The position numbers and the translations under genes were made by a program. This document shows positions 1-64,000 of a stretch of DNA of 64,000 nt, in pieces. Each line of letters begins with the position of its first letter. Within the stretch, counting starts at the first letter, position 1. The notes beneath the pieces are model-generated. The model worked only from the letters and a program-made list of their open reading frames with translations, had not been told where the DNA came from and searched no databases. Source of the DNA: Gammaproteobacteria bacterium (lineage in GTDB: Bacteria > Pseudomonadota > Gammaproteobacteria > SZUA-140); assembly GCA_015491865.1 (NCBI GenBank), contig WFVD01000006.1, positions 1 through 64,000 of the forward strand, written 5' to 3'.

Positions 1-4
1 CAAG

Positions 5-1483
5 ATGAGCAATTTAAAATATTACTTTCGATTCATCTGTTCTACAGGTTTTTTGTTTTTCTGTGTCATGGGTACATCAGCCGGCGCTGAGTACTGGGTC
101 ACAAAGCTGGGTAGCGATGCTAACAGCTGTACCAATCGCACAACTGATTCCTGTCTTACGATACAAAAAGGTATCAGCATGGCGAAGCTGCCGGGGGACA
201 TTGTTAATATAGGGGCAGGAACCTACATAGAAGACAGTGCCACCAGCCCGTTTACGACAAAGGCTGAGTGGCTAGATGGCGACTATGCAAGTTTAGGGTT
301 TGATTATAGCGGTGCGCCGGGCAACCCAATCACCATACAGGCGGCATCAGGCGATGAGGGGAAAGTTATTATAGATAGCCAAATGGCTCGAGTAGGAATT
401 CAGACAAAGTATGCTGACTATATCCATATTAGAGGGTTAACGCTGATTAATAATTACCTTGTTGGTATTGCATCATGGGGGCAACAAAGCAATATTGTTG
501 CCAACGAAGAAAGACTAAGCGTAGGTATCGTCGTTGAGAACTGTTATATCTATAACACTGCAGGCCCATATGGAAAAAACATGTCTGCAATTGGCATGTG
601 GGGGTCAAAAGACTGGATTGTTAGAAATAATAAGTTAGAAAAGGTATATACACTAAATAGCACTAGAGGCGGACAAGGAATACAAGCTTATGGTGTCATC
701 AACGCCCTTATTGAAAACAATGACATAAAGGATGTCACGCATGGTATTTTCTGGAAAGATCATTTTGTTAAGGATCTGGCACGAACCCCAGTATTTGAGT
801 CTGAAATACGTTTTAATAAAATAGAGGCGACGACAACAGGTGTCTATGTAGGAACTAGAGGCGATGGAACGGTAGAGGCAGGTGAAAATTATGTGCACCA
901 TAATATTATTTATGGCTATGGTGATTCAGGTTATGCGGTACGGGTGAGCGTATCCAATGCATTTGCTATCAGTGCGCCAATACGCATTGAAAATAATTTA
1001 TTTGATGCTGAAGGTAATAAGTCTTTTCACATATATGTTGATGGTAGCGAGAAGGCCTACATCAAGGGAAACATATTTACAAGGTCGACAGGAACGGATC
1101 TTGCGCTGATTAAGTACTCTAAGCCAGGAGAACTACTAGCGTCTGATTACAATGTCTATGGCATGTCACCACTCTTTACTGTTGATAAATATAGCACCAC
1201 CAGCAAGAGCTATACAGGCCTCTCTGCCTGGCAGGCGGCAAAAAAAGCTGATTCAACCACCCTTGGAATAGATAATCCTGATGCGAATAGCCTCAACCAG
1301 TCTTATTCAGCTTTGTTTGTTGAGCCAAATACAGATAGAGATTATAAGTATTTAATAGATTCGCCAGCTATAGGGATGATGCCTGATGGTAGTAATGCAG
1401 GCCCATATCAATATGGGAGCGAGATAATTGGCAGTTCTATTTTGTTAAATAGCAGGCCTAAGGCTCCAAGCTGGGTTGACTAA
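5..1483 (+). CDS. Exported right-handed parallel beta-helix protein
   Basis: This 492-residue protein starts with a Sec signal peptide: a hydrophobic stretch around residues 9-22 and probable cleavage after SAGA, near residue 28. The rest is rich in Asn, Gly, Ile and Val, with recurring NN and GI turns such as IRGLTLINNYLVGI, VENCYIY and IRFNKIE. This is the pattern of pectate-lyase-like right-handed beta-helices. Members often bind or cleave polysaccharides in the periplasm or outside the cell, but no catalytic residues could be assigned, so a lyase or hydrolase role is only possible. The start lies four bases from the window edge, so its ribosome-binding site is not visible and a longer start cannot be excluded. 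Base composition is visibly more AT-rich than the neighbouring mutS, which hints at acquisition. Confidence 0.7.
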   Translation: MSNLKYYFRFICSTGFLFFCVMGTSAGAEYWVTKLGSDANSCTNRTTDSCLTIQKGISMAKLPGDIVNIGAGTYIEDSATSPFTTKAEWLDGDYASLGFDYSGAPGNPITIQAASGDEGKVIIDSQMARVGIQTKYADYIHIRGLTLINNYLVGIASWGQQSNIVANEERLSVGIVVENCYIYNTAGPYGKNMSAIGMWGSKDWIVRNNKLEKVYTLNSTRGGQGIQAYGVINALIENNDIKDVTHGIFWKDHFVKDLARTPVFESEIRFNKIEATTTGVYVGTRGDGTVEAGENYVHHNIIYGYGDSGYAVRVSVSNAFAISAPIRIENNLFDAEGNKSFHIYVDGSEKAYIKGNIFTRSTGTDLALIKYSKPGELLASDYNVYGMSPLFTVDKYSTTSKSYTGLSAWQAAKKADSTTLGIDNPDANSLNQSYSALFVEPNTDRDYKYLIDSPAIGMMPDGSNAGPYQYGSEIIGSSILLNSRPKAPSWVD

Positions 1484-1882
1484 ATGTTTTACTGGACGCA
1501 TCTATAGTGCCAGCAGCGCCATCAGATGCGGGAGGAGCAAGCGCCCTTTACTTTGATACAATTCAAACCATAACCCAGCATACCCAAGCCAAACTTGCCT
1601 TCAATCTTATCAGCAAACTTTATGCCACCGAAAAACAGACCACCAGAAAACAATTAAGCACGACCCATCCTGGCAGATATTCTGCCATAGGCTAGAACCT
1701 TACTCGGGTCTTGGTCATATTATTAAAGAGCTCCCAGCGTCATCACTTCTACTGTCCTAGAAGAGAGAGGTTTGATACTCTGTATGGTTACCTCCAGCAT
1801 CCTCCTGATTTAATTTCAGCTTGTTCGCCAAACCGAGAAAAATGTAACTTTTGAAGTTCAAAAAGATAAGAAGTCCAACACC
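1484..1882. other. Gap of about 400 bases without a convincing gene
   Basis: The stretch between the beta-helix gene and mutS is AT-rich like the upstream gene. A 62-codon GTG-initiated frame (1507-1695) exists but has no ribosome-binding site and no recognisable protein signature. No strong promoter or terminator was found. The mutS leader with a weak purine stretch (AAGATAAGAAG, about 1864-1874) lies at its right end. Confidence 0.5.
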
Positions 1883-4492
1883 ATGAGTTCCAAGAAAAAA
1901 AACAGACAACACACCCCGATGATGCAGCAATTTTTGCGTATCAAGGCGGAACACCCGGAGATGCTGGTCTTCTACCGGATGGGAGATTTCTACGAACTCT
2001 TTTTTGATGATGCACGTAAGGCGTCGCGCATCCTTGATATCACGTTGACCAGTCGTGGCAAGTCTGGTGGCGAATCGATTCCGATGGCGGGCATCCCTTA
2101 TCATGCAGCGGATAATTACCTCGCCAAAATCGTGGCACATGGCGAGTCGGTAGCGATTGCGGAACAGATCGGCGACCCGGCCACCAGCAAGGGACCGGTG
2201 GAGCGTAAGGTGGTGCGCATCGTCACTCCCGGCACCGTAACCGATGAGGCGCTACTCAGCGAGCGTCGCGATAATCTACTCTGTGCGATTCATCAGGCGG
2301 GGGAAATTTTCGGCATTGCCACGCTTGATCTCACCAGCGGACGCTTAATCATTAGTGAAGTTAACAACTGGCAGGCGCTACTCGATGAACTGGAACGGCT
2401 CAAACCGACCGAGCTGCTGGTGAATGAGGATAGCAACTATAAGCACGTGCTGGGTGAACGTGCCGGACTGCGCACCCTGCCGCCGTGGCACTTTGAACTC
2501 GACAGCGCTACCCGTGCGTTGACTCAGCAGATGGGGACCAGAGCGCTCAGCGGTTTTGGTTGTGATGCGGTTCCTATTGCCGTCGCCGCCGCAGGCTGCC
2601 TGCTGCAGTACGCACGCGAAACGCAGCGGGCCGCACTGCCACACCTGCAGACGATTAAAGTCGAACAGCGCGACGAAGCGGTGATCCTCGATGCCACCAG
2701 TCGCCGTAATCTCGAACTCGATACCAATCTCGCCGGCGGTAGCGAACACACCCTGAGCTGGGTGATGGATCGCACCGCCACCTCGATGGGCAGCCGCCTC
2801 TTTAAACGCTGGATCAACCGCCCGCTGCGCGACCACCAGACACTACGACAACGCCACCACTGCATCGGCGCGATGATCGACGCCCAGGTCGACACTGTGC
2901 TGCATGATCAGCTCCGGGGGGTCGGTGATATCGAACGCTGTCTCGCACGCATCGCCCTGAAATCAGCGCGCCCGCGTGACCTGGCACTGATTCGTGATGC
3001 GCTTGCCGCCTTGCCGTCGCTGCACGAAATCATCACCCCGCTCGACACGCCATTAATCCCACAATTAAGAGAACGTCTCGGCCACCACCCTGAGCTGCTC
3101 GATCTGCTGCAGCGCGCCATTCTGGAAAACCCGCCGGTACTGATTCGTGATGGCGGCGTTATCGCCAAAGGTTACGACAGTGAACTCGACGAGCTGCGTG
3201 AACTGAGCGGAAACGCCGGACAGTATCTGTTAGAACTGGAACAGCGTGAACGTGAACGCAGCGGCATCAATGGACTAAAAGTAAGTTATAACCGCGTGCA
3301 TGGTTACTACATCGAAATCTCACGCATCTACTCCGATAACGTGCCGGAAGATTATATTCGCCGCCAGACATTGAAGAGTGCGGAACGTTTTATCACCCCT
3401 GAACTGAAGGCGTTTGAAGAGAAGGCACTGAGTGCAAAAGAGCGCTCACTGTCACGTGAGAAGATGCTTTACGAAGCGCTGCTCGATGCCCTGCTGCCAC
3501 ACCTTGCCCCATTACAGGCAACTGCTGAAGCGCTGGCGGAACTCGACACGCTCTCAAATCTTGCCGAACGCGCGGTGTCACTCAACCTTAGTGCTCCAGA
3601 GCTCAGTAACGCACCCGGATTGATCATCGAAGGTGGGCGCCATTTAGTGGTGGAGCAGGTACTCGACACCCCCTTTGTACCGAATGATGTGCGCTTCGAT
3701 GATGAGCGCCGTATGTTAATTATTACCGGTCCCAACATGGGCGGTAAATCAACCTACATGCGCCAGACAGCACTGATCGCGATCCTCGCCTCGATCGGCA
3801 GTTATGTGCCTGCCGAACGGGCGGTGGTCGGGCCGCTAGACAGAATATTTACCCGCATCGGCGCATCAGATGAACTCGCCAGCGGGCGCTCGACCTTTAT
3901 GGTCGAGATGACCGAGACCGCCAACATCCTCCACAACGCTACTGAAAACAGCCTGATTCTGATGGATGAGATCGGGCGCGGCACCAGCACCTTTGATGGC
4001 CTCTCACTCGCCTGGGCCTGCGCCGACTATCTCGCCCGGAAGCTGCGCGCCTTCACCCTCTTTGCCACCCACTATTTCGAGCTGACGACACTGCCAGACA
4101 ACAGTCCGACCAGCGCCAATGTCCATCTCGATGCGGTCGAGCACGGCGACACGATCGTCTTCCTTCACGCCGTTAAAGAGGGGCCCGCCAACCAGAGTTA
4201 CGGCCTGCAGGTTGCGGCCCTGGCAGGGATTCCGCGCTCAGTGATCGAACAGGCACGCGAACGACTGATCCAGCTCGAAAATGAGGTGGTTGAACAGCCG
4301 CCGCAACCGCATATCGCCAGCGGCGCAGGCGAATCCTCTGTATCACCACAGTTTTCACTGTTCCAGCCAGCGGCCGATCATCCACTGCTGAATGCGGTTG
4401 AGGCCCTGAATCCAGATGATCTGAGTCCACGCCAGGCCCATGAGATGCTCTACCAGCTAAAATCGCTGCTAAAAAATACGAATCGAGGCTGA
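1883..4492 (+). CDS. mutS: DNA mismatch repair ATPase MutS
   Basis: MutS binds mismatches and small loops and recruits MutL. The 869-residue length fits MutS1. The N-terminal mismatch-wedge motif is present as F36-Y37-E38 in [11 protein letters not shown], the same positions as in E. coli. The Walker A motif GPNMGGKST is at residues 616-624, the Walker B aspartate-glutamate in [16 protein letters not shown] near 695-696, and the ABC-type switch histidine follows in FATHYFEL. The C-terminal tail (from about residue 800) contains the dimer/tetramer region, ending in [20 protein letters not shown]. The start codon is ATG; the ribosome-binding site is only weak. The gene stands alone; the downstream fdxA has its own promoter. 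Confidence 0.98.
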
Positions 4493-4518
4493 AAAAAAGG
4501 CGCCGAATCCTATATAAT
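4489..4518 (+). promoter_or_regulatory. Candidate sigma70 promoter of fdxA
   Basis: A perfect -10 hexamer TATAAT (4513-4518) is preceded after 18 bases by CTGAAA (4489-4494), a fair -35. It overlaps the last codons of mutS and lies about 70 bases before the fdxA start, which has a GGAG ribosome-binding site near 4579. Confidence 0.55.
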
Positions 4519-4589
4519 GCGCAGCTGATTCAGCATGCTGGACTGCGTTGAACGCGCTAGAGACTAAATTTTAAGGTACGGAGAATTCC

Positions 4590-4913
4590 ATGACATTTGT
4601 TGTGACCGATAACTGCATCAAGTGCAAATACACCGACTGCGTCGAGGTTTGCCCAGTAGACTGCTTTCATGAAGGGCCCAATTTTCTGGTGATCGATCCG
4701 GATGAGTGCATCGATTGCACCCTGTGTGAGCCGGAATGTCCCGCAGAAGCGATCTACGCTGAGGATGACCTGCCTGAAGATCAGCTACATTTCACGGCGC
4801 TGAATGCGGAACTGACCCCGCTCTGGCCGGTGATCACCGAGATCATCGATGCGCCGGAAGATGCCGACGAATGGAACGGGGTTAAAGACAAACTCAAATA
4901 TCTTGAGCGATAA
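4590..4913 (+). CDS. fdxA: Seven-iron ferredoxin FdxA (3Fe-4S/4Fe-4S)
   Basis: This small cytoplasmic electron carrier of 107 residues matches Azotobacter-type ferredoxin I. Cysteines 9, 17 and 50 should hold the 3Fe-4S cluster, and 21, 40, 43 and 46 the 4Fe-4S cluster, each one position later than in the Azotobacter protein. The motifs [14 protein letters not shown] and [12 protein letters not shown] are intact. The acidic C-terminal half (EDDLPEDQL) is typical of the family. Linkage to mutS is a frequent gammaproteobacterial arrangement. It has its own promoter and a good ribosome-binding site. Physiological partners are not evident from the context. Confidence 0.96.
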
Positions 4914-7900
4914 GCGAGCCGACACCTTTTTGCCCCGGAGTACCTCCGGGGCGCAGCCCAGTGGTTCCTTTCCCAGCAACACCCCCGTTGCACTCTACCC
5001 TTATGCAGACAACCTGTTTGCGCAACTTGCATCACGACTACTCACGCAGCATCTCACCGATACCACATCGGAAACCGCACCGCGCCAACGCGGCGACCTC
5101 ACGCACTGCATCGTCTTGCTGCCGACACTGAATGCGATCGCACCGCTGCGGCAGCAGTTATTAAAACAGGCCAGCGCGCTCGGCATCCCGGCACTGCTCG
5201 GACCAACGGTTAACACCCTGCGCGGCTGGGTTGAGGCAACCACCCCGGCCAGTCGTCAACGCCTCGATGTTCAGGGGTGTGAACTGATGCTGATTGAGGC
5301 GCTCGAAAGATTTCCCAACCTCTTTGGCAGTAGCAGCCCGTGGTCACTCAGCGAATCGCTGATTAAGCTCTTCGATGAACTCACCACCCACCACATCACC
5401 CTGCCGGATGAGGTTGGCACTTTTATCAGACAGCTCGAACAGGCCTATGGCTGCGGTAACGATCAATCAGCGCACGATATCAGCGCACTTTCGCGCGAAG
5501 CGTATCTGGTACACACCCTGTGGCAAGCCTGGCACCAGCAGCAGCGTGAGGAGGCTGTGATCGACCCGCAGAGTGACTACATAGAACGACTCGCCACCAG
5601 CCTGTCGCACATCACCAGAACACAACAGCTCTATATGGCCGGATACTATCAGTTGATCCCGGCCGAAAAAAAATGGATTAACCGGCTTCTCGAACGCGGC
5701 CAGTTGCAGCTGCTGCTACAGGGCGATAACAGTAGCGCCGTTAACGCAGATGACTACCACCCCGATGCGGCCATCCGTTCGCTACTGCATGATCTGCCAG
5801 CGGCACAGCAGCCCCCAGAACCACGCACTTGCGATTACAGCGCGATGCTCGACCAGGTTTATCCTGCGTTGGCAATTAACAGCCAAAGGTGTGCCAGTAC
5901 GCCACCACTCGCCACCCGCGCCGCCGCCTTTGCGCAGCGCTGCCCAGTTAGCCCCTGCTATGATTCGATCCACTACTATCAGGCAGGCAGTGCGGAACAG
6001 GAGGCGGTCGCCGTCACCCTGCAGCTGCGTGAATGGCTTCACAGTGGTAAAAAAAATATCGCGGTGGTGACTGAAGATCGTCGCCTTGCTCGCCGTCTGC
6101 GCGCACTACTGGAACGTGAGGCGATCACACTGAAAGACCACTCCGGCTGGGCGCTCTCAACCACTCGCGCCGCCGCTACCATGGAGCGCTGGCTGGAGGC
6201 CATCGAAGAGGAGTTCGATCAACAACCCCTGCTCGATACGCTTAAATCACCATTTGTCTTTCCAGATCAGCCGCGCGACACCTTCAACAACACGATCTAC
6301 CGTTTTGAGCAGGATATCGTACTGCACGAAAATATTGCACGCGGCCTGTCGCGTTATCGTAACGCCATCGAACTGCGTCAACGCCGCCTGCCGTGGAGCA
6401 ATGTCGATACCGCCAGCGTACATGCACTGCTCAACAGCCTTGAAGCTGCTGCGGCACCGCTGCTGGATTTTATCGATAACAGACCACATTCGCCTGTTGA
6501 GATGCTCGCCGGACTGGAGCAGAGCCTGAGAAGCGTCGGTATCTGGCGCACCTACGGTGATGACCTTGCCGGTAAAGCGATCATCAGCGAAATTGCAGCG
6601 ATGCGCCATGCAATCAAAGGTCGCAACCTCAGACTCAACTGGCGGGAGTTTCGTACCTGGCTGGGGCGCACGCTGGAACGTGCCAACTTTGCCGCCCAGG
6701 AACGCGGAGAGATTCAGCTGCTCACGCTGGAGCAGAGTAATCTACAGCAGTATGATGCGATTGTGATCGCCGGTGTCACCCAGGAGCACTTCCCCGGCCA
6801 GAAAGAGCATTCACCATTCTTTAATGACAGCGTGCGCCATGCACTCGGTATTCCACCTGCGCGAAGGGCGACCGCCAGACGCTTTTACCACTTCAGGCGA
6901 CTACTCGAAGCAGCACCCCTGTTTCTGCTCACCTCACATAACGATGAAGCAGCAGGGGTGTCAACGCCGTCACCGTGGCTTGAGCTACTCCAGAGCTTTC
7001 ATCAACTCGCCTATGGTAAAACGCTGCATGATGGTGGACTCGCTCAGCGACTTATCACCTGTCAACAGCAGCAGGCGCGCGAACCGATGGCAGGGCTGCT
7101 GCCCGCGCCGGCACCGGCACCGGCAGCAATAGCACCGCGTACATTGATACCGAAAGAGATCTCTGCCAGCAGTTATCAGAAACTGATCGACTGCCCATAT
7201 CAGTTTTACGCCAGCTACTGCCTTAACCTGCGCGCCCCCGATGAGATACGTGAAGCGCTGGAGAAGTCGGACTACGGCGAACATGTGCATCGCATCCTGC
7301 AGCACTTTCATGATCCCCTGGGCAAAGAGGCCTTCTCGCAGCCAGTAACTGGCGATAACCGCAATGCGGCCATTGAACACCTCAATAAAATTTCACAACA
7401 TGTTTTCCAGCAGGATCTCGAAGATAACTATCTACATCGTGGCTGGTTGCAGCAGTGGCTGAAGATTACGCCCCACTATATCGATTGGCAGATTAAACGC
7501 GCCCAGCGATGGCGGATCAGCGCTGTTGAACAGTCGGTAAAGCTGGAAAGGTTTGATCCACTATTTAATATCAAAGGGCGACTCGACAGAGTGGATAGCG
7601 CCGCTGATGGTCACAGTGTGGTCGATTATAAAACCGGCAAAACCGCAAAATTAAAAGAGATCGAAGCGGGTGAAGCGGTACAGCTACCCTTCTATGCACT
7701 GCTGATAGAACCCACACCTCAGCGAGTTGAATATCTTGCGCTCAGTAAAGAGAAAGTAAAAACAGAAGGCGTGCTGGAGGGTGATGAGCTGGCATCACTG
7801 GCGCAACAGAATCGCACACGCCTTAAACAGTTGATGAGTGCAATCAACGACGGCAGGCCATTACCGGCGTGGGGAGACGAAGCAACCTGCGGCTATTGTG

Positions 7901-7956
7901 ACATGCAGGGGCTTTGCCGCAAGCAGGCATGGAGAGGCGACTACAAAATCAGCTAG
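4903..7956 (+). CDS. AddB-like PD-(D/E)XK nuclease with Fe-S cysteines
   Basis: This large protein (about 1,017 residues from the TTG at 4903) resembles the AddB/RexB class of recombination-repair proteins. The N-terminal and middle parts look like a degenerate UvrD-type helicase: helicase-like segments such as [13 protein letters not shown] are present, but no Walker A GKT/S motif was found. The C-terminal nuclease has [15 protein letters not shown] and QLPFYALL, the core of a RecB-family PD-(D/E)XK site. A cysteine in [11 protein letters not shown] plus [10 protein letters not shown] at the end form the AddB-type Fe-S staple. AddB normally acts with an AddA helicase-nuclease, and no such partner is adjacent. 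The start is uncertain: an upstream ATG at 4849 would overlap fdxA by 65 bases, and no candidate start has a clear ribosome-binding site. Confidence 0.82.
4933..4951. repeat. Perfect 8-bp inverted repeat just after fdxA
   Basis: CCCCGGAG and CTCCGGGG are separated by TAC. No T-tract follows on either strand (the T-run precedes it on the plus strand), so it is not a classical terminator. It lies inside or just before the first codons of the downstream nuclease gene and could form a leader hairpin affecting its translation or fdxA mRNA stability. Confidence 0.5.
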
Positions 7957-8035
7957 CACTCAGCAACAAAATGCATCGCAAAACAAGAGGCGGTATACTG
8001 CTGTTCATATCGACTTTCCGGGGGGGCGTTTAAAG

Positions 8036-8395
8036 ATGACACAACATGAAAAGATCAGCTACGTTGAGTTCCCATCAAAAAATATCACGGCAACCAAAAC
8101 ATTCTTTAGCACCGCATTTGGCTGGGAGTTTGTTGACTACGGCGATGAATACACCACCTTTAACAACGAAGGGCTTAATGGTGGTTTTTACAAAACAGAT
8201 TCAATCGCCACCGTCGAAAATGGCAGCGCACTTGTCGTCTTTTACAGTCGAGACCTGGAACAGACGCAGCAGAAAATCGAACAGGCGGGCGGCACCATCA
8301 AAAGAGCGATATTCCCCTTCCCCGGCGGGCGGCGTTTCCACTTCTGCGACCCTAACGGCAATGAATACGCGGTGTGGTCCGATAAATATTTATAG
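8036..8395 (+). CDS. VOC (glyoxalase/bleomycin-resistance) family protein
   Basis: A 119-residue single-domain member of the vicinal oxygen chelate superfamily, with the beta-alpha-beta-beta-beta pattern read from YVEFPSKNITATKTFF, GWEFVDYGDEYTTF and FPGGRRFHFCDPNGNEYAVWS. The terminal DPNGNEYAVW block is the usual second-module signature. The substrate cannot be predicted; relatives include glyoxalases, dioxygenases and uncharacterised proteins. The ATG at 8036 was chosen because a purine-rich GGGGGG lies about ten bases upstream and the product then starts at the domain; the reading frame is open further upstream but that part has no homology-like features. It is convergent with the pga operon. 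Confidence 0.85.
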   Translation: MTQHEKISYVEFPSKNITATKTFFSTAFGWEFVDYGDEYTTFNNEGLNGGFYKTDSIATVENGSALVVFYSRDLEQTQQKIEQAGGTIKRAIFPFPGGRRFHFCDPNGNEYAVWSDKYL

Positions 8396-8412
8396 CGAGA
8401 GGTGAACTGGCA

Positions 8413-8865
8413 CTATCGATCCTGCTCCTGCGAAGTCGTCGCGATGATATTACCCTGCTCATCATGACTCATCAGCAGGCGTCGAGATTGACGCCAGCAG
8501 GCAACCTGTTCAGTGGTCACACCAAAATCATCGGCCAGTGATGCATCATCGACTGCTACTCGCGCACTGCGGCGCTCTTTTCCCCGAAACCGCCACAGGT
8601 TAACCGCCGCCCAGATCCCCAGTGTGGCACTAATCAGAAAGATCACCAGAACGTATAACCCCAGCAGATCGAGCAGTGTCTGCAACCCTTCCCGCACCAC
8701 CATCTCATCATAAAAAATCTCTACACCAAACAGCCAACCCGCCAAACTTAGCAGCGGTATCCAGAGATAAAACCAGATCACCCAGAACAGAAAGGTTAGA
8801 AAGCTATAACCGAATCGCTGACGTAAGGTCTGCATATCTGGGCGCTGAATAATATGAGGATTCAT
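8413..8865 (-). CDS. pgaD: PGA synthase accessory subunit PgaD
   Basis: A 150-residue inner-membrane protein with two hydrophobic helices (about residues 19-46 and 66-90) and a basic cytoplasmic tail. It is last in a pgaABCD order, and its start overlaps the pgaC stop in a TAATG. In E. coli, PgaD binds PgaC, and the pair is stabilised and activated by c-di-GMP to polymerise poly-beta-1,6-N-acetylglucosamine. The sequence is poorly conserved across species, so the call rests on position, size and two-helix topology. Confidence 0.88.
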   Translation of the reverse strand: MNPHIIQRPDMQTLRQRFGYSFLTFLFWVIWFYLWIPLLSLAGWLFGVEIFYDEMVVREGLQTLLDLLGLYVLVIFLISATLGIWAAVNLWRFRGKERRSARVAVDDASLADDFGVTTEQVACWRQSRRLLMSHDEQGNIIATTSQEQDR

Positions 8866-10127
8866 TAACGTACACCTCTATCAGGGCTAACCCATGTAGC
8901 ACGGGCGCCTTTCTTTTTAAATAGCGCTTTTGGCACAGCAACCACCGTAGTCGCAACACTTAACAGCCAGAACACAAGCGGGTACCACACCATCCAATAG
9001 TAGATTTTTCCAATCCCTTTTTCATAACGTGAATCAATGGTGAGACTGATCGCAAACTGCAACAAACAGGTAACACCAAGCACCACACCATTCCAGCCGG
9101 GTAACAGCGTTGGAATAGAGAGCGGTGGAGGCAACTCAATAAACTGCCCTGCAACCCATAAACCGAAGACACACAACATGACATAAGCCCAGAGCACACT
9201 GGTAAAATATTCGAGATAGACCGGCCACATGCGCCGCATACGCCAATGTGGAATACGCGGCAGGTATTTGATGAGCGCCTCCGTGCCGCCTTGCGACCAC
9301 CTGATGCGCTGTTTCCATAGCCCCGCCAGGGTTTCAGGCATCAAGATCCAGCAGAGGGCATGTGATTCAAAGCGAACATCCCAGTGGCGCAGCTGTAGCT
9401 TCCAGCTGATATCGATATCCTCTGTCACCATATCGGTACTCCAGTAACCGACATCATGCAGCGCACTTTTACGAAACCCGGCCACGACACCCGAAACGGT
9501 AAATATTCGACCATAGATACGCTGAGCTCTTTTGATCATGCCGATAATAGCGGAAAATTCACCGACCTGAATCTTTCCCAGCAGTGTTGAGCGAGTGCGT
9601 ATGCGTGGATTACCGGTGACGGCGGCCACACGCGGACCGTTAATAAAGTGGGTCATTATCCAGCTAATGGCATGCTCATCTAACAGCGCATCACCATCAA
9701 TGCAGACCAGAAACTCATGCTTCGACACCAGCGTTCCCATTTTCAACGCTACCGCCTTGCCTTCGTTTTTAGCCAGATGAACAACTCGGAGCTGCGGGTA
9801 TTGTGCACTGAGCTCATCGAGTATCACCCCTGTATCATCGGGGCTACCATCATTGATGGCGATGATTTCAAACGCTGGATACTCCTGCAGCGTCAGTTGT
9901 GTGATTGTTTCTCGAACATTACCCCCTTCATTAAAACAGGGTACGATAATAGAAACAGGGGGATATTCTTTTAATACGGGTGGTTGGTCAATCGCTGCGC
10001 CTGAACTTCGCTCCCAGTGGTAGTAGTAATAGAGTGCGCCCACCATCCACAGGTATGCCATAAACAGCGGGTAATAAAATGCAAAGTTAAGCATTCCATT
10101 GACAACTTGATCAATCAATTCAGCCAT
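8865..10127 (-). CDS. pgaC: Poly-N-acetylglucosamine synthase PgaC
   Basis: A processive family-2 glycosyltransferase that polymerises UDP-GlcNAc and extrudes the chain across the inner membrane. It has an N-terminal membrane segment and a GT-A domain with the nucleotide-binding SIIVPCFNEGGNVRETI and CIDGDALL blocks, the catalytic TEDIDISWKL and the processive-enzyme QRIRW motif; membrane helices follow. The start is ambiguous, either GTG at 10130 or ATG at 10127. The pgaB stop overlaps this codon pair (TGATG) and a GGAG ribosome-binding site lies just upstream, consistent with translational coupling. With PgaD it forms the c-di-GMP-responsive synthase, so the diguanylate cyclase at 35.6 kb is a plausible upstream regulator. 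Confidence 0.96.
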   Translation of the reverse strand: MAELIDQVVNGMLNFAFYYPLFMAYLWMVGALYYYYHWERSSGAAIDQPPVLKEYPPVSIIVPCFNEGGNVRETITQLTLQEYPAFEIIAINDGSPDDTGVILDELSAQYPQLRVVHLAKNEGKAVALKMGTLVSKHEFLVCIDGDALLDEHAISWIMTHFINGPRVAAVTGNPRIRTRSTLLGKIQVGEFSAIIGMIKRAQRIYGRIFTVSGVVAGFRKSALHDVGYWSTDMVTEDIDISWKLQLRHWDVRFESHALCWILMPETLAGLWKQRIRWSQGGTEALIKYLPRIPHWRMRRMWPVYLEYFTSVLWAYVMLCVFGLWVAGQFIELPPPLSIPTLLPGWNGVVLGVTCLLQFAISLTIDSRYEKGIGKIYYWMVWYPLVFWLLSVATTVVAVPKALFKKKGARATWVSPDRGVR

Positions 10128-12079
10128 CACTGCTCCACATAAGGGTAGTTGCTGAGAGAGAACTCTGGATGGATCACATCCAGCAGCGGGTGGTTTCTAA
10201 TGAAATCATCTGGATAGTAACCAAAATTTAACACCCCCTTACGCTGCAGTAGTCGCATATGGCGTGCGATCTCTAGCGAGTCAATCGGCTTTTTATTTCG
10301 CCAGTCAATGCTCTGTAATTCAAAAACCACGCTGCTCAGCTCTCCTACCTGCTCAATGGCATGAGAGACCAGCGATGCCAGCCATTCATCTGCATCTGCC
10401 GCCTCTTCCATATAAGGCATCGCCATCACGGCAGTATAATCATAGTTTTCAACAAAGAGCGGTAACGACTGAGCAAACCATGTTTCAGACTCTGGCTGTA
10501 GAATCACACGTGCATAGAGGTTACGGGCTGTCTTTATATCGGAGCGATACTGTTTTACGCGGTCACGCAGATAATGAGTAAACTCAATTAATGCCTCTGT
10601 TTTACCTCTGCTCCATTTATTCAACAGTAGAGGATCGCGCCGGATCTGTTCAATGGAATCAACCATCCCCAGCTCCTCACGATAATATTGCAGCGCCCAC
10701 GGGCTGCTATCCTCAAAGTCACTCAAATAGGCGTCATCATGAAACAGCAGGCCGGCGAAATTAGCCTGCCTGGCGAGATCTTCGTAGATATCACCGATCA
10801 CCTCTCGAACCCGCGGGTGAAAGGGCGAGAGACGACGGTAAGAGTCGTCGGGAATAACGCCATGTGGATGCGGCACGCTTTTCACATAATATGCTGACAG
10901 TGGATGATCATCCTTAAACTGATAAGCGAGCACTGGTAACCAGGCGTATACACTCACTCCAGCACGGGTTCGCAACTGCCAGGCAACGCGATTAAAGAGA
11001 TCGGCGCGCATCGGTAGATGCCGATTGGGATAATAAAGTGCATCGGCGTGACCATCACCATCCGGATCAGCATAGGCCTGAAGATAGACTGTGTTGATCT
11101 GTAGTGACTTGATACGGTCAAGTAGTAGCCCGAGGTTTTTCTCCTGCTGTCGAGGGTCATCATCATAAACGTAATCAAGATCGACATGGGCGACGCGCAC
11201 TGGTGGCTCTTTCCAGGGTTGCAGGTCCCAGACCATGTCAGAGAGTGTTGCGTTGTTTTTAACCAGCACACGCTTAATACTGGAAAGCTCAGAGAGGTGG
11301 CTGCCCCCACTATCGAGGCTCATGGTGTAGGGCATCCCCACACTGGTAGCAATGTCGATGGAGACCTGGTTATAGGCACCGTAAGGCCAGACCAGCACTC
11401 GTGGTGCTTTGCCAGTGTGTTTTTTAATCTGGTTGACACTTTTTGTTAAGTCATCTCGCAGACGCTGTTTAAACTGGGCTTCACTCTCATAGCGGCCACT
11501 CACGTGATCATAACGTTGTGTTACGGCAGCCGGCTGGCTATTCCCCTGTGGGTTGGCGCTGATACCCCGATGAAGATCATAACTATGCGAGGCGACCTCA
11601 ACCAGGCCAGAGCTGACCATCTCATTCACTTCGTGCCATTCAAGAAAATGTTCACGCGGCACCTGTTCATCACCGTAGGCGACCATCTCTCCGGCCGGCA
11701 CATCCATCCACTTCCCAACCAGTGCGATCACCGCCGGGTAATTAAATAGTTTTAGCAGCGGAAAAACACGGGTATAGACACTTCGATAACCATCATCAAA
11801 ACTCAATAATATCGCCCTGTCTGGCAACGGCCTGCCACCGTTCCGTGCGACGATGATCTGCTCCATACTCACTGGCTGATAGCCCTGTTCACGTAGCCAT
11901 GAAAACTGTGAAACCAGCTCGGCGCTCTTGATGAACATGATGCTACTCGAGCCAGACAGCACCGCATCATCACTGACATCGTGATAACTCAATGTAATAA
12001 AACGTTGTGATGGCGGCTGTGCATGCGCCACGCCAAGCAGGCTCCAGATAATAATCAACATAAAGCTCAGGCGTTTCAC
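10127..12079 (-). CDS. pgaB: PGA N-deacetylase/hydrolase PgaB
   Basis: A 650-residue two-domain periplasmic protein. The N-terminal polysaccharide deacetylase (NodB-like) domain has TLSYHDV, LLSFDDGY with the catalytic Asp and metal-binding Asp, and ASHSYDLH with metal-binding histidines. The C-terminal PgaB glycoside-hydrolase domain begins near VAHVDLDYVYDDD and includes YAWLPVLAY. Partial deacetylation of PGA is needed for export through PgaA. Unlike E. coli PgaB, which is an outer-membrane lipoprotein, the signal peptide here (about residues 1-20, ending GVAHA) has no cysteine lipobox and looks like a signal peptidase I type. The start is GTG and lies two bases after the pgaA stop. Confidence 0.96.
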   Translation of the reverse strand: MKRLSFMLIIIWSLLGVAHAQPPSQRFITLSYHDVSDDAVLSGSSSIMFIKSAELVSQFSWLREQGYQPVSMEQIIVARNGGRPLPDRAILLSFDDGYRSVYTRVFPLLKLFNYPAVIALVGKWMDVPAGEMVAYGDEQVPREHFLEWHEVNEMVSSGLVEVASHSYDLHRGISANPQGNSQPAAVTQRYDHVSGRYESEAQFKQRLRDDLTKSVNQIKKHTGKAPRVLVWPYGAYNQVSIDIATSVGMPYTMSLDSGGSHLSELSSIKRVLVKNNATLSDMVWDLQPWKEPPVRVAHVDLDYVYDDDPRQQEKNLGLLLDRIKSLQINTVYLQAYADPDGDGHADALYYPNRHLPMRADLFNRVAWQLRTRAGVSVYAWLPVLAYQFKDDHPLSAYYVKSVPHPHGVIPDDSYRRLSPFHPRVREVIGDIYEDLARQANFAGLLFHDDAYLSDFEDSSPWALQYYREELGMVDSIEQIRRDPLLLNKWSRGKTEALIEFTHYLRDRVKQYRSDIKTARNLYARVILQPESETWFAQSLPLFVENYDYTAVMAMPYMEEAADADEWLASLVSHAIEQVGELSSVVFELQSIDWRNKKPIDSLEIARHMRLLQRKGVLNFGYYPDDFIRNHPLLDVIHPEFSLSNYPYVEQ

Positions 12080-12080
12080 G

Positions 12081-14522
12081 CTAAAATCTCCATCTCAGTG
12101 ATAGATCAAACTGTTCCCTAAACTCTGTCACACCATCGTAGGCACGCTGCCCTCTTGAAATGGCATAACGCAGTTCAGTACGGTCATTAAAATTCCATTG
12201 ATGCTCATAGCGCACTGTCCAGATCTGTTTTCCCCCATAGTTTTTCTGCTGATATTGCCCAACCGTAAGCGTAAGGCGATGGCGATAGGCGTAGTGATAG
12301 TGCCGTTTCAACAGCCATTCATTGATGAGACCGAGCTGAATGGTGGCATCACTTTCAGGGTTAAAATAGGGTGTGCCAGAACGGCTATTTTTCGACGTAT
12401 TGAGGCTCAGGATGCCATTCAACTTATAGTCGACCTTTGTGATCAAACGCTGATCGAGTGAAGCCCCGGCGCTTTGACGCCGGTTATTATCACTGAACTC
12501 CAGCCATCTAAGCGAAGTATCGATGCGGCGAAGTTCGTGAAAACGATAACTCACACCAATACCGCTACCCCAGCCGTCAACCCCCTGGGCACGCCCTCGC
12601 AGTGGAACATCATTACTATAACTATCAAGATTGGCAGAGAGCGACCAGTAGTCATCGATCATCCACACCCCTTCGCTGTTCAGGCCAATATCTGCGGCAC
12701 CGCCAAGATTACGCGCCAGCTCACTACGCAGCTCCAAGTCTCGCCCACGGTATTCGATACCCGCTCCAATACGGCGATAAATCGAGGTGCCTTCAGGAAA
12801 GCGCGCCTGAGCATGGAGGTGATGAAGATAGGGGCGATAGTGAGACTGTAGCGGACGGCCGAAAAGGTAACTGTTTAACGTTAAGTCACGACTCCCTTCC
12901 TGAACACCTGAGCTAAGACCTCGTGAAAAGTCGATTCGCAGCTCTCGCATGTTATGCAACTGCCATAGGCGATTAACATTTTTTAACCGAGAACTTTCCG
13001 GATAACGTCTATTTAACGCATCAATGCCCTGCTCGACCAGTGGGAACTCATACAGCGCATAGCGCGCATGCACCCGACCAATCGCCGCATCAAGGTAGTC
13101 TGGATCCTGAAAACCACCGATCTCAAACGCCTCCAGCGCACGCCGTGGCCAGCCACGCCACAAATAGATATAACCCAGGCTTGTACGAATATCGAGATTG
13201 GCCGGAGCCTGCCGGTTCAGTGGCTCCAGTCTGTTTTGCGCCTCGGCCAGCTGATCAATATAAGCGCGTGCATATGCAGCCGTTATCTCAACCGGGACTT
13301 TATCTGGATTCTGCGCTGGCCTGGCTGAATCTGCGAGCCGTTTCCATTCCGGTTGCTCGCGATTAAGGCGATCAATCAGTTCAATCGCGTTATCGTACTC
13401 CTCACACTCAATGTAGGCATAAAAAAGTGATAACTGAACCGCAACTGTCTGTTTACCAGCAGAGAGCACCTCAAGATAGAGATCCCGTGCCATCTCTGGC
13501 TCCTCAACCATAAAGTAGGCATCGGCAGCCGCAATTAATGCATGTCTCGAAAAGGTTGCTGCCTGCGCAGCCAGCTGCTGGTAAAGTTCGATAACTTCTG
13601 GCATGCGCTGTAGCGCCTGGAGAGCAACCATCAAATCAAATGCTACACGCTGATATTGAATACTCTCCCCCTGACCCGCTTCGCTTAATTCAACGAGTCG
13701 CCTCTTAAGGTAGACAACCGCTTCTGTTACTCGCTGCTTTTGCGCTCGCTCAGCATCACTTGAAAAGGCAGGCAGACGCCCCCAGCGGATTGAAATTGCG
13801 GCAACATCACGGTTGATCGCACTCACTTCATCTGCTGTGAGTAGACCTGGGTGGTTTTTTACCATGCTAGACGCCAGATGTGGGGCACCCAGACGATAGG
13901 TCATCAAAATACGCCCACGCAGACCATTAAGGTGGTCGGGGGCTAACTGAAGAATTTTCTCGTAGCGTGCCAGTGCGGCAAAATAGTGTTTGAGCGAAAT
14001 ATTGACGTACGCCTCTGCTTCAAGTAATTCCAGCACTTCAGCATCATCAACCGCGCTGTGATCACGAATAACCGCTAACGCCTCTTCTCCTCTTTGACTT
14101 TCACTAAGCGCAAGCGCCAGCCCCAGGCGACTCTGTAGTCGCAGAGGCGCACGCTGCACAGCAGCCTGATATGCCTGCACTGCAAAATCATAACGTTTCA
14201 GATTACGAGCAGATTTTCCAATCGTCTCAAGCACATAAGGCGGCAATTGCTCAAGCTCAAGCTGATCTGCATGTTGTAGCACCTCCGCATCCCGCTCTTC
14301 CCACCCGAGGATGGCGATATAGTCGTAGTAATACTGCGGCCTCTCCGGAAAATGGGCGCGTAGAAGTGAAAGCTGCGCCAGCGCCCGCTCACTCTCTCCC
14401 GCACGCGCAAAGCCCAAAGCCTCCTGATGTAATGCTGTTGCATTACCCTCCAGTGGTATTTCAGCCGCAACTGAGCCCGCGAATAAAGCAACAAATAGAA
14501 AAAAAAACCGCCAGCCAAACAA
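12081..14522 (-). CDS. pgaA: PGA outer-membrane export porin PgaA
   Basis: An 813-residue protein with a signal peptide (about 1-20), a long N-terminal superhelix of tetratricopeptide repeats (about residues 30-500, e.g. ALAQLSLLRAHFPERPQYYYDY and YDFAVQAYQAAVQRAP), and a C-terminal beta-barrel (about 515-813) with alternating aromatic residues ending in the outer-membrane signature LRWRF. PgaA binds deacetylated PGA and secretes it. The start codon is TTG, chosen because AAGGA lies about nine bases before it and the product begins with a good signal peptide. It heads the pgaABCD operon. Confidence 0.95.
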   Translation of the reverse strand: MFGWRFFFLFVALFAGSVAAEIPLEGNATALHQEALGFARAGESERALAQLSLLRAHFPERPQYYYDYIAILGWEERDAEVLQHADQLELEQLPPYVLETIGKSARNLKRYDFAVQAYQAAVQRAPLRLQSRLGLALALSESQRGEEALAVIRDHSAVDDAEVLELLEAEAYVNISLKHYFAALARYEKILQLAPDHLNGLRGRILMTYRLGAPHLASSMVKNHPGLLTADEVSAINRDVAAISIRWGRLPAFSSDAERAQKQRVTEAVVYLKRRLVELSEAGQGESIQYQRVAFDLMVALQALQRMPEVIELYQQLAAQAATFSRHALIAAADAYFMVEEPEMARDLYLEVLSAGKQTVAVQLSLFYAYIECEEYDNAIELIDRLNREQPEWKRLADSARPAQNPDKVPVEITAAYARAYIDQLAEAQNRLEPLNRQAPANLDIRTSLGYIYLWRGWPRRALEAFEIGGFQDPDYLDAAIGRVHARYALYEFPLVEQGIDALNRRYPESSRLKNVNRLWQLHNMRELRIDFSRGLSSGVQEGSRDLTLNSYLFGRPLQSHYRPYLHHLHAQARFPEGTSIYRRIGAGIEYRGRDLELRSELARNLGGAADIGLNSEGVWMIDDYWSLSANLDSYSNDVPLRGRAQGVDGWGSGIGVSYRFHELRRIDTSLRWLEFSDNNRRQSAGASLDQRLITKVDYKLNGILSLNTSKNSRSGTPYFNPESDATIQLGLINEWLLKRHYHYAYRHRLTLTVGQYQQKNYGGKQIWTVRYEHQWNFNDRTELRYAISRGQRAYDGVTEFREQFDLSLRWRF

Positions 14523-14886
14523 AATTAATCCTTAGATTTCATCATTAACACCCGTTTATCGGACTAAAACCCGTTCTCTTTATCTTCCAGAGAAAAAATG
14601 ACCTTATCAAATAGATCTCAGTCTCTCAAAGGGTCCTCAAAAAACAGCGCGTACCCCTTCCCTTTATGCGCTAAACGATCCTGTTAGCTGCACTCAACAG
14701 ATCAATGCCAACCCCTTGCCCAGGGCTTCTGTTTTCAACAGTCTGTTAAATCACCATGAGAGCTTTTGCACGACACCATTTAGCCCACTCTTCTTTCGCG
14801 CCTGTATCGCATAAAGCACCCTGTTTCAGTTTGATTTCAGCTTTCCCTGTTAGCCTCTTCTCCACTGAAATAGCGAGGATAATTCA
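14523..14886. other. 364-base divergent control region between pga and the cytochrome/two-component operon
   Basis: This gap holds the leaders of pgaA (minus) and the cytochrome b561 gene (plus). The most structured element is the direct repeat described separately at 14824-14840. A 44-codon open frame ending in an ATGA overlap with the cytochrome gene is present but lacks a ribosome-binding site. No terminator is expected between divergent genes and none was seen. Confidence 0.5.
14824..14840 (+). promoter_or_regulatory. PhoP/OmpR-type direct-repeat box
   Basis: TTTCAG-N5-TTTCAG repeats with an 11-base period; shifted by two bases it reads TGTTTC-N5-GATTTC, close to the enterobacterial PhoP box (TGTTTA-N5-TGTTTA). 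It ends 46 bases before the cytochrome b561 start, a suitable distance for activation by the PhoP-like regulator encoded two genes downstream. The match is by eye. Confidence 0.45.
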
Positions 14887-15453
14887 ATGAAAAGCCCTGA
14901 TGAAATTAAGGTATGGGATCCTCTTGTTCGACTCTTTCACTGGGGGCTGGTTGTTACCTTTGCCATCTGCTATATCACCGAAGAGGAGTTTATGGATCTA
15001 CATGTCTGGAGCGGCTACGCCATTCTAGTGCTACTGGCGATACGCTTCATCTGGGGCTTCATCGGTACTGAGCACGCCCGCTTCTCCGACTTTATCTACC
15101 GCCCATCGAAGGTCTGGGAATATACCAGAGAGGCGCTCTATTGTCGCGCCAGGCGCTACATTGGTCATAATCCTGCGGGAGGCGCGATGATCGTACTTTT
15201 TTTTGCAGCGCTCCTCCTCACCACCCTCTCCGGTATCATGCTCTACGGTGCTGATGAGCAGGCAGGCCCGATGGCCGCAATAATGAGTGGCGCCGGTGAG
15301 GTGATTGAAGATCTGCTTGAAGAAGTTCACGAGTTCTTTGCCAACTTCACCTTGCTACTGATCTTTATCCATGTTGTCGGGGTTTTATTCGAAAGCCTGC
15401 TTCATCGTGAAAATCTTATTCGCGCGATGATCAACGGACGTAAAAAGGCGTAA
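14887..15453 (+). CDS. Di-haem cytochrome b561 family protein
   Basis: A 188-residue inner-membrane b-type cytochrome with four hydrophobic helices (about 18-35, 42-60, 100-118, 150-170). Histidines H18 (LFHWG), H39 (DLHVWSGY) and those in EEVHEFFANF and LIFIHVVGV are the likely haem ligands, and the N-terminal VWDPLVRLFHW is typical of the Ni/Fe-hydrogenase/cytochrome-b561 group. Such proteins pass electrons between quinols and periplasmic or soluble partners. It heads an operon with a PepSY protein and a PhoPQ-like pair, a recurring gammaproteobacterial cluster. A candidate regulator box lies just upstream. Confidence 0.9.
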   Translation: MKSPDEIKVWDPLVRLFHWGLVVTFAICYITEEEFMDLHVWSGYAILVLLAIRFIWGFIGTEHARFSDFIYRPSKVWEYTREALYCRARRYIGHNPAGGAMIVLFFAALLLTTLSGIMLYGADEQAGPMAAIMSGAGEVIEDLLEEVHEFFANFTLLLIFIHVVGVLFESLLHRENLIRAMINGRKKA

Positions 15454-15516
15454 CATTAGCTTATGGCCTGTTAACAGTAATCACCGCCTCAAGCCACCTG
15501 AAATAGAGAACTACAA

Positions 15517-15825
15517 ATGAACAGTCGCTACCTCACAACGGCAATGATGGCCATCACCCTGACCATCGACATCGGCACCGCTATGGCCAGTGATGACCAT
15601 AACGAAGCACGCCGCCTGAAAGATGCAGGTAAGATCTTCCCGCTTGAACAGATCATTAAAAAGGCTCGCCAACAGCACCAGGGGCGCATCATTGAGATTG
15701 AACTGGAGCATGAAAAGGGACGCTATATTTATGAACTGGAACTGCTCGATAAAAACGGTACTGTATGGGAGTTTGAGTTTGATGCCAGCAGCGGTGAGCT
15801 GATCAAAAAGGAGAAAGATGATTAG
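15517..15825 (+). CDS. Periplasmic PepSY-domain protein
   Basis: 102 residues with a signal peptide (cleavage near AMA-SDDH, residue 25) and one PepSY domain: IIKKARQQHQGRIIEIELE, then YIYELELLDKNGTVWEFEFDASSGELI. These domains are often found next to two-component systems and membrane cytochromes and may bind peptides or modulate sensor activity. It lies 63 bases after the cytochrome gene, and its stop codon is immediately followed by the start of the response regulator, so they are co-transcribed. Confidence 0.9.
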   Translation: MNSRYLTTAMMAITLTIDIGTAMASDDHNEARRLKDAGKIFPLEQIIKKARQQHQGRIIEIELEHEKGRYIYELELLDKNGTVWEFEFDASSGELIKKEKDD

Positions 15826-16494
15826 ATGCGATTACTACTCGTTGAAGATGATATGCCGCTAAGCAACGCTCTCAAGAGAGACCTTCGTCATCGGGGCTTT
15901 GCTGTTGATGTTGCGGATAACGGCATCGATGCTGAACACATGGGATTCGAGGAGCCCTATGATGTGGTGATCCTCGATCTTGGTCTCCCGCAGCGACCAG
16001 GACTGGAGGTGCTTTCCCACTGGCGCGCGCAGGGAAATAAGGTGCCGGTCATTATCCTTACCGCGCGTGACGCCTGGCATGAAAAAGTGGATGGCTTTAA
16101 AACCGGTGCCGACGACTACCTCGCCAAACCGTTTCATGTGGAAGAGTTAATTGTCCGCCTCAATGCTCTGATCCGACGTAGTCAGACACAGGATATCGGC
16201 GAGCTACAGGCTGCAGGGCTTGTGCTGGATGAAGCACACCAGACCGTGATAGATATCGCAGGAACGCCCCATGAGCTAACCGGCACAGAGTTCCGTCTGC
16301 TACGTTATATGATGAGCCACCCCGGCATGGTGCTGTCAAAGTCGCGCCTTACCGAGCATGTCTATGAATATGATGCTGACCGCGACAGTAATGTAATCGA
16401 GGTGTATATCAAGCGCCTGCGTAACAAGCTCGGTAACGAGCTGATTAAAACAAAACGCGGCCAGGGTTACATCTTTGCTCCACCCGCCCGATGA
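15826..16494 (+). CDS. OmpR-family response regulator, PhoP-like
   Basis: 222 residues: an N-terminal receiver with acidic pocket E7/D8/D9, phospho-acceptor D51 (VVILDLGLP), T79 and K101 (LAKPF), and a C-terminal winged-helix domain (about 125-220) with GTEFRLLRYM and VEVYIKRLRNKLG-like DNA-recognition segments. The blocks TARDAWHEKVDGFKTGADDY and KPFHVEEL resemble enterobacterial PhoP more closely than OmpR. It overlaps the sensor gene by four bases (ATGA). It may control its own operon through the direct-repeat box at 14824-14840. Not given the phoP symbol because ligand and targets are unknown. Confidence 0.93.
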   Translation: MRLLLVEDDMPLSNALKRDLRHRGFAVDVADNGIDAEHMGFEEPYDVVILDLGLPQRPGLEVLSHWRAQGNKVPVIILTARDAWHEKVDGFKTGADDYLAKPFHVEELIVRLNALIRRSQTQDIGELQAAGLVLDEAHQTVIDIAGTPHELTGTEFRLLRYMMSHPGMVLSKSRLTEHVYEYDADRDSNVIEVYIKRLRNKLGNELIKTKRGQGYIFAPPAR

Positions 16495-17816
16495 AATCGC
16501 TGCAGTCACGCCTTGGTGTCGGGCTAACCATCAGCATTGTGATATTGATGCTGGTGCAGTGGCTAGCTGTCTCATTCAACATTCGCCATGTTGCCGAGGA
16601 CTTTGTCGCCTCACGACTACAGCATGACGCTGAAGACCTGCTCCCAACATTGCAGTTCACCGAAGGTGGTCTCACTGTAAATGAACAACGCATCAGTAGC
16701 GTCTATAGCGCGCCATTCTCAGGCCATTATTTCCGTATTCAAAGCCCGACGCAGACGCTACGCTCGCGCTCGCTGTGGGATGAAGAGATCATAACGCCGA
16801 CAATTTCTCCAGGCGAAGTTAACGAGTTCCACACAACAGGCCCCCAGGGGCAGCCCCTGCTGGTGTGGCAGGGTGGATACATGAAACGTGGCCAGCATGT
16901 CACCATTTCCGTCGCTGAAGATATCTTCCATATTGAAGAAGACATTACAGAGTTTATGTTCTGGTACAGTGCGGTAACGCTCCTTGCTATCATCCTGTTT
17001 ATCCTGACACAACTCACCATTCTGCGCTACAGCCTGCGCCCACTGGAACAGGTGCGGCAACAGATCGCTCTGCTAGAACGAGGTGAAACACATTCATTAA
17101 GTGAGGCGGTTCCCGCTGAGATTCGCCCTCTGGTAAGCGAATTTAACCAGCTTTTAACCGTCATGTCGCAGCGCCTGAAACGCTCCCGTAACGCCACGGG
17201 CAATCTCGCTCATGCACTTAAGACACCACTGTCACTCATGGTACAGCTGATTGACCGAGATGAACTCAGCAGCGCCCCGCAGCTCCAGCAGGAGCTGCAC
17301 CAGAGTGTCTCACGCATTCAGCAACTGATGGAACGAGAGCTAAAGCGCGCGCAGCTGGCGGGCAAGGCAACCAGTGGGCAGCAGTTCTGTTTCGAAATAG
17401 AGCTACCCCCCTTAGTCGATACGTTACAACGCATCTATCAGGAACGGAGCATCGTTATCAACACGACTATCGCCCACAACATTCAATATGCCGCAGACAG
17501 GGAAGACCTATTAGAGCTCATAGGAAACCTGCTGGATAACGCCTGCAAGTGGGCAGAACATCAGGTGAGATTGTCGATTTCGTACAACCACAGCCTGCTC
17601 ATTGAGGTTGAGGATGATGGCCCTGGCTGTAGCGATGAAGCCATGCTAAAACTCACTCAGCGCGGCACCCGTATTGATGAAAACAGCACAGAAAATGTCG
17701 ATGGGCATGGACTGGGACTGGCGATCGTCCACGATATTGTGACAGCCTACGCAGGCAAACTGCAATTTAAACGCTCTGCCATGGGCGGCCTTGCCGTCCG
17801 CGCTACCTTGACCTGA
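16491..17816 (+). CDS. Sensor histidine kinase, PhoQ-like
   Basis: 441 residues. Two transmembrane helices (about 9-28 and 158-178) flank a periplasmic domain of about 130 residues. A HAMP-like linker precedes the H-box NLAHALKTPL with the phospho-accepting H241, a PhoQ-type H-box. The ATPase domain shows N-box LIGNLLDNACKWAE, G1 EDDGPGCS and G2 DGHGLGLAI. The partner is the adjacent response regulator. In PhoQ the periplasmic domain senses Mg2+, acidity and peptides; here the domain is too divergent to infer the ligand, and the PepSY and cytochrome neighbours leave a redox or envelope signal open. Confidence 0.93.
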   Translation: MKSLQSRLGVGLTISIVILMLVQWLAVSFNIRHVAEDFVASRLQHDAEDLLPTLQFTEGGLTVNEQRISSVYSAPFSGHYFRIQSPTQTLRSRSLWDEEIITPTISPGEVNEFHTTGPQGQPLLVWQGGYMKRGQHVTISVAEDIFHIEEDITEFMFWYSAVTLLAIILFILTQLTILRYSLRPLEQVRQQIALLERGETHSLSEAVPAEIRPLVSEFNQLLTVMSQRLKRSRNATGNLAHALKTPLSLMVQLIDRDELSSAPQLQQELHQSVSRIQQLMERELKRAQLAGKATSGQQFCFEIELPPLVDTLQRIYQERSIVINTTIAHNIQYAADREDLLELIGNLLDNACKWAEHQVRLSISYNHSLLIEVEDDGPGCSDEAMLKLTQRGTRIDENSTENVDGHGLGLAIVHDIVTAYAGKLQFKRSAMGGLAVRATLT

Positions 17817-17822
17817 TACGGT

Positions 17823-17867
17823 AAAAAAAACAGGCCGCATTGAACCCAGCCGACTCAATAAAGCCTG
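17823..17867 (-). terminator. Rho-independent terminator of the slyD-like gene
   Basis: On the minus strand CAGGC and ATTGA pair with TCAAT and GCCTG around a GC-rich loop, followed by a run of eight T. It lies about 30 bases after the FKBP stop and just after the sensor-kinase gene, so it could also slow plus-strand transcription. Confidence 0.75.
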
Positions 17868-17894
17868 GCCGGGGCAGTGCTGGCAAGTAAGTGA

Positions 17895-18386
17895 TTAGTG
17901 GTCGTGATGCTCACCATCCGGACCGTGGGCATGACCATGCTCCAGCTCTTCTGCAGTAGCGTCACGAATATCAATGACCTTCACATCAAAGTTAAGTGAG
18001 ACACCAGCCAGGGGATGGTTACCATCGACAATCACATCATCACCATCAAGCTCCACCACGGTCACAATCATCATCTCACCTTCAGGACTTTGCGCGTGGA
18101 ACTGCATCCCAACATTGATCTCAGCCCCCTCTTCAAACATATCTTTCGGAACAGTCTGTAACAGCTCGTTTTCACGCTCGCCATAGCCCTCTTCCGGCGC
18201 TACCGCCACGCTCACTTCATCACCCACCACTTTACCCGCTAGCGCATTCTCAAGACCCGGTACAATATTGCGCGCGCCGTGCAGATAGACAAAATCCCCC
18301 TTCCCTTCCGAGCTATCGATGAGAGTACCCTCACCATCTTTGAGGACATAGTCCAGCGTTATAACTTTTTGATCTGCAATTTGCAC
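17895..18386 (-). CDS. SlyD-like FKBP-type peptidyl-prolyl isomerase
   Basis: 163 residues with FKBP blocks (VITLDYVLKDGEGTLIDSS, FVYLHGARNIVPGLENAL), an inserted chaperone flap domain (about 75-120) and the FKBP end GNHPLAGVSLNFDVKVI. The histidine-rich tail HGHAHGPDGEHHDH is the metal-binding tail of the SlyD type, which delivers Ni2+ to metalloenzymes in E. coli. It acts in the cytoplasm as a folding helper. The start is GTG, supported by a strong AAAGGAG seven bases upstream. A long inverted repeat overlaps its likely promoter. Confidence 0.93.
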   Translation of the reverse strand: MQIADQKVITLDYVLKDGEGTLIDSSEGKGDFVYLHGARNIVPGLENALAGKVVGDEVSVAVAPEEGYGERENELLQTVPKDMFEEGAEINVGMQFHAQSPEGEMMIVTVVELDGDDVIVDGNHPLAGVSLNFDVKVIDIRDATAEELEHGHAHGPDGEHHDH

Positions 18387-18447
18387 GTAGCGCTCCTTTA
18401 AATGAAATATAAAAATGAGTGGCGATTATAAGATCGCACACATTATC

Positions 18448-18476
18448 GAGCGCTATTATAAACGCAAATAGCGCTC
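18448..18476. promoter_or_regulatory. 10-bp inverted repeat over a -10 hexamer upstream of slyD
   Basis: GAGCGCTATT (18448-18457) is the exact reverse complement of AATAGCGCTC (18467-18476), with nine bases between. A minus-strand TATAAT (18455-18460) overlaps the left arm, about 70 bases before the slyD-like start. Arrangement and symmetry suit an operator or a leader hairpin. Confidence 0.45.
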
Positions 18477-18523
18477 CCCTATTTAAGTTTCTACTGCTTA
18501 CGCCGATTAGATGGGCGTTAAAT

Positions 18524-18563
18524 TTAGGGCTGATGCAAACTCATGCAGAAAAAACAGCCCTAA
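18524..18563. repeat. Inverted repeat (9-bp arms) in the slyD-globin gap
   Basis: TTAGGGCTG and CAGCCCTAA enclose 22 bases that contain two further TGCA palindromes. A short T5 run begins nine bases after the right arm. It could be the 3' end of a small RNA or a control structure ahead of the globin promoter; no more can be said. Confidence 0.35.
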
Positions 18564-18618
18564 CCAATTTGTTTTTACTCGATTTATCAAAATAACCACG
18601 TTTTTTTCAATAAAATTA

Positions 18619-18646
18619 TTTACAAAATATCTTTCTTAATTATAGA
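18619..18646 (+). promoter_or_regulatory. Candidate sigma70 promoter of the globin gene
   Basis: TTTACA (18619-18624) and TATAGA (18641-18646) are separated by 16 bases and lie in very AT-rich DNA about 50 bases before the globin start. No FNR or NsrR site was recognised by eye. Confidence 0.45.
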
Positions 18647-18694
18647 ATAGCATCTCATATACACCTTATGGGCCGTAACGGAGGATTCAAAAAT

Positions 18695-19507
18695 ATGTTC
18701 AGCGCAATCGCAAGATTTTTCTCAGGTGGATCATCAGAATCAAAGCAGGCTAGCCTTTATGAACGTATCGGTGGCGATGCTGCCGTTAATGCTGCTGTTG
18801 ATGTCTTTTATCGCAAGGTGCTTGCGGATGACCGCATCAACCAGTTCTTTGAAGGGGTCGACATGGATAAACAGTCGGCCAAGCAGAAGGCGTTTCTTAC
18901 CATGGCATTCGGCGGCCCTAATAACTACACCGGTGAGGATATGCGTAAAGGACACGCTCATCTTGTCGAGAAAGGGCTGAATAACAGCCACTTTGATGCT
19001 GTCATGGAAAACCTTGGCGCAACCCTGACTGAACTGGGAGTGCCCGCTGAGTTGATCGGTGAAGCAGCGGCAATCGCAGAGAGTACTCGTGCCGATGTGC
19101 TGGCTGGTTTTACGGCAGAAGAGAAAGCAGCGCAGGCCAATAAGGATTCTGTCTATGAACGCATTGGTGGTGAAGCGGCCGTTAACGCTGCTGTTGATAT
19201 CTTTTACCGCAAAGTGCTTGCCGATGAGCGTATCAACAAATTCTTTGAAGGGGTTGATATGGATAAGCAGGCGGCTAAACAGAAAGCCTTTCTTACCATG
19301 GCACTCGGCGGCCCGAACAACTACACCGGTGAAGATATGCGTAAAGGGCACGCTCATCTGGTTAAACAGGGGCTTAACGATAGCCATTTCGATGCTGTTA
19401 TGGAAAACCTCGGCGCCACACTGGCCGAACTGAATGTGCCAGATGAGCTAATTGCAGAAGCAGCCGCGATTGCAGAGAGCACTCGGAATGATGTTTTAGG
19501 GAAATAA
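18695..19507 (+). CDS. Tandem two-domain truncated haemoglobin (group I)
   Basis: 270 residues made of two nearly identical group-I truncated globin domains (about 20-137 and 151-270) joined by a short acidic/Ala-rich linker. Each has the YERIGG start, a B10 tyrosine in VFYRKVL or IFYRKVL, the CD1 phenylalanine in FFEGVDMDKQ and the proximal histidine in MRKGH (H87 and H219). The sequence closely resembles cyanobacterial GlbN, except that the E10 histidine of Synechocystis is lysine here (QSAKQKAF, QAAKQKAF). A 16-residue N-terminal amphipathic stretch, rich in Phe then Gly/Ser, precedes domain 1. The ATG at 18695 is chosen because GGAGG lies ten bases upstream; an ATG 27 bases earlier has no such site. 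O2 or NO handling is the likely role. Confidence 0.93.
   Translation: MFSAIARFFSGGSSESKQASLYERIGGDAAVNAAVDVFYRKVLADDRINQFFEGVDMDKQSAKQKAFLTMAFGGPNNYTGEDMRKGHAHLVEKGLNNSHFDAVMENLGATLTELGVPAELIGEAAAIAESTRADVLAGFTAEEKAAQANKDSVYERIGGEAAVNAAVDIFYRKVLADERINKFFEGVDMDKQAAKQKAFLTMALGGPNNYTGEDMRKGHAHLVKQGLNDSHFDAVMENLGATLAELNVPDELIAEAAAIAESTRNDVLGK
18752..19503 (+). repeat. 396-base-period duplication inside the globin gene
   Basis: The codons for the two globin domains are direct repeats with a period of 396 bases (for example the Tyr codons at 18758 and 19154). Long nucleotide runs are identical, such as those around the AACTACACCGGTGA segment, which points to a recent in-frame duplication or ongoing gene conversion. 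Confidence 0.8.
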
Positions 19508-19540
19508 TCGTCAGACAACCGTCATCATTTTTCCTCGGTT

Positions 19541-19578
19541 AGCCCGGTAGAGATCCCCCATCTCACCGGGCTTTTTTT
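19541..19578 (+). terminator. Rho-independent terminator of the globin gene
   Basis: AGCCCGGT and GAGAT pair with ATCTC and ACCGGGCT around a C-rich loop, followed by seven T. It lies 33 bases after the stop codon. Confidence 0.92.
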
Positions 19579-19614
19579 GGCCTGGCTCATTACCCACCAC
19601 CCCGCTAAATTGAC

Positions 19615-19644
19615 GCGACAAACGGACACTGAGCCACCTATAAT
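19615..19644 (+). promoter_or_regulatory. Candidate promoter of nadB
   Basis: A perfect TATAAT (19639-19644) with GCGACA (19615-19620) 18 bases upstream, about 60 bases before nadB. The -35 matches at four of six positions. Confidence 0.5.
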
Positions 19645-19703
19645 GGATCTTCCATCAGAACCTGGCTGGCAGGTATTATCCCCGCCTTCCCTGAAACAAC
19701 TCA

Positions 19704-21347
19704 GTGAGCGATGTAGTGAGCATAGCCGGCACCCAACAACATGACGTTCTAATTATTGGCAGTGGTGCCGCTGGCATTAGCATGGCGCTGACACTCGCCG
19801 ATAGTGCGCGGGTTGCACTGGTCGCCAAAGAGGCCCTGACTGAAAGTGCGACACTCTATGCGCAAGGCGGCATCTCTGCTGTTTTAGATGAGACTGACTC
19901 ACTTGAGTCTCACACCGCAGATACGCTGAATGCTGGCGCGGGACTATGCGATGAGGCAGTCGTACGTCACGTGGTCGAGCAGGGCCCGAAAAGTATTCAG
20001 TGGTTAATTGATCGAGGCGTCAGTTTCACCAGGGAGCAGAACAAAAAAGATAGTGCCGATTACCATCTCACTAAAGAGGGTGGTCACAGCCATCGACGTG
20101 TGATCCACGCCGCCGATGCCACTGGACGCGAGATGGAGTTGACACTGGCACAGCAGGCACGTGAACACCCCAATATTGAAATCTTCGAGCGCCACATCGC
20201 GATCGACCTGATCACCGGCAGTAAACTAGGCTGGCGTGATAACCGCTGTCACGGCGCCTACCTCCTTGATCGCGACAACGACAAGGTGGTCGCATTTTCA
20301 GCCCGTGCCGTGGTGCTCGCCACCGGGGGTGCAGGCAAGGCCTATCTATACACCAGCAATCCTGACATCGCCTCGGGTGACGGCATTGCAATGGCATGGC
20401 GTGCCGGCTGCCGCATCGCCAACATGGAGTTTATTCAGTTCCACCCCACTTGTCTGTTTCATCCGCAGGCGAAGTCATTCCTAGTTACCGAGGCGCTACG
20501 CGGTGAAGGGGCCAGGCTCAGCCTGCCTGATGGCAGCCGCTTTATGGAACAGTTCGATGAGCGTGCCGAACTGGCACCGCGTGATATTGTCGCACGTGCG
20601 ATCGACCACACCATGAAACGCTCCGGCGTCGAATATGTACATCTCGACATCAGCCATCAACCCGCAACGTTTATCAGGGAGCATTTCCCAACCATTTATC
20701 AACGCTGTCTTGAGTATGGCTACGATATTACCCGCCAGCCGATCCCGGTGGTGCCAGCGGCGCACTATATCTGCGGCGGCATCATGAGTGATATTCACGG
20801 CCGCAGCGATCTTGAAGGGCTTTATGCCGTTGGGGAAGCCGCCTATACCGGCATGCACGGCGCAAACCGCATGGCGAGCAACTCCCTGCTGGAATGTCTG
20901 GTGTTTGCCGAATCAGCCAGTCGCCATATCCTTGAGCAGCTCAAGCAGCCAGGTTCACCGCAACCCCTGCCTGAGTGGGATGAAAGCCGCGTCACCAATT
21001 CGGATGAGGAGGTTGTCGTAACCCATAACTGGCATGAACTACGCCGCTTCATGTGGGACTATGTCGGCATCGTGCGTACCGACAAGCGCCTGCAACGTGC
21101 CAAAAATCGGGTCGATCTTTTACAGCATGAGATATCTGACTACTACAGCAACTTCCGGGTGACCAGCGATCTGATCGAGCTGCGTAATTTAACGCTCGTT
21201 GCCGACCTGATCATCCGCTCAGCGATCCTGCGTAAAGAGAGCCGCGGTCTCCACTACACCCTGGACTACCTCGACCGTAGCCAGGAAAAACGGCCGCAAA
21301 CAACCATTTTAATCCCCAACAATTACATCAGGGCGAAGGCCACTTAA
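19704..21347 (+). CDS. nadB: L-aspartate oxidase NadB
   Basis: NadB oxidises L-aspartate to iminoaspartate, the first step of NAD synthesis, using O2 or fumarate as electron acceptor. The 547-residue protein has the FAD-binding [14 protein letters not shown] motif, [14 protein letters not shown] (no histidine for covalent flavin, as usual for NadB), [22 protein letters not shown] and [17 protein letters not shown]. The C-terminal three-helix domain (about 430-547) is intact. The start is GTG at 19704 with only a weak ribosome-binding site. nadC is at 54975 in this window, while nadA is not present. The downstream frd-like genes begin 67 bases after its stop and may be co-transcribed. Confidence 0.96.
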
Positions 21348-21373
21348 GCGACTGCGGTCATGACAGAAAGAAC

Positions 21374-21382
21374 TGATATACT
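21374..21382 (+). promoter_or_regulatory. Extended -10 element before the frdB-like gene
   Basis: TGATATACT (TGN plus TATACT) ends 32 bases before the frdB-like start. No good -35 is seen, as expected for extended -10 promoters. It suggests that the redox module can be expressed apart from nadB. Confidence 0.4.
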
Positions 21383-21414
21383 GTTCACTTTACCGCCAGC
21401 AACCCGACTGCCCG

Positions 21415-22053
21415 ATGACCACAGCCGTAACCTCTGAAAGCTACCACGAGATCACTGTCAACGGTATGCCGCTTTCAGTCTCACCCAACCATTCGCTAAT
21501 TCAGGCACTATGGAAATCGGGCCACCCGCACTTTAAAAGGGCAAGCTGCCTTGAGGGGGTGTGCGGCTCCTGCCGTATGATGGTGAAATACTGCGGCCAG
21601 TCTGAGGTCCGTTTTGTGCTGGCGTGTCAGAGCAGTGTTGAAGCCGGAATGCAGGTGCTCTTCCCTCAACACCTTGAGAAACAGTCATCCGCACTGTTAA
21701 ACCACCGCTATCAGCTGCCGTCATCAGGTGCTGACGAACAACGCCTCCATGATCTCTTTCCTCAGGTGGCTCACTGCCGACATTGCCACGGCTGTACTAT
21801 CGCCTGCCCCAAGGGGATTGATGTTGAGAAAGGAATCACACTGGCTCATGAGGGGAAACTCAAAGCCGCGGGTGATCTGTTCATCAACTGCGTCATGTGC
21901 GATCTCTGCACCACCAGCTGCCCGGAAAATATCGCGCCCAATTATGTTGCTCTGTTTGCTCGTCGTACCACCGCCTTTAACAGACCACTGCCTGACAACC
22001 TTGCCGCTCGCCTGCAGGCGCTGCAGCGCGGTGAACTCACGATTAACTATTAA
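21415..22053 (+). CDS. FrdB/SdhB-like iron-sulfur subunit
   Basis: 212 residues. An N-terminal 2Fe-2S ferredoxin domain binds through C45, C50, C53 and C71 (SCLEGVCGSC and LAC). A C-terminal alpha-helical ferredoxin domain has two motifs: C121, C124, C127, C131 (CRHCHGCTIACP) and C159, C162, C165, C169 (CVMCDLCTTSCP). Canonical SdhB/FrdB proteins lack one cysteine in the second motif and hold a 3Fe-4S cluster there; here all four are present, so a second 4Fe-4S is predicted, as in TfrB/HdrC-type proteins. It would carry electrons between the NuoF-like and FrdA-like subunits encoded next. No membrane-anchor gene (frdC/D) is nearby. Confidence 0.88.
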   Translation: MTTAVTSESYHEITVNGMPLSVSPNHSLIQALWKSGHPHFKRASCLEGVCGSCRMMVKYCGQSEVRFVLACQSSVEAGMQVLFPQHLEKQSSALLNHRYQLPSSGADEQRLHDLFPQVAHCRHCHGCTIACPKGIDVEKGITLAHEGKLKAAGDLFINCVMCDLCTTSCPENIAPNYVALFARRTTAFNRPLPDNLAARLQALQRGELTINY

Positions 22054-22058
22054 ACGCG

Positions 22059-23651
22059 ATGGACAACGGCACACCTCTTGAGCAGGCTCGATGCGAATAT
22101 CGCATTGATCTCAACCGGCCGCAGCGGGCAGCGGAAAAAGAGCACGCTGCGCTGCTACAGCGCTTTCATCCCGATTATGCCAGCGATAACCGCATCCCAC
22201 TGACCATTGGAGTCAACCGTCACGACCCCTGCCATCCTCAGCTGGCTGCGTTACTGCAGTCGGACTCACAAACGGATGAGCAGACACTTGCGGCGGCTGA
22301 ACAGATCGAGACCGAGATCCTGGTCATCGGCGCTGGCGGTGCCGGCTGCAGTGCCGCACTGGTCGCTGCTGAGAGCGGTGCCGATGTGCTGCTCGCCACC
22401 AAACTACGCCTGGGGGATAGCAACACCATCATGGCGGAAGGGGGGATCCAGGCTTCGATCGAGGCCGGCGACACACCCCAGGCTCACTTTGATGAGACCC
22501 TGCGTGCCGGCCACCACTGTAGTAATAAACAGCTGGTAAAACAGATGGTGCTCGACGGGCCGGCGGTGATCCAGTGGCTGATTCAGCAGGGCATGCAGTT
22601 TGACCACGATCAGCGGGGTAACCTCTGCACCCGTCGTGCGGGCGGCACCTCTGCTGATCGCATCCTCTACTACCGTGACTACACCGGCCTTGAGATGATG
22701 CGTGTACTGCGTGAGGCGGTACGCCAGCATCATAAAATCAACACTGCCGACTACAGCCCCGCGGTCGAACTCTTATCGAATTGTTCCGGGCACTGCACCG
22801 GTGCGCTGCTCTATTCAATTGAGCAGCAGAAATACAGTGTGGTTAACGCTCAATCTGTCATCCTCGCCAGCGGCGGGCTGGGGCGTATGCACCTCAACGG
22901 TTACCCAACCTCGAATCATGTCGGGGCAACAGGTGACGGCCTGGTGCTCGCCTACCGACTGGGGGCAAAACTGCAGGCGCTCGACTCATTCCAGTACCAT
23001 CCGACAGGTCTCGCCTGGCCACAGACACTGGCAGGCACCTTAATCACCGAAGGGATACGTTCAGCGGGTGCACAACTGGTGAATAGTCGTGGAGAACGTT
23101 TTATCGATGAGCTTGCGCCACGCGACGTGGTCTGCGCCGCCATCTTGCGCGAATGTAGCGAAGGACGCGGCATATCGCTGGCCAGCGGGCGGCAGGGGGT
23201 ATGGCTCGACACACCAGTACTGGAACAGCAGCAACCGGGCATGCTTGCAAAACATTTCCCCAAGTTCATCAGCCTCTGTGACAAAGCGAAAATCGACCCC
23301 TACCACTCCCCCCTCCTGGTCTGTCCGACACTTCACTATCAAAATGGTGGGGTCGTCATTAACGAAGCGTGCGAAACGACGATCCCGGGGCTCTTCTGTG
23401 CCGGCGAGGTGAGCGGTGGGATTCACGGTAAAAACCGCATCATGGGCAATGCGCTGCTGGAGATCATCAGCTTTGGTCGACGCGCAGGAGCTGCCGCAGC
23501 CGCACGTGAGATGCCAGACAACACAGAACGGTCACTTGCCCATTTAGAACGTTTCCGTCATGAACGGCAACAGCACAATATCAAAAACAGTGGACAGCAA
23601 GGACCGCTACTCTTCCCCCACTACGCCAGTTTTAATCGAGAGAGTGCATGA
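22059..23651 (+). CDS. FrdA-like fumarate reductase flavoprotein
   Basis: 530 residues of the succinate dehydrogenase/fumarate reductase/NadB flavoprotein family. An unusual extension of about 85 residues precedes the FAD motif GAGGAG (91-96). Dicarboxylate-binding and catalytic residues are conserved: H314 (FQYHPTG), Glu/Arg in TEGIR, R355 (LAPRDVV), H426 (LHYQNGG) and R460 (GKNRIMGN), at spacings like those of E. coli FrdA. The flavin-linking histidine is replaced by N122 (GDSNTIMAEGG), so FAD should be non-covalent; in FrdA this favours fumarate reduction over succinate oxidation. The gene starts five bases after frdB-like and overlaps nuoF-like by four bases. Reaction inferred: fumarate to succinate. 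A different dicarboxylate or enoate remains possible. Confidence 0.85.
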   Translation: MDNGTPLEQARCEYRIDLNRPQRAAEKEHAALLQRFHPDYASDNRIPLTIGVNRHDPCHPQLAALLQSDSQTDEQTLAAAEQIETEILVIGAGGAGCSAALVAAESGADVLLATKLRLGDSNTIMAEGGIQASIEAGDTPQAHFDETLRAGHHCSNKQLVKQMVLDGPAVIQWLIQQGMQFDHDQRGNLCTRRAGGTSADRILYYRDYTGLEMMRVLREAVRQHHKINTADYSPAVELLSNCSGHCTGALLYSIEQQKYSVVNAQSVILASGGLGRMHLNGYPTSNHVGATGDGLVLAYRLGAKLQALDSFQYHPTGLAWPQTLAGTLITEGIRSAGAQLVNSRGERFIDELAPRDVVCAAILRECSEGRGISLASGRQGVWLDTPVLEQQQPGMLAKHFPKFISLCDKAKIDPYHSPLLVCPTLHYQNGGVVINEACETTIPGLFCAGEVSGGIHGKNRIMGNALLEIISFGRRAGAAAAAREMPDNTERSLAHLERFRHERQQHNIKNSGQQGPLLFPHYASFNRESA

Positions 23652-24895
23652 CAACCACACCTGATCAGCTGTTACGTCATCCAGACAACTGCTGTACCGA
23701 ACTTGCAGCGTGGCTAGAGGGGCATGGCGGAAAAGGGTTAGCGACGGCGCTGCACGACCCATCAACAATCATCCCAACAATTAAAGCAGCGGGGCTGCGC
23801 GGCCTGGGCGGCAGCGGTTTTCCTGCTCATCAAAAGTGGCAAACGGTGGCTGCGCAGCCGCCCATCACTGACCGTTATCTCATCTGCAACGGCAATGAAG
23901 ATGAGCCGGGTACCTTTAAAGACAGGCTTTTGTTAGAGGAGTCGCCACATCAGGTCATTGAAGGCGCCTTAATTGCTGCGCTCGCGACAAACATCAATCA
24001 GATCATCTTTTATATCAACCCTCACCTGAAGCGCGCGTATCAAATATTGTCTGAAGCGCTAACCCAATGGCGACAGAGCCACTATCTTCAGCAGCTATCA
24101 GCGCAACTGGGGAGCGCGCTGCAATTAACGCTCACCGCCTCCCCGGGCCACTACATTGCAGGCGAGGAGACTGCGGCAATTGAATCTGTTGGGGGCAATT
24201 TTCCCTTCCCTCGTGGCAAGCCCCCCTATCCGGCAACTGCCGGCGTTCACGGGAAACCAACATTGATTAATAACATTGAGACTCTCGCCAACGTATCACA
24301 TATTATGCGTAACGGTGCAGCTTGGTTTCAGTCCCTTGGGCATGGCCACTGTAGTGGTACCAAAATCTACTGTGTCAGCGGTGATGTGGTATCCGCTGGC
24401 GCCTATGAGTTGCCGATGGGGACGACACTGGCATCACTTGTTTTTCAGCAGGCAGGCGGCCTGCGTGACAACCGCAGGTTAAAAGCGGTCTTTACCGGCG
24501 GGCCATCCAGCTCAATACTGGGGGCTGATGCGTTAGCAGTGGCACTCGATTTTGACTCACTTGCACAGCACCAGGCCGCGTTGGGAACGGGCGCGATGAT
24601 TGTCGTCGCCGAAGGAAACCCCATCATTCCGCACATAGCGCAGTATCTCGATTTCTTTTCTCGCGCCTCATGCGGGCAGTGCCCACCCTGCACCAGCGGG
24701 ACACGGGAGATGGCACAGCTCACCAAGAAAATGGCCACCGGTGGAGGCTGCACCGAAGATCTCAAATCGCTAATCAGCCTGAGTGAGATGCTACCCGGTA
24801 GTGGCCGCTGCCACCTGGTCGATGGGGCCGTGACGCTACTGAAAGGCTCGCTTGACCATTTCCGGCAGGAGTATCAGCAGGCATTGAACCGCTAG
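23648..24895 (+). CDS. NuoF-like NADH-binding flavoprotein subunit
   Basis: 415 residues matching the NADH/FMN/4Fe-4S subunit of complex I and NAD-linked hydrogenases. Visible motifs are GLRGLGGSGFPAHQKW (FMN/NADH Gly-rich loop), DEPGTFKDR, AGEETAAIESVGG, KPPYPATAGVHGKPTLINN and the C-terminal cluster motif SCGQCPPCTSGT with a later Cys in GGGCTED. No NuoE-like 2Fe-2S partner is adjacent; the frdB-like protein may take that role. Start overlaps the frdA-like stop (ATGA), so the three genes form one coupled unit. Inferred role: feeding NADH electrons to the fumarate reductase in the cytoplasm. Confidence 0.88.
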   Translation: MTTTPDQLLRHPDNCCTELAAWLEGHGGKGLATALHDPSTIIPTIKAAGLRGLGGSGFPAHQKWQTVAAQPPITDRYLICNGNEDEPGTFKDRLLLEESPHQVIEGALIAALATNINQIIFYINPHLKRAYQILSEALTQWRQSHYLQQLSAQLGSALQLTLTASPGHYIAGEETAAIESVGGNFPFPRGKPPYPATAGVHGKPTLINNIETLANVSHIMRNGAAWFQSLGHGHCSGTKIYCVSGDVVSAGAYELPMGTTLASLVFQQAGGLRDNRRLKAVFTGGPSSSILGADALAVALDFDSLAQHQAALGTGAMIVVAEGNPIIPHIAQYLDFFSRASCGQCPPCTSGTREMAQLTKKMATGGGCTEDLKSLISLSEMLPGSGRCHLVDGAVTLLKGSLDHFRQEYQQALNR

Positions 24896-24939
24896 CCCCC
24901 AATCTGACCCATTCTACGATGATTAACTCACAGCACCTG

Positions 24940-24968
24940 TTGACCAAAAAAACCACAAATCCTATACT
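24940..24968 (+). promoter_or_regulatory. Strong sigma70 promoter of the membrane-protein gene
   Basis: TTGACC (24940-24945), a 17-base spacer and TATACT (24963-24968), about 75 bases before the ATG at 25042. Confidence 0.75.
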
Positions 24969-25041
24969 GTTTTTCTCCAGCAGAGAGAGGCATCCTGCCA
25001 GCCAGTTTTGCAATAGCAGAAATTAGGGGAAAGCGGCCACC

Positions 25042-25905
25042 ATGAAGACACTAGAACCCAAAAAAGTGGATATCAAAGAGATCCCACTTTGGTTTAAAGA
25101 GTCGTTTAGCCTGATTGCCCGCCGTTTTCCACTTTTCATCGCCTCCATCGGCACATTTTTTATCATCCTCTTTTTTACTATTCGTGCCTTTGCCACGCTT
25201 GCAGAGCAGACCCACCCCCTGGTACTGCTGCCGCTATTTCTGCTCTTCGTCGCATTTGTGATGCATCTCTTTTTTAGTGATTTTCTGCTGCTGGCCTTTT
25301 CATCCGATAACTCACGCAAGATCGGCATCAGCGAACGGGCGCATGCATTGATTCCAGAACAGAAATCTTTTTTAAAAATGACCTTGATGGCCTTTCTGGT
25401 GGGATCCGGCTTCTGGCTGATCAGCCTCTCGATGCACCTGGACCGAGACCTGTTAAGCGCCTGTATTAGCGTAGTGGATCGCATGTTATTTGAGAAAGAG
25501 ATGCCGCTATTTTTTATGCTGCAGCTGCTCGCAACCATGCTCTATTTTATGTTACTGGCGATGTTTCTGCTGCGTACGATCTTCTGCATTCCACTGATGC
25601 TATTTCATGAGCTGCCCTATGCCGAGGCAAAGGCACTGAGTCATCGCGCGATCATCATCAACTTCCAGACGATGTGTACCGCGCTGGTGCTATGGGCAGT
25701 TTTGCTACTGGGTACAATGGCGGTAGCCAATATGCTTGTATTTGTGATCTTTCCGCTATTGCCTGTCTATATTTTTGTCTGCTACCGCAGTATCTTTCTT
25801 GGGCAGACGGAGAACAGCCCGGCCAGAGTGGTCAACACTGAGCTAACAGCATCCACTCCCGGAGATAGCTCTTTTTTAACGGGCCGTACCAGAGCAAACT
25901 TCTAG
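25042..25905 (+). CDS. Uncharacterised six-helix inner-membrane protein
   Basis: 287 residues, not recognised. A short cytoplasmic N-terminus (LWFKESFSLIARRF) precedes about six hydrophobic helices (roughly 31-50, 60-82, 110-128, 150-178, 205-230, 232-250), and a polar tail follows. The pattern of an amphipathic lead-in followed by helices recalls small membrane proteins related to BPSS1780/DUF families, but no family could be assigned. It has its own strong promoter. Its stop codon and that of the convergent SirB2 gene share the palindrome CTAG at 25902-25905. Confidence 0.75.
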   Translation: MKTLEPKKVDIKEIPLWFKESFSLIARRFPLFIASIGTFFIILFFTIRAFATLAEQTHPLVLLPLFLLFVAFVMHLFFSDFLLLAFSSDNSRKIGISERAHALIPEQKSFLKMTLMAFLVGSGFWLISLSMHLDRDLLSACISVVDRMLFEKEMPLFFMLQLLATMLYFMLLAMFLLRTIFCIPLMLFHELPYAEAKALSHRAIIINFQTMCTALVLWAVLLLGTMAVANMLVFVIFPLLPVYIFVCYRSIFLGQTENSPARVVNTELTASTPGDSSFLTGRTRANF

Positions 25906-26285
25906 AGCACCAATGGATAAAAGAAGCCAAACGGCATCCTGGTCACTGCAACCGAGACAATAAAGAGAAAAACCACCAGCGCCGCCAGCCATGCAGCGGC
26001 ACGACCGATATCGGTTCTGGCGAGACGAAGCGCCTCAATTCCAAGGCAGATATAAGCCACAAGCGCGAGCAATTTAGCGGTCAGCCACCCATCAGAAAAA
26101 GGGTATTGGCCAATCGATATAGTCAACGCGATGGCGGTGCCAAGCAAGAGCGTATCATTGAGATGCGGGACTATTTTCACCCACTTCTGTTGCATCATTG
26201 CGGAGCCCTTCATCACCCATAAACCGCGGATAAAAAAGAGCGTGAAACTAATCAGCGCCGTAAAAATATGAATATTTTTTAACAT
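25902..26285 (-). CDS. SirB2-family membrane protein
   Basis: 127 residues with four hydrophobic helices (about 8-25, 45-62, 68-86, 98-120) and the SirB2-type motifs FFIRGLWVMKG and LNDTLLLGTAIAL. The family was named for an effect on invasion gene expression in Salmonella, and its biochemical role is unknown. It lies 20 bases after dsbC on the same strand and is the last gene of the ogt-xerD-dsbC-sirB2 run. Confidence 0.85.
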   Translation of the reverse strand: MLKNIHIFTALISFTLFFIRGLWVMKGSAMMQQKWVKIVPHLNDTLLLGTAIALTISIGQYPFSDGWLTAKLLALVAYICLGIEALRLARTDIGRAAAWLAALVVFLFIVSVAVTRMPFGFFYPLVL

Positions 26286-26305
26286 CAGCAGACTCTCATC
26301 AACAC

Positions 26306-27028
26306 CTATTTCGCCAGCTTTTCATCCAGTATTTTTCTAAGCTGGCTCGCTGGAAGGTAGCCAGGCATCAACGTGCCGTCAGAGAAAACCAGCGCAGGTG
26401 TACCGCTGACCCCAATTTGTCGACCCAGCGCCATATGCTCCTTGACCGGATTATCGCATTCACGCTTTTCAGGCTGCTGCTTATTTTTCGCCAGCGTCAT
26501 CGCTGCTTTCTGATCTTCAGCGCACCAGACCGAGACAATCTTCTCATATGAGTGACTGCCGACGCCGGCACGCGGAAATGCGAGATAACGAATCTCAATC
26601 CCTTCTTTCAGATAATCCGCCATCTCGTTATGCAGTTTCTGGCAATAGAAACAGTCGACATCAGTAAAAACATCAACCACATGAACAGGCACTCCCCCCT
26701 GTGGTTTAAAGCTAACCCGGGTGTCAAGCGCAACGGTATCCATCAATTTGAGCCGGCCTTTGGTTCGCCGCGCTTCGGTGAGATTATCCTGGGTCGTCAA
26801 GTCCACCATATCGCCCTGAAACAGATAACGCCCGTTCTCTGAAAGATAAAAAATATCCGAACCGTAGACCACTTCATAAAGCCCTTTATAGGGCGTCTCT
26901 TCGATCAAGTCGGGTGCTTGCCCAGGGATGATCCTGGAAAGTGTTTCTCGAACAGCACTATCATCCGCCAGTGCTGATATTGAAAAACTGCTTAACAGCG
27001 CCATTACCACTAATATACGTTTATTCAT
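26306..27028 (-). CDS. dsbC: Periplasmic disulfide isomerase DsbC
   Basis: DsbC reshuffles wrong disulfides in the periplasm and is kept reduced by DsbD. The 240-residue precursor has a signal peptide ending near SALA (residue 21), an N-terminal dimerisation domain (about 22-80), and a thioredoxin domain with the active site C126-F-Y-C129. Two further cysteines (WCAED, KRECDN) are the structural disulfide. The cis-proline loop is GVSGTPALVF. Location after xerD matches E. coli. Confidence 0.96.
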   Translation of the reverse strand: MNKRILVVMALLSSFSISALADDSAVRETLSRIIPGQAPDLIEETPYKGLYEVVYGSDIFYLSENGRYLFQGDMVDLTTQDNLTEARRTKGRLKLMDTVALDTRVSFKPQGGVPVHVVDVFTDVDCFYCQKLHNEMADYLKEGIEIRYLAFPRAGVGSHSYEKIVSVWCAEDQKAAMTLAKNKQQPEKRECDNPVKEHMALGRQIGVSGTPALVFSDGTLMPGYLPASQLRKILDEKLAK

Positions 27029-27100
27029 AATGCGTCCTACAGTTATCTAATATCTTCAAGCGTTTAATATCATAGCAAGAATTCAGGCTAAAATATCTTG

Positions 27101-28033
27101 CTACCCTCGAGGGTGGTGCGTCGCATGCATCTCTTTAAGGCGTTCTCGTGCGATATGGGTATAGATCTGTGTGGTAGAGAGATCACTATGGCCAAGCAAC
27201 ATCTGTAACACCCGTAGATCAGCGCCGTGGTTGAGCAGGTGCGATGCAAAGGCGTGGCGCATCACATGCGGTGAGAGTGGTTTGGTAATCCCAACATGAA
27301 GTGCGTGGCGCTTAATCAGATACCAGAAAGCCTGGCGTGTCATCGCACCGCCTCGACGGGTAACAAATAACGCGTTACTCTGCTGGCCATTCAGCAACCC
27401 CGGCCGCGCCATTGCCAGATATTGTTCGATCCACGTCAGCGCCTCTTCGCCCATCGGCACCAGCCGCTCTTTGCCACCTTTGCCCATCACCCGCACCACA
27501 CCCTGAGAGAGGCTCACCTGCGCCAGCTCCAGACCCACCAGCTCAGAAACACGCAGCCCGGTCGCATAAAGCACCTCGAGCATGGCTCGATCACGCAGTC
27601 CCAGCGGGGTCGCAACCTGTGGCGCGTTGAGTAACCGTTCTACCTCATCTTCGGTTAAGCTCTTCGGCAGCGGCCTCCCCAGCCGGGGTGATTCGATCTG
27701 TGCGCTCGGATCTTCTGCCCGCACCCCTTCCCGCAGCAGGTATTGATAGAGGCGCCGCATAGTCGAGAGCATACGCGCAGTCGACCGTGCATGCATCCCC
27801 TTCTTAACATCGTCAGCAAGGTAGCCAAGCAGATCACGCCGACCCGCGTTGGTTAACGTGCGTCCATTTTCCGCCAACCACAACGCCAGTTTTTGCAGAT
27901 CCGAACGGTAAGCCGCCAGTGTATTCCTGCTCAGGCCGCGCTCCATCCAGAGGGCATCAAGAAAGCGGTCGATCAACGCGCTATCATGCTCGGAGAGCCG
28001 TTCAATTGCGGCAACAGCATCATACTCTTTCAT
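27101..28033 (-). CDS. xerD: Tyrosine recombinase XerD
   Basis: 310 residues; with XerC it resolves chromosome dimers at dif under FtsK control. N-terminal SAM-like domain (IDRFLDALWMERGLSRNTLAAY). Catalytic residues: Arg in ATGLRVSEL, Lys in MGKGGKERLVP, HxxR in HVMRHAFASHLL, His in LGHSDLSTTQ and Tyr in IYTHI. The neighbours ogt upstream and dsbC downstream support XerD rather than XerC. Its first 14 bases overlap the ogt end. No dif site was seen in this window. Confidence 0.96.
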   Translation of the reverse strand: MKEYDAVAAIERLSEHDSALIDRFLDALWMERGLSRNTLAAYRSDLQKLALWLAENGRTLTNAGRRDLLGYLADDVKKGMHARSTARMLSTMRRLYQYLLREGVRAEDPSAQIESPRLGRPLPKSLTEDEVERLLNAPQVATPLGLRDRAMLEVLYATGLRVSELVGLELAQVSLSQGVVRVMGKGGKERLVPMGEEALTWIEQYLAMARPGLLNGQQSNALFVTRRGGAMTRQAFWYLIKRHALHVGITKPLSPHVMRHAFASHLLNHGADLRVLQMLLGHSDLSTTQIYTHIARERLKEMHATHHPRG

Positions 28034-28502
28034 GTTTCAACAACCACTGCTTGAACGCTAACTCCGCACCATCACGACGCCCATTAAAGCCACCGAGACC
28101 ATTAGCTGCGATGATACGATGACACGGCACCACAAGCGGTACCGGGTTACGGCGGCAGGCACCACCGACTGCGCGCGGCGCACTGTTGAGTGCCTGTGCC
28201 GCATCACCATAACGGCGCGTCTCCCCCACCGGAATGGAGCACATAAACTGCCACACTCGCTGCTGAAATGGTGTCCCCTGCTGAGTGACGGGTAGAGAAA
28301 ACCGCCAATGAGGATCTGAAAAATAGGCGCGCAGTTGACGCACAACCTCGCGCGATATTGCGGTTGATGGCGGCAGCGGTGGCTGGCGCTCGGCCAGCAG
28401 TGCGATAGTCAACAGCGCACCTTCTGCTACGACAATGCCCAGTAAGATTGAGGCGATAGGGGTTTCAATCACAGCATCGTAATTTGGCTCATCTGTCGGC
28501 AT
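28020..28502 (-). CDS. ogt: Methylated-DNA-protein-cysteine methyltransferase (Ogt type)
   Basis: About 160 residues. It removes O6-alkylguanine damage by transferring the group to the cysteine of PCHRI (VVPCHRIIAANG). The helix-turn-helix segment is GTPFQQRVWQFMCSIPVGETRRYGDAA with the Arg finger. The N-terminal half is short, as in Ogt proteins. It ends overlapping xerD. GTG at 28505 and ATG at 28502 are both possible starts; AGGTGG lies just upstream. Confidence 0.93.
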   Translation of the reverse strand: MPTDEPNYDAVIETPIASILLGIVVAEGALLTIALLAERQPPLPPSTAISREVVRQLRAYFSDPHWRFSLPVTQQGTPFQQRVWQFMCSIPVGETRRYGDAAQALNSAPRAVGGACRRNPVPLVVPCHRIIAANGLGGFNGRRDGAELAFKQWLLKHERV

Positions 28503-28593
28503 CACCCATCCACCTGTCGCTAATTCTAATTAACCTTGATTATGCGCCAAATTCAGCACGGAGAGAATGAAAGCGCAGTGCAATCCAGCCCAT

Positions 28594-28627
28594 AAAAAAA
28601 GCCAGCGGCGCTGACCACTGGCTCTTT
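28594..28627 (-). terminator. Bidirectional-looking terminator after rplS
   Basis: AGCCAGTGG and CCGCTGGCT form a stem with one G-T pair; the minus strand continues with seven T, and the other flank has six T on the plus strand. It lies about 45 bases after the rplS stop and ends the rpsP operon. Confidence 0.88.
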
Positions 28628-28670
28628 TTTATCAACGCTAAGAGCTCGTAATTGAGACGAGGAAAACCCT

Positions 28671-29021
28671 CTATCTTTTAAGCTTCTCTTTAATACGGGC
28701 AGCCTTACCACGCAGATTGCGCAGGTAGTAGAGTTTGGCACGCCTGACATCGCCACGGCGGATCACAGTGATCTCCTGCACATTCGGGCTGTAGGTCTGA
28801 AAGACACGCTCCACACCTTCACCGTAAGAGATTTTACGTACGGTAAAAGCAGAGTTGAGGCCGCGGTTACGCTTGGCGATAACCACACCCGCAAAAGCCT
28901 GTAAACGCTCACGCTCACCCTCTTTCACGCGTACTTTTACTTCGATGGTGTCACCAGGTGCAAACGGTGGCACTTCTCGGCCCATCTGTTCTTCTTCGAT
29001 CTGTTTAATGATGTTGCTCAC
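28671..29021 (-). CDS. rplS: 50S ribosomal protein L19
   Basis: 116 residues, full length. Signature blocks [39 protein letters not shown] and [25 protein letters not shown] are intact. It sits at the 30S-50S interface. It is the last gene of rpsP-rimM-trmD-rplS, followed by a strong terminator. Confidence 0.98.
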
Positions 29022-29054
29022 GTCTTACTCCTGCTATCACCAATGTGTATTTAA

Positions 29055-29819
29055 TTAATTTTTACTCTGTCTTTCATGCCGCTGAATAAATTCATCCAGC
29101 AACTGTCGCTGTTCATTATTCAACTCAACGCCTGCCAGTAAATCAGGACGCCTTAACCATGTTCTTCCCAACGCCTGCTGCTGCCGCCAGCGTGAAATCA
29201 ACGGGTGATTACCGCTACGCAGCACCTCTGGCACCGCCATCTCATCCACCACTTCAGGGCGGGTGTAGTGCGGGTGATCCAGCAATCCATCGACAAACGA
29301 ATCCTGCTGCGCCGACTCTTCATGACCGAGCGCATCGGGCAGGAGACGTGTTACCGCATCGATCACCACCATGGCTGCCAGCTCACCACCGCTCAACACA
29401 TAATCACCGATTGAAATCTCTTCATCAATCTGCGATTCAAGCAGGCGTTCATCAATCCCTTCATAGCGCCCTGCTACCAGAATCAGATTCGGCATCTGCG
29501 ACAGTTCAGTCGCCAGCCGCTGATCCAGTCGTCGCCCCTGAGGCGACATATAGATCACGCTGCTCTCTCCACCACCCTGCTCGCGCTGCACTTCACGCGC
29601 GGCCTTAATGGCATCACGCAGTGGTGGCATCATCATCACCATCCCGGGGCCACCGCCATAAGGGCGGTCATCCACGGTGTGATGTCGGTCAGTGGTAAAA
29701 TCCCGCGGGTTGGTCACTGCCAGCTGTAATAAGCCCCGTGTAATCGCCCGACCGGTAATCCCATCCTGCGTCAACGCATCAAACATGTGCGGAAAAAGCG
29801 AGATGACATCAACTCGCAC
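29055..29819 (-). CDS. trmD: tRNA (guanine37-N1)-methyltransferase TrmD
   Basis: 254 residues. TrmD methylates G37 of tRNAs that read CNN codons, preventing +1 frameshifts. The trefoil-knot AdoMet site is visible in [26 protein letters not shown] and [13 protein letters not shown], and the catalytic Asp region is in [11 protein letters not shown]. The start lies two bases after the rimM stop. Confidence 0.98.
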
Positions 29820-29821
29820 TG

Positions 29822-30340
29822 CTAAAACTCCGGATCCCAGTCTACCCGTATCTCCCCTTTTTCAAGGTCAATATCGGTAATCACATCTCTGCGGACAAAC
29901 GGGATCAAACGCTCTCGATCACCCTTCACCACCACCACATCATTGGCACCTGTATCAAAAAGGTGATCAACCTTACCCAACGCTACACCTTCAACAGTCG
30001 TTACCTGCAGACCGACCAGATCCGCCCAGTAGTACTCATCTTCAGCGGCCTGCGGCAGTTGGTCGCGGCTGACTTTAATATCCAGCCCTATCAGCGATCT
30101 CACCCTGTCTCGATCATCAAACCCTTCGAGATGGGCAACGATACCTTTTCCCTGCGGACGGCCGGCAACCACTTTCATGGTTTGCCATCCGCCATCCTCA
30201 GAACCCACTTGCCACGGCAGGTACTCAAGGATGTTTTCCCGTGGCTGCGTATAAGAGTAGACCTTTACCCAGCCACGTACGCCATAAATGCCTGAAATAC
30301 GGCCGACCAAAATCGCTGATCGATCACTCATCCCAGACAT
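29822..30340 (-). CDS. rimM: 16S rRNA processing protein RimM
   Basis: 172 residues. The N-terminal RimM domain ([20 protein letters not shown]) is followed by a PRC-barrel ([15 protein letters not shown] to the end, with [11 protein letters not shown] and LIPFV). RimM binds S19 and assists 30S head maturation. It lies 11 bases after rpsP and two bases before trmD. Confidence 0.97.
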
Positions 30341-30351
30341 TTCCTAATTAA

Positions 30352-30597
30352 TCAGGCAGCTTCCTGTGACTTAACCAGTTTTGCAACGCGATCTGACGGC
30401 TGAGCACCCTGAGAAACCCAGTAGTTCAGTCTGTCGTTATCGAGCCTCAATTTCTCTTCGTTTCCCTGGGCAACCGGATTAAAAAATCCAAGGCGCTCAA
30501 TAAAACGACCGTCGCGGGCTCTGCGGCTGTCCGCTACCACGATGTGGTAGAAAGGACGCTTCTTGGCGCCACCACGTGCTAAACGTATCGTTACCAT
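30352..30597 (-). CDS. rpsP: 30S ribosomal protein S16
   Basis: 81 residues, starting [20 protein letters not shown] with the conserved [13 protein letters not shown] block. It is the first gene of the operon. AGAGGAAAC upstream serves as ribosome-binding site. The 200-base gap to ffh contains a weak minus-strand promoter candidate (TTTCCT, 17 bases, TAAAAT) that could drive the operon. Confidence 0.98.
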
Positions 30598-30801
30598 GAG
30601 TAACTTGTTTCCTCTTGTTTCTGTCTCAAATATGCCTCCAAGCGTTTACTCGAGGGCGGAAAAGCACGACATTTTACGTGAAAGCAGGCACTTAGGAAAG
30701 TCTATTTTCACCTCGCACCGATTTTACCAGACCAGCAGCCGGGATTAACAGACAATCAGCTAATAAACAGAGCGGGAATACAACCCAACCCATTGATTTT
30801 A

Positions 30802-32148
30802 TTAGAAGGGCATCTGTCCTTTCAGGCCACGCATCATCTTGCCCATCCCCCCCTTTGACATCTTTTTCATCATCTTCTGCATCTGGGTGAACTGCTTTAG
30901 CATACGGTTGAGCTCCTGCACCTGCACTCCTGAACCCGCCGCAATGCGACGCTTGCGGGAAGCCTTGATGATCTCGGGGTGACTGCGCTCATGCGGCGTC
31001 ATCGAGTTGATCATCGCCTCGATGCGATCAAACTGCTTGTCATTGATCTGCCCTTTGGCCTCCGTTGGGATATTCGAAAGCCCCGGGATTTTATCCATCA
31101 TCCCCGCGATACCCCCCATCCCTTTCATCTGCTGCAACTGGTCTCGATAATCTGCCAGATCGAAACCCTTGCCCTTTTTCATTTTATTGGCAAGCTTCTG
31201 CGCCTTGTCGCGGTCGATTTTACCTTCGGCCTCTTCAACCAGCGTCAGCACATCCCCCATCCCCAGAATCCGCGAAGCGACCCGGTCTGGATGAAACAGC
31301 TCTAACGCCTCGTTTTTCTCGCCCACGCCAAGGAACTTGATCGGCTTGCCGGTAATCTGGCGAATCGAGAGCGCGGCACCGCCACGCGCATCACCATCGG
31401 TCTTGGTCAGCACCACCCCTGTCAACGGCAGCGCATCATTAAAGGCCCTGGCGGTGTTGGCCGCATCCTGACCGGTCATGCTATCGACCACAAACAGTGT
31501 CTCGATTGGTTCAGCCACTGCGTGAATCTCTTTGATCTCATCCATCATCTCGTGATCGACATGCAGACGTCCTGCGGTATCAATGATCACCACATCAATG
31601 TGCTGCTTTTTCGCATGTTTGATCGCCGCTCTGGCGATCTTGACCGGCTTTTGCGAGGGGTCGCTCGGAAAGAACTCTGCCTCAACTTCAGTCGCCAGCG
31701 CCTTCAGCTGTTCAATCGCAGCGGGACGATAGACATCGGCACTCACCACCAGCACGCTCTTTTTCTGCTTCTGCTTTAAAAAACGTGCTAGTTTCGCAAC
31801 CGTCGTGGTTTTACCCGCACCTTGCAGGCCAGCCATCAAAATCACCGCGGGCGGCTGCGTGCTGAGGTTAAGCTGCTCGCACGCCTCACCCATGGTGATC
31901 GTCAACTCATCGCTGACAACTTTTATAAAGGCCTGCCCAGGAGTCAGGCTCAGCAGCACCTCTTTACCTACTGCGCGCGCTTTGACACGCGTGATAAACT
32001 CGCGCACCACCGGCAGGGCGACATCGGCCTCCAGTAGCGCCATGCGGACGTCACGCAGCGCATCTTTAATATTGTCTTCGGTTAATCGACCCTGACCACG
32101 GACATTTTTAAGGGTGCGACCCAGGCGTTCACTTAAGCCATCAAACAT
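30802..32148 (-). CDS. ffh: Signal recognition particle protein Ffh
   Basis: 448 residues. Ffh binds 4.5S RNA and signal sequences and targets membrane proteins to FtsY. N and G domains show GLQGAGKTTTVAKLA, DTAGRLHVD and LTKTDGDARGG. The C-terminal M domain is methionine-rich (LKQFTQMQKMMKKMSKG). It is next to the rpsP operon and divergent from the CcsA-like gene further upstream, as in many gammaproteobacteria. Confidence 0.98.
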   Translation of the reverse strand: MFDGLSERLGRTLKNVRGQGRLTEDNIKDALRDVRMALLEADVALPVVREFITRVKARAVGKEVLLSLTPGQAFIKVVSDELTITMGEACEQLNLSTQPPAVILMAGLQGAGKTTTVAKLARFLKQKQKKSVLVVSADVYRPAAIEQLKALATEVEAEFFPSDPSQKPVKIARAAIKHAKKQHIDVVIIDTAGRLHVDHEMMDEIKEIHAVAEPIETLFVVDSMTGQDAANTARAFNDALPLTGVVLTKTDGDARGGAALSIRQITGKPIKFLGVGEKNEALELFHPDRVASRILGMGDVLTLVEEAEGKIDRDKAQKLANKMKKGKGFDLADYRDQLQQMKGMGGIAGMMDKIPGLSNIPTEAKGQINDKQFDRIEAMINSMTPHERSHPEIIKASRKRRIAAGSGVQVQELNRMLKQFTQMQKMMKKMSKGGMGKMMRGLKGQMPF

Positions 32149-32257
32149 CGAAAACTCTCTAAATTGATTGGTTTCTATTACAGTCGGTCAATGATACACG
32201 TTTCACCGACCATAGATAAGCGGGCTTGAAGCCGGAGGCGACTTCGGCGGGATCAAT

Positions 32258-33022
32258 TTAAAACTCAAACACCTGATTGCCAAGCAGGCGTTTCAGGTGT
32301 CGCTCTGGCATTAACTGCTGGCATTCATCAAAAATGCGCTGCTCTTCGCCCGGCTTGTTATGGGTCACAAAGATCTCCGGCGCATGGCGAAGTTTTTTTA
32401 GGTCTTCAGCCAGTAGCGATGGACAGTAGTGGCGCGCCTTGAGGCTCAACTCTTTATCTTTATTGCCAAATGCGGCTTCAACCAGCAGCAGATCGAGTCG
32501 TTCGTGCGCATTTAGCGCGGCCCAGAAGGTGTCATTCGTCACTGTGTCGCCGGTAAAGGCAAACACACCGCTGTCACAGGCGACCCGGTAGCCCACCGCC
32601 GGGACAATATGGTTAACAGGGATCATCTCTAACGAGCGCCCGTCAAGTTCACAGGTTTCACCCGGTGAAAGGACATCGTAGGCCATCACAGGGATTTCCG
32701 GGGTCGGTAACTTGGCAAAGTCAGGCCAGATCGCCCAGTTAAAGATATGTTTTTTCAGTACTTCAATCGTCGGGGCCTGAGCATGAATCATAATCGGCTG
32801 CTTAAGCTGGTCAAAAATACTGTCGACCATTAACGGCAGGCAGGCGATATGATCCAGATGGGAGTGGGTAACAAAGACGTGACGAATCTTCGCCATCTCT
32901 TCCAGCGTGAGCTCTCCGATACCGGTTCCGGCATCAATCAGGATATCATCGTCGATCAGCAGTGAGGTCGTTCGTAATCCATTCCCGATCCCACCACTAC
33001 AGCCCAGCACACGCAATTTCAT
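32258..33022 (-). CDS. MBL-fold metallo-hydrolase, possibly cyclic-nucleotide phosphodiesterase
   Basis: 254 residues of the metallo-beta-lactamase fold. The metal site is visible in THSHLDHIACLP (HxHxDH), VNHIVPAVGYRV, FTGDTVTND, LLVEAAFGN and VTHNKPGEE. The overall pattern, including the late second strand histidines, fits class II 3',5'-cyclic-nucleotide phosphodiesterases, but RNase Z-like or other hydrolase roles cannot be excluded. No signal peptide, so cytoplasmic. It is 109 bases upstream of ffh on the same strand. Confidence 0.8.
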   Translation of the reverse strand: MKLRVLGCSGGIGNGLRTTSLLIDDDILIDAGTGIGELTLEEMAKIRHVFVTHSHLDHIACLPLMVDSIFDQLKQPIMIHAQAPTIEVLKKHIFNWAIWPDFAKLPTPEIPVMAYDVLSPGETCELDGRSLEMIPVNHIVPAVGYRVACDSGVFAFTGDTVTNDTFWAALNAHERLDLLLVEAAFGNKDKELSLKARHYCPSLLAEDLKKLRHAPEIFVTHNKPGEEQRIFDECQQLMPERHLKRLLGNQVFEF

Positions 33023-33139
33023 TCTATGCTTCCCGAATTGACGCTTTCAGTTCGCTCAATTAAGAAAGCGACACCATAAACTAATGACTTTTCATGGTAC
33101 GTATTGAAATGTATTTTTGAAATCATCCTGCCATTTCAC

Positions 33140-33166
33140 CTTAAATCCGCCTTAAAATCCCTTAAC
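33140..33166. promoter_or_regulatory. Three CTTAA repeats with 11/10-base period
   Basis: CTTAAA (33140), CTTAAA (33151) and CTTAAC (33161) lie on one DNA face, like PmrA/OmpR-type boxes (CTTAA-N5-CTTAA). No regulator gene is adjacent. Confidence 0.4.
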
Positions 33167-33286
33167 GCGCCATGTATCGCCATGAATATGGTGTTAATAT
33201 GGTCTGTTACGGTGCGCTGCGACATCGCAACACTATCATATCTATCGACATTTTCATTTATCTTTTAAGCTAATTTTATCCATTAA

Positions 33287-33300
33287 GTTAAATATTTAAC
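33287..33300. promoter_or_regulatory. Perfect 14-bp palindrome, possible operator
   Basis: GTTAAATATTTAAC lies 70 bases before the CcsA-like start. Symmetric AT-rich sites of this size are common operators, though low complexity makes chance occurrence possible. Confidence 0.35.
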
Positions 33301-33370
33301 GAAAACACCTCTTCAATGACTTCATGGCTTGTGTCATCATTCTGCCTTATATGAAAATCCCTGACCCAAT

Positions 33371-34171
33371 ATGAGCAATATAATAATCAGTTTCGCCGCC
33401 ATCGCCTGCTACCTTGTCACCGCAACCCTGCTGGCAATGCGCCTGACAAAAAAGGTTGAGATAAAAAATAAGAGCCGACTAATTCTGCTCGGTCTGGTGG
33501 CAGTGGCACTGCACGCAACTGTTCTGGCTGTCAACATGTTTACCCCGCAGGGGATCAATTTCGGTTTTTTCAATGCGGTCTCGCTGCTCTCGTGGCTCAT
33601 TGCCCTCATCCTGCTGACCGCTGCGCTTACCAGGCCTGTCGAGAACCTTGGCATCGTGGTTCTACCACTGGCAGCACTGGCGATCTCTCTTGAACTGGTT
33701 TTCCCGTCGGAGTACTACATTGTTGAAGCAGGAAAAACACAGATTGGGATCCATATTGTGATCTCGATCGTCGCCTATAGCCTGCTGAGTATCGCTGCAG
33801 TGCAGGCGATACTGTTAGCGATACAGGATCGCCACCTGCATAATCAGCACCCGGGCGGCTTCATCCGCACCCTGCCCCCCCTTCAGACGATGGAAACCCT
33901 GCTGTTTCAGATGATCGGGCTGGGTTTCATACTCTATAGTCTCTCACTCATCACGGGCGCGCTCTTTATCGAAAACATGTTTGCCCAGCATCTGGTTCAT
34001 AAGACAGTCTTTTCAATTACGGCATGGCTTGTGTTTGCAATTCTGTTATGGGGGCGCTGGCAATATGGCTGGCGTGGCAAAAAGGCGATCCGCTGGACGC
34101 TGGGTGGTTTTAGTGCGGTACTGTTAGCCTACCTTGGTAGCAAGCTTGTCCTTGAAGTGGTACTTAAGTAG
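33371..34171 (+). CDS. CcsA/YpjD-like cytochrome c assembly membrane protein
   Basis: 266 residues with eight hydrophobic helices, of the HemX/YpjD branch of the cytochrome c assembly (CcmC/CcsA) family. Histidines in HATVLAVNMF, GIHIVISIVAYSLL and LVHKTVFSITAW match the haem-coordination positions, and the late region SLITGALFIE is typical. Located divergently near ffh, a frequent gammaproteobacterial arrangement. Its exact function is unproven; haem handling is inferred from the family. Confidence 0.85.
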   Translation: MSNIIISFAAIACYLVTATLLAMRLTKKVEIKNKSRLILLGLVAVALHATVLAVNMFTPQGINFGFFNAVSLLSWLIALILLTAALTRPVENLGIVVLPLAALAISLELVFPSEYYIVEAGKTQIGIHIVISIVAYSLLSIAAVQAILLAIQDRHLHNQHPGGFIRTLPPLQTMETLLFQMIGLGFILYSLSLITGALFIENMFAQHLVHKTVFSITAWLVFAILLWGRWQYGWRGKKAIRWTLGGFSAVLLAYLGSKLVLEVVLK

Positions 34172-34230
34172 CCCGATGCCCCCCGCGTTTTCCACCCCAG
34201 CTAACCGAACCTCAAACAGGGTAACTTCTC

Positions 34231-35520
34231 GTGGATGATATTTCACTAACCACGCTGCTCATCATACTTTTCCTGTTGCTACTCAGCTCGGCTTTTTTCT
34301 CTGCTTCCGAGACTGCAATGATGAGCCTCAACCGCTATCGCCTGCGCCACCTGGCGCAAACTGGCCACCCTGGTGCTAAGCGCGCACAGAAATTGTTGAA
34401 TCGACCGGACAGGCTTATCGGCCTGATTTTACTGGGCAATAACTTTGTTAATATTCTTGCCTCGTCGATCACCACCATCATCGCTATCAAATATTTTGGG
34501 GAGGCGTGGATTGCAGCCGCGGCAGGCATCCTGACGCTTGTCATCCTGCTGTTTGCGGAGGTCACCCCTAAAACCAAGGCGGCACTTAACCCCGAGCATA
34601 TTGCGTTTCCGGCAACACTCGTACTGAAACCGCTGTTGATCATCTGTTACCCGATGGTGTGGGCGATCAATATCATCGCCAATAACCTGCTAAAACTACT
34701 GGGTGTGACCCCTAACAGCGATGCCCTGCAACAACTGACACAGGATGAACTGCGCACCGTGGTGAATGAGGCGGGAGCGCTGATCCCGCGACGCCACCAG
34801 AAGATGCTGCTCAATATCCTGGATCTGGAGAAGGTCACCATTGAAGATATCATGGTGCCACGCAATGAGATCATCGGCATCGATCTTGATGATGATATTC
34901 AGGAGATTGTAAAGTTGCTCACCAGCTGTCAGCACACTCGCTTACCGCTCTACCGTGAGAACATTAACAACGTGCTCGGCATTATGCATATCCGTAACGC
35001 GCTCCCCTATATCCACAAGGAGGAGTTCAATAAAGAGACACTACTCAGCATTGCAAAAGAGCCCTACTTTATGCCGGAAGGAACACCGCTAAACACGCAG
35101 CTACTGAATTTTCAGCGCCAGAAACGGCGCATCGGTCTGGTGGTCGATGAGTATGGCGATATCGAGGGGCTGGTTACATTAGAGGATATTCTGGAAGAGA
35201 TCGTCGGTGAGTTCACCACCGATGTCGCCACGACGATCAAAGAGATCCACCCTCAGGAAGATGGTAGCTATCTGGTGGATGGCGGGGCGAATCTGCGCGA
35301 GATTAATCGCACCATGCAGTGGTCATTCCCCACCGATGGCCCCAAGACATTGAACGGCCTGATCACTGACTACCTGGAGTCCATCCCGGTACCTGGTACC
35401 AGCCTTCGCATTGCTGGCTATCCGATAGAGATTGTGCAGATTGCTGAGAATACCGTCAAAACAGCGCGAATCTACCCTGAACTGCGTGTAGTAGAGGGAA
35501 AATCCGGAGAGGAAGATTAA
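34231..35520 (+). CDS. CorC/HlyC-type CNNM-CBS membrane protein
   Basis: 429 residues. An N-terminal DUF21/CNNM domain with four helices (about 1-150, including SASETAMMSLNRYRLRHL) is followed by two CBS domains (about 205-330, IEDIMVPRNEI and GLVVDEYGDIEGLVTLEDILEEIVGE) and a C-terminal CorC_HlyC domain (about 345-425). The family includes putative Mg2+/Co2+ exporters and YfjD-like proteins. The start is GTG with AGGGTAAC about ten bases upstream. It follows the CcsA-like gene by 59 bases. Confidence 0.9.
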   Translation: MDDISLTTLLIILFLLLLSSAFFSASETAMMSLNRYRLRHLAQTGHPGAKRAQKLLNRPDRLIGLILLGNNFVNILASSITTIIAIKYFGEAWIAAAAGILTLVILLFAEVTPKTKAALNPEHIAFPATLVLKPLLIICYPMVWAINIIANNLLKLLGVTPNSDALQQLTQDELRTVVNEAGALIPRRHQKMLLNILDLEKVTIEDIMVPRNEIIGIDLDDDIQEIVKLLTSCQHTRLPLYRENINNVLGIMHIRNALPYIHKEEFNKETLLSIAKEPYFMPEGTPLNTQLLNFQRQKRRIGLVVDEYGDIEGLVTLEDILEEIVGEFTTDVATTIKEIHPQEDGSYLVDGGANLREINRTMQWSFPTDGPKTLNGLITDYLESIPVPGTSLRIAGYPIEIVQIAENTVKTARIYPELRVVEGKSGEED

Positions 35521-35554
35521 GCGGGCGCACTCAGAATATCACCCCTGATCGCGA

Positions 35555-36589
35555 CTAACCACGCTGATCATCATGCTCATGCTTCGCCCGACAGCAACGA
35601 TTACGCCCCTGCTTTTTCGCTTCATAGAGTGCGGCATCTGCCAGCGTAATCAAACTCGCCGAATCATCACCACATTGCGGTGGTATGCCTGCCGCACCGA
35701 GCGAAATCGAAACGATATCGCCGACACCGGAGAACTCATGTTTAAGTGCTAACCGTTCTATCACTGCACGCAGCTCTTCTGCAATCACCATTGCGCCATC
35801 AAGATCGGTATTGGGTAAAACGACTGCAAACTCTTCCCCCCCGTAACGGGCCACCATGTCGGATGAGCGGCGCATCGCACCCGCCAGCGCGGTGGCAACT
35901 TTTTGCAAACAGTCGTCGCCTCCCTGGTGGCCATAGCCGTCATTGTATTTTTTGAAGAAGTCGATATCGATCAACAGCAGTGCAAGACAGGTCTCTTCAC
36001 GCACCGCCCGCCGCCACTCTTTTGTGATGTATTCATCGAATGAGCGGCGATTAGGGACCCCGGTCAGACCATCAATCGCAGAGAGACGCTGTAACTCGGC
36101 ATTCTTTATTTCCAGCTCTTTTTGCAGTTCACGCAACTCCCGGAAAGCGGCATCACGCTGCTGCTGCGCCACAAAACTTCGAGAATGCGCCTCTATCCGA
36201 GCAATCAGTTCAATTTTATCGGGCAGCTTTACAAGATAGTCGCTAGCGCCTTTGCTAAAGGCCTCGCTCTTATCTTTGGGGTCTTCTTTACTCGACAGAA
36301 CAATCACTGGTGTATTCTTCAACGCGGGATGATTGCGGTAGAAATGCACCAATGTCATTCCGTCGATATCGGGCATCACCAGGTCCTGGAGGATCGTGGT
36401 TGGTTTAACCTCCAGCGCCATCTCAACAGCCTTTTTAGGGTCTCGGCAGTAGTGGAACGTGATTGATGGCTCACTTTCTAACATCCGCCGAATCGCCTCA
36501 GCCACAATCAGCTGATCATCAACTAGCAGTACAGTGATCGGCTCTACTGCGATGTTCGAAGGTGGCTGTGGTTCACTATCTTCGCTCAT
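35555..36589 (-). CDS. wspR: WspR-like response-regulator diguanylate cyclase
   Basis: 344 residues. A receiver domain (about 18-140) with D24/D25 and phospho-acceptor D69 (ILQDLVMPDIDG) is joined by a coiled-coil stalk (about 150-180, FRELRELQKELEIKNAELQ) to a GGDEF domain. The active site is GGEEF at 250-254 and the product-inhibition I-site RxxD (RSSD) at 241-244, five residues upstream, so it should be an active, feedback-inhibited c-di-GMP synthase. The ATG at 36589 was chosen because an upstream frame would overlap wspF by 47 bases and GGGAAG lies just before this ATG. It is the last gene of the Wsp operon. Confidence 0.93.
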   Translation of the reverse strand: MSEDSEPQPPSNIAVEPITVLLVDDQLIVAEAIRRMLESEPSITFHYCRDPKKAVEMALEVKPTTILQDLVMPDIDGMTLVHFYRNHPALKNTPVIVLSSKEDPKDKSEAFSKGASDYLVKLPDKIELIARIEAHSRSFVAQQQRDAAFRELRELQKELEIKNAELQRLSAIDGLTGVPNRRSFDEYITKEWRRAVREETCLALLLIDIDFFKKYNDGYGHQGGDDCLQKVATALAGAMRRSSDMVARYGGEEFAVVLPNTDLDGAMVIAEELRAVIERLALKHEFSGVGDIVSISLGAAGIPPQCGDDSASLITLADAALYEAKKQGRNRCCRAKHEHDDQRG

Positions 36590-36605
36590 ACCCGTCTTCC
36601 CATGT

Positions 36606-37637
36606 TCACGCCTGAGCCACGTTATGATATTGCTTGAGTAATACTGCGCCAATCTCTTCGAGTGGCAGAATCTCTACGGCAGCATCTAATGCAGCGGCCG
36701 CTTTTGGCATACCATAAACGGCGCAGCTTGTTTCATCCTGAGCGATGGTGTGAATATTTTTCTGGCGTAGCAACAGCAGGCCTGCCGCACCATCACGCCC
36801 CATACCCGTTAACAACACTGCTGTCATCTCACCACCCCAGTGACTCGCCACACTCTCAAAAAAGACATCGACCGACGGGCGATACACTATTTCTACCGGG
36901 TTTTCAGTATAGGCCAAATGACCACGAGCAGAGATCACCAGGTGGTCATTCGTCGAGGCGAGATAGACGACACCCGGCGTGATACGCTCACCTTCTTCGG
37001 CCACCTTCACCATCATCTTGCACTGCGTATCCAGCCATTCAGCCAGCTCACTAGCAAAATGCGCATCAATATGCTGAATAATTACGACACTGGCAGAAAA
37101 ATCCTCAGGAAACGCTTGCAGCACTTTGGCTAATGCAGGCGGCCCCCCCGTAGAAGAACCAATCACAATCAGCGCCTGCTTTTGCTGTGAAGCTGTCAAC
37201 ATTGGTGCGCGCTTAACCCTGGAGGCTGTTCGTACTGGTTTACGACATGTTAATTTTTCGATCGTTCCAATTTTATCAAGAATAGCCAGCTCGTTCTGGA
37301 ATTCACCCGCACGCCCCAGCTCCGGTGTTTTGACCACATCGAGCACGCCAGCCCCCATCGCCTCAAATACCATACTGCTGTTTCCTTCAACCGAGCTGGT
37401 GACAATCAGAATAGGGCACGGGGTGGCCTGCATGATACGGCGACTCGCTTCAACCCCATTCATCACCGGCATAATCAGGTCCATCAAAATCAAATCAGGC
37501 AAGTCCTCCGCACATCGATTGACTGCCTCTTCACCATTGATCGCAATCCATGCTAATTGATGGTCGGTAGCTAAAGAGAGGAGTCGTTTCAGCCCCTCGA
37601 CGACCATCATGGTGTCATTTACAATCGCGATCCTCAT
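36606..37637 (-). CDS. wspF: WspF-like CheB methylesterase
   Basis: 343 residues: receiver domain (DLILMDLIMPVMNG) and CheB catalytic domain with Ser in IGSSTGGPPALA, His in VIIQHIDAHF and Asp in TGMGRDGAAG. It removes methyl groups from the WspA receptor, and in Pseudomonas its loss locks WspR on and gives wrinkly colonies. It overlaps wspE by four bases. Confidence 0.95.
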   Translation of the reverse strand: MRIAIVNDTMMVVEGLKRLLSLATDHQLAWIAINGEEAVNRCAEDLPDLILMDLIMPVMNGVEASRRIMQATPCPILIVTSSVEGNSSMVFEAMGAGVLDVVKTPELGRAGEFQNELAILDKIGTIEKLTCRKPVRTASRVKRAPMLTASQQKQALIVIGSSTGGPPALAKVLQAFPEDFSASVVIIQHIDAHFASELAEWLDTQCKMMVKVAEEGERITPGVVYLASTNDHLVISARGHLAYTENPVEIVYRPSVDVFFESVASHWGGEMTAVLLTGMGRDGAAGLLLLRQKNIHTIAQDETSCAVYGMPKAAAALDAAVEILPLEEIGAVLLKQYHNVAQA

Positions 37638-39994
37638 CCCGCCTCCCCAATCAGATCAACCACTGCTTCACGTAATGTCTCATCATGAAACCCTCCCTTG
37701 GTCAGATAATAGTCTGCACCTGCCTCCAGCCCTAGTAACTTATCTTCTTCTCGATCTTTATATGAAACAACCATCACTGGTAAACCCTTCAATGTTTCGT
37801 CCTGTTTAATTAATCGCACCAGTTCAATCCCGTCCATCCGCGGCATATCAATATCAGTAATCACAAGGCGATATTCCCCACTACGCACTGCATTCCAGCC
37901 ATCCATCCCATCGACGGCCACATCCACTTCGTAGCCATAGGCCTCTAACATCTTACGCTCTACTTCGCGTACGGTTATCGAATCATCGACTACCAGGACC
38001 CGCTTCCTCTCACCATCTTCACTGCGCCCCCCCCCTACCTTGTCGATCTGCCCTCGTGAGATTAGCTTCGCAATGGAGCGAGCCATATCATCGACATCAA
38101 TAATTAAAGTGGGCGAACCATCATCAAGCAGTGCAGCCACACTGATATCCTTTACTTTTCCCAGGCGTGGATCAATCACCTGTACCGCAAGCTCACGCTC
38201 ACCAAGAAAGGTATCCACAATAACCCCATACTGCCCATAGCGGTCACTCAGAATCACAACCGAGAGCTGCCGATCTTCTGTTGATCCCTGCTCCACACCG
38301 AATAGCTGAGATGCAGAGACCAGACCAATATGGTTGTCATTCCAGGTGATATATTGATGATCTTCAACGAGCTCGATTTGTTCTGCAGAGATCTTCAGTA
38401 AGTGGTCTATCCTCGCCAGTGGAAAGGCATAGCTTTCGCCACCAATGTCCACCAGTAAGGTTCGAATTACTGACAGGGTCAACGGCAGCTGCATCTGAAA
38501 ACGTATTCCTTCGCCCGCTTTTGAGGTGATGGTGACCACGCCTCTCATCTCCTTTACGGAGTCATGCACCACATCCAGCCCAACACCTCGACCAGAGAGT
38601 TCGGTCACTTCACTGCGCGTGCTGAAGCTGGGCAGAAAGAGAAACTCTAACAGCTCCATCTCGCTCATTTGAGATAGCATCTCTTCACTGCTTAAACCGC
38701 GCTCAATAATTTTCTGCTTAAGTGATTCAAGGTCAACACCTCGCCCGTCATCCTCAACAGTGACCAGCAACATGCCAGAGCGGTGACATGCATCCAGCTT
38801 CACAATAGCCTGAGCCGGCTTGCCATTTTCGACTCTTGCCTCTGGCATCTCAATGCCGTGATCAACTGCATTACGTAACAGATGGTTGAGTGGAGCCTTC
38901 ACCATCTCCAGCACATCACGATCGACCTGCGTTGTAACGCCTGTGATCTCAAGCCGTGCATCTTTTCCCAGTGAGCGTGCAACATCACGCACCATGCGCT
39001 GGAACCCATCTACCCCATCAGAGAAGGGGCGCATGCGGCTCGCAAGCACTTCACGGTGAAGCCTTCCTGCTAGATTTGCCGCACGGTAATCAAAGTGTTC
39101 AAGATCAACAAGCCGATCAGACAGTATCTCTCGCTGCTTTACCGCCTTACGTTGTAGATCGATTAATGTGGATTCAAACACAGGGTCTTCACAGATTTCA
39201 TTAAAACGCTCACGCAGACTATCAAGTTCACTCACCAGATCAAACTGAAAGCGCTTAAAGCGCTGCATCGATTCAATATGAGGGTGCAGCCAGCGCGCCT
39301 CTACCATCGCTTCGCCTGCCAGTCCGAGCAAGCGGTCCATCCGCTCAGTGCTGACGCGCAACACACGCTCTTTTACTTCTGCCAGTGATGGTGCTTTGTC
39401 TGGCGGGGGATTATCCTCAGCCGAAAGAGTGCTTTCCGTTCTCACCGCGCTGCTACCTGCCCCGGCAACTGAAGGTTCACCTGCATCAGAGGATGTGACA
39501 GATGAAGCGAGTTGAGACTCGGCAACGCTACCCTTTTCGACAGAGACCTGCGCTTCGCTATTTTCAGCCACGGTGATCGGTTCTCTCTCACCCGCGAGTA
39601 CCCCTTCGATCGCCCTGACCAGTGAGTCCACTGTCGCGTTATTCTCTGCCTCCCAGGAGCTCAATGCTGACTCATCAAGTTTTGCTACCTGCGCCATCAA
39701 ATCAACACCTTTTAACAGCACATCGATATCGCGACTGCTTAAAGTTAACTGCTTCTTCTGGGCTGCAACAAAACAGTCCTCCATCACATGGGCGATACGT
39801 ACAACGGGATCAATTTCTACCATACGTGCAGCACCCTTAATGGAGTGAGAGGCACGCATCATCGGTTCAAGATGTTCGCTAGCTTCGGGGTTATGCTCTA
39901 ATACAAGCAGGCCATCTGTGAGCAGTGACAACTGCCCTTCAGCCTCTGTTCTAAAGAGTTCCAGCATTGAGAAACCACTTAGGTCATCACTCAT
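37634..39994 (-). CDS. wspE: WspE-like hybrid CheA kinase with receiver
   Basis: 786 residues. Hpt domain with H50 (SHSIKGAARM), a low-complexity Ser/Ala/Glu linker (about 140-200), dimerisation and ATPase domains (LNHLLRNAVDHGIE, EDDGRGVDLESL, GRGVGLDVVHDSV), a CheW-like domain (about 505-645) and a C-terminal receiver with D714 (VITDIDMPRMDG). It phosphorylates WspR and WspF in the Wsp model. It overlaps wspD and wspF by four bases at each end. Confidence 0.96.
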   Translation of the reverse strand: MSDDLSGFSMLELFRTEAEGQLSLLTDGLLVLEHNPEASEHLEPMMRASHSIKGAARMVEIDPVVRIAHVMEDCFVAAQKKQLTLSSRDIDVLLKGVDLMAQVAKLDESALSSWEAENNATVDSLVRAIEGVLAGEREPITVAENSEAQVSVEKGSVAESQLASSVTSSDAGEPSVAGAGSSAVRTESTLSAEDNPPPDKAPSLAEVKERVLRVSTERMDRLLGLAGEAMVEARWLHPHIESMQRFKRFQFDLVSELDSLRERFNEICEDPVFESTLIDLQRKAVKQREILSDRLVDLEHFDYRAANLAGRLHREVLASRMRPFSDGVDGFQRMVRDVARSLGKDARLEITGVTTQVDRDVLEMVKAPLNHLLRNAVDHGIEMPEARVENGKPAQAIVKLDACHRSGMLLVTVEDDGRGVDLESLKQKIIERGLSSEEMLSQMSEMELLEFLFLPSFSTRSEVTELSGRGVGLDVVHDSVKEMRGVVTITSKAGEGIRFQMQLPLTLSVIRTLLVDIGGESYAFPLARIDHLLKISAEQIELVEDHQYITWNDNHIGLVSASQLFGVEQGSTEDRQLSVVILSDRYGQYGVIVDTFLGERELAVQVIDPRLGKVKDISVAALLDDGSPTLIIDVDDMARSIAKLISRGQIDKVGGGRSEDGERKRVLVVDDSITVREVERKMLEAYGYEVDVAVDGMDGWNAVRSGEYRLVITDIDMPRMDGIELVRLIKQDETLKGLPVMVVSYKDREEDKLLGLEAGADYYLTKGGFHDETLREAVVDLIGEAG

Positions 39995-40665
39995 AACAGG
40001 CTTCTCTTTAGCGAGTTAAAGAGTAACTCCTGATCGAGCAGGCCAACATGCCGCCCATCAAGCTCAAACAATCCGGCCAGATGGGAATACATCGAATTAG
40101 CGGCAGTAACTGGCACATCACGGATATTATCTCGCCAAATTCGGTGAGTACCGATGATCTCACTCACGGGGAAGACAAATTGCTCACTATCTTTAACAAA
40201 GATCACCAGGCGTTCGAGGATATTTTTACGTAATAACGGCGAAGGGATATTTTCCCCTTTATCCACGGATAGTAAGGTACCCATCGACACCCATAGTTTC
40301 AGCTCACCGCGCACATTCACCAGTCCTTTAACCACTGCGCTCTTGGCATTGGGAATCCCATGCACCGGGCGCATCTCAGAAACCTCCTTGATCATTTTTG
40401 TCGGCAACCCAAGCCACTCGTCACCCAGACGAAACACCACTATCGACAAAGCGTCTGTGCTTTTTGTCGCTGCTTCTTTTGCGAGTAATACCGTCCAGTA
40501 CTCCCGGTAGTCTCTGGGTATTTCACGCATCAGCAGGCTACGCCCGGCACTGGCATAAACATCACAGTTACGACAGTGGAGCACCTCCTGAAGGCGTGGG
40601 CATTTCTTATCTGTGCGACTCCAGATACCGATAGTTGACCAGCAGTTATCGATCGGCTCACCCAT
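39991..40665 (-). CDS. wspD: WspD-like CheW adaptor with N-terminal Cys motif
   Basis: 224 residues. A CheW domain (about 70-220, LGDEWLGLPTKMIKEV, VRGELKLWVSMG) is preceded by a segment with C8, C22, C31 and C34 (KKCPRL and HCRNCDVY). This cysteine set is a feature of the WspD adaptor rather than ordinary CheW and may bind a metal. It is 17 bases after wspC and overlaps wspE. Confidence 0.92.
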   Translation of the reverse strand: MGEPIDNCWSTIGIWSRTDKKCPRLQEVLHCRNCDVYASAGRSLLMREIPRDYREYWTVLLAKEAATKSTDALSIVVFRLGDEWLGLPTKMIKEVSEMRPVHGIPNAKSAVVKGLVNVRGELKLWVSMGTLLSVDKGENIPSPLLRKNILERLVIFVKDSEQFVFPVSEIIGTHRIWRDNIRDVPVTAANSMYSHLAGLFELDGRHVGLLDQELLFNSLKRSLL

Positions 40666-40682
40666 TTAAGCACCTATGCCAA

Positions 40683-41969
40683 CTATTCATTTCGCCCCCT
40701 TCCTGCTCGTTCCGCGCGCCGCCTGAGGCTGGCCGCTTCATCAACATTCCCATGCCGCTCAATATGAAGCGCCAGATGCAGTAACGCTTCAGCGTGGTCA
40801 GGTGTCAGGTAGATCGCCTTTCTGAACATCGATTCAGCCATCTTCTGCCTATGCGATGCTTCATAAACAACCCCTAGAAGATAATATGCGTTGGCATTAC
40901 TGAAGTAGGAGACAGTCTCCTTACAGATTATTTCAGCCTCCTCAAGTCTCCCTTCATCAGCCAGCCTGCGCGCCTTTCTCACCAACGCTTGCTCATCTAC
41001 TTTTTTGCCAGGTTTATGTGAGCCGATATAAGCTGCGAATGGCCGGCTTTCCAGCGCATCACGCTTAGCCTGCACACTATTTGAGGGGCGAGTACTTATC
41101 GAAGGAATTGCTGCATATTTTTTCTCAAACTCAGTAAATTTCTCTCCATAGTTATACTTAGATAGGCTATTACCATCCCCCTTTCTGGCAAAGGCAAAGG
41201 CACCCCGTAAACGCAAAGAACTAAATAGGTGGTTAACATTGTTATTTGCCTCTGCATGCCCTACAAACAGGATGCCTTCAGGCGAGAGCAGGTGATAGAG
41301 CCTTCGCACAGCCGCCTGCTGATCTTCACTATCAAAGTAGATAAGCAGGTTACGGCAGAACACCGCGTCATAGCCCCCTTCCATCTGTGAAAAATCATCC
41401 TTTAGTAGATTGCCCTGCCGAAAATTGACTAACCTCCTGATGCGTCGCTTCAAGCGATACCCATCACCTGATCGAGTAAAATAGGTATCCCGAAATGTAA
41501 GATCTTCACTGCGAAAAGAGTTCTCTCGGTAAAACCCTTCTTTTGCCTTATCGATTGAATGCTGGCTAATATCAATCGCATCAATTTTCATTCGTTCAAC
41601 AGGAAAACCAGCCTTATCCAGCGCCATCGCAATGGTATAAGGCTCTTCGCCAGTAGAACAGGGTATACTTAAAATTCTTAAGATATGGTGGCTACCTTTA
41701 GCCATCAACCAGCGACTACTCGCGTTATTAGCCAACATCTCAAAGGGTGCTTCATCTCTAAAAAACCAGGTCTCAGGGATAATAACCGCTTCGACCAGCC
41801 GCTTCAGCTCTTCCTCCGACTTAAGCAATACACTGTAGTATTGATTGAGGTCATCATAACTAGCCCCTCTCATACAGCGCTGAATAGCATTCTGCACAGA
41901 ATTCGTGCCGACTGAATTCACATCAAGCCCGATCTTCTCCTTTAATAGCGCCTCGATCCTGCTGCACAT
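40683..41969 (-). CDS. wspC: WspC-like CheR methyltransferase with TPR tail
   Basis: 428 residues. The CheR N-terminal helical domain and AdoMet-dependent methyltransferase are visible in ETWFFRDEAPFEML, ILSIPCSTGEEPYTIAM and YDAVFCRNLLIYFD. The C-terminus holds tetratricopeptide repeats (about 320-420, AEIICKETVSYFSNANAYYLLGV and the following block), as in WspC. Role: methylation of the WspA receptor. It overlaps wspB by one base. Confidence 0.95.
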   Translation of the reverse strand: MCSRIEALLKEKIGLDVNSVGTNSVQNAIQRCMRGASYDDLNQYYSVLLKSEEELKRLVEAVIIPETWFFRDEAPFEMLANNASSRWLMAKGSHHILRILSIPCSTGEEPYTIAMALDKAGFPVERMKIDAIDISQHSIDKAKEGFYRENSFRSEDLTFRDTYFTRSGDGYRLKRRIRRLVNFRQGNLLKDDFSQMEGGYDAVFCRNLLIYFDSEDQQAAVRRLYHLLSPEGILFVGHAEANNNVNHLFSSLRLRGAFAFARKGDGNSLSKYNYGEKFTEFEKKYAAIPSISTRPSNSVQAKRDALESRPFAAYIGSHKPGKKVDEQALVRKARRLADEGRLEEAEIICKETVSYFSNANAYYLLGVVYEASHRQKMAESMFRKAIYLTPDHAEALLHLALHIERHGNVDEAASLRRRAERAGRGRNE

Positions 41970-42436
41970 TACTCAACCATTTCAGCCAGGCTGCCATAGA
42001 GGGTGTCATAGTCGCGCCTGGATAACAGTCGATCTACATCCACCCACTGAATAATCCCATGCTTATCTGTCATAATATTCGAGATATAATTCTCTTCAGA
42101 GGGGTTCCGTGTCGATTGATGGAAACGCTCAACATCAAGTTTGACTGTTTCCGTAGCATATTCAACAGTTACACCGAGCAGATGCTCATGACCACTGTAA
42201 CTACTGTAGTTAACCAACAGGATGCGAGTACTCATCACCGCTTTTGACGGGATTCCTTCAAACAGGTAGCGGATATCGACCACCGGCACAGGCTGTGCGC
42301 GATAGTTACATAACCCTGTAATATAATCTGGTGTATTTGAGAAGTTGCTCAACCTAACCAGCGGTACTACTTCAACTACCTTGCAGGCATCGATAACATA
42401 ACGGTCATCACCGACATGGAAGATAACAAAGAGCAT
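41969..42436 (-). CDS. wspB: WspB-like CheW adaptor
   Basis: 155 residues, a single CheW domain (VIFHVGDDRYVIDACKVVEV, YRAQPVPVVDIRYLFEG, ILLVNYSS). It links WspA to the WspE kinase. Start overlaps the wspA stop and its own stop overlaps the wspC start by one base. Confidence 0.92.
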   Translation of the reverse strand: MLFVIFHVGDDRYVIDACKVVEVVPLVRLSNFSNTPDYITGLCNYRAQPVPVVDIRYLFEGIPSKAVMSTRILLVNYSSYSGHEHLLGVTVEYATETVKLDVERFHQSTRNPSEENYISNIMTDKHGIIQWVDVDRLLSRRDYDTLYGSLAEMVE

Positions 42437-44469
42437 CAGGAATTAATCTTAAACTGCGATACACCACCCTGAAGTCCATGAGCGGCATCATTCAAACGAT
42501 CAATAGCACTATTTGACTGGCGCAATGATTCAACCGTCTGCTGCGCTGACTCGCTCAACTGAATCATTGCCTGTTTAATCTGCTCCGCCCCTTCGGACTG
42601 CATATGCATCCCCTCATGCACAATCTCGAAGCGAGGGGTCAGGGTTTGTACCTGGTCAATAATTTGTGACAGTTGTGCGCCAACCTGACGAACATCTTCA
42701 ACGCTACTCTTTACCTCTTTTGAAAACTTCTCAACACTCATAACACCAGCTGAGACAGCAGACTGCATCTCCTGAACCATCTGCTCAATATCAAGTGTAG
42801 CGACTGCTGTCTGGTCAGCCAGGCGGCGTATCTCTGTCGCAACAACCGCGAATCCCACCCCATATTCACCCGCTTTTTCTGCCTCAATAGCAGCATTCAA
42901 CGATAAGAGATTCGTCTGGTCTGCAACCTTGGTAATCGTGGTAACGACCGAATTGATATTGCCAGCCTTCTCACTCAACACTTCAAGTTTAGATGCGATT
43001 GCGTTTGATGCATCAACCACTGAGTGCATAGTCTCTTCCATACTCACCAGCCCTGTATGCCCGCTGGCTGCAGCTTCAGCTGTACCAGAGGCAACGCTGG
43101 CCACTTCATCCATGGTATTAACAAGCTCTTTACCCGTGGCAGATATTTCTGTCGCTGTGGCCACAATTTCATTAACCGTTGCCGCCTGCTCAGCCACGGT
43201 TGCCTCCTGCTGTTTTGCGGATGCGGCAATTTCTGTAGAGGATGATGTCACCTGTATACCTGATTGCTGAACCTGTGAGACAAGCCCGTTGAGGCTGTTA
43301 ATCATTGCCTGGATACCCTGTGCCATTCTACCAACGGCATCATCACCGCTAATATTAATTTCACCTGTCAGATCACCTGCAGCGGCCCGCTGCACCACCA
43401 TCTGCATGACATCCACTTTCTCTTCAAGATCTTCCATCGCAATGCGCCGCTCATCCATCAGCTCTCTAAGGTTATGAACCATAGACTGTAGACCCGACCC
43501 TAGAGAACCAATCGCATCATCCCCCTTAAAAGTAACCACGCCGGTCAGGTCTCCTTCTGCTGCCCGATTCACCACATCAAGCAGTATGTTGACCTTCTCT
43601 TTAAGCTCCTCTGCCGCATCATGTTCTCGTTGTGCCTGTATTCGTTGCTGCTCACTTGCTGCATCAACGTTATCTGCCATCGTATTAAATGCCATGCCGA
43701 GCTTGCCTATCTCATCCTGTGTCGTGATATCGATTCTTGCCGATAGATCACCTGCAGCACGCTGATTTACCTTATCTACAACACGCTTTAAGGGGATAGA
43801 GAGCCATTTTCCGAGTAAGAAATTTGCCAGCAACAGCCCAATAACCAATAGAGCTATATTCGCAACAACCTGCGTCTGTACATCTTTTGCGATGGTTTCA
43901 TCCATACTCTGAAGCGAATAGCTCACTCGAACGGCACCATTAACTGAGTTCTCAGGAACATTATGGCAAGCCAGACAGTTCACATCTCCAGGATTCCTGG
44001 CGCTGGTCGCTCGGAAGGGAGTCAACACCGTCAACACACGCCCTTCCAGCCCTTTATCAAAATCTTTACCCTGTTGTAGTTCGACGATCTCTTCACCCTG
44101 AAGTGCGCGCATGTCCCACTCATCGACAGGCGCTTCCTCCGGCAGCCCGGGGCCGAACTGCTTATTGACTGGCTCACCACGAATCACTCTCGCATCGACA
44201 ACATTATTTCGTTTAAGGATTTTATTGCGCAGGATACTGCGCTGATCCATGGTGTTAGTTAACATCATGGTGTTGAGACTATCAAAATAGAATGTGGCTA
44301 AATCCTGGGTACGCTCCCGTGCATCGTCCTGAGCACGTTGCTTCTCGATATAAACGGTATAGCCCGTCACCATGCTGATCACAAACACAAAGATGATGGC
44401 AACTGTCAGATTGATCTTTACCCTGACGGACAGATGACCAAACAACGAACCACTCTCCTGCGATGCCAT
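42436..44469 (-). CDS. wspA: WspA-like chemoreceptor with periplasmic CXXCH haem motif
   Basis: 677 residues. TM1 (about 19-40), a periplasmic domain (about 41-200), TM2 (about 201-220), a HAMP domain (about 221-275), two further HAMP-like modules (about 300-345 and 365-410) and a methyl-accepting signalling domain with the hairpin VADQTNLLSLNAAIEAEKAG followed by FAVVATEIRRLADQTAVAT, as in WspA. Between the two membrane helices the motif C165-L-A-C168-H169 is a c-type haem attachment site, preceded by RNPGDVN, similar to Tll0287-like/DUF3365 sensor domains. Such a motif is not part of Pseudomonas WspA. The receptor may therefore sense redox state, O2, NO or CO. It is first in wspABCDEFR, and a sigma28-like promoter lies upstream. 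Confidence 0.93.
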   Translation of the reverse strand: MASQESGSLFGHLSVRVKINLTVAIIFVFVISMVTGYTVYIEKQRAQDDARERTQDLATFYFDSLNTMMLTNTMDQRSILRNKILKRNNVVDARVIRGEPVNKQFGPGLPEEAPVDEWDMRALQGEEIVELQQGKDFDKGLEGRVLTVLTPFRATSARNPGDVNCLACHNVPENSVNGAVRVSYSLQSMDETIAKDVQTQVVANIALLVIGLLLANFLLGKWLSIPLKRVVDKVNQRAAGDLSARIDITTQDEIGKLGMAFNTMADNVDAASEQQRIQAQREHDAAEELKEKVNILLDVVNRAAEGDLTGVVTFKGDDAIGSLGSGLQSMVHNLRELMDERRIAMEDLEEKVDVMQMVVQRAAAGDLTGEINISGDDAVGRMAQGIQAMINSLNGLVSQVQQSGIQVTSSSTEIAASAKQQEATVAEQAATVNEIVATATEISATGKELVNTMDEVASVASGTAEAAASGHTGLVSMEETMHSVVDASNAIASKLEVLSEKAGNINSVVTTITKVADQTNLLSLNAAIEAEKAGEYGVGFAVVATEIRRLADQTAVATLDIEQMVQEMQSAVSAGVMSVEKFSKEVKSSVEDVRQVGAQLSQIIDQVQTLTPRFEIVHEGMHMQSEGAEQIKQAMIQLSESAQQTVESLRQSNSAIDRLNDAAHGLQGGVSQFKINS

Positions 44470-44555
44470 AAGGAACCCTCAAAACTGTTCTGGAATTTTC
44501 AATTGATAAGCATACTTTCAACCCACATCCTACTCTCCGAGGGCTGTCAAAGAGT

Positions 44556-44582
44556 GCTACGGCTGAAGAATTCAGAACTTTA
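44556..44582 (-). promoter_or_regulatory. Sigma28 (FliA)-like promoter of the wsp operon
   Basis: On the minus strand TAAAGTTC, 11 bases, then GCCGTAGC. Consensus is TAAAGTTT-N11-GCCGATAA: seven of eight -35 bases and the GCCG core of the -10 match, with exact spacing. It lies about 87 bases before the wspA start, fitting control of a chemoreceptor gene by the flagellar sigma factor. Confidence 0.5.
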
Positions 44583-44636
44583 GTCAAGTTCCTAACGACG
44601 CTTACAAAAACAGATAGCGCCAGAAGAGAGGCTGGG

Positions 44637-45500
44637 CTAGAATGCGCGCCCGATAGAGAGGTTCATCACATCCATATTACTTTGTGGCTGTACAAGGCCT
44701 GAGACAGGAGCACTTCTGGAAAATCGGTAGCTATCATAAACAAAATAGATAAACGTTCCTTCATCTAAACTACGATCATTCACAAGCTGAAAACGGTATG
44801 AGAAAAAGGCGGACACCTCTTTACCCGGCTCAAGTTTAACAGAAGGGAAATCAACGGTCTCTTTGGTAAACACCGGGTATTTAATCCCAGCACGCCACAG
44901 GCTTTTCCAGAATGTCTCTCTATTTTCCATTCCCAGTGAAACCCGCGTAAAAGCGATCTGGTAATCCTCATTCAAGCCACTGACCTTATTTCCCTGAGAA
45001 TTAATGCCGCTACCGATCTTTCTTGACCAGCTATCGATGCCGACACCGGCAAGCAGATCTAACGAGCTCCCCCAGAAAAGATCTTTCAGTCGATAACCGC
45101 CGAGAATCTCTCCGGTTACACCTGCATAATCTACATATGCAGTACTAAAATAACCCGTTTCCGATCCAGGCGTATTCGGGTCAAGGCTTTGATCCTGACC
45201 ATCATATTCGACATCACCACCGTAAAATGAGCCATGCACATTATAGATAATGCCACTGGTCACTCTTGCTTCATTATTACGGGAAATAGTGAAACGGGTT
45301 CGGGGGCCCTGTTCGGTCAGTAAACGTGTGCCGTTACGATCAAACTCCTGCCAACGAAACAGCTCAAAACCCAGGCTTACCTCCGTCAACCCTTCACCGC
45401 CAGGAGTCCCTTCGATTTCCGCAGCAGCCACAGGTTTTGAGAAAGCGAGCACTACACAAAGAACGAGGAAGGGCGAAGGGCCATGCACTTGCATCTGCAT
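44637..45500 (-). CDS. Exported outer-membrane beta-barrel protein, unknown function
   Basis: About 287 residues. Signal peptide (FLVLCVVLAFSKPVAAA) and alternating aromatic/polar strands such as GFELFRWQEFDRNG, FFSYRFQLVN and YFVYDSYRFSR; the protein ends in IGRAF with a terminal Phe, the outer-membrane assembly signature. No family was recognised. The start is uncertain: ATG at 45500 (chosen) or TTG at 45509. It is transcribed toward wspA but separated from it by about 170 bases. Confidence 0.7.
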   Translation of the reverse strand: MQMQVHGPSPFLVLCVVLAFSKPVAAAEIEGTPGGEGLTEVSLGFELFRWQEFDRNGTRLLTEQGPRTRFTISRNNEARVTSGIIYNVHGSFYGGDVEYDGQDQSLDPNTPGSETGYFSTAYVDYAGVTGEILGGYRLKDLFWGSSLDLLAGVGIDSWSRKIGSGINSQGNKVSGLNEDYQIAFTRVSLGMENRETFWKSLWRAGIKYPVFTKETVDFPSVKLEPGKEVSAFFSYRFQLVNDRSLDEGTFIYFVYDSYRFSRSAPVSGLVQPQSNMDVMNLSIGRAF

Positions 45501-45687
45501 TCTAGTCAAGCATCCTAAAATTATTTTTTGGAGATTGTATCAGTAATATTGATACATTTTCGAATCTATATTAATGGAGCAAGCTTATTAGTCAGCGTAA
45601 TCAGGCTTCAGGAGATAAATAAAGAGGGGCCGGAGCCAATTAGTCACGGTCATTCACATGATTTAGGCAGGATAGCGCTCGGCACCG

Positions 45688-45825
45688 CTACTCATCAACC
45701 AGTCGAAAATCCATTCCTGATAACTCGCCATCTGGATCCCACTCGTTGCCCCATTTATCTGCAGCGATGTAGTCTTCTACGAACTCCTCTTCCAGCTCTA
45801 AATCGTTATCTTTTGGGCCGCTCAT
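45688..45825 (-). CDS. 45-residue highly acidic microprotein
   Basis: A short reading frame with 16 acidic and three basic residues and two tryptophans (KWGNEWDPDGE). It has an excellent ribosome-binding site, GGGGGAG, six bases before the ATG at 45825, and no signal peptide or membrane segment. It is flanked by otherwise non-coding DNA between the outer-membrane protein and the DUF1249 gene. Codon choice looks like the neighbours. No family recognised; function unknown. Small acidic proteins of this type often bind a partner protein or metal. Confidence 0.6.
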   Translation of the reverse strand: MSGPKDNDLELEEEFVEDYIAADKWGNEWDPDGELSGMDFRLVDE

Positions 45826-45978
45826 CACAAACTCCCCCTGATTCACCATATTTGACTTTCAAAGCCTTTCGCCATACTACGCGGAAAGGTTAGAGACCAA
45901 TACAACTACTTACCTTAATATATCGGCCTCTTATTTCCAGACTTTATCTCTGCTGAATTAAAGAACATAAGCTTCCTG

Positions 45979-46401
45979 CTAAGTGGTTGCGCTACAGGCA
46001 AAGCGGTAACCCCTGGCAGCACAATAGGCCAGCCATTCAGAGAAGAACTGATTCACCCGACGCTTCTCAATCGGGTATCGGATTTTGCTGTTTGGGTAGG
46101 TATAGATGCGTGCAAAGCCCGTTTTATTCTGGTAGGTCAGTACTTCTGCAACCCTGGCATCACGGTAGACTTTTATCTTCAGATACATATCTGGCACAAT
46201 ATCATGGTCGTCAAGGAGATGTAAAAAGCTAATCGTTAACGTGTATTTGCCACGTTCAATCACCTCCATATGGAGATCAGGAAGATCGTGAATAGAAGAC
46301 AATATCGCACTATCAACGGTCATATCGGGTATCAGAGCAATCAACGCCTGATAGTTCTCTTCATACATCGCCATCAACGGTTTGTTTCCTGGTATCAGCA
46401 T
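45979..46401 (-). CDS. DUF1249 (YqiB-like) protein
   Basis: 140 residues matching the YqiB/DUF1249 family: YEENYQALIALIPD, IERGKYTLTISFLH, MYLKIKVYRDARVAEVLTYQ and KRRVNQFFSEWLAYC. Function unknown. It lies 51 bases after nudF on the same strand, the same pairing as nudF-yqiB in E. coli. Confidence 0.9.
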   Translation of the reverse strand: MLIPGNKPLMAMYEENYQALIALIPDMTVDSAILSSIHDLPDLHMEVIERGKYTLTISFLHLLDDHDIVPDMYLKIKVYRDARVAEVLTYQNKTGFARIYTYPNSKIRYPIEKRRVNQFFSEWLAYCAARGYRFACSATT

Positions 46402-46452
46402 GTTTTATATATCGACCACATCAGCTAACATTTGATCGCCCATCAACATTAT

Positions 46453-47055
46453 TTACGGTAACCACTGCTGGCGCAGGCGCTCACGATGCAGCATCAACCA
46501 CTGCAATGCGATAATTGGGCTAGCCGACTTAATACGCCCACTCCCAAGCATGGCGACCACCTCATCATAGCTCACAGCACTTACCTTGATATCTTCCCCC
46601 TCATCTGCAAGCCCATAAATGCCACCCACGCCAGCCGCATCCACTTTGCCACAAAAAAGCGCGGTGGACTCTGTCGCGCCGCCAGGGCTAACAAGGTAAT
46701 CACACACATGTTCTAGCGCTTCTATCACGCACCCGGCCTCTTCTGCCATCTCTCGATGAGCAACCTCTTCAGCACTTTCACCCTCATCTATTATTCCCGC
46801 CACGATCTCAACCAGCCATGGGTCTGCCGGGAAATCTATTGCGCCAACACGAAACTGCTCTATCAGAACCACTTCATCTCGCACGGGATCATAGGGTAGT
46901 ACCGCTACTGCATGACCGCGTTCAAATATTTCTCGTGTTAGCACGTCACTCCACTCGCCATCATATTTTCGATAGCGCAAGCGCAATCGCGCAATACTAA
47001 AGAACCCCTTATAACAGATAGTTTTCTCGATAATTTCATAGTGATCAGATGGCAC
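46453..47055 (-). CDS. nudF: ADP-ribose pyrophosphatase (Nudix)
   Basis: 200 residues. The Nudix box is GIIDEGESAEEVAHREMAEEAGC, matching Gx5Ex7REUxEExGU. The N-terminal strand block KGFFSIARLRLRYR and VEIVAGIID are typical of NudF, which splits ADP-ribose to AMP and ribose-5-phosphate. Adjacent DUF1249 supports NudF rather than another Nudix enzyme. Confidence 0.92.
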   Translation of the reverse strand: MPSDHYEIIEKTICYKGFFSIARLRLRYRKYDGEWSDVLTREIFERGHAVAVLPYDPVRDEVVLIEQFRVGAIDFPADPWLVEIVAGIIDEGESAEEVAHREMAEEAGCVIEALEHVCDYLVSPGGATESTALFCGKVDAAGVGGIYGLADEGEDIKVSAVSYDEVVAMLGSGRIKSASPIIALQWLMLHRERLRQQWLP

Positions 47056-47160
47056 CGCACGACCCCGCTTTCAAACACTGCTATGATGGTGGAGCGGAAT
47101 TCTCATCACGTGAGCGATCAGAAAACAGAAACCCAACCGTTAGTGGCAGCCACTCTTTAA

Positions 47161-48255
47161 ATGAATAGAAACAATCAAAACAACCAATGGCCTTTTCTCT
47201 TTGTTGCACTGCTAGCCATTATCGCAGTTTTTTCATTAAAAACTAAACAAGAGATGACCAACCAACCGACATTCAAGCTAAACTGGAAAAGTACAACTCC
47301 GTTTAACATTCCAAGGCGCGCACTTGCGGCTGCAGCCTATCACAACCATATCTATGTGCTGGGCGGCATCGATAGTCAGCGCCACTATGTCCGCACGACT
47401 GAATACGCCAGAATCCTTCCCGATGGTAGTCTCACCGCATGGCAGGAGACATCCCCCTTAAATGAGGGGCGCTTTTACCTCGCCGCCGCCGCTATCGATG
47501 GCTATCTCTATGCGATCGGTGGTGCCATCGGTGCGCCGGGGGAAAATAATATTCCAGTTGCGACTGTCGAAAAAGCCAAAATAAACCCCGATGGTTCACT
47601 CGGTCGCTGGCAGCTAGAAAAAGAGCTCACGACAGCAAGGCGGGGGTTAACGGTCAATCAGCATCTGAACCGTATCTATGCATTAGGTGGGTATAACGGC
47701 GTTTTTCTTCATTCAATTGAATACACGTCAGTCAATCCCAACGGAACACTTAATGACTGGATGCTCTCATCACAACCATCAAAGGTGGATCGCTATATCC
47801 ACTCATCTGCGATCGCAGGCAATAACCTCTATCTACTTGCAGGCCACATGAAAAGTAGTCAAACCGTCAGCTACGGCGATGTCGAGTTAAGCCAGATCGG
47901 CGACGATGGCGAGATATCCCCGTGGCGGATAGAAAACACCTCGCTACTTACCCCCCGCTTTATTGCGTCTGCCTTTACTCTAGGAGGATACATCTACATT
48001 CTGACTGGCCACGATGGTGCGCGCAGGCTCAGCAGTGTTGAGTTCGCGCCGCTCGATAGCGATGGCGCTGTCGGAGCCTGGCAACTCACCGCCCCGCTGG
48101 AAACTGCTAGAAGTGGAACCGCAGCCGTCACCTGGCAACAGAGGGTCTATCTCCTTGGCGGGATCAACCAGGATAAGGTGTTAAATAGTGTGGAGACAGC
48201 GATTCAGAGGGATGATGGGAATTTAGGGAACTTTCTGGCTATGAGCAGGAACTGA
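47161..48255 (+). CDS. Membrane-anchored kelch-repeat protein
   Basis: 364 residues. One N-terminal hydrophobic helix (about 10-25) anchors a probable periplasmic beta-propeller of about six kelch blades, each with a GG pair (HIYVLGGIDS, YLYAIGGAIG, RIYALGGYNG, NLYLLAGHMK, YIYILTGHDG, RVYLLGGINQ). Each blade is joined by a segment with a D/N-G-(S/T/E) turn and W (such as PDGSLTAWQ and PNGTLNDW). Enzyme activity is not evident; protein binding or glycan binding is possible. The ATG is preceded by only a weak ribosome-binding site. Confidence 0.85.
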   Translation: MNRNNQNNQWPFLFVALLAIIAVFSLKTKQEMTNQPTFKLNWKSTTPFNIPRRALAAAAYHNHIYVLGGIDSQRHYVRTTEYARILPDGSLTAWQETSPLNEGRFYLAAAAIDGYLYAIGGAIGAPGENNIPVATVEKAKINPDGSLGRWQLEKELTTARRGLTVNQHLNRIYALGGYNGVFLHSIEYTSVNPNGTLNDWMLSSQPSKVDRYIHSSAIAGNNLYLLAGHMKSSQTVSYGDVELSQIGDDGEISPWRIENTSLLTPRFIASAFTLGGYIYILTGHDGARRLSSVEFAPLDSDGAVGAWQLTAPLETARSGTAAVTWQQRVYLLGGINQDKVLNSVETAIQRDDGNLGNFLAMSRN

Positions 48256-48273
48256 TCTCTTCTACCAACTTAA

Positions 48274-48444
48274 TTATTTAGCCTGCTCTTCGCTACTCTC
48301 TTGCTGTTTGCGCGCTAGTGCCAACGCCTCTTCTCGCTCTTCCTCTTCGCGGAGTTTCCGGTTCTTTTTATCATCTAGCGTTAAAAAAACTAGAAAGGCG
48401 ACTACTATCAACACGATGGCAATCTGTATGTATATCGCTAACAT
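48274..48444 (-). CDS. Small single-pass membrane protein with charged tail
   Basis: 56 residues: one transmembrane helix (about 2-22, AIYIQIAIVLIVVAFLVFLT) followed by a Lys/Arg/Glu-rich cytoplasmic helix. ATG at 48444 is chosen because GAGG lies five bases upstream; an in-frame upstream start has no such site. A TATAAT lies 12 bases before the ATG, too close for a normal leader. Topology is like small subunits of respiratory or division complexes, but no partner is visible. Confidence 0.65.
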   Translation of the reverse strand: MLAIYIQIAIVLIVVAFLVFLTLDDKKNRKLREEEEREEALALARKQQESSEEQAK

Positions 48445-48588
48445 CCTGACCTCTTCATTATATTCGCCACAAGCCTGTGTGACAGAAAGTGACACAATAC
48501 ACTAAAGACCAGGGGATATTCTAGTATTAATGGCAGCATTGCCCCGCTTGGGAGCACTTGTTTGATAACAACAATAAAATACCGGGAA

Positions 48589-48942
48589 TCAGATCACCTC
48601 ATCAACACCCAGCCTGACCCTGTTCGAAGCGTCTGCAGTTGCAGATGGCAGGAGATCTTCTTGACGACGCAACTGGGAGCGGCGCTCACGATTGGTACGC
48701 GTATCCAGTAAACATGCCCGGTTCTGTTGACGGCGCTCATGATGACGGCGGTCACGCAAATCAGCTTTTCGCCGCTCATGAACAACGGCAGGCACCACCT
48801 CACTCCTCGTTCGGTCTCTGGGGCGATAAGCGACCGCTTCGACCTCCTGCACACTGTCAGCCGGCGCCAGGATCAGACGTTTATTGCGCTGTGTGCCGAC
48901 ATCGTCAGGCCGCAGGTATTGAGGGTCAAACATAATCGTCAT
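48589..48942 (-). CDS. Arginine-rich protein of unknown function
   Basis: About 117 residues. The N-terminal third is ordinary (FDPQYLRPDDVG), while the middle is packed with Arg/Asp/His in DRRHHERR and RERRSQLRRQED segments. Strong basic and acidic alternation suggests a helical nucleic-acid-binding or unstructured protein. No family recognised. A TATAAT (48972-48977) with TTGGCG 16 bases further upstream is a likely promoter. ATG at 48942 is preferred to a TTG at 48972 that lies in the -10 element. Confidence 0.55.
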   Translation of the reverse strand: MTIMFDPQYLRPDDVGTQRNKRLILAPADSVQEVEAVAYRPRDRTRSEVVPAVVHERRKADLRDRRHHERRQQNRACLLDTRTNRERRSQLRRQEDLLPSATADASNRVRLGVDEVI

Positions 48943-49063
48943 GCCGCTACTGCCATTTTCAGAAGCGCTCAATTATAACATGGGGCACGCTTTCGCCAAC
49001 ACCACGACACACCGACAAAGTCCTTATATTCCATGCGCATAGCAGCAATCACCTCGATATAAC

Positions 49064-50035
49064 TCATGCAACCTCTGCCACTAGCACTGCACGCTTAGGC
49101 GCCGGTAACCCTTCGATGGTCAGACGCCTGTCATCTGGATCGAGAAAGTCAGGCAAGGAGTCAAACGTCATCCATTGCGTACTGCGCTGCTCTTCCAGCG
49201 AAGTCACAGCCTCATTCACTAAACGAATATTTCTGAAACCGCAACGTGCCAGCCACCTTTCTAACGCCAGCGCCGACGGGATAAACCAGACATTGCGCAT
49301 TTTTGCGTAACGCCCCTGCGGTACCAGAACGGTATCGAATCCACCATCAACCACCAGCGTCTCCAGCACCAGCTCACCGCCGGATCGTAGCAGCGTCCGT
49401 ATTTGATAAAGATGGTCGATGGGTGAACGGCGATGGTAGAGCACCCCCATCGAAAAAAGGGTATCGAACCCACTCAGTTTCTGCGGCAGCTGCTCGATCC
49501 CCAGAGGCAATAGATAAACAGGCACCTGCGGCATATATTGCTGCAGCGCCTGATACTGCATCACAAACAGCATCGTCGGATCGATACCCACGACCAGCGC
49601 AGCCTCTTCGCCCGCCATGCGCCATGCGTGGTAACCATTCCCGCAACCAACATCGAGAACATAACGCCCCTTGAGCGGCGAAATATGTGGCTGTAGCCGT
49701 GCCCACTTCCAGTCTGAACGCCACTCGGTATCGATATCGATCCCAAATACAGTGTAAGGCCCTTTACGCCAAGGGTGTAAAATACGCAACTGATATTCGA
49801 CTTTCGCTGCTGTCGCTGCATCCAGATCGGCAGCCTCACCGATGCGCACGCTGCTCGCCGATAGATCAATGGTTGATGGTTTAATTGCGGGCAGCGCATC
49901 AACCGCTGCCTGCCATTTTGCAAAGTCACCATGACCATGGTCAAAAGCGCTATCCACGGTAGTCGCTAATGTGTCGAGCCAGATCGCCAGTGGCGACCCT
50001 TCAAGTTGCTCATAAAGCCGGTGATAGAGGCTCAT
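49064..50035 (-). CDS. cmoB: tRNA U34 carboxymethyltransferase CmoB
   Basis: 323 residues. CmoB transfers the carboxymethyl group from carboxy-S-adenosylmethionine to 5-hydroxyuridine 34 of tRNAs. The methyltransferase core is seen in YVLDVGCGNGYHAWRMAGE, LFSMGVLYHRRSPIDHL and GGELVLETLV, and the N-terminal domain has WRKGPYTVFGIDIDTEWRSDWKW. Start overlaps the cmoA stop by four bases, giving cmoA-cmoB coupling. Confidence 0.97.
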   Translation of the reverse strand: MSLYHRLYEQLEGSPLAIWLDTLATTVDSAFDHGHGDFAKWQAAVDALPAIKPSTIDLSASSVRIGEAADLDAATAAKVEYQLRILHPWRKGPYTVFGIDIDTEWRSDWKWARLQPHISPLKGRYVLDVGCGNGYHAWRMAGEEAALVVGIDPTMLFVMQYQALQQYMPQVPVYLLPLGIEQLPQKLSGFDTLFSMGVLYHRRSPIDHLYQIRTLLRSGGELVLETLVVDGGFDTVLVPQGRYAKMRNVWFIPSALALERWLARCGFRNIRLVNEAVTSLEEQRSTQWMTFDSLPDFLDPDDRRLTIEGLPAPKRAVLVAEVA

Positions 50036-50766
50036 TTAACAGCCATCAACGAGACAAAATTGAGACATTGAAACCACTGCCGCACTTCACAGAAGCCGGC
50101 ACTGCGCAGACGCGCTTCATGTATGTCACGCGTATCGGGCACCAGCACTTTGTCCAGAGCCGCCCGTTTCTGGCTCACTTCAAGGTCACTATAGCCGTTA
50201 CTACGCTTAAAGGCGTGATGCATGCTGGTAAAAAAACCGGCCTCAGACTCATCACCAAAGGCCAGCTTCTCAGTGAGTAACAGTACCCCACCGGGCAGCA
50301 TGCCCGCATAAATCTTTTCAATCATGGCGCTGCGCTGCACAGGGGCAATAAACTGCAATGTTAGGTTCAGCACCACCACTGAAGCGCGCTCAATGGCGAT
50401 ATCCTGAATATCTGCACAGACAAACTCCACTGCCACACCCACCTCAGCTGCGTCAATTGACTGATGGCATCGCGACAACATCGCCGCTGAATTATCGACC
50501 GCAATAATGCGACAACCGGGCTGAGATAACCGCCGCTGCATCGAGAGCGTAATCGCACCAAGCGAGCAGCCCAGATCATAGAGCTGGCTCCCTGCCTGCG
50601 CATATTGTGATGACAATACTCCCGCGACATTAATCAGCGTACTGTAACCCGGCACAGAACGGTTGATCATATCGGGAAAGACATCTACCACCGCCTCATC
50701 AAACTTAAAATCAACAACCTCATCGAGCAGCGTTGTGTATAGCTCATCCGAGCGGTATTTGTTCAT
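50032..50766 (-). CDS. cmoA: Carboxy-S-adenosylmethionine synthase CmoA
   Basis: 244 residues. CmoA makes carboxy-SAM from SAM and prephenate for CmoB. Visible motifs: FKFDEAVVDVFPDMINRSVPGY, LYDLGCSLGAITLSM and LNLTLQFI. It overlaps cmoB by four bases. Confidence 0.97.
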   Translation of the reverse strand: MNKYRSDELYTTLLDEVVDFKFDEAVVDVFPDMINRSVPGYSTLINVAGVLSSQYAQAGSQLYDLGCSLGAITLSMQRRLSQPGCRIIAVDNSAAMLSRCHQSIDAAEVGVAVEFVCADIQDIAIERASVVVLNLTLQFIAPVQRSAMIEKIYAGMLPGGVLLLTEKLAFGDESEAGFFTSMHHAFKRSNGYSDLEVSQKRAALDKVLVPDTRDIHEARLRSAGFCEVRQWFQCLNFVSLMAVK

Positions 50767-51108
50767 AACAAGAGACCAGACCTCACAAAAATTGTTCCAG
50801 CCATTATACCCCAGCCAATAGAGCCAGAGCAGTGCTCACCGTACAGCCCATTTTATTCCCGCGGCCTCAACACTCAAGCTATAAAATCTCTTCTGGATGT
50901 CGATACATAAAGAGAGGTATGGATACCCAGGAAACCTTTGCACGTTACAGGCACGATAATAGTGAGCTGATACCCCCTAGTTGAGACCGATAACTCAATT
51001 AATACCCAAGGGTTCACCGTAGAACACTACTGACAAATTTTCTAACAGAAACCAGGAGAATACTAGCCATTTTTACTCGTAATTAACGCAAGCAAAGGTC
51101 TCACTAAC
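50767..51108. other. 342-base divergent gap between cmoA and the PhnD-like gene
   Basis: A 19-codon ATG frame (50928-50993 region) with GAGAGG almost touching the start was seen, but its spacing is too short and it is not called. An inverted repeat TTGAG-N8-CTCAA lies near 50983. No confident promoter, terminator or RNA gene was identified. Confidence 0.4.
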
Positions 51109-51978
51109 ATGGATAGAAACAGGACAATGAAGTCTCCGATGCAGTCCATCGCCTTATCGTTGGTCGTCATACTGCTATGCCTATCCAGCACCACTATCGT
51201 AACGGCAGAAGGAGGGGCACAGCAGACATTTTATGTGGGGGTGGTACCTCAATACGATGCACGAAAAATCCATAGAATATGGATGCCTATCCTGCAAGCG
51301 CTTGAAAAATCGACAGGCGCTCACTTTAAACTGGTGGGAACGCCAACGATTACTGATTTTGAGCGCAAACTTAACGCAGGGCTCTTTGACTTTGCGTATA
51401 TGAATCCACATGACCTGCTACTGGCCAATAAGCGCCAGGGCTATACCCCTTTAGTGAGAGATATGGCAGAGCGCCTGCATGGCGTACTAGTCGTTAAAAA
51501 AGATAGCTCTATTCTGACGCCCGCGGAACTCGATGGTAAAACTGTCGCCTTCCCAGCCCCTAATGCACTCGGGGCGTCGCTGATGATTCGTGCTGATCTG
51601 CAGGATATATTTAACATAAAAATCAGACCACGTTACGTCAATACCCATAGCTCTGTTTATTTAAATGTTGCATTAGGGCTCAATTCTGCGGGTGGTGGCG
51701 TGCAACAGACATTAGATCAACAACCACAAAAGATCCGTGACTCACTACGAGTGCTCTATCAGACTCGTGATGTTCCTTCACACCCCTTTAGCGTACATCC
51801 TGGTGTTCCCCCTGCACTCGCCAGACAGGTCAGAGAGGTGTTACTGGCGCTAGGCAAAACTGAGCATGGCCAGTCACTATTAATGAATATTCCTATAAAA
51901 AATATTGGAAGTACCTCGATGGAAGAGTACTACTCCCTTCATGAAATAGGAATAGAACAGTTTCATGAAGAGGAGTAA
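51109..51978 (+). CDS. PhnD-like periplasmic binding protein (orphan)
   Basis: 289 residues with a signal peptide (ALSLVVILLCLSSTTIVTA) and a type-2 periplasmic-binding fold of the phosphate/phosphite/phosphonate group: FYVGVVPQYDARKIHRIWMP, TITDFERKLNAGLFDFAYMNP, LTPAELDGKTVAFPAPNALG. No ABC permease or ATPase gene is adjacent, so it may act as a sensor domain-like or stand-alone binding protein. Such orphans occur near regulatory systems and sometimes bind unrelated anions. AAAGG lies 11 bases before the ATG. Confidence 0.82.
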   Translation: MDRNRTMKSPMQSIALSLVVILLCLSSTTIVTAEGGAQQTFYVGVVPQYDARKIHRIWMPILQALEKSTGAHFKLVGTPTITDFERKLNAGLFDFAYMNPHDLLLANKRQGYTPLVRDMAERLHGVLVVKKDSSILTPAELDGKTVAFPAPNALGASLMIRADLQDIFNIKIRPRYVNTHSSVYLNVALGLNSAGGGVQQTLDQQPQKIRDSLRVLYQTRDVPSHPFSVHPGVPPALARQVREVLLALGKTEHGQSLLMNIPIKNIGSTSMEEYYSLHEIGIEQFHEEE

Positions 51979-52040
51979 AAAGTGCAACTGCCACAATTAA
52001 ACAGAGACCATCATTGTGATGCTGCTAATAACCCGGGCCG

Positions 52041-52068
52041 AAAAAAAAGGCGATCAAATGACCGCCTT
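52041..52068 (-). terminator. Rho-independent terminator of clpB
   Basis: On the minus strand AAGGCG(G)TCA and TGA(T)CGCCTT form a stem, followed by a run of eight T. It lies about 42 bases after the clpB stop, in the convergent gap with the PhnD-like gene. Confidence 0.85.
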
Positions 52069-52109
52069 CTCTTCTACTGAATAATCACCTGCACAGGTGC
52101 TCTTACGGT

Positions 52110-54716
52110 TCAGGCAGCAGAGACCTCTACCCCTTCTGCCCTGCCTTTACTAAAGTTCAACTCGCCATCAACTAACGATACCTCAATGAGGTCGCCAGCC
52201 TGGTATTTACCGGCAAGAATCTCCTGTGCCAGGCGGTTTTCCAGTTTACTCTGGATTGCACGTTTCAAAGGTCGTGCGCCATAGACAGGATCAAACCCGG
52301 CTTCTCCCAGCTTATCCAGAGCAGCATCACTAAGGTGGAGCCCGATATCACGTTCGCGCAGACGCTCACGCAGATAGTTGACCTGAATATCAGTGATCGC
52401 TCTAATCTGCGCCTGTGCTAACGGATGGAACACCACCACATCATCAATACGATTGATAAATTCAGGCCGAAAATGTGCGCTCACACTTGTCATAACCGCC
52501 TCTTTCATCACGTCGTAATTCTCTTCACCGGCCATCTCCTGGATCACCTGTGAACCCAGATTTGAAGTCATCACAATAACCGTATTGCGAAAATCGACCG
52601 TACGCCCATGGCCATCTGTGAGGCGCCCATCATCCAGCACCTGTAACAGAATATTAAAGACATCAGGATGCGCCTTCTCAACCTCATCCAGCAGCACCAC
52701 TGAGTAGGGCTTGCGACGCACCGCCTCGGTCAGATAACCACCCTCTTCGTAACCAACGTAGCCGGGCGGCGCGCCGATCAAACGTGCCACCGAATGCTTC
52801 TCCATAAATTCAGACATGTCGATACGCACCATCGCCTCTTCTGTATCAAACAGAAAAGACGCCAGCGCCTTGGTTAACTCGGTCTTACCCACACCGGTCG
52901 GGCCAAGAAACAGGAATGAGCCGTTGGGGCGGTCAGGATCAGATAGCCCGGCGCGTGAGCGACGAATCGCATCGGAGACAACCGATACTGCCTCATCCTG
53001 CCCAATCACACGTCGATGCAGCTCATCTTCCATTCGTAGCAGTTTTTCACGCTCACCCTCCAGCATCCGGTTCACCGGAATACCGGTCCACTTTGACACC
53101 ACCTCTGCAATCTCCTCCTCTGAGACTTTATTACGCAGCAGTGTCATCTCATCCATCTCTGCCTGCGCAGCCATGTCGAGCTGCTTCTCCAGTTCAGGGA
53201 TGCGCCCGTACTGCACCTCTGACATCCGTGCCAGGTCTCCCGCTCGGCGCGCTGTCTCCAGTTCACTGCGCGCCTGATCCAGTTCCTCCTTAATTTTCTG
53301 TGTTCCCTGCAGCGCAGCCTTTTCTGCCTTCCAGACCTCATCCAGATCTGCAAACTCACGCTCAAGGCGGTTGATCTCATCATCCAGGGTCGCAAGTCGT
53401 TTCTTTGATGCATCGTCGCTCTCTTTACCCAGCGCCTCGCGCTCGATCTTAAGCTGAATCAGACGCCGTTCCAGTCGATCCATCGACTCAGGCTTTGAAT
53501 CTATCTCAATCCGAATCCGGCTCGCCGCTTCGTCGATCAGATCGATCGCCTTATCGGGCATCTGCCGATCCGTAATGTAGCGATGCGACAGTGTTGCCGC
53601 CGAGACAATCGCCGGATCGGTAATCTCAACCCCGTGATGCACTTCGTACTTCTCTTTCAAGCCACGCAGGATCGCAATGGTATCTTCCACACTCGGCTCA
53701 TCGACCAACACCTTCTGGAAGCGGCGTTCCAGTGCTGCATCTTTTTCAATGTACTGTCGATACTCATCAAGCGTGGTCGCGCCAACACAGTGTAGCTCGC
53801 CACGCGCCAGCGCAGGCTTCAACATGTTACCGGCATCCATCGCCCCTTCCGCCTTACCGGCACCCACCATGGTGTGCAGCTCATCGATAAAAAGGATAAC
53901 GGAGCCTTCCTGTTTGGCAAGGTCATTCAATACGCCTTTAAGGCGCTCTTCAAACTCCCCACGAAACTTTGCACCGGCGATCAGTGACCCCATATCGAGT
54001 GACAAAAGACGTTTACCCTTAAGCCCTTCAGGCACCTCGCCATTGACGATACGCTGCGCCAGCCCTTCCACAATCGCAGTTTTACCGACCCCCGGCTCAC
54101 CAATCAATACCGGGTTATTCTTCGTACGGCGCTGGAGTACCTGAATGGTGCGACGAATTTCGTCGTCTCGCCCAATCACCGGATCAAGTTTGCCCTGTTC
54201 GGCACGCTCAGTCAGATCAATCGTAAATTTCTCAAGCGCCTGACGCTGCTCTTCAGCATTCGGGTCATTGATGCTTTCACCACCGCGCATCTCATCAATC
54301 GCCTTTTCAAGCACTCCTTTTACCGCACCGGCACTGCGCAACGCATCACCCAGCGGCCCTTTGTCATCCACTGCCGCCAGCACAAAGAGTTCGCTGGAGA
54401 TGTACTGGTCATCACGTTGCTGCGCCAGTTTATCCGTCATGTTTAATAACCGACCAAGATCGTTGGAGATATGCAGATCACCCTCTGCCCCTTCAACGCT
54501 CGGCAGATGATCGATCGTGTCGCCCAGCTGCGAACGTAACGCATTCACATTGACATCAGCACGATTCAGCAGCGGTCGTACCGTCCCACCCTGTTGATCG
54601 AGCAGTGCGATCATTAAATGTGCAGGCTCGATAAACTGGTGGTCACGCCCCACAGCGAGGCTCTGCGCATCGGCAAGCGCCATCTGAAATTTACTGGTCA
54701 ATCTGTCCATTCTCAT
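52110..54716 (-). CDS. clpB: Disaggregase ClpB
   Basis: 868 residues. ClpB with DnaK dissolves protein aggregates after heat stress. N-terminal Clp_N double repeat (about 1-145), AAA1 with GEPGVGKTA, the coiled-coil middle domain (about 405-525), AAA2 with GPTGVGKTE and a Clp C-terminal domain ([13 protein letters not shown]). The start [10 protein letters not shown] matches E. coli and has GAGG eight bases upstream. A heat-shock promoter lies upstream and a terminator downstream, so it is monocistronic. Confidence 0.98.
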
Positions 54717-54781
54717 TGGAGGATCCTCTCTTAAATCTTGGTTGGTTTAAACATACAACTATTTTTCTCAGGATACTATTT

Positions 54782-54809
54782 ATACTGGGGCTCATCGGTC
54801 ACTTTTCAA
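54782..54809 (-). promoter_or_regulatory. Sigma32 heat-shock promoter of clpB
   Basis: Minus strand TTGAAA (54804-54809), 13 bases, then CCCCAGTAT (54782-54790), against the consensus CTTGAAA-N11-16-CCCCATNT. It lies about 65 bases before clpB. Confidence 0.75.
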
Positions 54810-54974
54810 CCATTCGAGGCAGAACCATTTCACGGCGAACTGTTTCGATTGAAAACGGGTTGAAATTTACTGGCATTGCGTCGATACTGCTGGTCGCCAC
54901 GGAAGCGCACAAACAGATATAAAAGTTCAGAATAAAACAGCTCATCAACCCAAGCGCCCTGGAAATCGTTTCAA

Positions 54975-55820
54975 ATGGCTAAGCTCAAACTTCCATCAGA
55001 TATCAAAAAGACTGTCAAAGCAGCCCTGAAAGAAGATATAGGTAAAGGTGATATTACTGCCTCGCTGATCCCACTGGAGGCTCGCGCTACAGCAACTGTC
55101 ATCACCCGTGAAACGGCGATACTCTGCGGCCGTGAGTGGTTCAACGAGACATTGTTGCAACTCGACGATGAAATCATGATTAGCTGGCAAGTGCAGGACG
55201 GTGATCTGATCAATGAAAACCAGACTCTCTGCACTGTTCAGGGGCCAGCACGCGCCATTCTCAGTGCAGAGCGGGTTGCGCTGAATTTCCTCCAGTTGCT
55301 CTCAGGTATTGCCACCGAATCACGCCGCTATGCCGACCGTGTTAAAGACCTGAAAACCGCAATTCGTGATACCCGGAAAACCATCCCAGGGCTACGCCTG
55401 GCGCAGAAATATGCCGTGCGCTGTGGTGGCTGTGAAAACCATCGCACAGGACTTTACGATGGTGTATTAATCAAAGAGAACCACATCCTCGCCTGTGGTT
55501 CAATCACCAGGGCGGTGGAGAAGATCCGTGCCAGCCATCCTGATATGTTGATCGAAGTCGAGGTGGAAAACCTCGATGAGTTCCACGAAGCACTAAACGC
55601 CAAAGCCGATATGCTGCTACTCGATAACTTCGACCGCGCCATGCTGCAACGCGCTGTGATTCTCAACAAAGGGCAGGCAAAGCTGGAGGCCTCCGGCGGC
55701 GTCACCTTTAATGAAATACGCGGTCTCGCTGAAAGCGGCATCGACTACATCGCGATCGGCAGCCTGACCAAGGATGTACGATCGATCGATCTCTCGATGC
55801 GCTTCACTACCGAAACCTGA
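54975..55820 (+). CDS. nadC: Quinolinate phosphoribosyltransferase NadC
   Basis: 281 residues. NadC converts quinolinate and PRPP to nicotinate mononucleotide. Signatures: ALKEDIGKGDITASLIP, RDTRKTIPGLRLAQKYAV, GGCENHRTGLYDGVLIKENH and EVEVENLDEF. It supplies the last of the quinolinate pathway begun by NadB at 19.7 kb. It is divergent from clpB. Confidence 0.97.
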   Translation: MAKLKLPSDIKKTVKAALKEDIGKGDITASLIPLEARATATVITRETAILCGREWFNETLLQLDDEIMISWQVQDGDLINENQTLCTVQGPARAILSAERVALNFLQLLSGIATESRRYADRVKDLKTAIRDTRKTIPGLRLAQKYAVRCGGCENHRTGLYDGVLIKENHILACGSITRAVEKIRASHPDMLIEVEVENLDEFHEALNAKADMLLLDNFDRAMLQRAVILNKGQAKLEASGGVTFNEIRGLAESGIDYIAIGSLTKDVRSIDLSMRFTTET

Positions 55821-55862
55821 TAAAATCTGGCGCACTCACATTACGTCAACTTCAGGATTATC

Positions 55863-57572
55863 ATGCGCGCTTCAAAGTTCCTCTCCGCCACCCTCAAAGA
55901 GACCCCTGCCGATGCAGAGGTGATCAGCCACCAATTGATGCTGCGTGCGGGGATGATCCGCAAGCTCGCCAGCGGCCTCTACAGCTGGCTGCCACTCGGC
56001 CTGCGCGTCCTGCGAAAGGTCGAAAATGTGGTGCGTGAAGAGATGAACCGCGCCGATGCACAGGAACTGTTGATGCCGGCGATACAGCCGGCGGAGCTGT
56101 GGCAGGAGACGGCGCGCTGGGATCAGATGGGCGCTGAGATGCTGCGCCTGAAAGATCGGCACGGGCGCGACTTCTGCTTTGGCCCGACCCACGAAGAGGT
56201 GATTACCGACCTGATCCGAAATGAGATCCGCAGCTATAAACAGCTACCAGCCACCTTCTATCAGATACAGACCAAGTTTCGTGACGAACGCCGCCCACGC
56301 TTTGGCGTGATGCGTTCACGTGAATTTCTAATGAAAGATGCCTATTCATTCCATGCTACGGACGACTCCCTGCAACAGACCTACGACATCATGTACGCCA
56401 CCTATTCGCGTATCTTTGAGCGGCTGGGGCTCGATTTCCGCGCAGTTCTGGCCGACACCGGCGCTATCGGTGGCAGCGCTTCTCATGAGTTCCATGTGCT
56501 GGCCGACTCCGGCGAAGACGCCATCGCCTTCTCATCCGGCAGTGACTACGCCGCCAACATTGAGCTGGCCGAAGCGGTCGCACCCAGCAGCGAACGTGCT
56601 GCACCTGCCGAAGCGATGGCAACCATCGCGACCCCTGGGCAGCAGCGAATTGAAGAGGTTGCCGCATTTCTGAAAGTCGATCCATCCGCAATCCTTAAAA
56701 CGCTACTGGTAAAGGGCGTGGACGATAGCGTGGTTGCGCTGGTGCTTCGCGGCGATCATGAGCTGAATGTACCCAAAGCGGAAAAGCTGGCGCAGATCGA
56801 AGCTCCCCTTACCTTTGCCACTGCCGAACAGGTAAAGGCTATCGCCGGTTGCGAGCCGGGCTCCGTTGGCCCCAGAGGACTCACCATCACCGTGATCGCA
56901 GACCACAGCGCAGCACATGCAGCCAACTTTATCTGTGGTGCCAATCATGATGGCCAGCATCTAAATGGCGTCAACTGGGGGCGTGACCTGCCGCACCCGG
57001 CCACTGCGGATATCCGTAATGTCGTTGCTGGCGACCCCTCACCGGATGGTAACGGCACATTGTCGATCCGGCGCGGCATAGAGGTTGGACACATCTTCCA
57101 GCTCGGCCAGAAATATAGTGAAGCGATGGAGGCGACCTGCCTTAACGAGCAGGGCAAAAAGGTGACGATGACAATGGGCTGTTACGGCATCGGCGTGTCA
57201 CGGGTGGTTGCGGCCGCTATTGAGCAGAACAATGATGACGGCGGCATCATCTGGCCGCAGACGATTGCACCATTTCAGGTGGCGCTACTTCCGCTCAATA
57301 TGCATAAATCCCAACGCCTGCGTGAGGCGTGTGAAGCGCTCTATGAACAACTGACAGCCGCGGGTATTGAAGTGTTATTTGAAGATCGAAAAGAACGCCC
57401 CGGGGTGATGTTTGCCAATACCGACCTCATCGGCATCCCTCATCGGCTGGTACTGGGTGAGCGCGGCCTTGATGCGGGCGTCGTTGAATATAAACATCGC
57501 CGCGACACTGAAACGAGCGAGATTCCACTGACTGGGGTGATCGACTTTATAAAAACCACCCATAATCACTAA
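55863..57572 (+). CDS. proS: Prolyl-tRNA synthetase
   Basis: 569 residues, bacterial type with class II motifs ([33 protein letters not shown]), the inserted editing domain (about 220-400) that clears Ala-tRNAPro, and the C-terminal anticodon-binding domain ([31 protein letters not shown]). AGGA lies six bases before the ATG. Confidence 0.98.
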
Positions 57573-57620
57573 AGCTACAACACCCGCCTGACGATCTATT
57601 GAGTAGCATTTTCGCAGCGG

Positions 57621-58232
57621 ATGTTTATGTTTAATCGATTCAGACAAATTTCTCTTTTATCACACTGGCTATGGGTACTGGCACTCTGCTATCTACTCAT
57701 CACCTCACCACTGCAGGCAAAAGGGCAGGCTCTTGATCCAGAGCTGCGTAACCTGCTGGTGAGCGCCATTAATGACAGCGACAGTTTTCAGGACCGTTTT
57801 GATGCCGAAGTCTGGCTACTCGACATGTCAAAAAGGCTACAAAAGCGTGTGCGTAAACAGAACCACAAACAACAGCTGCGACTGCTCAAGCTGATCCATG
57901 CCGAGGCAACACGCGCAGCACTGCCGCCCGAACTGGTTCTGGCAGTGATTGAAGTTGAGAGTAATTTTGATCGCTGGGCACTCTCTCACGCCGGTGCCCA
58001 GGGGTTGATGCAGGTGATGCCGTTCTGGCTCAAGGAGATTGGAAAACCGGATGATAACCTCTTTCATGTGCAGACCAACCTGCGCCTCGGCTGCACCATC
58101 CTCAAATATTATCTCGACAAGGAGAACGGTGATCTGACTCGCGGACTGGCGCGCTATAACGGCAGTCTGGGGCGGAACATCTATCCTAACAAGGTGTTTG
58201 AGGCGCTGCGAAAACGCTGGTACCGACAGTAA
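57621..58232 (+). CDS. SLT-family lytic transglycosylase
   Basis: 203 residues. A signal peptide or anchor (about 12-32) precedes a lysozyme-like domain with the catalytic Glu in VIEVESNFD, followed by GAQGLMQVMPFW and ARYNGS. It cleaves peptidoglycan glycan strands in the periplasm, forming anhydromuropeptides. Location right after proS is common in gammaproteobacteria. Confidence 0.92.
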   Translation: MFMFNRFRQISLLSHWLWVLALCYLLITSPLQAKGQALDPELRNLLVSAINDSDSFQDRFDAEVWLLDMSKRLQKRVRKQNHKQQLRLLKLIHAEATRAALPPELVLAVIEVESNFDRWALSHAGAQGLMQVMPFWLKEIGKPDDNLFHVQTNLRLGCTILKYYLDKENGDLTRGLARYNGSLGRNIYPNKVFEALRKRWYRQ

Positions 58233-58233
58233 C

Positions 58234-58251
58234 GCCCCCCTGCAGGCGGGC
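58234..58251. terminator. Weak GC-rich hairpin in a convergent gap
   Basis: GCCCCCC-TGCA-GGCGGGC has seven-base arms with one mismatch, and lies between the stops of the transglycosylase and the small exported protein. It lacks a T-run, so it may only be a weak or Rho-assisted stop. Confidence 0.3.
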
Positions 58252-58644
58252 TTAATAGTCGCTCGAATCATCCCGCGCTATTTCAAGATGCCGGTGATAA
58301 ACCGAGTCCTGTATCAAACGCTTACGAATGGATGTTAGCCAGCTAGCATCAAAGGGACAGCTGGTTAACACCTCCTGTAGAACGATTCGCTGCGCATCCA
58401 GATCCGCTCGCATTAAACAGCGCGCTTTAGACCTGGCGAGTATTTGTGTGGGTGAGTGGCTCTCTATCTCCCACTCATTCAATACGATCACCTTCATTAA
58501 CGATTCTCTAATATCCCTGTTTGCCATTTTTAATTCGGAAAGTTCAATCGTCTCAACCAGTGGTACATATGTTTCATCCTTCTCAAACCATGAAAAAGCG
58601 GGCATTGAGGCAACGATAAAAAACAGAACAGAAATAGTACGCAT
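58252..58644 (-). CDS. Small exported protein, unknown function
   Basis: About 130 residues with a signal peptide (MRTISVLFFIVASMPAFS) and a mature part with two cysteines (ARCLMRADL and TSCPFDASW) that could form a disulfide. No known family recognised. The ATG at 58644 fits the signal peptide; an ATG 30 bases earlier is less likely. It is upstream of nothing in operon, convergent with the transglycosylase. Confidence 0.65.
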   Translation of the reverse strand: MRTISVLFFIVASMPAFSWFEKDETYVPLVETIELSELKMANRDIRESLMKVIVLNEWEIESHSPTQILARSKARCLMRADLDAQRIVLQEVLTSCPFDASWLTSIRKRLIQDSVYHRHLEIARDDSSDY

Positions 58645-58744
58645 CACTTCATCTCTAATAACACTATTCAACATTATGGGACTTATTGCTGAGTCTCATC
58701 ATTTAAATTTAACCGGCAAAAGGGGCGGAAAGAATTTTACACTA

Positions 58745-61600
58745 TCACTGCGGCCCAATCGGGCTTCGCTGCCAGCCATGCTCATCGCTATACTGTAGCT
58801 CAAATGCTGGCCAGTAATGGTTGTCCAGCTTTAACGTCAGCATGGTCTCCTTACCATTTAGGTGTAATAGTTTAACCCGCACCGATTCACGCCCGGCGAT
58901 CTCCTTTAAGCGGGCAACAAAACCATCAAGATCCCGAATCGTGACACCTTCCAGCTCCGTCAGTATAGAAGAAGGGTAGACGCCATAATGTGCTGCGGGG
59001 CTCCCCTTCCAGGTCCACGAGATGTAGAGGCCGTCATCATTACGCCCCCGCTGTGCTGCTATTTCACGCTGCTGGCGATGAAAGATCGCCCCTGCCCAGC
59101 TGACGATCCGACTCAAGCCGATGCCGTCCAGCGCTTCTGTCGGCAAATCCACTTCGGCTATCTCACCACGGCGTAGCACCGTCACCTTCAGCTCGGCCTG
59201 CTGTGCAGCGCGCTCAACCTCAAGAAAGGTTGTCACCACACGGCCATCTATCGCCAGTAGAAGATCCCCCTCTTCCAGCAGACTGGCAGCCGGGGTTCCC
59301 GCTACCACTCGCTCTACATGTAGCACATGGCGCTGCTCTGGGTCGTGGGCCTCCATCTTCAGCGCCCATTCAGTATTAAGGCCGCGCTTACGCGCCTCAT
59401 TCAACGGCATAAAATTCAACTCGCTCGATATCGTGCGGGTGATCGCCGCTGATGTCGCCTGCTGCTGACGTTTTAACAGCTCCTGAACCAGTTCCGCAGG
59501 AACACCAATCACCATACTGCTAAATTTGTTATTACGTTGATAACCGAAGCTAGACCATAACGCCTGCACCGCCCCTTCATGATCGGTTAACACGCCTCCC
59601 ACGGTGTTGGCCTGACTGGTCAATGAGATCACTTCAACATTGGTGGCACGGTAACGTGGCACGGATGGAAGCGGCAGACTAAGCATATCGGTTTCGGCAA
59701 CTGTGGTTTTATGTGCTATCAGTTTATGGTTCATTTTTGTGCCGATCAGCCACACATCATCCCCCGGGGATAACCCTTTATCGGAGAAGGTGGCGTTACG
59801 CACCGGGGTGTCGCCGATCAGTGCCGGATCATAGGAGACCATCGCAATATTATGCAGGGGATGAATGTATTCTACTTTTCCCGGCACCTCTAACGAACCG
59901 GCAAAGATGATCGCCACATCACCCATGGTCGTTGGCACAGTATCGCGATCCACCAGCACCCAGCCGCGCCCGGCATCTACCACCAGACCCGCACCGGTGT
60001 AATGAGTATCGCTGATCCCCTCTACCACATAGGGCATATCAAAGTTCACCTGCACCAGCGACTGAGCCATCCGCTGCAGCGCCGGGATTGTCGAGGTGAT
60101 AAAACGTGTGGTACCTGGCTGCTGCCGGGCAACCGCCGTCTGAGCCGGCCACTCCTCACACGGCCACACCCCTGTTTTGTCATCACGGTGACAGGTCGCG
60201 GCGGTAAACCAGCGGCGATCCATCGTGACAATGCGCTGCATCTGCTGCCGTGGGTTGATCAACAGAAAAAATCGCACTGAGAAACGTTCACCATCACTCA
60301 AGGTCTTTAATATGGCCGCTGCATCGTCGATCGCTTTGACTGGCTCTCCGGCGATTGAGGTGATCACACTGCCGCGCCCAATCGACTCATTGCCGAAGGC
60401 GTAACCACCATAAGCGACATAAAGGCCAGAAACTGGGATATGAAAACTGCGCGCCTGCTGATACGAGAGGTCATGCAAGATTGCTCCGCCAACGTCAATA
60501 TAACGCGCCGGTGTGATCTCATCCAGGTTCTGCACCTTAAGCGTCAGTTCAAGCTGCTCACCAGCGCGCTCAATGGTAACGGCAATCCCCTCTCCCACAT
60601 GGCGATCAAGCATCGCCTCCAGGGAGACAAAATGGCGAATCCACTCACCATTTATTTTTAACAGGATGTCACCTGCTTCCAGCAACCCTTCCGCAGGGCC
60701 TTGTGGTACATAAAATGCGACAGTCAGCAGGCCGATAGCATCGGGGTCCTGCGCGCGCACCTGCTGTTCGCTTTTATCACTCAGGCCGAGACGGCGCAGC
60801 TCATCATAAGGCTGGTACTGAAAGGTTGTCTGCAGGGTACCTCGGATGATCTTCTCCCCCTTACGAAGAAGTTCAAAGGCGTGTACGACACGATCAAGCG
60901 GCAGATAAAAACTGGCAGCATTGCGCATATTGCCACCGGCATTGAGGGCGATCACATTGCCCTCAATATCAATCACGGGGGCGCCCGATGAGCCGCCACT
61001 GGTGGATGAGGCAGCCTGAATATAGAAAGTATTAAAATCGTTAAAACCGCCCGGGCCATACGCAGGCGCCTGGCGATCAAGCCGCGCAATGGTGCCCGAA
61101 AGAATCGAAAGCTGCTCGCCCCCATCATTCCCCACCACCTTGATTTCGCGGCCACGCTGCACCGCCTCCGGCAGTAGTTTTAACGCCTCGGGGTTGTTAT
61201 AGGTGAGCGCCTTCGGGTCATATTTGAAGAAGCCAAAATCATGAATGGGATCTCGATAGATCGGTATCAGCTTGATCTCTTCTCGATTCAGGAAGATGCC
61301 CTTGGCCACTATCGGCCCCGGCTGCACCACATGACGGTTGGTTAACACAATGCCCTGCTCGGCATCGATGACAAAACCGGTCGCCTCCACTGAATTATTG
61401 ATACTGGTATCAAAAGAACGCGGTGCATCTACCCGTATCGCCAGCACTGCCTGCGCTACATGGTCAATCGCCTCTTCCCAGCGCTGCTCCTCACCGGCCT
61501 GTAGTGGCGTCATTAACCCCACAAAGATTAACAATAAGAAAAAAAGTGCTTTAAACTGGAACGAAGATGGTCTGCAAGCTGTAAACCGGGATATCATCAT
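58745..61600 (-). CDS. Double trypsin-like protease with PDZ domains, Nma111/DEG7-like
   Basis: About 951 residues. A signal peptide (about 16-35) is followed by an active HtrA-type protease with H90 (TNRHVV), D121 (HDFGFF) and S204 (SGGSSGAPVID), then PDZ domains (about 280-365 and 365-465). A second protease-like domain (about 520-720) has the same frame but lacks the triad (VDRDTV, HNIAMVSYD, TVGGVLTD), and two more PDZ domains follow (about 745-935). This duplication with a dead second half resembles yeast Nma111 and plant DEG7 rather than DegP. The signal peptide suggests a periplasmic location. Role inferred: quality control or processing of exported proteins. Starts at ATG 61600, or GTG at 61609. 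Confidence 0.9.
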   Translation of the reverse strand: MMISRFTACRPSSFQFKALFFLLLIFVGLMTPLQAGEEQRWEEAIDHVAQAVLAIRVDAPRSFDTSINNSVEATGFVIDAEQGIVLTNRHVVQPGPIVAKGIFLNREEIKLIPIYRDPIHDFGFFKYDPKALTYNNPEALKLLPEAVQRGREIKVVGNDGGEQLSILSGTIARLDRQAPAYGPGGFNDFNTFYIQAASSTSGGSSGAPVIDIEGNVIALNAGGNMRNAASFYLPLDRVVHAFELLRKGEKIIRGTLQTTFQYQPYDELRRLGLSDKSEQQVRAQDPDAIGLLTVAFYVPQGPAEGLLEAGDILLKINGEWIRHFVSLEAMLDRHVGEGIAVTIERAGEQLELTLKVQNLDEITPARYIDVGGAILHDLSYQQARSFHIPVSGLYVAYGGYAFGNESIGRGSVITSIAGEPVKAIDDAAAILKTLSDGERFSVRFFLLINPRQQMQRIVTMDRRWFTAATCHRDDKTGVWPCEEWPAQTAVARQQPGTTRFITSTIPALQRMAQSLVQVNFDMPYVVEGISDTHYTGAGLVVDAGRGWVLVDRDTVPTTMGDVAIIFAGSLEVPGKVEYIHPLHNIAMVSYDPALIGDTPVRNATFSDKGLSPGDDVWLIGTKMNHKLIAHKTTVAETDMLSLPLPSVPRYRATNVEVISLTSQANTVGGVLTDHEGAVQALWSSFGYQRNNKFSSMVIGVPAELVQELLKRQQQATSAAITRTISSELNFMPLNEARKRGLNTEWALKMEAHDPEQRHVLHVERVVAGTPAASLLEEGDLLLAIDGRVVTTFLEVERAAQQAELKVTVLRRGEIAEVDLPTEALDGIGLSRIVSWAGAIFHRQQREIAAQRGRNDDGLYISWTWKGSPAAHYGVYPSSILTELEGVTIRDLDGFVARLKEIAGRESVRVKLLHLNGKETMLTLKLDNHYWPAFELQYSDEHGWQRSPIGPQ

Positions 61601-61732
61601 TAAAGCCACTTTCTCTTAAATCAGGAACAAGTCTGCCGATTCTCTCACAACTTGGCAGTTAGCAGAAATAAGCTTGCGACCACTCATGCTACACTGTCGT
61701 CAGAATATTGAGACTAGATTGCCGCAACACCC

Positions 61733-62368
61733 ATGAACAAGCAGAAACGCACCGAGATATTTGAACGCCTGCGCGCGGCTAACCCACACCCCACCACGGA
61801 GTTGCACTACACAACACCGTTTGAGCTGCTGATTGCGGTTATTCTCTCTGCGCAGGCAACGGATAAAGGGGTCAACAAGGCAACCGCCCGTCTCTTTGCC
61901 GTCGCCAACACACCGGCGGAAATTCTCGCATTAAAAGAAGATGGATTAAAGCGCTACATCAAAACCATCGGGCTGTTTAACAGTAAGGCTGCCAACATCA
62001 TCAAGACCTGCGCTATCCTCAAAGAGCAGCACAACAGCGAGGTTCCACAAACGCGTGAAAGCCTGGAAGCGCTGCCCGGCGTGGGCCGAAAGACCGCCAA
62101 CGTTATCCTCAACACCGCCTTTGGCCAGCCGACGATTGCCGTTGACACCCACATATTTCGGGTCTCTAATCGCACTAGAATCGCACCTGGAAAGAATGTG
62201 CTGGAGGTGGAGCGCAAGCTGGTCAGATTGACCCCCGAAGCGTTCAGATTCGATGCCCACCACTGGCTGATCCTGCACGGGCGCTACGTCTGTGTGGCAC
62301 GTAAACCGCGCTGCGGCGCCTGTGTGATTGAGGATCTTTGTGAATACAAACAGAAAGTAGTCGAGTAG
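61733..62368 (+). CDS. nth: Endonuclease III
   Basis: 211 residues. A DNA glycosylase/AP lyase that removes oxidised pyrimidines. The helix-hairpin-helix is LPGVGRKTANVIL with the catalytic Lys, followed by the catalytic Asp in AVDTHIFRVSNR, and the C-terminal 4Fe-4S set CVARKPRCGACVIEDLC has C-x6-C-x2-C-x5-C spacing. It is divergent from the protease gene and upstream of DUF1841. Confidence 0.98.
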   Translation: MNKQKRTEIFERLRAANPHPTTELHYTTPFELLIAVILSAQATDKGVNKATARLFAVANTPAEILALKEDGLKRYIKTIGLFNSKAANIIKTCAILKEQHNSEVPQTRESLEALPGVGRKTANVILNTAFGQPTIAVDTHIFRVSNRTRIAPGKNVLEVERKLVRLTPEAFRFDAHHWLILHGRYVCVARKPRCGACVIEDLCEYKQKVVE

Positions 62369-62410
62369 ACTATAGCCTGCAAAAAGTAGCCATTAACCTG
62401 AGAATTTACG

Positions 62411-62848
62411 ATGTTCTTTTCAAAAGACCGACATAAGATGCGCCAGTTCTTTTTTGATATCTGGCAGAAGCACAGCCGTGGCAGTGAGCCGCTGGAACCC
62501 ATCGAGCAGATCATCGCTGGTATTATTCAGCAGCACCCGGAATATCATGCACTGCTGGCAGATCCCGATGCGGTGATCGACAAAGATTTCACCCCTGAAA
62601 TGGGACAGAGCAACCCCTTCCTGCATATGGCTATGCATATCGCCATTCAGGAGCAGCTCGCTACCCAGCGCCCCAAAGGGATTGTCGCCGTCCACCAGTC
62701 ACTGCTCGGCAACGGAAATGACCCCCATGCAGTTGAGCACCAGATGATGGAACCACTCGGTGAAATGCTGATGCAGGCGCAGCGCCGCAACACAGCGCCC
62801 GATGAGAAACGTTATTTAAAAGGGTTGCGCAAGCTGCTTAAAAAATAG
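62411..62848 (+). CDS. DUF1841 protein
   Basis: 145 residues with the family pattern: DRHKMRQFFFDIWQKHS, NPFLHMAMHIAIQEQLATQRP and the MMEPLGEMLMQAQR end. Function unknown. It follows nth by 42 bases, a conserved pairing in gammaproteobacteria and betaproteobacteria. Confidence 0.9.
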   Translation: MFFSKDRHKMRQFFFDIWQKHSRGSEPLEPIEQIIAGIIQQHPEYHALLADPDAVIDKDFTPEMGQSNPFLHMAMHIAIQEQLATQRPKGIVAVHQSLLGNGNDPHAVEHQMMEPLGEMLMQAQRRNTAPDEKRYLKGLRKLLKK

Positions 62849-63032
62849 GCCGAAAAAAACAATAACCCTTTGTTCTAAAAGGCGTTAAATGTGCTATTGC
62901 ACAGAAAGGCAAGGCGTTAGATACTACAACTAATCACACCGATGCCGATATAGCATTTATGTGTATAGGGATGTTTTTATCAGGCTGCGGAGCCTTTCTC
63001 TCGTCAACGCTCTTTTTCTCAAGGTAAGCCAC
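62849..63032. other. Short gap with direct repeats AAGGCGTTA
   Basis: AAGGCGTTA occurs at 62879-62887 and 62911-62919, flanking a small hairpin GTGC-TATT-GCAC. No gene was found. The AAGG before 63033 may serve the next gene. Confidence 0.35.
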
Positions 63033-64000
63033 TTGTTTAATCACACTGCGACAAATTGCCCGTCAAACCGTTCTAGCGCTCAGCTGACAGTGTGGCTGAT
63101 GCTGGCCTGCCTGCTGCCGACCAGCGCAATCGCTGTCCCAACCCAGTGGCAGTGGGCGCACCCTTTTCCACATGGCAATCAGATTAACGCCACCATCTGG
63201 GGAGATTCTGAGTTTATTGGGGTGGGGGACGGCGGTAATATCATCACCTCCCCTGATGGTGCCATTTCCGATAACTGGACGCTTGTGGAGTCAGAGACCA
63301 GCCAGAACCTGAATGACATCGCCTGGAACGGTAGTGACAGCCTGGTTATGCAGAGCGGTGAAAAGCGTTATGTCAGCGTCGGTGACCAGGGGGTCATCAT
63401 CAGCACAGACAGCGATATGCAGTGGCAGCTTCGCAACTCCGGGGTGACGCATAAACTCACCCAGGTGATCTGGGTCGACAAGCCAGCACTTGAAGACTCC
63501 TTTTTTTTAGTCATTGGCGAATACACCACCACTATTAATGATCCCGTTAACGGCTCAATCAGCCGGCCTGCGGCGGCCATTCTCACCAGTCCCACCGGCT
63601 TTAGCACCTGGAAGCTTGAGTCCGCCACCCTCAATCCCGACCGTTTTGGTAACATCCCCCCTCCACGCCTCAATGGTGTCACCTGGAATGGCTCGCTGTT
63701 TGTTGCAAGCAGCGATGCGGGTGCTATCCTCACCAGTGATGACGGCATCGCGTGGCACACACGCTCAATAAACGGCATTGCATGGAATGGCAGCGACTAT
63801 CTGGCCGTAGGCGATAACGGCCTGGCGCTCACCAGTAGCGACGGCACTAGCTGGACCACACTCACCTCACCTGTCACCACTAACCTCCACGCGGTGACAT
63901 GGGGGGACGACCGTTTTGTCATTACCGCCGCTAGCGGCACCATCATCAATGCAAAAAAAACGACGCTCTGGACATGGAATATTGAAGATGCAGATCCAGA
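63033..64000 (+). CDS. Exported BNR/photosystem-stability-like repeat protein, 3' end outside window
   Basis: An open frame runs without a stop to the window end (at least 322 codons). The N-terminus carries a signal peptide (LTVWLMLACLLPTSAIA), followed by repeating beta-propeller units of about 40 residues with GD-G-I or SSD-G turns (GVGDGGNIITSPDG, SVGDQGVIISTDS, AVGDNGLALTSSDG, TAASGTIINA), as in BNR/sialidase-like and Ycf48-like propellers. Starts TTG at 63033 (with AAGG upstream), GTG at 63090 or ATG at 63099 are possible. Function unknown; adhesin or surface-assembly roles occur in such families. Confidence 0.75.
   Translation, partial: MFNHTATNCPSNRSSAQLTVWLMLACLLPTSAIAVPTQWQWAHPFPHGNQINATIWGDSEFIGVGDGGNIITSPDGAISDNWTLVESETSQNLNDIAWNGSDSLVMQSGEKRYVSVGDQGVIISTDSDMQWQLRNSGVTHKLTQVIWVDKPALEDSFFLVIGEYTTTINDPVNGSISRPAAAILTSPTGFSTWKLESATLNPDRFGNIPPPRLNGVTWNGSLFVASSDAGAILTSDDGIAWHTRSINGIAWNGSDYLAVGDNGLALTSSDGTSWTTLTSPVTTNLHAVTWGDDRFVITAASGTIINAKKTTLWTWNIEDADP

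Follow-up and report, generated by a model that had tools for sequence, protein, structure and literature searches.

A FeS-FP-NuoF-like gene triad in Gammaproteobacteria as a candidate soluble NADH:fumarate reductase

Three genes lying back to back in a 64,000-nucleotide stretch of gammaproteobacterial DNA (the window) encode an iron-sulfur subunit (FeS), a flavoprotein of the FrdA/NadB/SdhA superfamily (FP) and a NuoF-like NADH/FMN subunit, which probably (at roughly 80%) constitute one cytoplasmic NADH:fumarate oxidoreductase. In the proposed enzyme, hydride from NADH would be transferred to FMN in the NuoF-like subunit, after which electrons would travel one at a time, over the N3 4Fe-4S cluster of that subunit and then over three clusters in FeS, to the non-covalently bound FAD of FP, where fumarate would be reduced to succinate with neither a quinone nor a membrane anchor taking part. 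We infer the physical complex, its electron path and its activity from the conserved residues, the tight linkage, the exclusive co-occurrence and the substrate-type neighbours of the genes, which together lend good support to the initial annotation of the module as a soluble NADH-linked fumarate reductase. The reduction of fumarate usually depends on the quinones of the membrane, and a soluble, NADH-driven form would uncouple it from them and make the conversion of fumarate to succinate practically irreversible. Such an enzyme would explain the supply of succinate and succinyl-CoA in autotrophs such as G352, and its three genes could serve as a building block for engineering succinate production or synthetic CO2 fixation. 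The idea can be put to the test because culturable bacteria, Cupriavidus metallidurans CH34 among them, carry the genes.

The FeS gene (positions 21415..22053, 212 amino acids (aa)), the FP gene (22059..23651, 530 aa) and the NuoF-like gene (23648..24895, 415 aa) all lie on the forward strand, as do the other features given below, with a gap of 5 bases between the first two and an overlap of 4 bases between the last two; this layout, as first annotated, was reproduced from the open reading frames (ORFs). The genes were assigned from their ORFs, Pfam and NCBIfam models and alignments. Each of them is intact, and comparison between congeners shows purifying selection (dN/dS of 0.096, 0.089 and 0.065). 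Upstream lies nadB (19704..21347), encoding L-aspartate oxidase (939.8 bits to NF006567 against a cut-off of 629), which is a neighbour in the window's genus only and not part of the complex. The gap between nadB and the FeS gene is poorly conserved apart from the block CTGATATA, which is invariant in five congeneric genomes, and directly upstream of the FeS gene it holds an extended -10 promoter-like element, TG-A-TATACT (21374..21382), the putative promoter of that gene. A scan for FNR boxes upstream of the triad returned no good match. Among the neighbouring genes at the locus, neither a NuoE-like nor an SdhC/D-like gene was found, nor does NuoG lie next to the triad, the canonical nuo operon being located elsewhere in the genome. 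A gene for a multi-pass membrane protein (25042..25905) starts 146 bases past the triad and is syntenic within the genus. It was rejected as an anchor subunit because triads in other families lack it and because a separate promoter-like site precedes it.

The FeS subunit combines Fer2_4 and 4Fe-4S dicluster domains (Pfam), and its cysteine motifs were read from an alignment with E. coli FrdB and eight homologues. They comprise a plant-type 2Fe-2S motif, C-x4-C-G-x-C ... C (C45, C50, C53 and C71; 21547..21627), and two full CxxCxxCxxxCP patterns, CRHCHGCTIAC (C121/124/127/131; 21775..21807) and CVMCDLCTTSC (C159/162/165/169; 21889..21921), while no 3Fe-4S pattern was found in this alignment and no HdrB/CCG domain by Pfam. 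The dhsB model reaches 31 bits against a cut-off of 88, and the best stretch of the TfrB model covers only residues 42-81 of the 212-aa protein, at 25 bits against 385.

FP carries a FAD_binding_2 domain and keeps all six FrdA-type catalytic residues for fumarate and succinate, including both carboxylate-binding sets: H314, T330, E331, R355, H426 and R460 (22998..23438), corresponding to H233, T245, E246, R288, H356 and R391 of E. coli FrdA counting Met1, are invariant in the alignment of 16 FP homologues. The histidine to which FAD is covalently bound in FrdA and SdhA is replaced by N122 (22422..22424), and FAD in FP is thus expected to be non-covalent. Given this and the large potential drop, the enzyme would essentially be a one-way fumarate reductase. 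FP also lacks the C-terminal Succ_DH_flav_C domain found in FrdA and SdhA (Pfam). A hallmark of the family is an N-terminal extension of ~80 residues (22059..22298) with conserved HPD and QLAxxLQ motifs, which is absent from NadB, SdhA and E. coli FrdA and found as well in homologues from Magnetococcia-type genomes and Ilyobacter. The best NCBIfam match of FP is TfrA, at 333 bits against an equivalog cut-off of 718. AlphaFold2 models had poor pLDDT (36 for FP from a three-sequence input, 52 for FeS from a two-sequence input) and were not used as support.

The NuoF-like protein shows the Complex1_51K, SLBB and NADH_4Fe-4S domains, and the alignment revealed that it keeps the NAD(H)/FMN residues K63, E84, E86, Y169, E173 and E174 as well as the N3 cluster cysteines C342, C345, C348 and C388. 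Its FMN loop has Leu for the usual Arg (LRGLGGSGF vs LRGRGGAGF), its score to the NuoF model is 377 bits, under the equivalog cut-off of 558.65, and it is 35% identical to the NuoF of the same genome. The Leu in the FMN loop and the missing C-terminal domain of FP count against the proposed enzyme. Since complex I with NuoE and NuoF is encoded separately there, this copy is not needed for complex I.

The triad is kept as a block across lineages. Wherever a relative's contig permits the check, the three genes lie side by side, and a search for separate gene contexts in relatives did not refute the fumarate reductase reading. The NuoF-like gene occurs in 12 of 369 gammaproteobacterial genomes, 11 of which also carry FP (hypergeometric p about 1e-17), while in the twelfth FP is lost to a contig end; no case of a NuoF-like gene apart from FP was found. 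The order FeS-FP-NuoF is retained in the window's genus, complete triads are present in four further gammaproteobacterial families (f35, f98, f102 and f125), and those of f155 and f37 are interrupted solely by contig ends. Intact triads were also seen in Cupriavidus (including C. metallidurans CH34), Paraburkholderia, Caballeronia and Pseudoroseomonas. On the FP tree the NuoF partnership has a single origin (86/70). A scan of contigs with FP only recovered two congeners, besides a NadB-like locus in Lapidilactobacillus (L018) that was a false lead. Many sulfur bacteria carry this gene set, as do culturable soil bacteria, and the database records examined give the triad genes generic names or leave them unnamed.

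The neighbours in relatives point to C4-dicarboxylate metabolism. Genes for 2-oxoacid:ferredoxin oxidoreductase adjoin the triad or the FP/FeS core, sucCD (succinyl-CoA synthetase) lies beside it at locus L040 and mdh (malate dehydrogenase) at L038, DctA is found in Cupriavidus, DASS transporters in Paraburkholderia and Caballeronia, and aspartate ammonia-lyase next to the core in Ilyobacter. Two relatives, G352 (100% complete) and G335 (95%), encode no SdhA, only NadB and FP, and 2-oxoglutarate dehydrogenase above cut-off was not found in G352. In relatives the triad most likely feeds a route from fumarate via succinate to succinyl-CoA, and onwards to 2-oxoglutarate via KorAB. The reductive TCA role initially proposed fits the relatives but was rejected for the window's organism, as KorA was not found in its genus, which has RuBisCO, 2-oxoglutarate dehydrogenase and a full SdhCDAB. 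With these oxidative TCA enzymes, the likelier role of the triad there is NADH re-oxidation or succinate supply at low oxygen. As SdhCDAB is present, the need for the triad enzyme in this genus is not evident, which counts against the fumarate reductase reading.

Other substrates or partners for FP were also weighed. The superfamily includes reductases of other enoates, a urocanate reductase is among the solved-structure matches, and FP branches separately from SdhA/FrdA as a distinct clade, which would suit a complex that uses NADH to reduce a different alpha,beta-unsaturated acid such as acrylate, mesaconate, urocanate or crotonate; however, both carboxylate-binding sets are intact and the C4-dicarboxylate neighbours recur across lineages, making this unlikely. 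Even less credible is a part for FP in NAD biosynthesis alongside NadB, as an L-aspartate dehydrogenase of an accessory or NAD-linked kind, although all congeners checked have nadB immediately upstream and the two proteins share 36% identity. Where NadB has Glu121, FP has Ala194 and its homologues without exception have Ala, Val or Gly; FP scores 321 bits, below the nadB cut-off of 452.75, and a normal nadB is already present. Moreover, the adjacency to nadB pointed out in the initial annotation holds for the window's genus but is not a general trait, since in the other lineages examined the triad is never beside nadB; with Glu121 missing and the linkage genus-specific, the NadB partnership was rejected.

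The electrons could also take another path. It could be speculated that the triad is a minimal three-subunit system for flavin-based bifurcation, in which two NADH would be oxidised, one electron pair going to fumarate and one to ferredoxin for KorAB. The energy of fumarate reduction would then power the neighbouring 2-oxoacid:ferredoxin oxidoreductase in relatives, a task that the Hdr-linked sister clade would solve in a different way. In electron-bifurcating hydrogenases, FMN is carried by the NuoF fold, and such hydrogenases rank among the top sequence matches of solved structure. An FP clade without NuoF is accompanied by Hdr genes in family f116 and by HdrABC, flavin and Fe-S genes in Ilyobacter; for the Riftia symbiont, Hdr-Flx bifurcation with thiol-fumarate reductase has been proposed (PMC11636981). 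Yet the NuoF-like protein, at 415 aa, amounts to the core alone: it has neither the additional Fe-S extensions seen in bifurcating subunits, which are longer (about 600 aa), nor their NuoE/NuoG-like partners, and the window's genus lacks KorA, so that bifurcation appears very unlikely. There is likewise only a slim chance that FeS and FP are fed mainly by a thiol, quinol or ferredoxin, with the NuoF-like subunit as an optional input. Magnetococcia-type genomes, f116 and Ilyobacter do have FP and FeS with no NuoF next to them, but these FPs form a separate clade (99/96), the linked clade always has the NuoF-like gene where the contig allows, and neither an anchor nor an HdrB-type thiol domain is present.

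The preferred reading, a soluble NADH:fumarate reductase, can be compared with several known systems, and in the open-access literature searched no description of the FeS-FP-NuoF composition was found. With complex II (SdhCDAB, FrdABCD) the triad has in common the active-site residues of FP and a 2Fe-2S-containing iron-sulfur protein, but it lacks the anchors, the 3Fe-4S pattern, the covalent FAD histidine and Succ_DH_flav_C. The FMN, NADH and N3 residues are those of NuoF in complex I, although the triad copy stands without NuoE/NuoG, and it differs from bifurcating NuoF-type complexes by the features given above. The cytoplasmic NADH:fumarate reductases of the Klebsiella FMN_bind type and yeast Osm1/Frd1 each consist of one polypeptide, with no Fe-S clusters and no NuoF subunit. 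What these enzymes would share with the triad is soluble fumarate reduction, as described for Osm1/Frd1 (PMC6242907). In the Riftia symbiont, tfrAB is found in a reductive TCA cluster, and the Hdr/Kor cluster holding the FP homologues of f116 resembles that of Endoriftia (PMC11636981). TfrAB, also known from methanogens, is like the triad an anchor-free pair of flavoprotein and iron-sulfur protein and includes the best NCBIfam match of FP, whereas the FeS subunit lacks the CCG/HdrB-type thiol-handling half of TfrB and a NuoF subunit would replace the thiol or Hdr donor. Similar in proposed function is the enzyme of Hydrogenobacter thermophilus, which is reportedly soluble and anchor-free, uses NADH as donor and fumarate as acceptor, and is said to have five subunits, FrdA-E, whose genes do not lie together. 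The report of this soluble NADH-dependent fumarate reductase (Miura et al. 2008) appears by title in PMC12743299. A subunit table for its counterpart in Aquifex aeolicus lists FrdD as aq_835 'nox', which implies that the NADH module there is not NuoF, and FrdC and FrdE as further subunits (PMC10052474). As judged from this Aquifex table, the Aquificales enzyme has five subunits with a Nox-type FrdD, while the triad has three, encoded in one operon and including a NuoF-type subunit. The triad probably works like this known rare enzyme, soluble, anchor-free and passing electrons from NADH to fumarate, but with a different NADH-handling part.

The triad comprises genes for an iron-sulfur subunit (FeS; 21415-22053, +), a flavoprotein subunit (FP; 22059-23651, +) and a NuoF-like NADH/FMN subunit (23648-24895, +), and the three open reading frames, FeS and FP lying 5 bases apart and FP and the NuoF-like gene overlapping by 4, are confirmed as initially annotated. 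All three are under purifying selection (dN/dS 0.065-0.096 between congeners), and the order nadB-FeS-FP-NuoF is maintained in the window's genus wherever contigs permit. An extended -10-like element, TGATATACT (21374-21382), is conserved between nadB and the FeS gene, which makes a separate promoter for the triad probable. Just upstream of nadB, a single ORF with two Bac_globin stretches encodes a tandem two-domain bacterial globin (18668-19507, +). Elsewhere, the window carries a four-gene pga-type operon for poly-N-acetylglucosamine (8413-14522, -; PgaA barrel, deacetylase/GHL13, glycosyltransferase family 2, PgaD-like), a Wsp-like chemosensory cluster (35555-44469, -; MCP with HAMP, CheW-like, CheR, CheA-CheY, CheB, GGDEF-domain response regulator) and a 954-aa HtrA-like protein (58745-61609, -) that combines a trypsin-like domain with several PDZ domains and whose second half resembles a diverged second copy.

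In the FeS subunit, a 2Fe-2S motif of plant type is accompanied by two complete 4Fe-4S motifs (CxxCxxCxxxCP); domain search and motif alignment found neither a 3Fe-4S pattern nor an HdrB-like half. FP is a member of the FrdA/SdhA/NadB superfamily (FAD_binding_2, E 2e-76). Alignment with E. coli FrdA and NadB shows that its dicarboxylate residues, noted in the initial annotation, make up a complete fumarate/succinate catalytic set (H314, T330, E331, R355, H426, R460). In the alignments, Asn122 occupies the position of the FrdA/SdhA covalent-FAD histidine and Ala194 that of NadB Glu121; the roles of all these positions are well established. Domain search detected no Succ_DH_flav_C domain in FP. 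An N-terminal extension of ~80 residues (22059-22298) with HPD and QLAxxLQ motifs, outside every Pfam match and common to the FP family, is perhaps an interface replacing the missing C-terminal domain. The NuoF-like subunit is a plain 51-kDa-type core keeping the NADH, FMN and N3 residues. Its FMN loop (23795-23821) reads LRGLGGSGF in the window's genus and most gammaproteobacterial relatives, whereas NuoF of the window's own genome has LRGRGGAGF.

Among 369 gammaproteobacterial genomes, close FP relatives occur in 14 and NuoF-like relatives in 12, with 11 genomes holding both (hypergeometric p ~1e-17). In the twelfth NuoF-like genome, G197, an FP end interrupted by the contig end lies directly upstream, so the NuoF-like gene was never observed without FP in this set. 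A protein search of plasmid records, the only sampling beyond Pseudomonadota, showed the three genes side by side in Cupriavidus metallidurans CH34, Paraburkholderia caribensis, Caballeronia sp. NK8 and Pseudoroseomonas cervicalis. In the tree, FP forms a single clade separate from NadB and SdhA/FrdA (support 100/100). Within this clade, 13 rows make up a NuoF-linked group (86/70), and the 8 rows lacking NuoF form another (99/96). As the NuoF-linked flavoproteins group together, the partnership probably arose once, although the tree connects long branches and 86/70 is a moderate level of support.

We estimate at roughly 0.8 the probability that the triad encodes a soluble, essentially one-way enzyme, in which electrons would pass from NADH through FMN, N3, the FeS clusters and FAD to fumarate; the parts are encoded as described, and from them we infer the assembled complex, electron path and activity. 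The triad is distinct from the respiratory machinery of its genome, where inspection of translations by eye identified sdhCDAB of the canonical kind, rnf genes and a nuo operon that is complete and includes a NuoE and a NuoF of its own. Among the strongest indirect evidence for substrate and direction is the lack of any SdhA-type protein other than NadB and FP in G352 (100% complete; L034) and G335 (95% complete); in neither does a 2-oxoglutarate dehydrogenase E1 score above the cut-off. In these genomes, the former gammaproteobacterial, the sole visible fumarate/succinate enzyme of the FP superfamily seems to be the triad.

Both redox balancing and the reductive TCA cycle had been suggested as roles. 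KorA, of 2-oxoacid:ferredoxin oxidoreductase, was found in none of the nine genomes searched of the window's genus, eight of which encode RuBisCO and all nine 2-oxoglutarate dehydrogenase E1; the reductive cycle is therefore unsupported there, and low-oxygen redox balancing or succinate supply is the likelier role. NadB can take fumarate as acceptor, and a functional tie between the triad and the adjoining NadB is possible in this genus. In other lineages, with some neighbourhoods taken from MAG contigs, KorAB-type genes adjoin the triad (G053, G236, G120, G335, G116, G235), several such triads outside the window's genus having an RnfB-like gene nearby. The KorA gene in G053 (L033:2135-4003) is broken over overlapping reading frames, which may reflect a frameshift or sequencing error. 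Furthermore, sucCD adjoins the triad in G333, malate dehydrogenase lies near it in G116, a DctA C4-dicarboxylate transporter follows it in Cupriavidus, and a DASS-family transporter is divergent from it in Paraburkholderia and Caballeronia. In another class of the same phylum, NuoF-free sister flavoproteins are encoded in FeS-FP-sucCD-korAB operons; in genomes of family f116 they accompany an ATP-citrate-lyase-like gene, Hdr genes and Kor in a cluster closely resembling the Riftia-symbiont rTCA cluster, whose gene is named tfrAB (PMC11636981). In Ilyobacter polytropus plasmid pILYOP01 (L105:1-9539), FeS and FP directly follow aspartate ammonia-lyase, HdrBCA, a hydrogenase iron-sulfur subunit, two 4Fe-4S proteins and a FAD/NAD(P)-binding protein. 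This gene set is a candidate for an NADH:fumarate reductase of the electron-bifurcating type in a fermenter. The partners of triad and sister flavoproteins all produce, consume or carry fumarate, succinate or close products.

No description of an FP+FeS+NuoF enzyme was found in the open literature, a scope outside which most subscription papers fall. In the Aquifex fumarate reductase, FrdD is listed as the 'nox' product (PMC10052474), and its NADH module thus differs from the NuoF-like subunit of the triad. Finally, the triad departs in at least one tested feature from each of complex II, Tfr, NadB and the bifurcating NuoF enzymes.
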